Source: an uncultured Ruminococcus sp. (lineage in GTDB: Bacteria > Bacillota > Clostridia > Oscillospirales > CAG-272). Taken from it: DNA of 36,191 nt. The notes under the pieces are model-generated. The model was not told the origin of the DNA. It worked only from the letters and a program-made list of their open reading frames with translations, and made no database searches. Of this stretch, positions 1 through 36,191 are shown piece by piece. Every line of letters begins with the position of its first letter. Position 1 is the stretch's first letter. The stretch lies in assembly GCA_902778145.1 (NCBI GenBank), contig CACYWW010000017.1:1-36191 (forward strand). Direction: 5' to 3'. A program made the translations under genes and the position numbers.

Positions 1-310
1 ATGATGAGTGCCTCCGGCACATTCTGCGGAGCTCATCTCATCATTTTGCGGTAAAGCCGCAAATCATCATTGCGACCAAAGGGAGCATCATCATTTGTCT
101 GAAGGACGATCATCATTCAATGATGGACTCCGCTGACGCGGAACATGATGAGCGCTCACGCGCATGATGATCGGCTCCGCCGAATGATGAGTTCCGCTGC
201 CGCGGAACATGATGAGCGCTTACGTGCGTGATGATCAGCTCCGCCGGATGATGAGTTCCGCTGACGCGGAACATGATGAGCGCTTACGCGCATGATGATC
301 GGGATCCGCG
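1..310. repeat. Array of short palindromes with ATGATGA spacers, 64-bp tandem super-repeat
   Basis: This stretch lies downstream of the rplA terminator and has no convincing gene. It is a string of 10-18 bp hairpin-forming units, such as GTTCCGCTGACGCGGAAC, GCGCTTACGCGC and TCGGCTCCGCCGA, separated by ATGATGA or its complement. From about 118 to 310 three different palindromes recur in the same order with a period of 64 bp: the core CGCTGACGCG or its variant starts at 131, 195 and 259. Loops and single stem positions differ between copies, while stems stay paired or wobble (GCGCTCACGCGC, GCGCTTACGTGC). Positions 1-118 hold looser, more diverged units, including TTTGCGGTAAAGCCGCAAA near 46. 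The left end may continue outside the window. Function is unknown; possibilities are an intergenic mobile palindromic repeat, an mRNA 3' stabiliser or a protein-binding array. Confidence 0.8.
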
Positions 311-342
311 GTACAAATCTCCTGCTTGTGCCGATATACGGC

Positions 343-391
343 AAAAACCGACTGAAATAAGGATAAACTTTCCTTACCTCAGCCGGTTTTT
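343..391 (-). terminator. Intrinsic terminator of the ribosomal protein operon
   Basis: On the minus strand, about 45 bases past the rplA stop, a long stem starting AAAAACCGGCTGA pairs with TTTCAGTCGGTTTTT. It includes one G-U wobble and an inner AAGGA/TCCTT stem, and ends in a T-run. This closes the rpmG-to-rplA transcription unit and separates it from the palindrome array on its left. The A/T-rich arms on both sides would also allow some termination from the other direction. Confidence 0.8.
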
Positions 392-434
392 ATTTTCCGT
401 CCTTAAAATTCGGACAGTTCTTTTTTTATTCCGA

Positions 435-1130
435 TCAGCCGCCGAGCTTCGCGCCGTTGAGCTTGATGCCGGGGCCCATCGTTGTGGCGATGCAGACGCT
501 CTTCAGGTACTGACCCTTTGCAGCGGCAGGCTTCGCCTTGATGATAGCGCCCATAAGAGCGTCGAAGTTTTCCATCAGCTTCTCCGCGCCGAAAGAGGAC
601 TTGCCTATCGGGCAGTGGATGATGTTCGTCTTGTCGAGACGGTACTCGATCTTACCGGCTTTGGCTTCCTTGACGGCACGGGCAACGTCGGGAGTGACGG
701 TGCCGGCCTTCGGGTTAGGCATAAGTCCTTTAGGACCGAGGACCTTACCGAGACGGCCTATAACGCCCATCATATCGGGGGAAGCGATGACCACGTCGAA
801 TTCGAACCAGTTTTCCTTGGTTATCTTCGCGACGTAATCCTCGGCGCCTACGTAATCGGCGCCCGCCGCGGCGGCGGCGTCAGCCTTGTCACCCTTCGCG
901 AAAACGAGGGTACGCACGGTCTTACCGGTGCCGTTCGGAAGAACGATGGCACCTCTGACCTGCTGGTCGGCGTGACGGCTGTCGACACCCAAACGGATGT
1001 GAGCCTCAACGGTCTCATCGAATTTGGCTTTCGCTGTCTGGATAAGAAGCTCGAAAGCCTCGCCCTCGTCGTACTGCTTGGAGCGGTCGACGAGCTTTAC
1101 GCTGTCTTTATACTTTTTTCCTCTGAACAT
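435..1130 (-). CDS. rplA: Large-subunit ribosomal protein L1
   Basis: This encodes a 231-residue protein of the usual length for bacterial L1, which binds 23S rRNA at the L1 stalk and helps release deacylated tRNA from the E site. Recognisable family blocks are the N-terminal [16 protein letters not shown] region, [20 protein letters not shown], the central [20 protein letters not shown], and the C-terminal [13 protein letters not shown]. It starts 15 bases after the rplK stop, so the two genes are co-transcribed in the order rplK-rplA. In many bacteria L1 represses this pair by binding their mRNA. A terminator follows at 343-391, so rplJ-rplL, if adjacent on the left, would be a separate unit beyond the palindrome array. 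Confidence 0.97.
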
Positions 1131-1145
1131 TTCTCTGCCCTCCTA

Positions 1146-1571
1146 TCAGTCGACGACGGTGACGCCCATACTGCGGGCGGTACCGGCTACCATGCTCATC
1201 GCAGTCTCGATGGAACCTGCGTTGAGGTCGGGCATTTTGGTCTCTGCTATCTTGCGGATCTGTTCTTTGGTGATCGTGGCGACCTTGGTCTTGTTCGGGA
1301 CCGCGGAGCCGGACTCGATACCGCATGCCTTCTTGATAAGAACGGCGGCGGGCGGAGTCTTGGTGATGAAAGTGAACGTACGGTCGGCGTAGATCGTGAT
1401 GACTACGGGGATTATGAGACCGATGTCGTTCTTGGTTCTTTCATTGAATTCTTTACAGAAGTTAGGGCTGCTGACTCCGTGAGGAGAAAGCGCGGGACCT
1501 ACAGGCGGAGCGGGATTCGCTTTGCCGGCAGGAAGCTGGAGCTTTACGTAAGCTACGATTTTCTTTGCCAT
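1146..1571 (-). CDS. rplK: Large-subunit ribosomal protein L11
   Basis: This encodes a 141-residue L11, the expected length, which forms the GTPase-associated centre with L10/L12 and 23S rRNA. Clear family blocks are [40 protein letters not shown], and the C-terminal AGTARSMGV. The segment after PVGPAL is unusual: [10 protein letters not shown] at residues 29-38, where most bacteria have a GQ(H/Q)GVNIM-type sequence. The neighbouring prolines P22, P23 and P26 of the thiostrepton-interaction surface are kept. The start is preceded by GGAGGTAATAAAA on the minus strand, a strong ribosome binding site. A 140-base gap with three hairpins separates it from nusG. Confidence 0.97.
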
Positions 1572-1635
1572 TTTTATTACCTCCGTATGTGGTTATTGTC
1601 GGAAGACACGAAAAATTTATCTTCCTCCCACGATA

Positions 1636-1710
1636 GCGCGTGACAAGCGGCAAAAGCCTGTCCGCGCGTGCAGACAAAGTCTGCGTTGACGGGATGCTCC
1701 CGTCTGTCAG
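1636..1710 (-). other. Three tandem hairpins between nusG and rplK
   Basis: Directly after the nusG stop, the minus-strand transcript can fold into three consecutive small hairpins. The first is GACGGGA-loop-TCCCGTC (1688-1704). The second is GCAGAC-AAA-GTCTGC (1670-1684, perfect). The third is a longer stem closed by GCGCG/CGCGC (1636-1667) with GACA/TGTC and GGC/GCC inside. None has a T-run, so this is not a classical terminator. It could be an RNA processing site, a partial attenuator or the L1 regulatory target ahead of rplK; sequence alone does not decide. Confidence 0.5.
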
Positions 1711-1712
1711 GC

Positions 1713-2273
1713 TCACATGGGCGACAGATCCGCCGCGTCAAGCTCGATCACCGTCTCACGTCCGAACATGAACGCGGAGCACGTGACCGTGCGGCCGTCC
1801 GCAGAGATCTCAAGCACCTTGACCTCGGATATACCGAACATGACGCCTTCCTTGACCCTGACCGTATCGCCGACGGCGAAATCCGGACCGGATTTCTTCT
1901 CGGCCGCGGGCTGATCGGCGGCGTCGGGTTCAAGACCCCACATCGCGACTTCCGCGTCCGTCAAGGCGACGGGCTTTGATCCGGGTCCGACGAAGCCGGT
2001 AACACCGCGGATGTTTCTGACTATGTGCCAGGTGAAATCGTTCATCACCATCTTGACGAGAACGTAGCTCGGGAATATCTTCGATTCGTGCCTTTTTTCG
2101 GTCTCCCCGTCCATCTCCACGGTGACCTCAACAGGGATGCGAACGTCGGTAACGACGTCCTGAAGACCTCTGTTCTCAACGATCTTTTTGATATCGTCCA
2201 TCACTTTGTTCTCATAGCCCGAATAGGTATGTGCCACATACCATTTAGGTTCGGGTGAGTAATCATCCATCAT
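1713..2273 (-). CDS. nusG: Transcription termination/antitermination factor NusG
   Basis: This encodes 186 residues, the normal size for bacterial NusG. The N-terminal NGN domain (about residues 9-115) shows KWYVAHTYSGYENKV, FPSYVLVKM and VRNIRGVTGFVG, the RNA-polymerase-binding face. The C-terminal KOW domain (about 130-186) contains FAVGDTVRVKEG and FGRETVIELD. The linker near residues 115-130 is acidic and alanine-rich. NusG binds the elongating polymerase and links it to Rho or to ribosomal protein S10. The start is the first of two consecutive ATG codons, placed by an upstream AGAGG. It lies between secE and rplK as in most Firmicutes. Confidence 0.97.
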   Translation of the reverse strand: MMDDYSPEPKWYVAHTYSGYENKVMDDIKKIVENRGLQDVVTDVRIPVEVTVEMDGETEKRHESKIFPSYVLVKMVMNDFTWHIVRNIRGVTGFVGPGSKPVALTDAEVAMWGLEPDAADQPAAEKKSGPDFAVGDTVRVKEGVMFGISEVKVLEISADGRTVTCSAFMFGRETVIELDAADLSPM

Positions 2274-2354
2274 AGCGAGCCTCTTTCTTTATGCGGATGG
2301 AATTGACGTCCGCGCACCCCCGCATAACGGGCGCCGGGCGTTTGCCGGAAACGG

Positions 2355-2609
2355 TCAGCCTATGTTGCTGAGCAGCTTGATGATCTGCTGGAAGAACAGG
2401 TCGAGCAGAACGACGAACAGACCGATAACTACCATAGCGGCAAGCACTATGCCGGTATTTTTCGCCGTCTGTTTCGGCGTAGGCCACGTGATCTTCTTCA
2501 GTTCACCTTTGTAATCCTTGAGGAACCTGACAATGCGCGTCCACAGACCTTCTTTTTTCCGGGCCTCCTTGACTTCCGCTTTATCGGAAGTTTTCAGTTC
2601 GTTTGCCAT
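2355..2609 (-). CDS. secE: Protein translocase subunit SecE
   Basis: This encodes 84 residues. It has a charged cytoplasmic N-terminus (ELKTSDKAEVKEARKKEG), an amphipathic segment ending in ELKKITWPTPKQT, which is the SecE signature, and one membrane segment (about residues 52-75, GIVLAAMVVIGLFVVLLDLF). This is the short single-span form typical of Gram-positive bacteria. SecE clamps the SecY channel in the membrane. Its position between rpmG and nusG is the standard one. Confidence 0.96.
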   Translation of the reverse strand: MANELKTSDKAEVKEARKKEGLWTRIVRFLKDYKGELKKITWPTPKQTAKNTGIVLAAMVVIGLFVVLLDLFFQQIIKLLSNIG

Positions 2610-2627
2610 AACAGCCTCCCGGTAAAA

Positions 2628-2777
2628 TTACTTGGTTTCCTTGTGCAGAGTGTGCTTGCGGCAGAATCTGCAATATTTGTTCATTTCAAGTCTGTCGGGG
2701 TCGTTTTTCTTGTTTTTCTTGGTGTCATAGTTCCGCTGTTTGCAGACCGTGCAGGCAAGTGTTATCTTGTCTCTCAT
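2628..2777 (-). CDS. rpmG: Large-subunit ribosomal protein L33, zinc-binding form
   Basis: This encodes 49 residues beginning [17 protein letters not shown]. Two Cys pairs, CTVC near residues 9-12 and CRFC near 36-39, mark the zinc-binding form of L33. The start at 2777 is chosen because GGGAGGTGCC lies at the right distance upstream; an upstream in-frame codon at 2810 has no such site. It is the first gene of the cluster, about 125 bases downstream of the minus-strand promoter at 2909-2937. Confidence 0.95.
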
Positions 2778-2905
2778 ATGACGGCACCTCCCGTTTAGAT
2801 TTGACGGCATATCCCGGAGATGGTTCGGGCATCCCGCCGAAGATTGTACCTCCCTCGACGGCGGCTTTTTTTCTGCACGAAAAAAGAACCTCCCGCAGAG
2901 GTAGA
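2778..2905 (-). other. Structured 5' leader of the ribosomal protein operon
   Basis: The stretch between the predicted transcription start (about 2902) and rpmG is unusually long and can fold. On the minus strand CCGCCG pairs with CGGCGG across 2835-2865, and CCCG with CGGG just downstream. Read on the plus strand, the first stem is followed by CTTTTTTT and would look like a terminator facing the divergent gene, although no plus-strand gene ends there. I do not recognise it as a known ribosomal-protein leader family. Confidence 0.4.
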
Positions 2906-2908
2906 GTC

Positions 2909-2937
2909 ATCATACCACAAAATAATGTGTTTGTCAA
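2909..2937 (-). promoter_or_regulatory. Sigma-A promoter of the rpmG-secE-nusG-rplK-rplA operon
   Basis: On the minus strand a perfect -35 TTGACA (2932-2937) is followed after 17 bases by TATGAT (2909-2914), one mismatch from the -10 consensus. It faces rpmG and is divergent from the promoter at 3008-3035. Confidence 0.8.
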
Positions 2938-3007
2938 TAGGTTTTCAGGATTTTTTTGCAGATATTGAGAAAAAACCCGCTTTCAGGGCACCTTTCGGTC
3001 CCGTCAC

Positions 3008-3035
3008 TTGACATTTTTGAAATACGTGGTATAAT
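3008..3035 (+). promoter_or_regulatory. Consensus sigma-A promoter of the plus-strand unit
   Basis: A perfect TTGACA (3008-3013), a 16-base spacer and a perfect TATAAT (3030-3035) with an extended TG one base ahead of the -10. The predicted start is about 20 bases before the ATG at 3061, giving a very short leader with the ribosome binding site AAGGTGAG. Confidence 0.88.
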
Positions 3036-3060
3036 CCATATAACGAAGGTGAGAAACGAT

Positions 3061-3873
3061 ATGACTGAAATAACCGAAAAGATCATGAAAGCCGTCCGAG
3101 GGGCGGCGGAAATAATACTCAAGGCGCCCGAAAAGTGTCCCGACGACCGGATACACGGCAAGGACGGCACGTTCAATTACGTCACGGAATACGACGTCGC
3201 GGTGCAGAGATATCTTGAAAAGGAGCTGTCCGCCGCATTGCCCGGCGCCGTATTCTTAGCTGAAGAGGAGGGCGAGGACAGACAGGCCGCCGACAACGGA
3301 TACGTCTTCGTCATCGACCCGATAGACGGTACGAGCAACTTCATACACGGATTCCGGATGTCCGCCGTATCCGTTGCGCTGCTTCACAACGGACAGGCAG
3401 TATCGGGCGTCGTGTATCTTCCTTATCAGGACGAGATGTTTTGCGCCCGCCGCGGCGGAGGAGCATATCTCAACGGAAGGCCGATACACGTCAATTCTCT
3501 ACCGACGCAAAGATCCCTCACGCTCTTCGGGACGACGCCTTATATGCGCGACACGATGAACGGCGCCGTGACGGAGCTGTTCCGCGGGCTTTTCATGACG
3601 TCCGTCGACGTGAGAAGGTGCGGCGCCGCCGCTGCCGATCTCTGCTTCGTCGCGTGCGGGCGCGCGTCGGCCTTCTGCGAGATGCTTCTCTCCCCCTGGG
3701 ACTACGCGGCGGGTGCGCTGATAGTAACCGAGGCGGGCGGCGTCGTCAGCAGATTCGACGGTTCGCCCCTCTCATACACGGAAAAGTGCACCGTCGCCGC
3801 CGGCAACCCGCTGGCGTACGCACAGGTATCCGCCATATGCGGCAAGATCCGCGACAAATACAACGTGAACTGA
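3061..3873 (+). CDS. Inositol-monophosphatase-family phosphatase (SuhB-like)
   Basis: This encodes 270 residues, the normal length for this Mg2+-dependent, Li+-sensitive phosphatase family. The metal-site motifs are present: EEEGE (residues 68-72), DPIDGTSNF (86-94) and, near the C-terminus, WDYAAG (213-218), with the following GGVVS. The family hydrolyses inositol phosphates and related sugar or nucleotide monophosphates in the cytoplasm, and some members act in rRNA biogenesis. The start at 3061 is fixed by the ribosome binding site AAGGTGAG and the consensus promoter just upstream; an in-frame upstream start would overlap the promoter. The next gene begins 25 bases downstream, so they probably form one unit. 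The exact substrate is not determinable. Confidence 0.9.
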   Translation: MTEITEKIMKAVRGAAEIILKAPEKCPDDRIHGKDGTFNYVTEYDVAVQRYLEKELSAALPGAVFLAEEEGEDRQAADNGYVFVIDPIDGTSNFIHGFRMSAVSVALLHNGQAVSGVVYLPYQDEMFCARRGGGAYLNGRPIHVNSLPTQRSLTLFGTTPYMRDTMNGAVTELFRGLFMTSVDVRRCGAAAADLCFVACGRASAFCEMLLSPWDYAAGALIVTEAGGVVSRFDGSPLSYTEKCTVAAGNPLAYAQVSAICGKIRDKYNVN

Positions 3874-3898
3874 CCGGCAGGCGTAAAACGGAGGATAA

Positions 3899-5059
3899 AT
3901 GGAAAAAGAATATAAAGTAATGTTCGGTCTGATCGGAGCCGCCGTGACAGGCGCCGAGCCGGATCCGGAAGTGATAAAAGAGGCGGACAGGCAGACGCTC
4001 GAAAGCATATTCAAGGTATGCCGCGCGCACAGCGTCGCCCAGATCGTGGCTGACGTAATATCAAAGTACGGGCTTTTGCCCGAGGATGACGACCTGTATA
4101 AAAAATACAAAAGCTGTCTCGTATCCACGATATATCAGACGACCCTGCTCGATCACTGGCACGGCATGGTCATGAGTACGCTCGACGAAGCCGGGATCGA
4201 CCACATCGCGATCAAAGGCGCGGCGGTACGGAAGCTTTACGCAAAGGGCTTTTACAGGAACAGCTGCGATATAGATATACTGATCAGAGAAAGCGACCTT
4301 GAACGCGGCGTAGCCGTACTGACGGAAAAGCTCGGTATGACGGCGAAAGACAAGGGCAGCCACGACGTTTCACTGTATTACCGTGACAAGGTCCACGTCG
4401 AGCTTCATTACGATACGGTTGAAAAAGGCAGGCTTTCGGATGCGGACGGACTCCTTTCCCGCATCTGGGAGCACGCCGTTCCGGTAAGCGGTCACGAATA
4501 CGCGCTTGACGACGAAATGAATTACTTTTACCTCACGGCGCACGCGGCGAAGCACCTCATAAACGGCGGCTGCGGGATAAAGACGCTTACCGACGCGCTC
4601 GTTTTGAACCGCGTACCCGGATTTGACCGCGAAAAACGTGACGCGCTGCTGAAGGATGGCGGGCTGTTGAAGTTCGATTCTGCGGTACGCGCTCTGTGCG
4701 ATCACTGGTTTTACGGCAAAGACGCGGACGATACAGTCACACGGTTCGGCGAATATCTGCTGAACGGCGGCAGATACGGCACGCTTGAGAACAACGTCAC
4801 TTTAAAGGTGTCAAAAAGCGGAAAATCAAAATATCTCTTATCGCGTATTTTCATGCCTTACGACGCGCTCAAATTCAAATATCCGGTGCTTCAGAAGCAT
4901 AAATGGCTTTACCCCTTCATGGTCGTACGGAGGATCTTTTCTCTGCTCGACCCGAAAGTGCGCCGCCGCTCGTCAAATGAGCTTAAGGCGTCCGTGAACG
5001 TTACAAAAGATGAAGAGACCTCGGCGTCCGATCTGATGTCGTCGCTCGGATTACTGTAA
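3899..5059 (+). CDS. Nucleotidyltransferase-family protein (NTP_transf_5-like), copy 1
   Basis: This encodes 386 residues. A minimal nucleotidyltransferase core is visible: IKGAAVRKLY (residues 105-114) followed by the metal-binding pair D124-I-D126 in CDIDILI, then VHVELHYD as the likely third acidic strand. The remainder is mostly helical, with FYLTAHAAKHLINGG and a basic C-terminal region. It matches the family of uncharacterised nucleotidyltransferases often found near glycan loci; no substrate is established. GGAGG lies just ahead of the start. A protein of the same length with the DxD at the same residues is encoded at 34369-35526, at the other end of the window. Confidence 0.75.
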   Translation: MEKEYKVMFGLIGAAVTGAEPDPEVIKEADRQTLESIFKVCRAHSVAQIVADVISKYGLLPEDDDLYKKYKSCLVSTIYQTTLLDHWHGMVMSTLDEAGIDHIAIKGAAVRKLYAKGFYRNSCDIDILIRESDLERGVAVLTEKLGMTAKDKGSHDVSLYYRDKVHVELHYDTVEKGRLSDADGLLSRIWEHAVPVSGHEYALDDEMNYFYLTAHAAKHLINGGCGIKTLTDALVLNRVPGFDREKRDALLKDGGLLKFDSAVRALCDHWFYGKDADDTVTRFGEYLLNGGRYGTLENNVTLKVSKSGKSKYLLSRIFMPYDALKFKYPVLQKHKWLYPFMVVRRIFSLLDPKVRRRSSNELKASVNVTKDEETSASDLMSSLGLL

Positions 5060-5119
5060 AAACTGATCGGACCGCTTCGGACTCTGTATCACAGCATACG
5101 GACAGGTCCTCATAAATTA

Positions 5120-5125
5120 TATAAT
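5120..5125 (+). promoter_or_regulatory. Possible -10 element ahead of the GH43-like gene
   Basis: TATAAT sits in an A/T-rich stretch 19 bases before the ATG at 5145. No good -35 is present at 16-18 bases upstream, though nested inverted repeats (GGACC/GGTCC, CTGT/ACAG) occupy 5069-5109. This may be an activator-dependent promoter, or the gene may be read through from upstream. Confidence 0.35.
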
Positions 5126-5144
5126 AAATACGGGGTGAGATGAT

Positions 5145-6290
5145 ATGGCAGAGATGTCGCCGTTTCTTAAGGAATACTACGGGCTGAAATCGAAGATCGC
5201 GCCTTTCGAGCTGCGCCGGGACTTTGAGACAGTAAAGACCGTTTCCGTCGTGAACGTACTGCTCGAGCGCGCGTACAATGTCAACGCCGGCGCGTCGACT
5301 CACGGGCGCTTCGGCTTCGGGCCCGGGCATACCGTCGAAAACTACATGAGCCGTGCGCGCGCGTACACGGAAGCGCTTATACGCGGCGAATATCCGCTGA
5401 AGGGGAGGTTCACCGAACCCGGTACCGCGCTCGTCGATCACAGCTTCATCGAGCGTGACGGCGTCATGCATCTGTTTTACAACCGCGGATATATCGGTTA
5501 CGAATGGGACACGATGCCGGTAAACACCGTCGGCCACGCGATAACGGAGGATCTGTTGAACTGGAGGATCGAGCCGCCGGTCGTCAGCGTTGAGAGCGGC
5601 GCGTTCGAGAATTATCAGGTCTGGTCTCCCGGCGTCGCCTTCCGCGACGGAGTATACTATATGTATTATACCGGGGTGAACGTTAACGTTGCGCAGGCTA
5701 TATGTCTTGCGACGTCGACCGATCTTTATAGTTGGAAAAAGCACGAAAACAACCCCGTGCTCAAGCCCGGTCCGTGGTGCCCCTGGGGCGAGGATCACTG
5801 GTCGGACTGCCGCGACTCGATGGTCTTCGTCGACGACGACGGGACCGCGTATATGTATTACTGCACGTCGAAATACAACGAAGCGGGCGCAGGCCCCGCC
5901 GTCGGCGTCGCGTCATCCTCCGACATGATAAACTGGCGCGACGAAGGCGCGTACACGTTCGACATCTGCGACACCGCGCTCGAATCGCCGTTCGTTCTGA
6001 AACACGGCGGAAAATACTATATGTTTTACACGAACTGCAATCACGGCACCGCGTACGCGGTTTCGGACAGTCCCGTAAACGGCTGGCGCAGTCTCGGCAT
6101 GCTCATACCGTGGACCGTGCCGCCGCTCTGCCCCGCGAACGTCCCGTCGTGCGCGGAGGTGTTCGAATTCAAAGGAAAATGGTACGTCTCAAGCTGTCTG
6201 CGCGAGCCCGGCTGCGAGCAGTACCTCGAGATATTCGGCCTTTCATGGCAGCCCGACGGCACCGTAAAAGTCACCGGAAGGGTAGAATGA
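5145..6290 (+). CDS. GH43-like five-bladed beta-propeller glycosidase, cytoplasmic
   Basis: This encodes 381 residues without a signal peptide. It shows the repeated propeller blades of glycoside hydrolase clan families 32/43/68/130: GVMHLFYNRG, GVYYMYYTGV, GTAYMYYCTS and GKYYMFYTNC, each followed by a variant of the SxDxxxW strand (TSTDLYSW, SSSDMINW). Likely catalytic acids are the Asp of TALVDHSF, the Asp of DCRDSMVF (about residue 220) and the Glu of ALESPFVLK (about residue 280), a pattern like GH43. The substrate cannot be assigned; intracellular location fits a short imported oligosaccharide or glycoside. GGGGTGAG precedes the start. A terminator follows 13 bases after the stop. Confidence 0.75.
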   Translation: MAEMSPFLKEYYGLKSKIAPFELRRDFETVKTVSVVNVLLERAYNVNAGASTHGRFGFGPGHTVENYMSRARAYTEALIRGEYPLKGRFTEPGTALVDHSFIERDGVMHLFYNRGYIGYEWDTMPVNTVGHAITEDLLNWRIEPPVVSVESGAFENYQVWSPGVAFRDGVYYMYYTGVNVNVAQAICLATSTDLYSWKKHENNPVLKPGPWCPWGEDHWSDCRDSMVFVDDDGTAYMYYCTSKYNEAGAGPAVGVASSSDMINWRDEGAYTFDICDTALESPFVLKHGGKYYMFYTNCNHGTAYAVSDSPVNGWRSLGMLIPWTVPPLCPANVPSCAEVFEFKGKWYVSSCLREPGCEQYLEIFGLSWQPDGTVKVTGRVE

Positions 6291-6302
6291 TCTGAATAAA
6301 GC

Positions 6303-6335
6303 AAAAAAAACAGACGGTCAGTACCGTCTGTTTTA
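6303..6335. terminator. Bidirectional intrinsic terminator
   Basis: CAGACGGT and ACCGTCTG form a perfect stem (6311-6330) flanked by an A-run on the left and TTTTA on the right, so it works on both strands. It separates the GH43-like gene (plus) from the convergent ABC permease gene (minus). Confidence 0.9.
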
Positions 6336-6339
6336 ATGT

Positions 6340-7929
6340 TTACGCCGGCTGTCTGCGCCTGTTTATGAGCGTCACCGCGAGGCGCAGCACCAGGTTGATC
6401 AGCAATATGATCAGCGATACGACCGCGGCTTTTTCTATCTGCATTTGGCTGACCGACTGCGATATCATGACCGCTATCGGTTTCGGCGACGGCGGAGCCA
6501 GCAGTGAAACCGCTGAGATCGTCATCATAGAGTTGACGAAGAAATACACCGCCATTTCGTACATCGTGAACCGCACCTTGGGCAGAATGACGTCGGTTAT
6601 AATGCGTATTCTGCCGACTCCTATCGTTCTGCCGACGGATTCGAGGTCCGGATTGACCTTTCCGAGCGTGTTGTACATCATAAGGTACGGCGAGGCGAAA
6701 AAGTGGATCGTGTTCGCGAGCACTATGATGAAGAACGTTCCGTATATCGGCGTGTTATGGAAGAAAATGACGTACGACAGACCGAGAACCAGACCCGGTA
6801 TAGCCACGGACGTTATGGATATCAGGTGCAGTCCGTTAGAGACCCCGCTTTTCGCTCTTGCGGTCAGATACGCGCAGATGAATGCGAGGACCGTGCCGGA
6901 AAGCGCCGCGAAAACGGAATATATGAGCGAGTTGAGCAGGAATCCGTCGGCGCCGCTCCTCATCGTATCGGCTATATGTGACAGCGTGAACGTCATATCG
7001 TTGGGATACGCGCTCGCGAACATCTGCACACCGAAAGCGACAATCGGCATCGCAACGATCACGGAAAGCAGTATGCAGAAGACGTATGCCGCCGTCCTTG
7101 CCGCCCTGCCCTCTCCGGGCTCCGCGTATTCGGTCACGAAACCGGACTGGCTCTGTTCCGGTACGAGCAGGTCGACCGCGAAAGCGATCACCGCGGGTAT
7201 CAGAAGCAAAAGCCCTACGACGGACGCACGTCCGTATTCCACGCTGAGCACGTTTTCATACATCAGGATAGACACGGTCTTTCCGAACTCCGCATTATAG
7301 AGAGCTTCCGGAACGCCGTAGTCCGTTATTATCATCGTGAAAACCGCAAAAAACGTAGATATGAGCGTTTTTTTCAGATACGGCAGCGTTATGCCGGTGA
7401 AACGTCGGATGCGCGGTATACCGAGGACCGCCGCGGCTTTATACGGCATGCCGTCTTCGTACTGCAGTATGCTCTGCAGCATCAGGAAAGCCACCGGGAA
7501 CGAATACATCACGGATCCGGCGACGATTCCCCAGAAACCGAATATGCTGATGCTGTCTCCGAATATGACGGAAAGTATGCCCGATCCGTTGACGCCGAAC
7601 AGCGCTTTCAGTCCGTACGCGTGCGATATGGACGGTATGAGCATCGGAAGCGTGAAAAGCATGGCGAAAAAGCTCTTTCCACGTATATCCGTCCGGCACA
7701 CCGCGAACGAGGCGCAGAGCGCAAGGACGACGGAGATTACCGTTGCAGTGAGCGTGGTCGTGACCGAATTGATCAGCGCAGGCATGAACTGAGACGACGA
7801 GGTCATCTCTCTGAAGCTTTCAGGCGTGATGCGCAGGAACATCCCGACGATCGGCGCTATAACGACTGTCGCAAAGAACAGCAGCAGACAGAGCTGGATT
7901 ATTATCTTGGTAGTTTTTCTCTGTTTCAT
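6340..7929 (-). CDS. ABC transporter permease, fused two-domain iron/aminoethylphosphonate type
   Basis: This encodes 529 residues with about twelve hydrophobic segments and two copies of the binding-protein-dependent permease domain. Each has an EAA-type loop that contacts the ATPase: KAAAVLGIPRIRRFTGITLP in the first half, and ESVGRTIGVGRIRIITDVIL in the second. This fused layout is that of FbpB-like iron permeases and of transporters in the 2-aminoethylphosphonate class. The ATG overlaps the ATPase stop in an ATGA, so translation is coupled. The stop is followed by the shared terminator at 6303-6335. Substrate specificity rests with the binding protein. Confidence 0.88.
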   Translation of the reverse strand: MKQRKTTKIIIQLCLLLFFATVVIAPIVGMFLRITPESFREMTSSSQFMPALINSVTTTLTATVISVVLALCASFAVCRTDIRGKSFFAMLFTLPMLIPSISHAYGLKALFGVNGSGILSVIFGDSISIFGFWGIVAGSVMYSFPVAFLMLQSILQYEDGMPYKAAAVLGIPRIRRFTGITLPYLKKTLISTFFAVFTMIITDYGVPEALYNAEFGKTVSILMYENVLSVEYGRASVVGLLLLIPAVIAFAVDLLVPEQSQSGFVTEYAEPGEGRAARTAAYVFCILLSVIVAMPIVAFGVQMFASAYPNDMTFTLSHIADTMRSGADGFLLNSLIYSVFAALSGTVLAFICAYLTARAKSGVSNGLHLISITSVAIPGLVLGLSYVIFFHNTPIYGTFFIIVLANTIHFFASPYLMMYNTLGKVNPDLESVGRTIGVGRIRIITDVILPKVRFTMYEMAVYFFVNSMMTISAVSLLAPPSPKPIAVMISQSVSQMQIEKAAVVSLIILLINLVLRLAVTLINRRRQPA

Positions 7930-8702
7930 TCTCTGAGCCCCGGCGCGTATTTTGATAGCGAATCGATCTTGGCGCGCAGGTTGTCAAGCACGAACGACCG
8001 TACGTAGTCGTTTGCCGGCGCCTCACAGATCGTCTCCGGCGTATCGAGCTGGCTGATGACGCCGTTGTCCATTATCATTATCCTGTCGGATAACGCGAAC
8101 GCCTCCTCCTGATCGTGCGTTACGTATATCATGGTCGTGCCGAACGACGACTGTATGCTCTTAAGTTCTTTGCGCATCGACAGACGCGTGGCTACGTCGA
8201 GCGCGGACATCGGTTCGTCGAATAAGATTATATCCGGCTGCAGCGCGAGAGTTCTCGCGATAGCGACTCTCTGCTGCTGTCCTCCGGACAGGTTTTTCGG
8301 CATCGCTTTAACGTACTCGGAAAGACCGACCGCCTCGATCATCTGAAGCGCCTTTTCGTGCGCCGTCGGTCTGGTCTCCTTTTTTATCATTAGGGCGTAT
8401 TCCACGTTTTTCACAACGTTCATGTTCTCGAACAGCGCGTAATTCTGAAAAACGATCCCCATCCCGCGCTTGTCCGGCGCGGCGTTCGTGATATCGACAC
8501 CGTCCTTCACGACGGTACCTGTATCGGGATGCAAAAGTCCTATAAGGATACGGAGAAGCGTCGTCTTGCCGCAGCCCGACGGTCCGAGGATGGAGAGGAA
8601 CTCCCCGTCCCTGACCGTAAAGCTCACGCCTCTCAGAACGTCTTTGTCTTTATAACCCTTTGATAAGTCGCTTATAACGAGTTTGTCGTTCAATGATCCC
8701 AT
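7926..8702 (-). CDS. ABC transporter ATP-binding protein
   Basis: This encodes 258 residues with all ATPase motifs: Walker A GPSGCGKTT (about residues 39-47), Q-loop VFQNYALF, signature LSGGQQQR, Walker B IILFDEP followed by MSALD, and the switch histidine in YVTHDQEEA. It belongs to the CysA/PotA/FbpC-like importer ATPases, although the C-terminal regulatory beta domain of longer members is absent. It overlaps the binding-protein gene by 13 bases and the permease gene by 4. Confidence 0.93.
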   Translation of the reverse strand: MGSLNDKLVISDLSKGYKDKDVLRGVSFTVRDGEFLSILGPSGCGKTTLLRILIGLLHPDTGTVVKDGVDITNAAPDKRGMGIVFQNYALFENMNVVKNVEYALMIKKETRPTAHEKALQMIEAVGLSEYVKAMPKNLSGGQQQRVAIARTLALQPDIILFDEPMSALDVATRLSMRKELKSIQSSFGTTMIYVTHDQEEAFALSDRIMIMDNGVISQLDTPETICEAPANDYVRSFVLDNLRAKIDSLSKYAPGLRE

Positions 8703-9676
8703 TTGGCAAGCAGCCTTTCCTTTTCGGCAAGCGTGTCGTCAGACATATTGCCGTATTTGATATTCTCGGGGAAGTTCGCCATCTTTGGCAGATAATCCTT
8801 ATATATCTGCTCCGGCAGGAACTGTTCGTGGTCTCCTTTGCAGAGAGTGGTCGCAAGATAATTGAAAACTTCCATGACAGCGGTACGTCCGGAGCTCTTC
8901 TTGAGCACCGCGTTGCCGAGCAGGCTGTAAGGCGAGCCCTCTTCAAAGAACAGTATCTTCAACTCGTTGTTGCCGCCGTTGATCTTGACGGCCGCCTGAG
9001 CGGTCATGCCGAGACCGACCGCTACTTCGCGCGCGATGAGCGCCGTGACGGGGCCGGAGCCGGATGAAGTGTACTGAAGGATATTCTCGGAGAGCTTATC
9101 GAAATATGCGAAAGCCTCGTCCTCGCCCCACTCGTTCACGAGCTGGCGCAGGAACATGTACCCGGTGCTCGAGGTCTTCGGAGAAGGCATCGAGACGAGC
9201 CCCTTATACTCCGGTTTTAAGAGGTCAGCGTAGCTCTGCGGTTCTGCCAGACCTTTTTCCGCAAGGACCTTCGTGTTTACGATAACACAGCCGCCGTTCC
9301 GGCATTCGGGCGTGTATTTATGGCTTTCCGGAACTATCTCGGGCATGAATTCCGAATAATCGAAATCGGTAAGCTCCGCAAGGTATTCGGAGCATTTTTC
9401 GAGGTACTGATACTCTTCCGACACAAGTATGTCGGCGGAACATTTGTCTTTTTCCTCAATTACCTTTGCAGCTATGACGCTGGTCTTGTTGTATTCTAGG
9501 ACTATTTCGTACTGCGGGAATTTCTTCTTGCATTCTGAAAGATAATATTCGTTTCTGTAATCCTCGCCGCTCGTCCAGATGACGACCTTTTCTTTCTTTG
9601 AGCTGCAACCGGTAAAAACGGCAAAAACCATCACCGCAATGCATACGAGCGCTGTGATCTTTATGATTTTTCTCAT
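8690..9676 (-). CDS. Extracellular solute-binding lipoprotein of the ABC importer
   Basis: This encodes 328 residues. The N-terminus has a lipoprotein signal with lipobox FTGC (Cys24), so the mature protein is anchored on the outer face of the membrane. The body resembles class-1/6 periplasmic binding proteins for ferric iron, thiamine or 2-aminoethylphosphonate: VVIWTSGEDYRNEY, SADILVSEEYQYLEK, GGCVIVNTKVLAEKGL and SYADLLKPEYKGLVSMPSP. A tyrosine pair typical of ferric-binding proteins is not obvious, and the neighbouring cytidylyltransferase favours an organic phosphorus or amine ligand; this is inference. It is the second gene of the operon. Confidence 0.85.
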   Translation of the reverse strand: MRKIIKITALVCIAVMVFAVFTGCSSKKEKVVIWTSGEDYRNEYYLSECKKKFPQYEIVLEYNKTSVIAAKVIEEKDKCSADILVSEEYQYLEKCSEYLAELTDFDYSEFMPEIVPESHKYTPECRNGGCVIVNTKVLAEKGLAEPQSYADLLKPEYKGLVSMPSPKTSSTGYMFLRQLVNEWGEDEAFAYFDKLSENILQYTSSGSGPVTALIAREVAVGLGMTAQAAVKINGGNNELKILFFEEGSPYSLLGNAVLKKSSGRTAVMEVFNYLATTLCKGDHEQFLPEQIYKDYLPKMANFPENIKYGNMSDDTLAEKERLLAKWDH

Positions 9677-9693
9677 TTTCTATATCCTCCGTG

Positions 9694-10590
9694 TCAGATA
9701 TCATATGTTTTATCTATCGTCTTCAATTCCTTGAAGGTATCTATCTCGACTATATCGCTGTCGAAGCATTCCTTGACCTCTACGGCATAGTGCTCTTTTC
9801 TGTACACTAACGGGACCTGTTCCCAGTAACGCTCCTTGCCTCCAGGAGATCCGTAAACGTCGGCGATATCCTGACTGAGCTTGTGTCCGTCAACCTCGTT
9901 CCAGTAAGAGATGCCGACCATCTGCCAGATGTCTTCACCCTCTCCGCCGACCTTTTCTTCTACGATAACACCGTCTTTTACGCGGAAGCACCAGTCGTCC
10001 GAGCGGTCTTTTTTTATGGCGAGAAAATCAGAGCTGTAATGGTATTTCGTGATGATGCGCGGATTGCTTATGAGAAGATCCGCCTCGAACACGTAGGCGT
10101 TCGACAGCATATATCTCGCCACGAGAGACGAGCTTATGTTGTTCGCCTCGTTGAACGCAGGATTTTCGAGAAATCTTATCATCGGGTATTTGTAAAGCAG
10201 CTGGTCAAACTGCTCCGCCAAATATCCGCGAACGATGTATATCTCGTTTATCCCCGCCTCAAGGCATGCGTCGATGAGCCGGTCTATGATCCTGACGCCG
10301 TGTACGCGGACAAGCGGCTTCGGGGTGTTGAACGTGATCGGCGCGAGACGCGAGCCGAAGCCCGCCGCGATGAAGATCGCTCGCTTCGCTCTGTACGGCT
10401 CGAGCGCGGTGAACCCGGCGTTCGTTATCTTTCCTTCGGAAAGGTACCCCGCCTCCGTCAGCTCCTTCACGACTCTGTTTATCGTCCCGAGAGAATGTCC
10501 CGTCGCCTTTTCAAGCTCACGCTGGGTCATCTGTGAATTGACTTCCGCCGCGGCAACGAGTATATCGAATTGTTTTCTTGTAAGCTCCAT
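9694..10590 (-). CDS. Winged-helix domain fused to LicC/PntC-like cytidylyltransferase
   Basis: This encodes 298 residues from the ATG at 10590, chosen because AACGGAG lies 8 bases ahead; an upstream TTG would bury that site. Residues 1-66 form a MarR-like winged helix (MTQRELEKATGHSLGTINRV as the recognition helix region, then the wing SEGKITNAGF). Residues 69-298 form a nucleotidyltransferase with AAGFGSRLAPIT (75-86) and PKPLV (90-94), plus an acidic pair in VFEADLLI and GISYWNEVDG. These match LicC (CTP:phosphocholine) and PntC (CTP:2-aminoethylphosphonate) enzymes. It leads the operon of the ABC importer. The fusion may let the enzyme sense its substrate or control its own promoter. Choice between the two substrates is not possible here. 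Confidence 0.82.
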   Translation of the reverse strand: MELTRKQFDILVAAAEVNSQMTQRELEKATGHSLGTINRVVKELTEAGYLSEGKITNAGFTALEPYRAKRAIFIAAGFGSRLAPITFNTPKPLVRVHGVRIIDRLIDACLEAGINEIYIVRGYLAEQFDQLLYKYPMIRFLENPAFNEANNISSSLVARYMLSNAYVFEADLLISNPRIITKYHYSSDFLAIKKDRSDDWCFRVKDGVIVEEKVGGEGEDIWQMVGISYWNEVDGHKLSQDIADVYGSPGGKERYWEQVPLVYRKEHYAVEVKECFDSDIVEIDTFKELKTIDKTYDI

Positions 10591-10619
10591 TTCAAAGTCT
10601 CCGTTCAAATGTTCATTTA

Positions 10620-10660
10620 TTCGGACAAGCCCCGCCGTCTTCTTGGGACCTTGTTCCGAA
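10620..10660 (-). promoter_or_regulatory. Inverted repeat in the leader of the LicC/PntC-like operon
   Basis: Between promoter and start codon the minus-strand transcript contains TTCGG-A-ACAAG and, 20 bases later, CTTGTCCGAA. This is an imperfect 10-bp stem with one bulge and possible inner CCC/GGG pairs. No T-run follows. It may be an operator or a leader RNA structure, perhaps the target of the winged-helix domain encoded just downstream. Confidence 0.4.
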
Positions 10661-10691
10661 TTTCAAGTCAAGCGACACGTTTGTGAACAAC

Positions 10692-10720
10692 ATTATACGC
10701 ACTTTGAACGCAAACGTCAA
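10692..10720 (-). promoter_or_regulatory. Sigma-A promoter of the LicC/PntC-ABC operon
   Basis: On the minus strand TTGACG (10715-10720), 17 bases, then a perfect TATAAT (10692-10697). The leader to the ATG at 10590 is about 95 bases long. Confidence 0.8.
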
Positions 10721-10782
10721 CCCCCGAACGTCTTATTTAACATTAAAAGCACATTTTTTTAACACAATCTCACCATTTGAAC

Positions 10783-10819
10783 AAAAAAACAGCCCCTGCC
10801 GTAAGCAGAGGCTGTTTTT
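10783..10819 (-). terminator. Terminator of the secreted-protein operon
   Basis: Ten bases after the stop of the metallophosphatase gene, AAAACAGCCTCTGC and GCAGGGGCTGTTTT form a strong stem (one G-U pair, short loop) followed by a T-run on the minus strand. It has an A-run on the other arm and could also work on the plus strand. Confidence 0.9.
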
Positions 10820-10827
10820 CACCTTGT

Positions 10828-13722
10828 TCAATTATACGTGACAGAAGCGATGTTTTCGATCAGTATCTCGTTGTCTGTTTTGAAGAACTTGTTCTCAACT
10901 GTGGAGAAATACTCTATCGAAACGGTTTTTCCGTTGTTTGAAAAATGAAGCAGCGCCACAAGTCCGGACGCCCGGTTGTAATAATCGGTATGCTGCGGGT
11001 TTATCAGGCAGCACGTCACGACGTTCCCGTTTTCTCCCGTCATCTGACTGACGACCACCTCATTGCTCGGATCGTGTCCGCAGAGGACAAGGACTATGTT
11101 CTTATGCTTTGATACGAATTTGTCCCACATCTCGTCGCAGTTGTTGAAGCCCTCGTCACAGCGCGGCGGGCAGATATCGTTCTCATCTATCGTTGTCCCG
11201 TCGTGGAACAGAAACGCGTGCGTCGCTATGATCACGTTATCGTCCGGGTACTGTTCAACTATCCCGGACGCCCATTCAAGCACGTCATCGTCCGGCCCGT
11301 AATCGAGACAGAGAAGCAGATACGGTACGCCGCACACGGTGAAGCGCTTGTAAGTGTGATGCGGTGTTCCGTCGTAGCTTCCGTCGTACTGTTTTCCGTA
11401 AGTCTCGTTATCAAAGTACTTGCCGAACATCAGCTCCTTTGTCGCGACGGCGTCTTCCGTCCTCGCATAGTGGTCGTGATTGCCTCTTACCACCGTATAC
11501 GGGACCTTGCCGTCGAGCCTGTACACCTCGCTGCTGACGATCTCCCACTGCTCGTCTATATTGTCTTCCGTCATATCTCCGAGTCCGATAACACGCTCTA
11601 TTTTCAGTCTTTCGAGATTGTCAAGAATAAAATCGTAAATGCAGTGGACTTTATCCGGATTCAGTTTTACGAGAGACTGGGTGTCGCCTATGCAGGCAAA
11701 CGTGTAATCATAGCTCTCCGGGTCATCGAAATCCTTATCGTAGTAATACGGGACCAGGACGTTTTTTGCGGCGCTTCTGTCCTCGTCGGATTCTTCAAAA
11801 TCAAACGACAGCATAAGCGACGGGTCAGACGTGTCGATCCTGTTTATGTCTTCTTTGATCTGCTCCGCCGTCCTGTACCCGGAGAAAAGGTTCACCGTGC
11901 AGATCCCGCCGTTCCTGAACCACCAGCTGTTATCCGTGCGGTTGTCTCCGCCTATAGAAAACGGGTACGGCGTGAGCTCCGGCAGATATCCGCAATGGGC
12001 TTTTTTGAGCATCAGCTCGCCGTTCAGATATCCGTAAACGTACGTATCGTCTATTGAAAACGCGACGTGTACACGTCCTTTTCCGAGGATCCTGACGGGT
12101 ATCGTGTACTGATCCTGATGATCGTGATCGTATCTCAGGCACAGGCTCGGATTCCCGTTGAGATAGACGCGGAACGTTATACCGGGTACGTACGCATCGT
12201 TGTAATTACCTATGATCGTGCATCCCTTTTTGTTCGACACGTCGGCGTTCGTCTCGATCAGGGCCTCATACGTCAACGGCACGCGATCGAAATTGTCCGT
12301 AAGTGAATAGCGGTCAGAACTGTCCGTTCCGGAAAAGCCCGATCTTTCGCGTTTCAGATCCTTGCCGTACGGTCCGAGATCCCTGACGCTGTCCGCCGTG
12401 TCGAAAACGTATGCGCTCAGAAGCATCGGGTCTGACGTATCCACGCCACAGCGCGCGTCGCGCGCGATGCTGTCGCCATCTCTTACCCCTTCATAAACCG
12501 ACAGCGAGTACACGGTGCCTTTGAAATACTGTGCGTTCCCGTTCCTGCAGTCTCCGCCGATCATCATCCTGTCACACATGGCCGGGACGTCGCAGGTCAT
12601 CTCTTTCTCTTCCTTGAGCGCTCCATCAACGTAAAGCCGGCATACGCCGTCTTTTCCGGGAAGCGTCACCGCGATATGCTTTATTCCGTCACCCCGGATA
12701 TCTGTATCGAAATAAATATTGACCGGGGTCGAATTCCCGTCGGAAATGTACAACCTCAGCTTTCCGCCGTTGTAAGCCTCGACGTTGACCGTACCTCCGC
12801 CCGTACCGTAGTTTCCGAATATGACCCCTCCGCGTAGGGTGACGGACGTGGGAAGGCTGATCGCAGCCTCGACCGTCACGGGAGACGCGGTATAGAAATA
12901 GGGTACGTTCAGGTGATCGTCCGCCGTAAAGCGTATCCCCTCGAGCGAGTCCATCCGTTTGACGGCCGCGCTCACGGTTATGTCGCGGTCAACGGTCAGC
13001 TCTAATTCCGGGCCTGTCCCCAGAACGCTGCCTTCCTCGTCCGTCCAGACGATCAGAGCGGCGGTTGCGTCAACATCCGCGTAAAGCGTCTGCACCGACC
13101 CTTCTTTATACAAGCCGTATGAAAATCCGTCGGACAGGTGCGCGTTTTCAAGCCGTACGTCATAAAACGTTTCGTTTGCGAGCGTGTCTGTCCTGTGATC
13201 GAATTTCAGCTGCGCCATCGCGCCGTACTGACGGAGCGAAGCGGCGAGATCTCTGTTTATCTGCGAGCCGTCTTTTCCGAGCCCGTTCAGAAACTTCAGA
13301 GCGGAATATTTCACCGGCTTGCTGTATATCTCCTCAGACCCTATCTTCGCATACGCGCGGCAGAAAAGCTCGTCGGTCAGGTTTTTCGGCGCTATCCCGT
13401 CCGAATAGAAGACTTCATAGGGCTTGCCGCCGATTTTTGCCTGTCCTTTTGAGCTTGCGGAATACAATTCCGTACCCTTGATATAGCCGTCCGTTCTGAA
13501 CTCGTCCCAGAACAGCAGGGTTATATCCGTGGTTTTCGGATCTATACCGCTATGAGACACGGCGTAAACGATAAAAGTGCTCTCGGCATATGAAAGGTTG
13601 TAGTAATCAACACTGAGCTCCGGCGTCTCCTCCGCGGCAGGCGTATCCGCCGCGGATACGAGTACGAACGGTATCAGGATAAGTACGAGCACCGCGCACC
13701 GCAGTATTTTGCTTTTGTTCAT
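10828..13722 (-). CDS. Secreted LamG-LamG-metallophosphatase protein with shared N-terminal module
   Basis: This encodes 964 residues. A signal peptide (1-25, hydrophobic CAVLVLILIPFVLVSA) is followed by an N-terminal module (about 35-256) homologous to the one in the giant protein at 16070-22567; both contain FYSDGIAPKNL and a KFDHxTDxLA block. Two concanavalin/LamG-like domains follow (about 262-445 and 465-650; FKGTVYSLSVYEG, SIGGDNR). The C-terminal calcineurin-like phosphatase (673-940) has GDTQ (D680), GLGDMTED (D716), RGNHDH (N748, H749), THAF (H835) and CGHD (H883). The usual His after the first Asp is Gln, a change I recall from other bacterial members. It has no LPXTG, SLH or dockerin sequence. 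It is the last gene of the operon; no strong ribosome binding site is visible. Confidence 0.85.
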   Translation of the reverse strand: MNKSKILRCAVLVLILIPFVLVSAADTPAAEETPELSVDYYNLSYAESTFIVYAVSHSGIDPKTTDITLLFWDEFRTDGYIKGTELYSASSKGQAKIGGKPYEVFYSDGIAPKNLTDELFCRAYAKIGSEEIYSKPVKYSALKFLNGLGKDGSQINRDLAASLRQYGAMAQLKFDHRTDTLANETFYDVRLENAHLSDGFSYGLYKEGSVQTLYADVDATAALIVWTDEEGSVLGTGPELELTVDRDITVSAAVKRMDSLEGIRFTADDHLNVPYFYTASPVTVEAAISLPTSVTLRGGVIFGNYGTGGGTVNVEAYNGGKLRLYISDGNSTPVNIYFDTDIRGDGIKHIAVTLPGKDGVCRLYVDGALKEEKEMTCDVPAMCDRMMIGGDCRNGNAQYFKGTVYSLSVYEGVRDGDSIARDARCGVDTSDPMLLSAYVFDTADSVRDLGPYGKDLKRERSGFSGTDSSDRYSLTDNFDRVPLTYEALIETNADVSNKKGCTIIGNYNDAYVPGITFRVYLNGNPSLCLRYDHDHQDQYTIPVRILGKGRVHVAFSIDDTYVYGYLNGELMLKKAHCGYLPELTPYPFSIGGDNRTDNSWWFRNGGICTVNLFSGYRTAEQIKEDINRIDTSDPSLMLSFDFEESDEDRSAAKNVLVPYYYDKDFDDPESYDYTFACIGDTQSLVKLNPDKVHCIYDFILDNLERLKIERVIGLGDMTEDNIDEQWEIVSSEVYRLDGKVPYTVVRGNHDHYARTEDAVATKELMFGKYFDNETYGKQYDGSYDGTPHHTYKRFTVCGVPYLLLCLDYGPDDDVLEWASGIVEQYPDDNVIIATHAFLFHDGTTIDENDICPPRCDEGFNNCDEMWDKFVSKHKNIVLVLCGHDPSNEVVVSQMTGENGNVVTCCLINPQHTDYYNRASGLVALLHFSNNGKTVSIEYFSTVENKFFKTDNEILIENIASVTYN

Positions 13723-13731
13723 ATGATCTCA

Positions 13732-13790
13732 GCGGACCGTGTCCGCGCTCCTTGCAGAATTGTCAGCGGGAAGCTTGTACTCCGGCTTCC
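13732..13790 (-). other. Two intergenic hairpins between the 42-residue peptide and metallophosphatase genes
   Basis: GGAAGC/GCTTCC with a 10-base loop (13769-13790) and the perfect GCGGAC-CGT-GTCCGC (13732-13746) sit in the 77-base gap. They have no T-run. They could stabilise the upstream peptide mRNA or lower translation of the downstream gene; this is inference. Confidence 0.4.
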
Positions 13791-13799
13791 GTCAGGTGT

Positions 13800-13928
13800 T
13801 TACGACTGCCAGTCGCCCCAGTCGACGTTGTCGTCGGTGACGGATCCGGTCACTACGTCCGCAGCGTCAAATTCGATCAGCTCGATCTCGGCTTTGACGT
13901 ATTCTTTCTTTTCTTTGACGTTATTCAT
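13800..13928 (-). CDS. 42-residue peptide with tail DDNVDWGDWQS
   Basis: This gene begins MNNVKEKKEYVKAEIELIEF, continues DAADVVTGSVT, and ends DDNVDWGDWQS. A full AGGAGG lies 6 bases ahead of the ATG, the best site in this operon, so translation is likely. It has no signal peptide or membrane segment. The front half resembles a pattern I recall from small Clostridia peptides (x-PEIE-hydrophobic-x-FDAEDVI-x-T/S), not verified by search. The last eleven residues match the end of the lipoprotein encoded immediately upstream (DDNVDWDAWQT) at nine positions, and the DNA there is also alike. It could be a modified-peptide precursor, an exported signal, or a partner that carries a shared recognition tail; none is proven. 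Confidence 0.75.
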   Translation of the reverse strand: MNNVKEKKEYVKAEIELIEFDAADVVTGSVTDDNVDWGDWQS

Positions 13929-13957
13929 AATGTTCCTCCTGTCTTTCAGGCAGACCG

Positions 13958-14398
13958 TCACGTCTGCCACGCATCCCAGTCGACGTTATCGTCATACGGG
14001 TGTTCTTCCGTTTCTTTTTCGGTCGATGAGGAAGTCTCATCTTTTATTTTTTCCGTAGATGTCACAGGCTCGGTGTCGGGCGCTCCGGTCGTCTGTACTC
14101 CGGTCGTCTGCATGTCCTCAGACGTTTCTCCGGCGCTTACGGGCGTCTGTCCGTCGGTGTCCGCGGCCCCGGTCCGGTCTTCACCGTCTGTTTCGGTCGA
14201 AGACGGTCCCACGGCAGTGATCGCCGCACCCGTTTTATCCGTCTGTTCCGCGATACCCGTGTCCTTCGCGGAGGAAACGGGGACGTCCCCTCCGCGGCAC
14301 GACGCGAGCGTCAGCACTACGGCGGCGAGGATCGGGGCGAGGAGCCTGTCAGATCGCGCCGTACGTCGTTGCATGGCCGAACGTTGTGTAGAAATCAT
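13958..14398 (-). CDS. Small Ser/Thr-rich lipoprotein ending in DDNVDWDAWQT
   Basis: This encodes 146 residues. A basic N-terminus and hydrophobic stretch end in the lipobox LASC (Cys34), predicting a lipid-anchored extracellular protein. The mature part (about 35-130) is low-complexity, rich in Thr, Ser, Glu, Asp and Gly, and has no recognised domain: a probable flexible stalk. It ends with YDDNVDWDAWQT, almost the same tail as the 42-residue peptide that follows 29 bases later. The reading frame overlaps the end of the phospholipase-D-like gene by 50 bases. An internal ATG at 14374 gives a 26-residue lipoprotein signal and is equally plausible; neither start has a strong ribosome binding site, so translational coupling is likely. 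Confidence 0.75.
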   Translation of the reverse strand: MISTQRSAMQRRTARSDRLLAPILAAVVLTLASCRGGDVPVSSAKDTGIAEQTDKTGAAITAVGPSSTETDGEDRTGAADTDGQTPVSAGETSEDMQTTGVQTTGAPDTEPVTSTEKIKDETSSSTEKETEEHPYDDNVDWDAWQT

Positions 14399-16046
14399 GG
14401 TTTTCTTCGGTCTCTTTTATAACGAGAACGCTGTTTGTCCTCTGCCAGAACGGGCCCACGCCGAAGTTGGCGGAGCTTATTATGGAAACGTATTTCCGCT
14501 CCCCGTCCTTCTCATAGGACATTACGATGTCCTTTGAGTGGAGGTACTTGTTCAGGTTTTTGTTGACGTATTTGAATCCTATGTCCTTGCCGACCACGAG
14601 GTCGTTATACCTGCTTTCGGAGAAGGATTCGAAATGCATGTAAATACGGTTTTCGGGGCTTTTGTTTCTGTGGAACGCCTCGCAGATGATATCTTCGAAC
14701 GTATACTCGAAGAAATTCGTACATGAGTTGTACGGCATGTTCCACGTGAACACTATGGGACCGGTGGAAGCCGCCATTTCCGAAAGATACTTGGCATACG
14801 GGTTGTGCACTGTGTCCCAAACCATCACCGCGCCGGGAAGCGGCGTGAAGCACATTTCGAAGATACTGTCCGTATCGCTTCCGAGATAGACGAGCTTTTC
14901 GTCCTCGGGGATCGTGTCCCCCTGTCCTTCACGGATCAGATCGATCTGTTCCGTCTGACGGCATCTGATCAGATCGCGGAAACGCGGAAGATCGTCTCTT
15001 CTCCTGTAATCCGAAATAAGATCGAGGTAATTCTTTGTCACGTTCACGAGCGCCGCGTGATCCGATATGACAACTCCGGACTGAGAGCCTGTATTGCCGT
15101 TGCGTCCTTTATAGTCGTTTTCGTCAAGATTTGACGACGTGAGGAAGATGCTCGGTCCGTGTTCGACTCCGTCCTTGTCAAGATAATTCGAGACGATCGT
15201 CGTCTTTATATGATTCATATCGGCGCCTCTCGCGTCGACGTCCCAGCCGACGTGAGCGAAGTTGAAGAAATCCGAGACCTTCTTTCCGTTTGCGTACTCG
15301 CTGTAACACGCCCTGTTCATCGAGCCGTTGAAATACGTCACGTGAGAGAGATTCGATTTATAAGCATAGTGCTTTTCCGCGGTTTCGGAATACTGATTCG
15401 TACCGTACGAATCGAGCTGTGTGACTGCCGTCACATGTATCCCCATTCTCGCGGCTTCTACGAGCATGAATGAAATGCGGATGAAGCCGTGGTCGTCATA
15501 TTCGCGGTCGAACAGCGATCTCATGTATCCGAAGTAACGGCTGTTTCTGTCTACGCAGACAGACGCAGTGACCGAGGTCCGGTATGACGAAAAGTACAGG
15601 AACATCTCCTCTTCCGGGTGTCTTACCTTGTACTGTATGCACTGATATATGAGTATTCCCTGTGCAAAGTTCGGGTCGTCTATCGAATCGCCCGGGTCGC
15701 GGTTGAGGCTGTCGACCGTTACGGTCTTTCCGTTGATATTCGCATACGTCGCTGTGCCGAGGCTTGAGAAGTTCGATCTGTTTTCCGATACGGGAAGCTG
15801 ATCGAACCACATATCGATCGACGTCTCGTTGTCAAGCGAGTACACGTTGTCCATGTAGTTGTTGAAGAACGGCGAGTCGCTCGTATAAGAATGTTTTATA
15901 ACGTTAGCTGCCGCCGCTTTTGACGGGGCAAGCAGCAATATGCTGCCTGCCACCGCGAAGAGCGCGAGCGCGACTGCCGTCACGCTTCTGAACACACGCT
16001 TTTTCACGGCTTTTCCGTCACTGTTTTTGTTTTCTGCTTTTTTCAT
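14349..16046 (-). CDS. Secreted phospholipase-D-fold protein with altered HKD motifs
   Basis: This encodes 565 residues with a signal sequence (about 18-47, ALALFAVAGSILLLAPSKAAAA). Two half-sites of the phospholipase D fold can be seen. The first is H279-x-K281 followed by TSSN (303-306). The second is H503-x-K505 followed by SSAN (524-527), with FG next. In both the Asp that normally follows four residues after the Lys is Ser (S286, S510), while His, Lys and Asn are kept. Such a protein would be expected to act on phosphodiesters outside the cell, but the double substitution makes activity uncertain. It starts 23 bases after the giant beta-helix gene stops and overlaps the lipoprotein gene. 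Confidence 0.75.
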   Translation of the reverse strand: MKKAENKNSDGKAVKKRVFRSVTAVALALFAVAGSILLLAPSKAAAANVIKHSYTSDSPFFNNYMDNVYSLDNETSIDMWFDQLPVSENRSNFSSLGTATYANINGKTVTVDSLNRDPGDSIDDPNFAQGILIYQCIQYKVRHPEEEMFLYFSSYRTSVTASVCVDRNSRYFGYMRSLFDREYDDHGFIRISFMLVEAARMGIHVTAVTQLDSYGTNQYSETAEKHYAYKSNLSHVTYFNGSMNRACYSEYANGKKVSDFFNFAHVGWDVDARGADMNHIKTTIVSNYLDKDGVEHGPSIFLTSSNLDENDYKGRNGNTGSQSGVVISDHAALVNVTKNYLDLISDYRRRDDLPRFRDLIRCRQTEQIDLIREGQGDTIPEDEKLVYLGSDTDSIFEMCFTPLPGAVMVWDTVHNPYAKYLSEMAASTGPIVFTWNMPYNSCTNFFEYTFEDIICEAFHRNKSPENRIYMHFESFSESRYNDLVVGKDIGFKYVNKNLNKYLHSKDIVMSYEKDGERKYVSIISSANFGVGPFWQRTNSVLVIKETEENHDFYTTFGHATTYGAI

Positions 16047-16069
16047 TTTTGCACTCCTGTCCGGTCGTA

Positions 16070-19000
16070 TCAGACGTACGTGACGTTCGTCAGCGTACCG
16101 ATGATGAGCAGCGAGAAATCGACGGGATCGTTATTGACGTCGGTCACGCCGGCTGCCGTCACGGTAACGTACGCGCCGGTGTTTCCGATGTTGATCGGAT
16201 CGCCTCCGTTCTGGTCGAACGTCGCGCTGTTTATCGTGAAGTGTGTGTTCTTGCCGGAACCGTTCGTAACGTAGACCGCGTCGCCCTTGGCTCCCGACTC
16301 GTTGTCCTTTACCGTCACGTTCGTCCACGTCATATTGGTGGCGCATGAATGATATATCGCACCGCCGTTGCCGGTCGAGGTATTGCCCTCGAATCTGCAG
16401 TTCGTGAACGTCGCGTCGGTACCGTCAAGGTAGAGGTACACGGCGCCGCCGAGGTTAGTCGCGCTGTTCGAGATGAAGTCCGTATCGACCGCCGTCAGGC
16501 TGACCTTGCCGTACAGAGCCAGCGCACCGCCGTTCGTCGCGCTGTTCGACGTGAACGTGCATCCGTTGAGCGTAAGCGTCGCCGCGTCGGAATTATCGGA
16601 TCTGCCAAGCTGGATCGCGCCGCCGGTGTTATTGGTGGACGCGTTTCCGTTAAACTCCGTATCCGTTATAACGGCGTTCGCGGTCTCAAAGATGTAGATC
16701 GCTCCGCCCGCGGCCTTCGAACGGTTGCCGTTGAATTCGGAACCGTTGATCGTCAGGCTTGCCGTGCCTCTCGCACAGATCGCACCGCCTGCGTACTTTT
16801 CGATATGGTTGCCGTTGAACACACAATCGTCGATGACAGAGACTGACGTGCCGTTCATATAGACCGCGCCCGCGTAATACGAGCCGTCTCCCATGCCCGA
16901 GTTCCCTGTGAACGTGCAGCCGTTGAAATTCGTGTTGCCGCTGTTTGAATATACCGCGCCGCCCTGGCCGGTCGCCGTGTTATCGTTAAAGATACAGTTT
17001 ACGGCTTCAAAGGAGCTTGTCGAACTGTTTACGAACACCGCGCCGCCGCCGACAGCGGAGTTGCCATCGAACGTTGCGTTTTCGGCGGTAAAATGTGAAT
17101 TCGTATTCACGTATACGGCTCCGCCGCCGGATCCGCCCGCGCAAACATTAGATCCGAAGATCGTTCCGTCGGCGTCGAGCAATCCCTGTTCGCCGTTGCC
17201 TCCCTGACGCAGATAGATCGCGCCGCCCTGGCCCGAAGTACCGCTGTTGCCGGAGATCTCACCGCCCGTGAGTCTGACGTCGGCGCCGTAGATTATCATC
17301 GCGCCGCCGTATCCGGCTGTATTCTCCGTGATCACGGTGTTATCTATCGTGCAGACCGCCGATTCTTTTGCGTAGATCGCGCCGCCGGATCCGGGAACGG
17401 TATTTTCGCTGAGTGTTGAATCGGATATATTGAGCGTCGTGTCCGCCTCGGCGTAGACGGCTCCGCCGCCGGTCGATCCGGCGGTATTGGCTGTCAGAGC
17501 CGTACCGGTGATATCGGCGCTCGCGCCTTTCTTCACGTAGATCGCACCGCCGCCGACAGCGTTATTGCCGCTGAACGTGCAGTCTGTGACCGTCGCCGAG
17601 CTGTTGTCGTTTTCGTCCTTACCGATCTGGAGCGCTCCGCCGGTGGTATTCGATCTGTTGTTATTGAACGTCGTATTCTTTATCGTCGCGGTTATGCCGA
17701 ATACGTGCACCGCGCCGCCGACGCCTGCTGTGTAGTTTTCTTCGAACAGACATCCGTCAAGTTCGAGAGAGCCCGTGCCTCTCGCGCAGATTGCGCCGCC
17801 CGTTCCGTGGGTGTTGTTGTTGCCCCTGAACTCGCATTCCGTCATGGTGAGACGCGACGTTCCGTTCGTGTATATCGCGCCGCCGTACCACGCGGATGTG
17901 CCTGTCGTGGAGTTGTTTGTGAAATCGGTATCGGTCATCGTTGCCGTCGCGCTGTTGGAGTAGTAGGCGCCGCCTATGCCGACAGAGGTGTTCCCGTCGA
18001 ACAGCGAGCCATCGACCGTGAGCGTCGCGTTCGTGTTCGCGTAAACCGCGCCGCCGGTCCCTGATGACGTATTACCGGTGAATTCCGTACCTGTGATATC
18101 AAGGATCACGTTTTTGTTGGCGTATATCGCGCCGCCGTCGCCGCTTCCGGTGGAGTTTCCGTTGAACGTCGAATCGCTTACGTCCGCCGTACCGTTGGTG
18201 TCGATGTAGATCGCGCCGCCGTATCCGGACGCGGAGTTGCCGTCAAACGTACAGTTGTCCGCGTTGAACGTGCAGTATTCACGTACGAGGACAGCGCCGC
18301 CTTTGCCGCTCGCGGCAGTAGACGCCGTGGCGCTGTTGTTGCCGAACGTTGTGCGGATCGCCGTCACGGTGGTACCGAGGGTCTCGGATTTGTGACGTAT
18401 ATACATGCCGCCGGCCCACGCCGTAGCGGTGTTGTCCGAGATCTCCGAATCGGTGATCGTGACGTTCGAACCGTAGCCAGCAAGTATCGCGCCGCCGTAG
18501 CTGTCGGCGCCGTTGATACCGGAGTCGTTATGACTCATGACGCAGTTATTGACCATGCCGGTCGCCTCCACGAAGTAGAGAGCGCCGCCGGAGCCCTTGG
18601 TCGCGTTATACGTAAGGTCGGTATCGGAAATAATGAGCGTCGCGTGCGTATCGCAATAGATGCCGCCGCCGCCCGACGCCGTGTTGCCGTTGTCGGCTCC
18701 GCCTATAACGCTGCGCTTGCCCTGTGAGGCTTTGACTGTAACAGCGGAGTTAAACGCGTACAGGAAACCGCCGTTTGCGTTTGCGCTGTTGCCTTCAGCC
18801 GTTACGTCCGTCAGCTCGACCGTGCTCGTCGTATAAGCCGCTATCGCGCCGCCGTTGACATTCGACCCGTTTTCTTTGAATACGGCGTCATTGAATTTGC
18901 CTGTGGAGTTGGTGAAGTATATCGCACCGCCTCCGTACTGTGTGTTTTCGGATCTGTTGTTTTCGAACGAGCAGCCGTTCGAGATGAGCGTTGCACGGCT

Positions 19001-22000
19001 GTTATTGTAGACCGCGCCGCCGTTTGCGTTTGAAGTGTTTCCGCTGAAACCGCAGTCCGTGAATTCCGCCGTGGTAGCGCTTATATGTGCGGCGCCGCCG
19101 TGAGAATTCGCGGTATTGCCGGTGAACGTGCATCCGGTCGCTTTGATAACGGTAGTCGCGTTATCGTAATCGATCGCCATCAGCGCTCCGCCGGAGCCGT
19201 CCGAATGGTTGTTTTCAAACGTGCAGTCCTTCGCTGTAACGGTACTTGCGACACGTGTGGTAACGGGATTTTCGGGATCGGTATCATCCGTCACGGTACG
19301 GTACGAGGCATAAAGCGCGCCGCCGTTGCCGCTGACTCCCGCGCCTTCCTCGGGCGTTGTCGTGGATGTGGAGTTTCCGGTGAACGTGACGTTCGTGAGT
19401 TCAAGCTTCTTTACGCCGTGAAGCGATATCGCGCCGCCGTTTCCGACAGAGGAGTTATCCTTCATCTGCGTTCCGCTTATCGAGACGGTACAGTTGAGGT
19501 CCGCGAACAGCGCTCCGGCTTCACCGTCTGACGTATTGTTCTCGATCCTGCCGCCCGTCATCACCACGTCAGCGCCGGTGTTGTCGCCGAGGCGATTGAT
19601 ATAGTAAGCCGCGCCGTGGACCGTCACGCTGTTGTTTATCGCGACACAGTCGGTCACGGTCGTATCGCCGCCGACTATCGCTGCCGCCGCACCGTATTTA
19701 GCGGTGTTTCCGTCGAACGTGACGCCGGTCAGCTTTGTCGTTCTGCGGTCGGACGCGTTTGCGGTAATATATACCGCGCCGCCCGTTCCGGCATGGTTGT
19801 TCGTGAATACCGCGCCGGGTCCGATCTCTCCGCAGTTTGCGAGATAAACGGCGCCGCCGTTTCCGGGAGTCGTATTGGAATCAAACGTGCATCCGCCGTA
19901 GATCAGGGTATAGCACTTCGCTCCGCTGTAGATCGCGCCGCCGGACGAGACCGTAGTATAGTTGTTTCTGAATATAACGTCGTCGGGATCGCCGTTCTCG
20001 CTGCCTACGGTGAGAACTCTTCCTTCGGAGTTATAAACGTATATCGCGCCGCCGGCGTGAGACGTGAAGTTGCCGTCGAAGACGCCGCCCAGGATCTTGC
20101 ATTCCTGGAAATTGGCGATCGCACCGCCGTAATAACCGCTGTTGCCGGTTATCATACCGCCGGTCATCGTGAAGTTGCTGTTGTTGAAGATCGCGCCGCC
20201 GTAGCACGACTGCAGATAAAGCTCATTCGTCGTGTCTCCCGCGCCGGGATCATCAAAGTTCGTTTCGTTGTCTCTTATAACACCGCCGTCCATCGTCACG
20301 ACGCCGTTGATATTTACTATCGCCGCGCCGCCGACCATGCTTCCGTAATACTGCTGCATGCCGAGTGAGCGGGCGTTCGAGACCTTCTTATTGTTCGCCA
20401 GGACCGCGTTTTCGTGGATGTTGAGCGTGCCGGAGTTGTTTATGTAAACAATGGATCCGAACACATCGTCCGTGACGTTTTCCTTGTTTCCGTCTATCGT
20501 GAGAGTTCCCTCTGCCTCGGGCTTGCCGAGATCGAGCTTGCAGATGATACCGTCGAGTATCAGGTTCCTGCCGGTGGAATTCTCACCTATGACGAACATA
20601 TCGCTGAAGAAGTCGGGATCTCTGATTATCGAAACGTCGCTGTTCGAGAACAGTGTGACATCGGAGATCACGTATACCGTGCGGTCAAGCACGATGTCGT
20701 TCATGACCTCTATGCTGCGGGTACCGTGTCCCGCGTGATATACGAGTTCCTCGGCGTTCGTTACCTGTGCGTAGTCGAGTATCTCGTCAAGCTCCGTGCT
20801 GCCGATAAGAGAGCCGGCGTCAAGGAGGTTGTAGCTTACGCAGCAGTTGGGATCATCCGCGTTCGCCAGTATCAGGTCCGCGTTGATCTCCTCTTCCGTC
20901 CTGATGTCGCGGAACACGGACGCCGAATAGACCGTACCTTTGAAGCTCTGGCTGTTGCCGGTACGGTTGTCTCCGCCGAGGACGAGAGTCCTCTTGATCT
21001 GCGGCATCGCAAAATCGGCAAGCTCCTTTGTTTCCGCAAGCTGTCCGTCGATGTACAGCTTCGCAACGCCTCTTTCAAGCGTTATCGCGATATTGACAAC
21101 GTCTTCGCTTCTGATATCGGTATCAAAAACGTAGTCATACTTTGTATCCTTGTCTGTCATGAAGAACAGACGCGGATGGCCGTTCGTGTATATTTCGAGG
21201 TTGAATCCGGGATTCTTTCCGTCGTAGTTGCCGAGGATGACGCCCGCACGCTGTGAATAGTCCGGATCCAGCTGTACAGACGCTTCTATCGTATAAACAG
21301 ACGAATCGAAATTATACGGTATCGCGAATTTGCCTGCCGTAGTAAAATCGACGCCGGAGTAAAGCGAATAATCGAAATCGGAATTGTATTCGTCGCCGCA
21401 TACCGAACACACGTGATGTGTGTATCCTCTCGCCTCGCCCGCGGGCTCAACGACGGTCTCCTCATAGCTGTGAGGATCGGTGGCGGGGAGCAGCTCATAT
21501 CCCTCGGTATAGTCGCATCTCGTGCAATAATCGTAGGCGGTCCAGCCGTCTACGCACGTGGCGGGTTTCGCGTCCACGTGTACGAGATCGTGTCCGAGAG
21601 CCGGAATGACGACCGGGCCGGATATCAGCGCGTGATCCGCGTCAAAATCATGCTCGCAGAGATCGCAGTGGTAGTGTCCGACGACGCCGTCTTCTGTACA
21701 TGTCGCATCGGCGGCCTCTATCCACTCGCCGAAATCGTGATCGCAGTACGCGGGATCTGAGGAAACGACCGCACGCACGGTCATATCGCGGTCAAGCGTT
21801 ATATCGATCTCGGGTTCGGTGCCGAGGACGTTGTCCTCATCGTCAAGCCATTTGGCGAACGATTCGCCTTCCGGTATCTGCGCCTTGAGATGAAGGACTT
21901 CGTTCTCCTTGTACAGACCGTACGCGAATCCGTCGTCAAGAACGGCGTTTTCAAGCTCGATGTAGTAATGAGTATCCGTCGCGAGATCGTCAGTCTGATG

Positions 22001-22567
22001 ATCGAACTTGATCTGCGCGCACGCCGCGTAATTCAAAAGAGCGTTGGCTATGTTTACGTTGACCTCACTCTGTGTCGGCGAAAGCGCCATGTTGCGCAGG
22101 AAGAGGATGGGGCTGTATTTTACGGGTTCACTGTAGTACGTGACGCCGTCGATCTCCGTATACGCACGGCAATAGATCCTGTCGATCAGATTCTTGGGAG
22201 CTATGCCGTCTGAATAGAAGATCTCGTGAGGTACTCCTCCTATCTTGTTCGTGCCTTTTGACTCTGCCTCGTACTTTTCCGTGTCTTTCAGATAACCGCC
22301 TGTTATCTGAGGCTCCTCCCAGAAAAGCATTTTGACAGGGTGCTCGCTCGCACTGAAGTTCTCGCAGTTGACTGCGAAAAGAACGTACGTCGAGTCGGAA
22401 TAGGAAAAGTTCTTATACTTTATCTCGAGACGCGGGGCAGCGCCGTCGCCGCTTTCCTCGGCAGATCCGGCAAGCACCGTTCCCGAAGACATGCAAAGCA
22501 TAAAAACCACCAGTAGTGCGGATACGATGAGCGTCCATGCATATCCGCGCCTTGCCTGCTTCTTCAT
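16070..22567 (-). CDS. Giant secreted beta-helix protein with GGAI/FxxN repeats
   Basis: This encodes 2165 residues from the ATG at 22567, which has GGAGGAG 6 bases ahead; further upstream in-frame codons lie inside the promoter. Order: signal peptide (1-33); N-terminal module shared with the metallophosphatase protein (44-270); a section with CxxC pairs and GH or TC-rich turns (274-398: CDLC, CTRC, CSVC); a LamG-like domain (403-595); then about 1550 residues of right-handed parallel beta-helix. The helix has roughly 45 copies of GGA(I/V)Y-like turns alternating with FxxNxS/T, the pattern of chlamydial polymorphic membrane proteins and bacterial adhesins. No LPXTG, SLH or dockerin is seen at the C-terminus (LLIIGTLTNVTYV). 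It is the first gene of the operon and probably a surface or matrix adhesin. Confidence 0.88.
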   Translation of the reverse strand: MKKQARRGYAWTLIVSALLVVFMLCMSSGTVLAGSAEESGDGAAPRLEIKYKNFSYSDSTYVLFAVNCENFSASEHPVKMLFWEEPQITGGYLKDTEKYEAESKGTNKIGGVPHEIFYSDGIAPKNLIDRIYCRAYTEIDGVTYYSEPVKYSPILFLRNMALSPTQSEVNVNIANALLNYAACAQIKFDHQTDDLATDTHYYIELENAVLDDGFAYGLYKENEVLHLKAQIPEGESFAKWLDDEDNVLGTEPEIDITLDRDMTVRAVVSSDPAYCDHDFGEWIEAADATCTEDGVVGHYHCDLCEHDFDADHALISGPVVIPALGHDLVHVDAKPATCVDGWTAYDYCTRCDYTEGYELLPATDPHSYEETVVEPAGEARGYTHHVCSVCGDEYNSDFDYSLYSGVDFTTAGKFAIPYNFDSSVYTIEASVQLDPDYSQRAGVILGNYDGKNPGFNLEIYTNGHPRLFFMTDKDTKYDYVFDTDIRSEDVVNIAITLERGVAKLYIDGQLAETKELADFAMPQIKRTLVLGGDNRTGNSQSFKGTVYSASVFRDIRTEEEINADLILANADDPNCCVSYNLLDAGSLIGSTELDEILDYAQVTNAEELVYHAGHGTRSIEVMNDIVLDRTVYVISDVTLFSNSDVSIIRDPDFFSDMFVIGENSTGRNLILDGIICKLDLGKPEAEGTLTIDGNKENVTDDVFGSIVYINNSGTLNIHENAVLANNKKVSNARSLGMQQYYGSMVGGAAIVNINGVVTMDGGVIRDNETNFDDPGAGDTTNELYLQSCYGGAIFNNSNFTMTGGMITGNSGYYGGAIANFQECKILGGVFDGNFTSHAGGAIYVYNSEGRVLTVGSENGDPDDVIFRNNYTTVSSGGAIYSGAKCYTLIYGGCTFDSNTTPGNGGAVYLANCGEIGPGAVFTNNHAGTGGAVYITANASDRRTTKLTGVTFDGNTAKYGAAAAIVGGDTTVTDCVAINNSVTVHGAAYYINRLGDNTGADVVMTGGRIENNTSDGEAGALFADLNCTVSISGTQMKDNSSVGNGGAISLHGVKKLELTNVTFTGNSTSTTTPEEGAGVSGNGGALYASYRTVTDDTDPENPVTTRVASTVTAKDCTFENNHSDGSGGALMAIDYDNATTVIKATGCTFTGNTANSHGGAAHISATTAEFTDCGFSGNTSNANGGAVYNNSRATLISNGCSFENNRSENTQYGGGAIYFTNSTGKFNDAVFKENGSNVNGGAIAAYTTSTVELTDVTAEGNSANANGGFLYAFNSAVTVKASQGKRSVIGGADNGNTASGGGGIYCDTHATLIISDTDLTYNATKGSGGALYFVEATGMVNNCVMSHNDSGINGADSYGGAILAGYGSNVTITDSEISDNTATAWAGGMYIRHKSETLGTTVTAIRTTFGNNSATASTAASGKGGAVLVREYCTFNADNCTFDGNSASGYGGAIYIDTNGTADVSDSTFNGNSTGSGDGGAIYANKNVILDITGTEFTGNTSSGTGGAVYANTNATLTVDGSLFDGNTSVGIGGAYYSNSATATMTDTDFTNNSTTGTSAWYGGAIYTNGTSRLTMTECEFRGNNNTHGTGGAICARGTGSLELDGCLFEENYTAGVGGAVHVFGITATIKNTTFNNNRSNTTGGALQIGKDENDNSSATVTDCTFSGNNAVGGGAIYVKKGASADITGTALTANTAGSTGGGAVYAEADTTLNISDSTLSENTVPGSGGAIYAKESAVCTIDNTVITENTAGYGGAMIIYGADVRLTGGEISGNSGTSGQGGAIYLRQGGNGEQGLLDADGTIFGSNVCAGGSGGGAVYVNTNSHFTAENATFDGNSAVGGGAVFVNSSTSSFEAVNCIFNDNTATGQGGAVYSNSGNTNFNGCTFTGNSGMGDGSYYAGAVYMNGTSVSVIDDCVFNGNHIEKYAGGAICARGTASLTINGSEFNGNRSKAAGGAIYIFETANAVITDTEFNGNASTNNTGGAIQLGRSDNSDAATLTLNGCTFTSNSATNGGALALYGKVSLTAVDTDFISNSATNLGGAVYLYLDGTDATFTNCRFEGNTSTGNGGAIYHSCATNMTWTNVTVKDNESGAKGDAVYVTNGSGKNTHFTINSATFDQNGGDPINIGNTGAYVTVTAAGVTDVNNDPVDFSLLIIGTLTNVTYV

Positions 22568-22628
22568 TGATTTCTCCTCCGTTTGATTTTGGATATTATC
22601 TCCATTATACTCAATAATATACGAGTAC

Positions 22629-22657
22629 ATTATATATTTACGCGTACCGATTGTCAA
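22629..22657 (-). promoter_or_regulatory. Perfect-consensus sigma-A promoter of the secreted-protein operon
   Basis: On the minus strand TTGACA (22652-22657), a 17-base spacer and TATAAT (22629-22634), both exact. The leader to the ATG at 22567 is about 55 bases of A/T-rich sequence. No obvious operator is seen. Confidence 0.9.
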
Positions 22658-22695
22658 GACCTTTTTATTGAATTTATATTATATAAAATGCCGGT

Positions 22696-22722
22696 AAAAA
22701 AACCGGAAGGATGACTTCCGGT
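22696..22722 (-). terminator. Terminator of the catabolic operon
   Basis: Eight bases after the fumarase-alpha stop, ACCGGAAG and CTTCCGGT form a perfect 8-bp stem followed by a run of seven T on the minus strand. An alternative hairpin CCGGT/ACCGG overlaps its distal arm. It insulates the promoter at 22629-22657 from read-through. Confidence 0.9.
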
Positions 22723-22729
22723 CTGTTAT

Positions 22730-23587
22730 TCATAATTCCACCGTTGCGATTCTCGGTTCGAAGCAGCAGGTCGGTCTGACACAGACTATACGCACGCCCG
22801 ACGCCCGCTGCGGTCCGACCTTCAGAAACGTAGCGATAACACTCGTATCTCCGCCGAGTCCGAGCGGACCGACGCCTGATCTGTTGACTGCTTCCGTGAT
22901 CCTCCGCTCCATGTCGGACTGCACGTCGTACCTTCCGTCCGCCTGCGCCTGCAGCATCAGAGCCGCGGCTTCGTAATGCGATCTTCCGATCCCGACGGCG
23001 AGCGTGCACGGTGAACATCCGAGCTGAGCGACTCCTTCAGACGCCCACCTGACTATCTCGTCGATCACGACATCGGTATCATGCTTATGGAACACGCGGT
23101 ACGTCTTTGCTCTTATCGCAGGGCCGCCGCCGAACATAAGGATATGAAGCCGTATGACGCCGTCCTCGCAGCGTCTGATCAATATCGGCGCGGGCTCTAC
23201 CCCGGCGCTGTCCGGATCCGGTCCTCCGCTCTGATCTATCCTCTGACTGTCATTGCCCATTATCCCCATCGGTCTGCCGGGAAGCTTGCGCAGGCCCTCG
23301 GCAACGCCTTCCCTGACAGCGTCAAGAAGGCGTCCCGTAACGGCGCGATCACCGCCTACCTCAAGTATAAGATGCGGGATGCCGGTATCGTCGCACAGCG
23401 GACTCTGATCCCTCTCCGCGGCTTTTGCGTTTTCGATTATCTGCTCAAGCACCCAGCGCGCCTGAGGATTCGTTTCGTTCTTTACGGCTCTTTCATATGC
23501 GGCTTTTTTATCCGGTCTGAAAGAGGACCCGGCTCTGACGAGCGTATCCCTTACCAGAGCTACAGTTTCTTCATAGCTTCTGTTCAT
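22730..23587 (-). CDS. Class I fumarase / L-tartrate dehydratase, alpha subunit
   Basis: This encodes 285 residues, normal for the separate alpha subunit of iron-sulfur hydro-lyases. Probable cluster cysteines lie in SPLCDDTGIP, LGCSPCTLAVGIG and VCVRPTCCFEPR. KLPGRPMGIMGNDS, HILMFGGG and the late GLGGDTSVIAT also mark the family. With the beta subunit encoded just upstream it would form an oxygen-sensitive [4Fe-4S] enzyme adding or removing water on fumarate, tartrate or a substituted dicarboxylate. GGGAGGAG precedes the start. It is the last gene of the operon and follows the beta gene, the reverse of the usual alpha-beta order. Confidence 0.9.
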   Translation of the reverse strand: MNRSYEETVALVRDTLVRAGSSFRPDKKAAYERAVKNETNPQARWVLEQIIENAKAAERDQSPLCDDTGIPHLILEVGGDRAVTGRLLDAVREGVAEGLRKLPGRPMGIMGNDSQRIDQSGGPDPDSAGVEPAPILIRRCEDGVIRLHILMFGGGPAIRAKTYRVFHKHDTDVVIDEIVRWASEGVAQLGCSPCTLAVGIGRSHYEAAALMLQAQADGRYDVQSDMERRITEAVNRSGVGPLGLGGDTSVIATFLKVGPQRASGVRIVCVRPTCCFEPRIATVEL

Positions 23588-24092
23588 ATATGCTCCTCCC
23601 GTGTGCCGCGCCGATGATAGCCGGATATTTGTCGACTTTGATCAGATGTAAAGCCTCCATTCCGAGTTCGGGGAACGCGATGATCTTTTTTTCGCCTGTT
23701 TTCGCTCCAAGGAGAGCGGTCACCGGAGGGATAACAGCATAAACTGAACCGCAGCGGTCAAGCGCCTCCACGGTTTCCTTTTTGAGCGCGCCTTTTCCGA
23801 GATGGACCTTTACTCCGGCACGGCTGAGAGGCTCGATACTGCTCTCTATTTCAAGCTTGTTGGAGCTAGTCGGTCCGACTCCGGCAACGCTTACGGCGGT
23901 GTGGAATATGACCTGACCTTCAAGATCGACGCCGAGTTCCCCGGCTTCCCCTCTTTCGATCATTCCGACGACCTTCGGCAGAACGGCGTCCCTCCCGCAG
24001 AGGATATATCCGCTGATTTCAACAGCGTCCCCGACGTTCAGCACCGCTATGTCCTCCGCTTTGATCGGAGTTGTGAGTTCAATGACTTTCAT
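23571..24092 (-). CDS. Class I fumarase / L-tartrate dehydratase, beta subunit
   Basis: This encodes 173 residues. The family blocks are VGDAVEISGYILCGRDAV near the N-terminus, FHTAVSVAGVGPTSSNK in the middle (normally HxGPxxxxxxxGPTxS), and LHLIKVDKYPAIIGAAHGRS at the end. The N-terminal swivelling domain carries substrate-binding residues and pairs with the alpha subunit. It overlaps the alpha gene by 17 bases, so the two are translationally coupled. The Gly-Pro pair after the first His of the middle block is not conserved in its usual form, so the substrate may differ from fumarate. Confidence 0.88.
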   Translation of the reverse strand: MKVIELTTPIKAEDIAVLNVGDAVEISGYILCGRDAVLPKVVGMIERGEAGELGVDLEGQVIFHTAVSVAGVGPTSSNKLEIESSIEPLSRAGVKVHLGKGALKKETVEALDRCGSVYAVIPPVTALLGAKTGEKKIIAFPELGMEALHLIKVDKYPAIIGAAHGRSIYEQKL

Positions 24093-24106
24093 CCTGTTTT
24101 GCCCGC

Positions 24107-25255
24107 TTACTGCTCATTGACCGCGAAAAGCTTGACGTATCCGCTCTCGTTCTTTATGACTCCGAATGCGCGGGCGCGATTGTATACCTTCTTTGCCCAG
24201 TTCGTATGAGGCTTGATCTCGTTCATTTTGTTTCCGCCGGAGCCTTTCACGACGCCTCCGCCCGTGCCGAGGATCTGGCACGCGTCATCATATTCTTCCT
24301 TTGTGACAGCCATCAGCGCGTTGACGAACTTCACGTGCGTGGGGTGTATAACGGTACGTCCGACGAAACCGTTCGCTTTATCGAGCAGGACTTCGCGGAG
24401 AAGACCGTCGATCTCACAGTTGACGAGAGGCTGTCTGCGCATGAGATAATCCTCGATCCCGTAATGCTGCAGCTCCTCGAACATAAGCTCCTTAGGCGCG
24501 CGGAAATATTCCCAGACCGGTCCGGAAATGACGTAATCGTTATTGCGGCCGCAGACGTTTATGATATCACTCAGGCACTCACGTACGGTCATGATATCGT
24601 AAAGCGAATAGTCTACGCCGCGACGCACTCCGAACACGGAGCTGAAATCCGTACCGCCGACGCGGACCTGAAGGACGAGATCATGATATTTATCAAGTAT
24701 TTTCTTTATGCCTATGAGCTCCTGGATCCGGCTTTCCTTATACGCCACCTCCGGGTCCTCGATGATCGGCATGCCGTAGATTATTTCATCGAACCTGATA
24801 TTCAGGTCTTTGAGATAAGCATAGTATTCATATCCGTTCTCGGCATTGAACTTCGGAAAATTGACGCCGCAAAGTGAGCGTACCTCTTTTTTCGTCAGCT
24901 TTTCACCGAAAGCCTTGAACTGGTCGAGGTTCCGTATGCGGACAAAGATAAGCGGCACCTTGTCCCCGTCAAGAGTTCCGTTATCAATGGCGTCGGTGAC
25001 AGTCGCAAGCAAGCGGTGGACGTTTTCCATAGCCTCGGGTACCTTCTCCTCGGGGCATGCGTCCTCAAAGCACAGCACCATACTGGTGAGTCCCGGCATG
25101 GCGTTAGACAGGATCTTCGGCGCAAAATCCTTATATCCGGGCATATACATGGTGGCGCCGAGACAGTATTGAAGCAGCTCCCTGTCCGTGTATTTGTTGA
25201 AATGCTCCGGTTCAACGACGAATTTGAAGTCCGGATTATACATATGGTGTCTCAT
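24107..25255 (-). CDS. HpcH/HpaI-CitE-like C-C bond lyase
   Basis: This encodes 382 residues, a TIM-barrel protein like citrate-lyase beta subunits and the C-C bond lyase group. It has LGATMYMPGYKD near the N-terminus (the family's phosphate-like loop), VLCFEDACPE with the metal-binding acid, IFVRIRN with the conserved Arg, YGMPIIEDPEV, and VGRTVIHPTHVKFVNAL near the C-terminus (the HP(A/S)QI-like motif). Such enzymes split beta-hydroxy acids or their CoA thioesters, for example malyl- or citramalyl-CoA, with Mg2+. About 70 residues at the end (GTGGGVVKGSGGNKMNEIKP) extend past the core. It sits between the TIM-barrel-like gene and the fumarase-beta gene. Confidence 0.82.
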   Translation of the reverse strand: MRHHMYNPDFKFVVEPEHFNKYTDRELLQYCLGATMYMPGYKDFAPKILSNAMPGLTSMVLCFEDACPEEKVPEAMENVHRLLATVTDAIDNGTLDGDKVPLIFVRIRNLDQFKAFGEKLTKKEVRSLCGVNFPKFNAENGYEYYAYLKDLNIRFDEIIYGMPIIEDPEVAYKESRIQELIGIKKILDKYHDLVLQVRVGGTDFSSVFGVRRGVDYSLYDIMTVRECLSDIINVCGRNNDYVISGPVWEYFRAPKELMFEELQHYGIEDYLMRRQPLVNCEIDGLLREVLLDKANGFVGRTVIHPTHVKFVNALMAVTKEEYDDACQILGTGGGVVKGSGGNKMNEIKPHTNWAKKVYNRARAFGVIKNESGYVKLFAVNEQ

Positions 25256-25301
25256 ATTCTTTTTTCCTTTCTCATCTCATCCGGATGTCAGCGCATCCGT
25301 T

Positions 25302-26237
25302 TTATTTAAGCTCAGACGAGCAGTCAACGGTTTTTTGTGTCAGGCTCCCCTTCGGGCTCCACACAGCCTCAGGGTAGTATTCGTCTATCATACGCTTGAC
25401 AAGCGTGCACTGCTTCGCACGCTTCCTCGCGTCGTCCTCGGTGCTGTCCCAGCTGTGAGTCTGCGCCACGGATCCGCCGGTCTTGAGATATATCGGTGAT
25501 GCTATACGTATCATTTCCGGCACCTCATAGTGTCTGATGAATCCTCCGGTGGATTTCGGGTTTTCCGTGTGGATGTCTATCGGGCAGCTGACCGCCTGGC
25601 GCATCGCGGCAAGCATCTGGAGCTGAATGTCGCGCACCGGATTTATTGAATCGGCGCCGATGCTCTCAAGCAGTCTGGCAGAGCACGGGTTTCCGTGTCC
25701 CGCGTGAGCTGAGACCTTGAAATGACAGTCCGCCGGCAGCTCACCGGCACGGCGCATCTCGTTCAGTATCCAGAGACAGCCCTCGTCGTATACAAGAAAG
25801 CCGCGGCATCCGAGACGGGCGGCACGTTTGACGTCCTCTATAGCGCGTACTATCTGCTCCTGTCCTCTCAGCCTGTAACCCATCCTGACACCTTCCTCGG
25901 TGTTGACGGACGCGGACGTATCCGTAGTCGCGCGCGGACCGATCGCAAGGATAAGATCGGTCTCATATTTGTGGGCAAGCTCCACCATCTGCGATATATC
26001 TCCGTCCGACAGGCGCATGATCCCCTGAGTCTGTGTGACGCGGTGCAGATAGAGTCCGTACGAATCGATCGCTTCGAGCAGCGCTCTCATTACCTTCGGT
26101 CCCTGGATGCCGGGGACCTCAAAACGGTACTGACCGCCATCCGCAAATCTTTTCCCGGACGTGGGAAGATCGTACGCATCGCCGCCGGGCAGACCGACGG
26201 AACGCAGGAATTCTCTTGTTTTATCCATACTGTTCAT
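25302..26237 (-). CDS. TIM-barrel-like protein, distantly U32-peptidase-like, function unknown
   Basis: This encodes 311 residues. Alternating strands and helices suggest an alpha/beta barrel: YGLYLHRVTQTQGIMRL, TDLILAIGPRATTDTSASVN, GCRGFLVYDEGCLWILNEMR, CHFKVSAHAGHGNPCSARLL, GADSINPVRD and CPIDIHTENPKSTGGFIRHY. Histidines and acids in SAHAGHG and DIHTEN look like active-site residues. I would expect automatic annotation as a U32-type peptidase, but the U32 signature (an E-x-F-x-x-G-x-x-C block) is absent and the operon context is metabolic, so an isomerase or lyase role is as likely. GGAGG lies 10 bases ahead of the start. Confidence 0.6.
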   Translation of the reverse strand: MNSMDKTREFLRSVGLPGGDAYDLPTSGKRFADGGQYRFEVPGIQGPKVMRALLEAIDSYGLYLHRVTQTQGIMRLSDGDISQMVELAHKYETDLILAIGPRATTDTSASVNTEEGVRMGYRLRGQEQIVRAIEDVKRAARLGCRGFLVYDEGCLWILNEMRRAGELPADCHFKVSAHAGHGNPCSARLLESIGADSINPVRDIQLQMLAAMRQAVSCPIDIHTENPKSTGGFIRHYEVPEMIRIASPIYLKTGGSVAQTHSWDSTEDDARKRAKQCTLVKRMIDEYYPEAVWSPKGSLTQKTVDCSSELK

Positions 26238-26293
26238 ATGTTTTCTTCCTCCGGATATATATCGTTATAAAAATAAAACTTTTGCTTTTCTTC

Positions 26294-27424
26294 TTACTTG
26301 CAGAGCTCATCCGTCAGCCCGTCGATCGCCGATCTGTGATCAAAAACTATCGGCGGAAGCTTGTGAGTCATACCCTTGTGTATACGGCAGTCGATGAAGG
26401 ACGGGCGCCCGCAGTCTCTCAGCGATCCGATCGCCGAGATAAGCTCTTCCCTGTTCGTCACAGCGCGTCCCGTCGTCATGTATCCGCATGCCGACGCGAT
26501 GGACGTAAGATCTATAAGATGTCCGGCGGACGGCTGACCGCCGACGGATTCGTGCGCCCCGTTGTTCAGGATCACGTGCATGAGGTTCGGCGCGTTCGCG
26601 CTGCCGATCGTTGCCAAAGCTCCGAGATGCATGATCGCAGCGGAATCTCCGTCAAGCACGACGACGTGTCTGTCCGGCTTTGCGAGCGCTATTCCGAGTG
26701 CGACGGAGGAGGCGTGACCCATCGACCCCACGTTCAGATAATCATGGGTCTTTTCTTCTCCTCTTTTTTCGCGAAGGAAGAAAAGCTCCCGTGTGGCGCG
26801 CCCCGTGGTGGCGGAATAAACGGTATCCCCGGGCATATTATCCAATATGACCTCTATCGCCTCTTCCCGGCTCATAGGATATACGTCGTCAGTGTTGTTC
26901 GGCTTTTCCGGATCCGCCATGACGCCTTTCGGCGCGATCAGCGCATACGCCCCTCTCTCTTTGACACAGTATTCCGAAGCCTTCTCCACGGCTTTTTCAA
27001 AATCAGCGTCGTCATCATCGAGGACGGTGTAAGGTATACGGAGAAGATCCAGAAGCGACGCCGTGATCTCCCCCTGAAGCTTGTGCTGAGGGTGATCCGG
27101 TTCCGTATCGCCCATTCCTCTCCAGCCTATCAGGAGTATCATCGGTACGGAGTATACGTTTTTGTCGGCGAGGCTCGCGAGCGGATTTACCGCGTTGCCC
27201 TCTCCGCTGTTCTGCATATAAACGAGCGCGATCCGGCGCGTGGCGATATAGTGTCCCGCGGCTATCGCCACGGCATTGCCTTCATTTGCCGCCGTCACGT
27301 TTTTGTCCCGGAGACTGCCGAGCAGGTAGTTGCAGAAGCCGTTCAGATAACTGTCCGGAACGCCGGTAAAAAAAGTGATACCGTGCTTTTCAAGTGTTTC
27401 GAATACTCTTCTTTGATCAAGCAT
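26294..27424 (-). CDS. Thiamine-diphosphate 2-oxoacid decarboxylase, phosphonopyruvate-decarboxylase-like
   Basis: This encodes 376 residues, typical of phosphonopyruvate decarboxylase rather than the ~550-residue pyruvate decarboxylases. The N-terminal half has FFTGVPDSYLNGF and the catalytic Glu in AANEGNAVAIAAGHY. The C-terminal half has the TPP motif LDGDSAAIMHLGALATIG ending in NN, followed directly by GAHESVGGQPSAG, a hallmark of phosphonopyruvate and sulfopyruvate decarboxylases. It would convert a 3-substituted pyruvate to the aldehyde plus CO2. Its start shares a base with the aldo/keto reductase stop (TAATG). No PEP mutase, the usual source of phosphonopyruvate, is encoded in the window, so the real substrate is open. 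Confidence 0.82.
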   Translation of the reverse strand: MLDQRRVFETLEKHGITFFTGVPDSYLNGFCNYLLGSLRDKNVTAANEGNAVAIAAGHYIATRRIALVYMQNSGEGNAVNPLASLADKNVYSVPMILLIGWRGMGDTEPDHPQHKLQGEITASLLDLLRIPYTVLDDDDADFEKAVEKASEYCVKERGAYALIAPKGVMADPEKPNNTDDVYPMSREEAIEVILDNMPGDTVYSATTGRATRELFFLREKRGEEKTHDYLNVGSMGHASSVALGIALAKPDRHVVVLDGDSAAIMHLGALATIGSANAPNLMHVILNNGAHESVGGQPSAGHLIDLTSIASACGYMTTGRAVTNREELISAIGSLRDCGRPSFIDCRIHKGMTHKLPPIVFDHRSAIDGLTDELCK

Positions 27425-28419
27425 TATTTCCTGTTTTCTCCTTTTGCCTCTCCGCCTGCATTTCCTTTGCCTTTATAAAGCGTGAAATACTCCGGCGAAT
27501 CCGTCCGGGACAGCTCCCACGCTTCATTGAACGCGTCTGCCGCAGCCTCGGGAAGCGGGCCCTCCTTCACCGCCTGTATATTGCGGAGAAGATGCGTCAG
27601 TTTGCTCGCTCCGATAAGTATCGCGTCTCCGCGCTCGCCGTTGAGCATGGAATGATACGCAAGCCAACGGTATGACGCGTCCGCCGGGGATATACCGTAA
27701 GGCTCACAAGCGGCCGTTATGACTTTTAACGCGTCGAAATAACTCTTTTTCCAGTATCTGTTCTGATAATTCGGTCTGTGCGTGAACCTTCCGTCGGACG
27801 GCGCGTCCGTATATGACGTGTATCTTCCGGTAAGAAGTCCGCCCGCCAGGGGATTGTAAGCGTAAAAGCGCATCCCGAAGTGATCGAGGCAAGCGTTGAG
27901 TTCTGTCTCCGCTTTTCTTGTAAGCGCGTTGTATATACCTTCGTATACGGTCGGTCTCACCCATCCGTGAGATTCGCATATGTGAACGACGTCGGCGACC
28001 ATCCACGCCGGATAGTTCGATAATCCGAGCTCCCTGAATCTGCCCTTCTCATGGAGATCCGCCATCGCGGAAAGAACACTTTCCACCGGTGTCGCGGGAT
28101 CCGGGAAATGAAGGAATACGGTGTCAACGGACGGCATTCTCAATCTTTCAAGAGACCCGGATAACTGCATATACGCGGCTTCCGCATCAAGCCTGCCGGT
28201 TATTCTGGGATTGACCTTGGTACAAATCTTAAAAGGACGGCCGAGAGACGGCAGTACCTCACCCAGTAATCTCTCGCACGTTCCGTCATTGTAGACGTAC
28301 GCCGTGTCAAGTTCATCATGACCGGCATCAAGAAAAGCGTTGATAAATGAATCCACATCGGGTCTGAATACAGACTCGCCGAACGTCATCGTACCGAGTA
28401 TCAGTTTTACATTCTTCAT
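27424..28419 (-). CDS. Aldo/keto reductase
   Basis: This encodes 331 residues from the ATG at 28419, nine bases after the MmgE/PrpD stop; a TTG 12 bases further upstream is less likely. Family features: LGTMTFGES near the N-terminus, the catalytic Asp and Tyr in ELDTAYVYNDG, the Lys in KICTKVNPR, the His region VFLHFPDP, and FRELGLSNYPAWMV. The C-terminal NADP-binding block GDAILIGASKLTHLLRNI is clear. It resembles aflatoxin-aldehyde-reductase-type members (AKR7). Placed next to the decarboxylase gene, it could reduce the aldehyde that enzyme makes. Confidence 0.88.
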   Translation of the reverse strand: MKNVKLILGTMTFGESVFRPDVDSFINAFLDAGHDELDTAYVYNDGTCERLLGEVLPSLGRPFKICTKVNPRITGRLDAEAAYMQLSGSLERLRMPSVDTVFLHFPDPATPVESVLSAMADLHEKGRFRELGLSNYPAWMVADVVHICESHGWVRPTVYEGIYNALTRKAETELNACLDHFGMRFYAYNPLAGGLLTGRYTSYTDAPSDGRFTHRPNYQNRYWKKSYFDALKVITAACEPYGISPADASYRWLAYHSMLNGERGDAILIGASKLTHLLRNIQAVKEGPLPEAAADAFNEAWELSRTDSPEYFTLYKGKGNAGGEAKGENRK

Positions 28420-28427
28420 ATATCCGA

Positions 28428-29765
28428 TCAAAGCCCCTTCACCAACGCGTCAACATTCGGATCTCCGATGATCACGGATCCGTATATCTCTTCGCTGACC
28501 GATCTTTTAACGCCTGCGTAATCCATAAGCCCGTAATATCTCTCACTGAATTCCGCCTCGGTCAGAGGATTTTCAGGCTCTCCCTTCGGAAAATCGACTC
28601 TTTCCGTGTACTCACCGTTCCGTGTTCTGAGAGTCACAACGGCGGTCTGTGTTTCGGGAAAAGCGCGGCTCAGGCTTTCATCAGCCGACACCTTTATTTT
28701 TTTCGTAAGTTCTTTTATTTGTTTTTTTTCGATGGTCTCCTCGCTGAATTCCGCAAGACCTGCTTTTCCGTACAGAAGCCCGGCCGCCACGGCATACGGT
28801 ATGCTCATCTTGGCGCTATAGCTGCCGAGGATATCCGTGTGGTCATGGCCGGCAACGGCAAGACCGTAAGTCGATATCCTGACTTCTTCAATACTATCCG
28901 TATCCTTTACGAGGCGCCTCAGACGTATCGCAGCCTCCACGCTCGGATGCGTGTAACGGCAGGAAGCATACGGTTTTGTGTAGGTTCTCATAACAGCGTA
29001 ATTGCCGTCGAGCAGCACGGGCTTAAGTTCCGTGTCTTCGTTTCCCGTCATCATTTTGAGGAACCCGCGCCCACCGAGAGGGTCGGCCGGCCCGTTGAAC
29101 CCGCTTTTCGCAAGCTGAAGCGCGGTCAGACTCAGAAGCGACGTTTTCGCAACGTTGTATGGCTTGAGTTCGCTGCCCTCATCGAGCGCTTTGAGCACGC
29201 CGGACGAAGCGATACAGGCGCAAGCAAACGCGCGGTATATCTCTTCCCTGTCAGATCCGGTCATATAAGCCGCGGAGAGTGTCGCGCCGAGGGTACCGCA
29301 CGTTCCCGTGGCATGATATCCGATCTCCTTGTGTCTCGGTTGTATCGATAACGCCATGGTATATGAAGCCTCGTATCCTGTCACCGCGGCTCTCAGCATC
29401 TCCTTCAGACCGTATCCGTATCTCTGCGCAAGAGGTACCAAAAGCGAAAAGATCGGCGACCCGAGATGGATTATCCCGGAATTCGTACCGTCATCATAAT
29501 CGAGCGCGTGCGCGTTCAACCCGTTGAGAAACACTGCTTCTTTCAATACAAGATCCTTACCGGTCCCAACAGCCCTGAACTCCCCCTTTTCCGGCCGGGA
29601 GAATTCAACGTATTTTTCCAGCTTTCTTTTTTGAAATTCTGCGCCCGCGCACGTCACGGCTAAATAGTCCAAAAAGCTTCTTTTTACCCTTGCCATGACA
29701 TCTTCAGGGATCTCTTTCTTCCAAACGCTGTCAACGGCATTCAGGAACTCAATCGATTGGTTCAT
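28428..29765 (-). CDS. MmgE/PrpD-family dehydratase or epimerase
   Basis: This encodes 445 residues from the ATG at 29765, chosen for AGGAG 6 bases ahead; an in-frame upstream start would add 17 residues without a site. Family blocks: FLDYLAVTCAGAE, NGLNAHALDYDDGT with the conserved Asp-Asp, YHATGTCGTLGATLSAAYM, KPYASCRYTHPSVEAA with the conserved Tyr and His, and a late PKGEPENPLT. MmgE/PrpD proteins include 2-methylcitrate dehydratase, cis-aconitate decarboxylase and iminodisuccinate epimerase, all acting on di- or tricarboxylates, which suits the rest of the operon. Confidence 0.88.
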   Translation of the reverse strand: MNQSIEFLNAVDSVWKKEIPEDVMARVKRSFLDYLAVTCAGAEFQKRKLEKYVEFSRPEKGEFRAVGTGKDLVLKEAVFLNGLNAHALDYDDGTNSGIIHLGSPIFSLLVPLAQRYGYGLKEMLRAAVTGYEASYTMALSIQPRHKEIGYHATGTCGTLGATLSAAYMTGSDREEIYRAFACACIASSGVLKALDEGSELKPYNVAKTSLLSLTALQLAKSGFNGPADPLGGRGFLKMMTGNEDTELKPVLLDGNYAVMRTYTKPYASCRYTHPSVEAAIRLRRLVKDTDSIEEVRISTYGLAVAGHDHTDILGSYSAKMSIPYAVAAGLLYGKAGLAEFSEETIEKKQIKELTKKIKVSADESLSRAFPETQTAVVTLRTRNGEYTERVDFPKGEPENPLTEAEFSERYYGLMDYAGVKRSVSEEIYGSVIIGDPNVDALVKGL

Positions 29766-29864
29766 GTTTTCTCCTGTTTTTTGACGGTCTTTGCCTGTTT
29801 TCACAGATAAAAGCAACAGTTATATCAGCAGTTTATCCGTGCTGACTTTTTCGGGTTTATTCTT

Positions 29865-30155
29865 TTACTTTTCCCCTTCTGTCTGAGCGTTTTTCTTTTC
29901 GGGAGTCAGCGCTTTTTCTCCGGCCAAATACATCGTTACCAGGCCGAACAATATCAGGACAGTACTCGCATAAACGATCACGGGAATAAAGGATTTGTAG
30001 ATCCAGGTGCAGATATTTGTTGCAGTTTCCCCACCTATAATCATAGCGGCTACATACCCAAAGAACGTCAGACCTCCGGCAAAGAGGACTATCATGATTC
30101 CGTATCCGAAGATAAGTTTAAAAATCTTTGTGACCTTTTTAATCTTCTCTCTCAT
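29865..30155 (-). CDS. Small membrane protein, possible TRAP small-subunit analogue
   Basis: This encodes 96 residues with two long hydrophobic stretches, about 14-40 (FGYGIMIVLFAGGLTFFGYVAAM) and 52-75 (FIPVIVYASTVLILFGLVTMYL), and a charged C-terminus rich in Lys and Glu. AAGGAGG lies ahead of the start. It lies 12 bases downstream of the DctM-like permease gene, the place where TRAP systems carry the DctQ small subunit. It is shorter than DctQ, which has four spans, and no DctQ motif is visible. The function assignment is by position only. The 99 bases between its stop and the next start hold no gene. Confidence 0.6.
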   Translation of the reverse strand: MREKIKKVTKIFKLIFGYGIMIVLFAGGLTFFGYVAAMIIGGETATNICTWIYKSFIPVIVYASTVLILFGLVTMYLAGEKALTPEKKNAQTEGEK

Positions 30156-30167
30156 TGTTTTTCCTCC

Positions 30168-31535
30168 TTAATGCAATCCAAGGATCGGCAGCCATCCCAT
30201 CAGTACGATGATCTCCATGACAAACTGAGCGGATACCCACCACAAATTATTCTTGAACGTCTTACCGAAATCTGAATTTGCCAGACTCATACCGGCATAC
30301 ATGCCAAGTCCGAGCGGCGGTGTTATTCCACACATAACGCCGCAGATGCAAGGCAGCATGGCAGCTGCCAGAACGGGATTAACACCCTTTGCAGCAAGGA
30401 TTGTTATGAATACGGGACCGAAAATAACCACCAGTGAAGAACCCGGGATCACCATACCCAGCAAGCACGTAATGAAACAAATGAACACCACAATGCCGAA
30501 CTTGCCCATGTTCAAGCCTTCCATAAAGGTCAGCATTTCATCGGTCACACCCAAGTCGGTAAACATTGCGCCGATCATATAACCGACAACACAAACACCG
30601 ATGGCGGGGGCAATGGTCTTGATACCATCCGCAAACATATGGGCAATTGCGTTCGGAGTGACCTGCTTCTTATCCTTTGCAACGATAACGGCATAGATCG
30701 AAGCAAGACCGCCGATAAAAACGAGTAATGAAGAACTCATATTCTTTGCGCTGGAAGCACCAAGTCTCTCCGTGAAGAAAGTGGACTTGAAAAAGTAATC
30801 CAGGACGAACGGAAGCAGGATGATGACAGGAAGTAAAAGCCCCTGCCATCCGGCCTTGAATGTTTCCTTCAGACTCGGCAGATCTTCTTTCGCAATCGGT
30901 TTTACTTTATAGACTTTGCAAAAAACAAATACCATGATAAGGCGCTGAAGGATGAACCAGAGGCTGCAGCCCCAGAGCACGATCCAGAACTCAGCCTGAC
31001 TTATATATCCTTCTCCGTAGGCAATCATGCCGGTCAAAGCTCCGAGAGCAGCGGTGATATTTCCCGACGGAGGTATCATGTTTCCAAGATAGCTTGCGTT
31101 GGACTCGATATTTGCCGCCAACTCTGCCGGGAACCCGGATTTTTTCATAGCGGGGATGGTAATTGAACCGGTCGCCATGACGTTGCCGGGACCGGAGCCT
31201 GACAACGCTCCCATGAAAGAGCTGGCAACTACCGACACATAGCCGGCGCCGCCCGTAATACGGCCTAATAGAGCAAGAATGAGCGCGATAGCTGAATCTA
31301 TGACCTTAGTCTTTGTCAGCAGTATGGACATCGCGCAGAATGCTGTCATTGAATAAAGAAGGGATGTTTTAAGCCCGGTATCAATGTATTTCCAAACATG
31401 ACCCCAGGTACCGGTAATTGTCAGCAGAATGATGAAACTGATCAAAACCGCCTCATAGACCGGTCTTTTCAGCAGCAAAAACCAAAAGATGATCACAATA
31501 AGCATGATCGCAAGATAGATTAATGCAGCCGGCAT
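30168..31535 (-). CDS. DctM-like TRAP-family large permease
   Basis: This encodes 455 residues with about eleven to twelve membrane segments. Characteristic loops are SGSGPGNVMATGSITIPAMK, GNMIPPSGNITAALGALTG, VIPGSSLVVIFGP and GITPPLGLGMYAG, as in DctM/TAXI-type transporters that move organic acids with Na+ or H+. A TRAP system normally needs a periplasmic or lipoprotein binding protein (DctP or TAXI), and none is encoded in this operon. AGGAGG precedes the start. It is the first gene of the catabolic operon; the 113 bases upstream contain A/T-rich candidates but no convincing promoter. Wording of its loops points to uptake rather than export, by analogy only. Confidence 0.85.
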   Translation of the reverse strand: MPAALIYLAIMLIVIIFWFLLLKRPVYEAVLISFIILLTITGTWGHVWKYIDTGLKTSLLYSMTAFCAMSILLTKTKVIDSAIALILALLGRITGGAGYVSVVASSFMGALSGSGPGNVMATGSITIPAMKKSGFPAELAANIESNASYLGNMIPPSGNITAALGALTGMIAYGEGYISQAEFWIVLWGCSLWFILQRLIMVFVFCKVYKVKPIAKEDLPSLKETFKAGWQGLLLPVIILLPFVLDYFFKSTFFTERLGASSAKNMSSSLLVFIGGLASIYAVIVAKDKKQVTPNAIAHMFADGIKTIAPAIGVCVVGYMIGAMFTDLGVTDEMLTFMEGLNMGKFGIVVFICFITCLLGMVIPGSSLVVIFGPVFITILAAKGVNPVLAAAMLPCICGVMCGITPPLGLGMYAGMSLANSDFGKTFKNNLWWVSAQFVMEIIVLMGWLPILGLH

Positions 31536-31648
31536 TTGATTTATCCTCCTGTTTATAATTATTGTTTTTCGTGTTCTTCAGTGAGCATGAATACAGTTTA
31601 TAAAGTACATTAGTTCTCATGCCGGCGGATCAGTCTGCAACACCGCCG

Positions 31649-31780
31649 TTATTTTTTACGGGTCATCTTCTTTTTCAAAGCTTTAAGATATGAAAGCGTG
31701 ACATCTTCTCTCAGCAGCACAAGACTTACGGCAAAGGTCAAAAACGCAGCTGCGGTCGACAGCACGGCGGGATTTTTCAT
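31649..31780 (-). CDS. 43-residue single-span membrane peptide
   Basis: This reads M-KNPAVLSTAAAFLTFAVS-LVLL then REDVTLSYLKALKKKMTRKK. There is one hydrophobic segment (about residues 5-23) and a strongly basic tail, so it should sit in the membrane with the tail inside. It begins 29 bases after the ATP-grasp gene stops and has only a weak ribosome binding site. I recognise no family. Just after its stop, CGGCGG and CCGCCG (31623-31648) form a 6-bp hairpin without a T-run on this strand. It could be a small accessory subunit of the glycan locus, or a spurious frame. Confidence 0.5.
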   Translation of the reverse strand: MKNPAVLSTAAAFLTFAVSLVLLREDVTLSYLKALKKKMTRKK

Positions 31781-31809
31781 GATCCGTTTTTTTGTTTTTT
31801 AACGTTACT

Positions 31810-33111
31810 TCAGATCTGCCGGTCCTGTATCCTTGCCGGATCAAACTTCAAAAGATCCATCCGTGAACCGTCCGAATCATATATTTCAAGCTTTTCCCGG
31901 ATAGATCCAACGGCATCCGTGATCTCCCGTTCGCTGTTCGCGATCAAAGTGAAGCGCCCGAAATGCTGCTGCAGCGTTCCGATAAACTCTTTCTTCACTG
32001 TATCTCCGACACGGTAATATTGAATAAAGTCCGTGACCGCTCCGATGCTCTTTGCCTCTTCCAGTCCTTTGACCTCAGCGATCGTCCCGGCGTTCAGCGG
32101 GATCATGAGCTGTGCCCCGTATCTCCCGTTACAGCTCAGATCGATCCTGTCGGCTTCTTCTTTGGTTATGCATTCTCCGCCGAGAGCGCATCGGATCATC
32201 ATTTTCATATCGTTGATCCCCATAAGAGGTTCTGTCAACTTGTAGATCATACCACCGCTGAGACGGTATCCCATCTCATGAAAACAGATCTTTCCTTTAT
32301 ACGGTAAGGACTGGAAGAAGACCGTTCCTTTTTTTATTCCCATCCCTTTGATCATGGCGCGGACTTTTTGATCCATATTCTCCATATAGTAGGAGCTGTA
32401 TTTGGAGGGGGTCAAGGTAAACGCGCTGATAAGACTCGTTCTTTTGACCGGATCGGCAACATATGTATCGATCAGCAGGTAAGGATACGCTTCCCCGTCC
32501 TGTACAAGATATCTCGCTCCGAAGATCTCACCGCCGTTTTCGATATATTTTTCGGCTATTACCCGCTTGCAGGCAGACGCATCAATGGCTTTTCGATACG
32601 CCGGCAGGACTTCTTCCTTGAAACGGCAAACCGAGATCCCTATCGAGCTGCAGCCGTCGACCGGTTTGATTATGATCGGATAATCTATCGCATCCAGCTC
32701 CCCGTCGGTCATGCCTTCGTGAACGTTATATTCCTCCGGAACGTCAACACCGTACTTCCGGCAGCACTCCGTGAATTCATCCTTGTTTGCGCACCTGTTC
32801 CACATGTCCATCGTTGTATAGCAAGGCAGACCCGACGCCTCACACAGCCGGATCATGTTGCGGATATTGAACTCACTGGGTCCGCAGAACACACCGTCGA
32901 TGTGCTCATCCATCACAAGCTTCATCAGCCCGTCGATATCCGTTGTGCTGATTTTAAAGTGGGCGTCGGCCTCTTGTTTCGCGGCTCTTACGGAAACATC
33001 CGCGTCATCGACCACAACGGTATATACGCCCATGGACTTTGCGAGTCTGACAAGATTAAGTGAAGCGTACGTGCCGCCGAGAATGAGAAGTTTTTTTCCT
33101 TCAGTGTGCAT
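31810..33111 (-). CDS. ATP-grasp ligase of a surface-glycan locus
   Basis: This encodes 433 residues from the ATG at 33111, chosen because GAGG lies at the right distance; an earlier in-frame ATG touching the fnlB stop lacks a site. The N-terminal Rossmann-like domain begins KLLILGGTYASLNLVRLAKS. The ATP-grasp core has YPIIIKPVDGCSSIGISVC with the ATP-contacting Lys, AEKYIENGGEIFGARYLV, and the metal-binding FHEMGYRLSGGMIY. It resembles carbamoyl-phosphate-synthase-like ligases found in polysaccharide clusters, which join a carboxylate to an amine using ATP. The partner substrates are unknown; attachment of an amino acid or other acid to a sugar nucleotide is a reasonable guess. Confidence 0.82.
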   Translation of the reverse strand: MHTEGKKLLILGGTYASLNLVRLAKSMGVYTVVVDDADVSVRAAKQEADAHFKISTTDIDGLMKLVMDEHIDGVFCGPSEFNIRNMIRLCEASGLPCYTTMDMWNRCANKDEFTECCRKYGVDVPEEYNVHEGMTDGELDAIDYPIIIKPVDGCSSIGISVCRFKEEVLPAYRKAIDASACKRVIAEKYIENGGEIFGARYLVQDGEAYPYLLIDTYVADPVKRTSLISAFTLTPSKYSSYYMENMDQKVRAMIKGMGIKKGTVFFQSLPYKGKICFHEMGYRLSGGMIYKLTEPLMGINDMKMMIRCALGGECITKEEADRIDLSCNGRYGAQLMIPLNAGTIAEVKGLEEAKSIGAVTDFIQYYRVGDTVKKEFIGTLQQHFGRFTLIANSEREITDAVGSIREKLEIYDSDGSRMDLLKFDPARIQDRQI

Positions 33112-33129
33112 ACTGTTTTCCTCTTTCAT

Positions 33130-34365
33130 TTATACCGGTTCAAAAAACGTATCCGGGCGGCCGGGATCAAAGATCTCGTTTGCCCACATCAGGGTCACCA
33201 GATTCTCTGTTTCCGACAAATTGATGATATTATGGGTATACCCCGGCAGCATATGGACGCACCGGATGTGCTCCCCGCTCACCTCAAATTCAAGCACTTC
33301 GTCGGTCCCTATCTTTCTCTCCTGTATCAGGCCGTGACCGGATACTACTATAAAGAATTCCCATTTGGTGTTGTGCCAGTGCTGGCCCTTCGTGATACCG
33401 GGCTTCGAGATATTGACGCTGAACTGACCGTGATCCACGGTCTTCAGAAGTTCCGTAAAGCTGCCGCGATCATCGCAGTTCATCTTAAGATCGAATGACA
33501 CCTTCTCCTTCGGCAGATAGCTCAGATACATACTGTACAACTTATACTCAAGGGACTTCGGCGGGATCGCGGGCATGATCAGGTTCTGAGACTGATCGTG
33601 AAACACACGGAGCAGATCCACGATGTGTCCCAGAGTCGCTTTATGGGTAACTACGGCGCCGCAGTACTTTCCGTCTGAACACCATCTGGGCGTCAGTCCG
33701 TCATATTCCACGCCGTCGATGATCTCCCCGGTCTTCGGATACTCGCAGCGATGCGGGTGTCCCTCCATAGCGTTGTACATCTCATCGATCATATCATCGA
33801 TAAAAAGCAGCTCCAGTTCGACAGAAGGATCGTTGACGGTGATCGGAAGATCGTTGGCGATATTATTGCAGAAGGTACCGACGGCGGAATTGTAATTGGG
33901 ACGCACCCATTTACCTACCAGATTCGGGAAGCGGTACACATACACTTCAGCCCCCGTTTCCGCGGCGTAATCGAACAGCAGGTTTTCTCCGTCACGTTTT
34001 GAAAGACCGTACTCGCTTGTCCCGAAGCGGCCAGCAAGGGAAGCCTGCAGTGACGAGCTGAGCATGACCGGGCATTTATTACCGTTCTTTTTCAATGTAT
34101 CCAGCAGAGCGTAGGTAAACCCGAAATTTCCGGTTTTAAACTCCGCCGGATCCTTCGGGCGGTTAACTCCCGCAAGGTTAAAGACAAAATCGCAGTCGCG
34201 GCAAAAAGCATCCAGCTCCTGCGGCGTGTTGTTCAGATCGTATTCGTATATTTTATCGACGGAGATCTCCGGTCTTGTCCTGTTTTTTCCGTCCCTTATG
34301 TTCTTAAGATTCTCCACCAGATTTTTTCCGGCAAATCCGGCAGAACCCGTAACCAGTATGTTCAT
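33130..34365 (-). CDS. fnlB: Bifunctional epimerase-reductase CapF/FnlB (UDP-L-FucNAc pathway)
   Basis: This encodes 411 residues with two domains. Residues 1-270 form a short-chain dehydrogenase domain with GSAGFAGKNL, LAGVNRPKDP and Y119-x3-K123. Residues 280-411 form a cupin with H329-W-H331, E336 and H378, the zinc site of CapF. In the known pathway CapF epimerises C3 and reduces the 4-keto sugar made by CapE/FnlA, giving UDP-2-acetamido-2,6-dideoxy-L-talose, which FnlC/CapG turns into UDP-N-acetyl-L-fucosamine. GGAGG lies ahead of the start. The C2-epimerase gene is not in the window and would be expected upstream (right) or elsewhere. Confidence 0.92.
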   Translation of the reverse strand: MNILVTGSAGFAGKNLVENLKNIRDGKNRTRPEISVDKIYEYDLNNTPQELDAFCRDCDFVFNLAGVNRPKDPAEFKTGNFGFTYALLDTLKKNGNKCPVMLSSSLQASLAGRFGTSEYGLSKRDGENLLFDYAAETGAEVYVYRFPNLVGKWVRPNYNSAVGTFCNNIANDLPITVNDPSVELELLFIDDMIDEMYNAMEGHPHRCEYPKTGEIIDGVEYDGLTPRWCSDGKYCGAVVTHKATLGHIVDLLRVFHDQSQNLIMPAIPPKSLEYKLYSMYLSYLPKEKVSFDLKMNCDDRGSFTELLKTVDHGQFSVNISKPGITKGQHWHNTKWEFFIVVSGHGLIQERKIGTDEVLEFEVSGEHIRCVHMLPGYTHNIINLSETENLVTLMWANEIFDPGRPDTFFEPV

Positions 34366-34368
34366 CGT

Positions 34369-35526
34369 TTATTTTTCCTCCGTCAGCCCGCAGCTTTCAT
34401 AGAACGCAGCCAGGGCTTTTGCGTTGTGCATATCTCCGGATAAAAACGCCCGGAACAGGATCCTCACGTTTTTCTTTCTTTTCGCAAGGCTTTCCACACC
34501 GCGGATCAGCCAGGCGAGAGGGAGAAATACTCTGTGCCTGAGCCAGGGAAACATCGAACGCATATCTTTGAACGACGGAAACATGATCCTTCGTAAATAT
34601 GACATCCTTCCGGTCGCGATCACCGAGTCGTTCCTGTTTTTTTCCGTTCCGAATATCCCTGCGTTGAGAATATATTCCTCCATGGAAAGCATCGTTATCG
34701 TGTTCTCTGTCTCATCTCCGAACCATCGTTCGGCAAGTTTTACAGTATTATTATAGAATTCTTCCAGACCAAGGCTCTTCAGCTCTGATATAATGTATTC
34801 CATGTTTGCCTCAAGCCGGTGATAGACCCATATGTCGATAATAAATCTTATTCCCGCTCCGCCTTTTTTGAAATGTGAAGCCAGATGGATTATATTAAAG
34901 ATGATCTCATCTTCAAGGTTCATTTCGTAACAATGACTGACGCCATGTACTTTATGGACCCTTCTGCAAAGCTCGTCGCTGAACAAGGCGTAGGGGGAGC
35001 CGGGCGGCAAAAGCTCTCTGTGAGCCTCGACCACTATACCCTGTTCTCCCTTATAGATGTCATGAACTCTTCCTCTTGAATCGCACCGGAACAACAGCCG
35101 CTTCATCGCGTCCTGCAAGTCTTTTTCTTGTTCCGGGTCATACAATACGTCTATATCGCCCATAGACCTCAAAAGCTCGTTCTGATACCTGGTTCTTGTC
35201 ACGGTTCCTTTGAAGAACATATGATCGATACCCATCGCCTCAAACGTATCTTTCATCTGCGCCGCCGCGTTTTCCTGAAGGATGCTTTGCTTTACAGCGG
35301 AATAGTAATTCTGCTTCAGGGCTGTATAAACGTCAGGATCGACTTTGACTTTTCCGCCGAAGTGATCCAGGTACTGATAAACATATATTATCAGACCGTG
35401 CTTCTTTGCCGCGTCAACTATACCGTTCCATTCTGACTCCGGAATGTCAAAAGCTGTATATTCATTTGTAAGAACGCATCGTATTATTCTGACCAGAGTT
35501 CTTTCTGAGGATAGCGTACTTTCCAT
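34369..35526 (-). CDS. Nucleotidyltransferase-family protein (NTP_transf_5-like), copy 2
   Basis: This encodes 385 residues. The core FFKGTVTRTRY (104-114) and D124-I-D126 in MGDIDVLYD, then VVEAHRELL, match the layout of the protein encoded at 3899-5059; length and DxD position are the same although sequence identity looks modest. FNIIHLASHFKKGGAGIRF parallels AHAAKHLINGG in copy 1. It begins eight bases after the fnlA stop and ends four bases before fnlB, so it is inserted between two enzymes of one sugar-nucleotide pathway. Its reaction is unknown; addition of a nucleotidyl or phospho group to a glycan precursor is a guess. Confidence 0.75.
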   Translation of the reverse strand: MESTLSSERTLVRIIRCVLTNEYTAFDIPESEWNGIVDAAKKHGLIIYVYQYLDHFGGKVKVDPDVYTALKQNYYSAVKQSILQENAAAQMKDTFEAMGIDHMFFKGTVTRTRYQNELLRSMGDIDVLYDPEQEKDLQDAMKRLLFRCDSRGRVHDIYKGEQGIVVEAHRELLPPGSPYALFSDELCRRVHKVHGVSHCYEMNLEDEIIFNIIHLASHFKKGGAGIRFIIDIWVYHRLEANMEYIISELKSLGLEEFYNNTVKLAERWFGDETENTITMLSMEEYILNAGIFGTEKNRNDSVIATGRMSYLRRIMFPSFKDMRSMFPWLRHRVFLPLAWLIRGVESLAKRKKNVRILFRAFLSGDMHNAKALAAFYESCGLTEEK

Positions 35527-35534
35527 TATAGCTT

Positions 35535-36191
35535 TCAGTAAGTGATCCCGACAGACGCAAGCTCTTCTCTGACGTACGGAATAGTCAGTAATTTTTCCAT
35601 CGTTTCTTCCACTGTCAAAAGTTTTGTATTGTTGCTGTTGAACTGAGTCAGGCCGTTTCTGTCAGTTCCTTCATCCAGGTACTTTTCGTAGTTCAGATCT
35701 CTTTTATCGCAAGGAACTCTGTAGAAATTCCCAAGGTCAACTGCGTGATAGCATTCTTCATCCGTAAGCAGTGTCTCATATGTCTTCTCGCCGTGACGGA
35801 TGCCGATGATCCTGTTCTCACACTCATAGTGAAAGAGTCTCTTTACCGCTTCGGCAAGTACTTCTATTGTCGTTGCCGCGGCTTTTTGTACCAAAATATC
35901 ACCCGATACTCCGTTTTCAAAAGCGAAGAGGACAAGGTCTACCGCTTCCTCCAAAGACATGATAAAGCGTGTCATCGCAGGATCGGTCAGACTGAGACTC
36001 TTTCCTTCCTTGATCTGTTCGATCCACAGCGGGATAACACTGCCGCGGCTGCACAGAACGTTTCCGTATCTTGTACAGCATATTTTTGTCTTTTCGGTCG
36101 TCCTGCTCTTTGCAACAATGACCTTCTCCATCATTGCCTTTGATGTACCCATCGCATTGACTGGATAGGCGGCTTTGTCGGTCGAGAGACA
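35535..36191 (-). CDS. fnlA: UDP-GlcNAc 4,6-dehydratase/5-epimerase FnlA/CapE, C-terminal part (cut by window end)
   Basis: Only the last 218 residues are inside the window; the reading frame is open to 36191. It starts within STDKAAYPVNAMGTSKAMME, the catalytic region where CapE enzymes have MxxxK instead of YxxxK. It continues with RYGNVLCSRGSVIPLW, DPAMTRFIMSLEEAVDLV and IGIRHGEKTYETLLTDEE. This soluble CapD-like dehydratase carries out the first step of UDP-N-acetyl-L-fucosamine synthesis on UDP-GlcNAc, directly ahead of the CapF/FnlB step encoded two genes downstream. The C-terminal latch region LTVEETMEKLLTIPYVREEL is present, so the visible end is intact. Confidence 0.9.
   Translation of the reverse strand, partial: CLSTDKAAYPVNAMGTSKAMMEKVIVAKSRTTEKTKICCTRYGNVLCSRGSVIPLWIEQIKEGKSLSLTDPAMTRFIMSLEEAVDLVLFAFENGVSGDILVQKAAATTIEVLAEAVKRLFHYECENRIIGIRHGEKTYETLLTDEECYHAVDLGNFYRVPCDKRDLNYEKYLDEGTDRNGLTQFNSNNTKLLTVEETMEKLLTIPYVREELASVGITY

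Follow-up and report, generated by a model that had tools for sequence, protein, structure and literature searches.

Several described systems resemble parts of the locus analysed here. In the enterococcal pheromone/inhibitor pairs, similar short peptides are encoded twice, by a dedicated short gene and within a lipoprotein gene, where the signal peptide is the source. The paeninodin and pseudomycoidin lasso-peptide clusters comprise an HprK-like kinase (PadeK, ThcoK or PsmK), the PqqD-like protein B1 and the nucleotidyltransferase PsmN. For the lasso-peptide kinases, PMC9266682 reports a His-Lys-Asp-Asp motif and modification of the precursor C-terminus by these HprK-like enzymes. Precursor leaders from Ruminococcus appear in PMC7533575, and the Y..P-type leader of the family described below is comparable to them. 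Our search of the PMC literature, which lay outside most subscription papers and does not imply absence from print, returned mainly papers on lasso peptides and radical SAM enzymes; we found neither this leader family nor the tail sharing reported here described among them.

We analysed 36,191 nucleotides from an uncultured Ruminococcus sp. (contig CACYWW010000017.1 of assembly GCA_902778145.1), henceforth referred to as the window. Its gene order is giant protein, PLD-like protein, lipoprotein, peptide and LamG/metallophosphoesterase protein. The features are as follows:

13800 to 13928 including the stop, minus strand: RiPP-like precursor peptide of 42 aa, recognised by its frame and AGGAGG site; leader, residues 1-29; tail, residues 30-42
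13842 to 13928, minus strand: leader MNNVKEKKEYVKAEIELIEFDAADVVTGS of the peptide, whose end DVVTGS corresponds to the family motif D[IV][IV]T[TA]S in an alignment of 38 leaders
13803 to 13835, minus strand: common tail, peptide copy, DDNVDWGDWQS
13935 to 13940, minus strand: Shine-Dalgarno sequence AGGAGG of the peptide gene, 6 nt before the ATG at 13928
13958 to 14398, minus strand: lipoprotein with a low-complexity stalk and the lipobox TLASC, starting at ATG 14398 (146 aa) or ATG 14374 (138 aa)
13961 to 13993, minus strand: common tail, lipoprotein copy, DDNVDWDAWQT
14349 to 16046, minus strand: exported protein upstream in the gene row, called PLD-like in the preliminary description; no Pfam match above cut-off
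16070 to 22657, minus strand: giant beta-helix/LamG surface protein, upstream (PF02415, PF13229, PF13385)
10828 to 13722, minus strand: LamG and metallophosphoesterase surface protein, downstream (PF13385, PF00149)
34369 to 35526, minus strand: NTP_transf_5 protein (PF14907), of a family recurrent in maturation cassettes
3899 to 5059, plus strand: second NTP_transf_5 protein (PF14907), of the same recurrent family

The preliminary description had claimed that the peptide and the adjacent lipoprotein both end in DDNVDWxxWQ(S/T) and that the likeness extends to the DNA, and both claims were confirmed. The peptide, MNNVKEKKEYVKAEIELIEFDAADVVTGSVTDDNVDWGDWQS, is read from the ATG at 13928 to the stop at 13800 (its open frame extends upstream of this ATG to a GTG at 13970). 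The lipoprotein gene lies directly upstream on the same strand, in a frame ending at 13958, and its product has the C-terminus ...HPYDDNVDWDAWQT. The tails are identical at 27 of the 33 final coding bases, with one synonymous GAC/GAT difference, and no similarity is evident between the two genes just upstream of them; the plus-strand words CCAGTCGACGTTGTCGTC and CCAGTCGACGTTATCGTC both occur in the window. The pattern DDN[VIM]DWxxW was detected at two sites in the 2.42-Mb assembly (88% complete) and its reversed control at none. When WQ was added and three mismatches were allowed, no third copy was found in the assembly (control 0). The observed alignment score of the tails was reached by 13 out of 200,000 shuffles of the peptide tail. 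With two sites, an empty control and so few shuffles, the similarity is well beyond chance.

Other readings of the two genes also held. The AGGAGG site is present as described, and inspection by eye and with simple scripts agreed that the peptide has no signal sequence and that the lipoprotein is predicted to be exported with a flexible stalk (beyond position 35, 86% of the residues belong to the set S, T, D, E, G, P, N, Q, A and K). No clear Shine-Dalgarno sequence precedes the lipoprotein start, and the lipoprotein frame overlaps the stop of the PLD-like gene, which suggests that the two may be translationally coupled. Neither the peptide nor the lipoprotein matched a Pfam or NCBIfam family above cut-off.

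The window peptide is a member of a large family of short open reading frames (ORFs) that combine a conserved leader with a variable acidic tail. Comparison with a paralog in the same genome, MKEYKTPEIEVIEIESEVVTGSWDVGDWA (locus L062), identified the first half of the peptide as the conserved part. A BLAST search of the genus with the whole peptide returned, besides the peptide itself, only weak matches (E 0.23-0.95), and the leader profile outperformed it for finding relatives. A profile of four leaders had matches in 67 out of 146 genomes of the bacterial family at the loose threshold of E ≤ 1, partly chance matches in long frames, and a profile of 38 leaders had matches in 89 out of 394 genomes of the order at E ≤ 0.01. 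The conserved leader of the family has the pattern Y..P.IEII......D[IV][IV]T[TA]S. Among 122 peptides from 121 loci (window included), the leader end has D in 116, T in 91 and the final S in 117, the T sitting two positions before the final S. The 117 distinct tails are mostly acidic, with a median length of 17; 46 have W among their last six residues, and Cys is rare (0.6% of tail residues). Because only 15 of the 117 end in S or T, C-terminal Ser/Thr phosphorylation, as in paeninodin, was dropped as a general rule for the purpose of the tails. We note that gene calls in the fetched loci came from a simple script, and that starts and some small genes may be wrong.

The leader family is linked to PqqD at the level of genomes. 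PqqD-type genes were detected in 81 of the 89 leader-bearing genomes vs 111 of the 305 others (Fisher 2.5e-21, a value that is too small because the genomes are not independent by descent, although the direction is clear). PqqD was also the commonest Pfam family among the precursor neighbours, with 6 members in the 123 shorter of 189 listed neighbours; most neighbours are unrelated, and some PqqD loci have no leader peptide beside them. Out of 20 loci surveyed, nine were listed gene by gene, L213 in part, and the other ten were covered by a script scan for kinase, PqqD and protease motifs only. By eye, the cassettes hold varying sets of a precursor, an HprK-like kinase, PqqD, an S24/S26-like protein and NTP_transf_5, with a radical SAM protein in three loci (L059, L157 and L174) and an ABC transporter in L157. 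The invariant H, K and D of the HprK-like kinases (10 out of 10 aligned) fit the His-Lys-Asp-Asp motif given for lasso kinases in PMC9266682. The kinases that we scanned had no Pfam match above cut-off, and PDB searches with a kinase alone or with the kinase profile found nothing. The S26-like proteins have H and GD in 9 out of 9 cases and S in 8 out of 9 (the remaining one is truncated by its called start), and their profile weakly matches signal peptidase I 4nv4 (E 0.0098). This H/S/GD arrangement is that of ER-type signal peptidases, a kind of protease to which the leader end, with its small residues at -3 and -1, would be suited.

The genome of the window encodes a PqqD/kinase pair on a different contig, C8 (L203), in the order giant protein, leader-like peptide MKKIYVTPEVEEYKLYLNAITTASGGIFDDDSTADDYNGKKDVL, HprK-like kinase and PqqD. 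Neither an S26-like protease nor a radical SAM enzyme was detected next to this pair. By eye, a 2,204-aa subtilisin-like surface protein precedes it (L203:8953-15567). A second PqqD gene, on contig C37, has no kinase or leader peptide in view. The PqqD/HprK pair is our best lead to a processing partner; a link between the two NTP_transf_5 proteins of the window and the peptide is only possible.

We compared these loci with the known systems. A short precursor, a PqqD-type protein, an HprK-like kinase with H/K/D and NTP_transf_5 are common to them and to the paeninodin and pseudomycoidin clusters. Unlike the lasso clusters, they mostly lack the leader peptidase B2 (PF13471): in 50 leader-bearing genomes, 46 of them from the 89, PF13471 was matched in four at E ≤ 0.001 (one above cut-off, three weak), and it was not found in the genome of the window (assembly 88% complete). 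They also differ in the S26-like protein of several cassettes, in precursors scattered beside giant surface proteins and in having copies of the tail on exported proteins. A lasso core has a small first residue and a ring Asp/Glu at position 7-9; for such a core some tails lack the length (down to 6 residues, in the paralog of L062), and others, including that of the window, are long enough. We rejected a lasso peptide as defined, B2 being mostly lacking. The HprK-like protein of L157 matches ScmC of the SynChlorMet system at E 8e-5, and radical SAM proteins occur in L059, L157 and L174, but ScmC scores were 22.1 and 16.8 bits for the two kinases scanned vs a curated cut-off of 125. The same three loci recall the radical SAM/SPASM RiPP maturases (TIGR04463, PapB, Clo7bot) in having such a protein near the precursor, but the best match reached 127.5 bits vs a cut-off of 525 and the tails here are mostly without Cys; no radical SAM protein was seen beside the window peptide or the L203 PqqD pair. 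Whereas the enterococcal pairs use the lipoprotein signal peptide, the pair in the window uses the extreme C-terminus. The closest fit is a RiPP precursor with a PqqD-type RRE, for which we found both a conserved leader followed by a variable core and an RRE protein in the genome (81 of 89; in the window's own genome at L203, on another contig). We consider it very likely that the 42-aa peptide is a RiPP-type precursor, and probable that the tail is its core.

The only ortholog of the window locus that we found is L223, in the metagenome-assembled genome of uncultured Ruminococcus sp. RUG12823. Its order is PLD-like gene (79% identity), peptide MVTEEKKERVKFEDAELVIIEFEKSDVITESDDNAGTWL and metallophosphoesterase; no lipoprotein lies between the PLD-like gene and the peptide, which is intact. 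The peptide is therefore the syntenic, kept element, and the lipoprotein is either an addition in the lineage of the window or a loss in that of L223. The preliminary description had named a broken peptide frame or mismatched tails in homologous loci as evidence against its reading. In this respect L223 is neutral, its peptide frame being intact and a second tail to compare being absent. DDNAGTW has no further exact copy in its genome; with 3 mismatches there were 10 matches besides itself vs 6 for the reversed-pattern control, which is background-like. A second leader peptide is present in this genome.

The same description had offered the PLD-like protein or the metallophosphatase as the partner of the tail, and neither was supported. 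Homologues of the PLD-like protein occur in 12 out of 295 genomes of the bacterial family, the window's own included. We inspected about 1.5 kb to either side of the 12 other PLD-like matches. None of these loci yielded a scoring leader peptide or a convincing tail lipoprotein; the stalk-like frames at L110 and L111 resembled a short ORF in the opposite frame and the end of a beta-helix. We dropped this candidate on these grounds. The metallophosphatase adjoins the peptide in L223 too, and nothing connects it to the tail. As a separate observation, the PLD-like protein (14349-16046) has relatives with 38-46% identity in 11 further genomes of the bacterial family; by eye, these relatives often lie beside beta-helix-type surface proteins or in one very long frame with them. 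Long genes are common upstream of the precursors: an ORF of at least 600 aa directly precedes 53 out of 118 precursors on the same strand vs 59 out of 656 control genes. The 53 include the paralog at L062 but not the peptide of the window, because the PLD-like and lipoprotein genes stand between this peptide and the giant protein.

To assess tail sharing at other loci, we set each peptide tail against the C-terminal 26 residues encoded by each of its neighbouring genes. Tails of fewer than 7 residues including the last leader residue (fewer than 8 in the permutation tests), duplicate tails and loci in which no gene on the same strand lay within 4 kb were left out. Out of 1,289 tail pairs, 14 had p ≤ 0.0017, where 2.2 were expected; next came the pair of the window at 0.00171, the smallest value that its sample allowed. 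About three of the 14 (L149, L098 and the opposite-strand row of L187) look like chance. Ordinary paralogues and repeats that topped a pairwise-tail scan (the first row of L043, L048 and L054) were not counted as evidence. For the locus permutation test, we excluded the window, considered same-strand neighbours within 4 kb and permuted tails among loci 5,000 times. At a score of ≥ 34, 10 of the 114 loci had a match vs 0.50 by permutation (maximum 5 in 5,000), and at ≥ 26 there were 17 vs 4.0 (maximum 12 of 5,000). The own locus ranked first for 8 of the 114 tails (about 1 expected). For exported neighbours within 400 bp, the counts were 5 out of 87 vs 0.21 at ≥ 34 (maximum 3) and 6 out of 87 vs 1.39 at ≥ 26, the latter inside the permutation maximum of 8.

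The matches came from 10 genomes at ≥ 26 and from 6 at both ≥ 30 and ≥ 34, and half of the loci at ≥ 34 belong to a single genome, G094, which has 10 leader matches at E ≤ 0.01 and one PqqD match. Without G094, we counted 10 out of 103 loci vs 2.86 at ≥ 26 (maximum 11, p 0.001), 6 vs 0.86 at ≥ 30 (maximum 5) and 5 vs 0.27 at ≥ 34 (maximum 4). With one locus per genome, the mean at ≥ 34 was 3.65 (minimum 2) vs 0.22 (maximum 3). Among the 11 peptides of G094, two of which have a neighbour in common, own-locus pairing exceeded shuffled pairing (p 0.00015). Some matches with scores of 26-29, such as L076, are probably chance. Tail sharing thus recurs beside homologous peptides, with locus-specific tails, above permutation. 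It is a minority trait, and most precursors have no tail partner within 4 kb.

Individual pairs illustrate the range. EGDNGTGWG is present in both the precursor tail and that of its neighbour at L179. The tail pairs are IELPIIPVK and IELPIITV at L157, GDIGDWA and GDISGDWTEN at L080, INLPIDPF and VDLPVDSF at L065 (a lipoprotein, 3 bp away) and IPGGGWV and IPEDGWVEQ at L182, where the partner is a 1,397-aa lipoprotein. At L089, a lipoprotein ending in AIELPFVPD adjoins a precursor ending in NELPIVIDDLT, a pair that is not among the permutation-test matches. Stalked exported tail proteins lie among cassette genes at L059, L157, L163, L179 and L213; at L163 and L174, the likeness between the precursor tail and the local stalked tail protein is not clear. 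In addition, two exported proteins can have a common tail, as at L055 (LPWDEF twice), L061 and L213 (EPSMEDLATSDEGWTGIY twice).

Several of these loci have features of their own. In L213 (4981-6599), the adjacent exported proteins (188 and about 350 aa) with the identical end EPSMEDLATSDEGWTGIY stand directly before an HprK-like kinase and PqqD, and no leader peptide was found in this stretch. L061 (6381-6905) encodes a lipoprotein of 59 aa, hardly more than an anchored tail, which it has in common with the adjacent dockerin-like protein (NFNDLFGE and NFGELFG); in another genome, the leader peptide of L222 ends in ENWNDLFG, similar to these tails. By eye, [ED]LP-type tails occur on the stalked exported proteins of L059, L065, L073, L089, L157, L163 and L174, and also in precursor tails, e.g., those of L147, L155 and L173.

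The two tails of the window, the leader family with its genome-level PqqD link and the recurrent tail sharing are read from sequence, and they can be accommodated in a single mechanism. The leader would be recognised in trans by the PqqD-type protein that is encoded with the HprK-like kinase on another contig. The core, corresponding to the tail (about VTDDNVDWGDWQS), would be modified, released from the leader by cleavage after T-x-S, for which an ER-type S26-like protease like that of the sister cassettes is the probable enzyme, and exported in free form. In the lipoprotein the same core would take a second format, with Sec/lipoprotein export placing the tail copy on a flexible, lipid-anchored stalk outside the cell. 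Since the lipoprotein would display the same tail outside the cell, free and displayed tails may meet one partner, for which a surface component encoded in the neighbouring giant-protein operon is the likeliest candidate, and one tail would tune the other by competing with it or recruiting for it. We put forward the meeting with one partner tentatively, at somewhat less than even confidence, and the mechanism as a whole, which is our best explanation, is offered with the same reserve. It retains from the preliminary description the idea of a tail kept in two products, which the recurrence of the pairing with unrelated tails above permutation supports, and discards the partners named there.

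The near-invariant leader end, the PqqD link, the L203 cassette, the conserved residues of the kinases and S26-like proteins, tail sharing above permutation, stalked tail proteins in cassettes and long ORFs before precursors count for this explanation. Against it stand the minority of loci that share tails, the less clear looser cut-offs, the ortholog without a lipoprotein or a further exact tail copy in its genome, and the position of the window peptide, which does not directly follow a long ORF. The location of the PqqD/kinase pair on another contig without an S26-like protease or radical SAM enzyme, the unclear tails of L163 and L174 and the missing leader peptide of L213 also weigh against it. 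A still more doubtful generalisation is that such a system is widespread in these bacteria and that one short core is produced twice: as a RiPP freed from its leader, and at the C-terminal tip of a surface protein that is either lipid-anchored or giant. Each locus would then have its own tail as a code by which free peptide, displayed peptide and surface partner are matched.

The ortholog L223, which has the peptide and no lipoprotein, makes functionless local copying the main rival: a recent short duplication or gene conversion would have moved the 3' end between the two genes, in either direction. The 27 identical bases out of 33, with nothing similar just upstream, agree with such an event. 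We nevertheless consider it rather unlikely, as the same pairing recurs with unrelated tails in other genomes above permutation and tail-bearing exported proteins are recurrent among maturation-cassette genes. Resemblance by chance or through composition is scarcely credible by comparison. Family tails are acidic and in 46 of 117 cases have W within the last six residues, and at the loose score of 26 composition-shuffled neighbours (200 rounds) gave 6.0 loci (maximum 15) vs 17 observed; at ≥ 34, however, they gave 0.5 (maximum 4) vs 10 observed, and few shuffles (13 out of 200,000) reached the score of the window's own pair.

Two further alternatives give the tail a function and differ in what the lipoprotein copy is for. 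The tail could be the recognition site of a cytosolic cassette that modifies the C-termini of both lipoprotein and precursor before export. PqqD proteins normally need a leader, and the tail lipoproteins examined show none; a common C-terminal Ser/Thr is also missing from the family tails (15 of 117). We regard this alternative as unlikely, even though tail proteins lie among kinase, PqqD, protease or nucleotidyltransferase genes and, according to PMC9266682, lasso kinases of this kind act on the precursor C-terminus. Alternatively, the mature peptide could be a bacteriocin-like agent whose target on the producer is blocked by the lipoprotein-borne copy. RiPP loci often carry immunity lipoproteins, and the stalk is lipid-anchored. 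Known immunity lipoproteins, however, bind the peptide and do not copy it, and most precursors have no tail partner, which makes this explanation improbable.

These results place an orphan 42-aa gene in a very large family of precursors with ties to PqqD/HprK/S26/NTP_transf_5 cassettes, and the tail copied onto neighbouring surface proteins provides a testable handle on what these peptides bind. The recurrence of this pairing, with other tails, beside some related precursors of other bacteria hints at an undescribed system of peptides and surface proteins. If the pairing is functional, it would link RiPP cores and surface anchors in a way that, to our knowledge, was previously undescribed.

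Two other regions of the window were inspected by eye. At 6340-10608, ABC importer genes adjoin a LicC-like nucleotidyltransferase with an N-terminal winged helix. At 22730-29816, the genes encode what we take to resemble fumarase subunits, citrate-lyase-like and phosphonopyruvate-decarboxylase-like enzymes, which suggests phosphonate or organic-acid metabolism.
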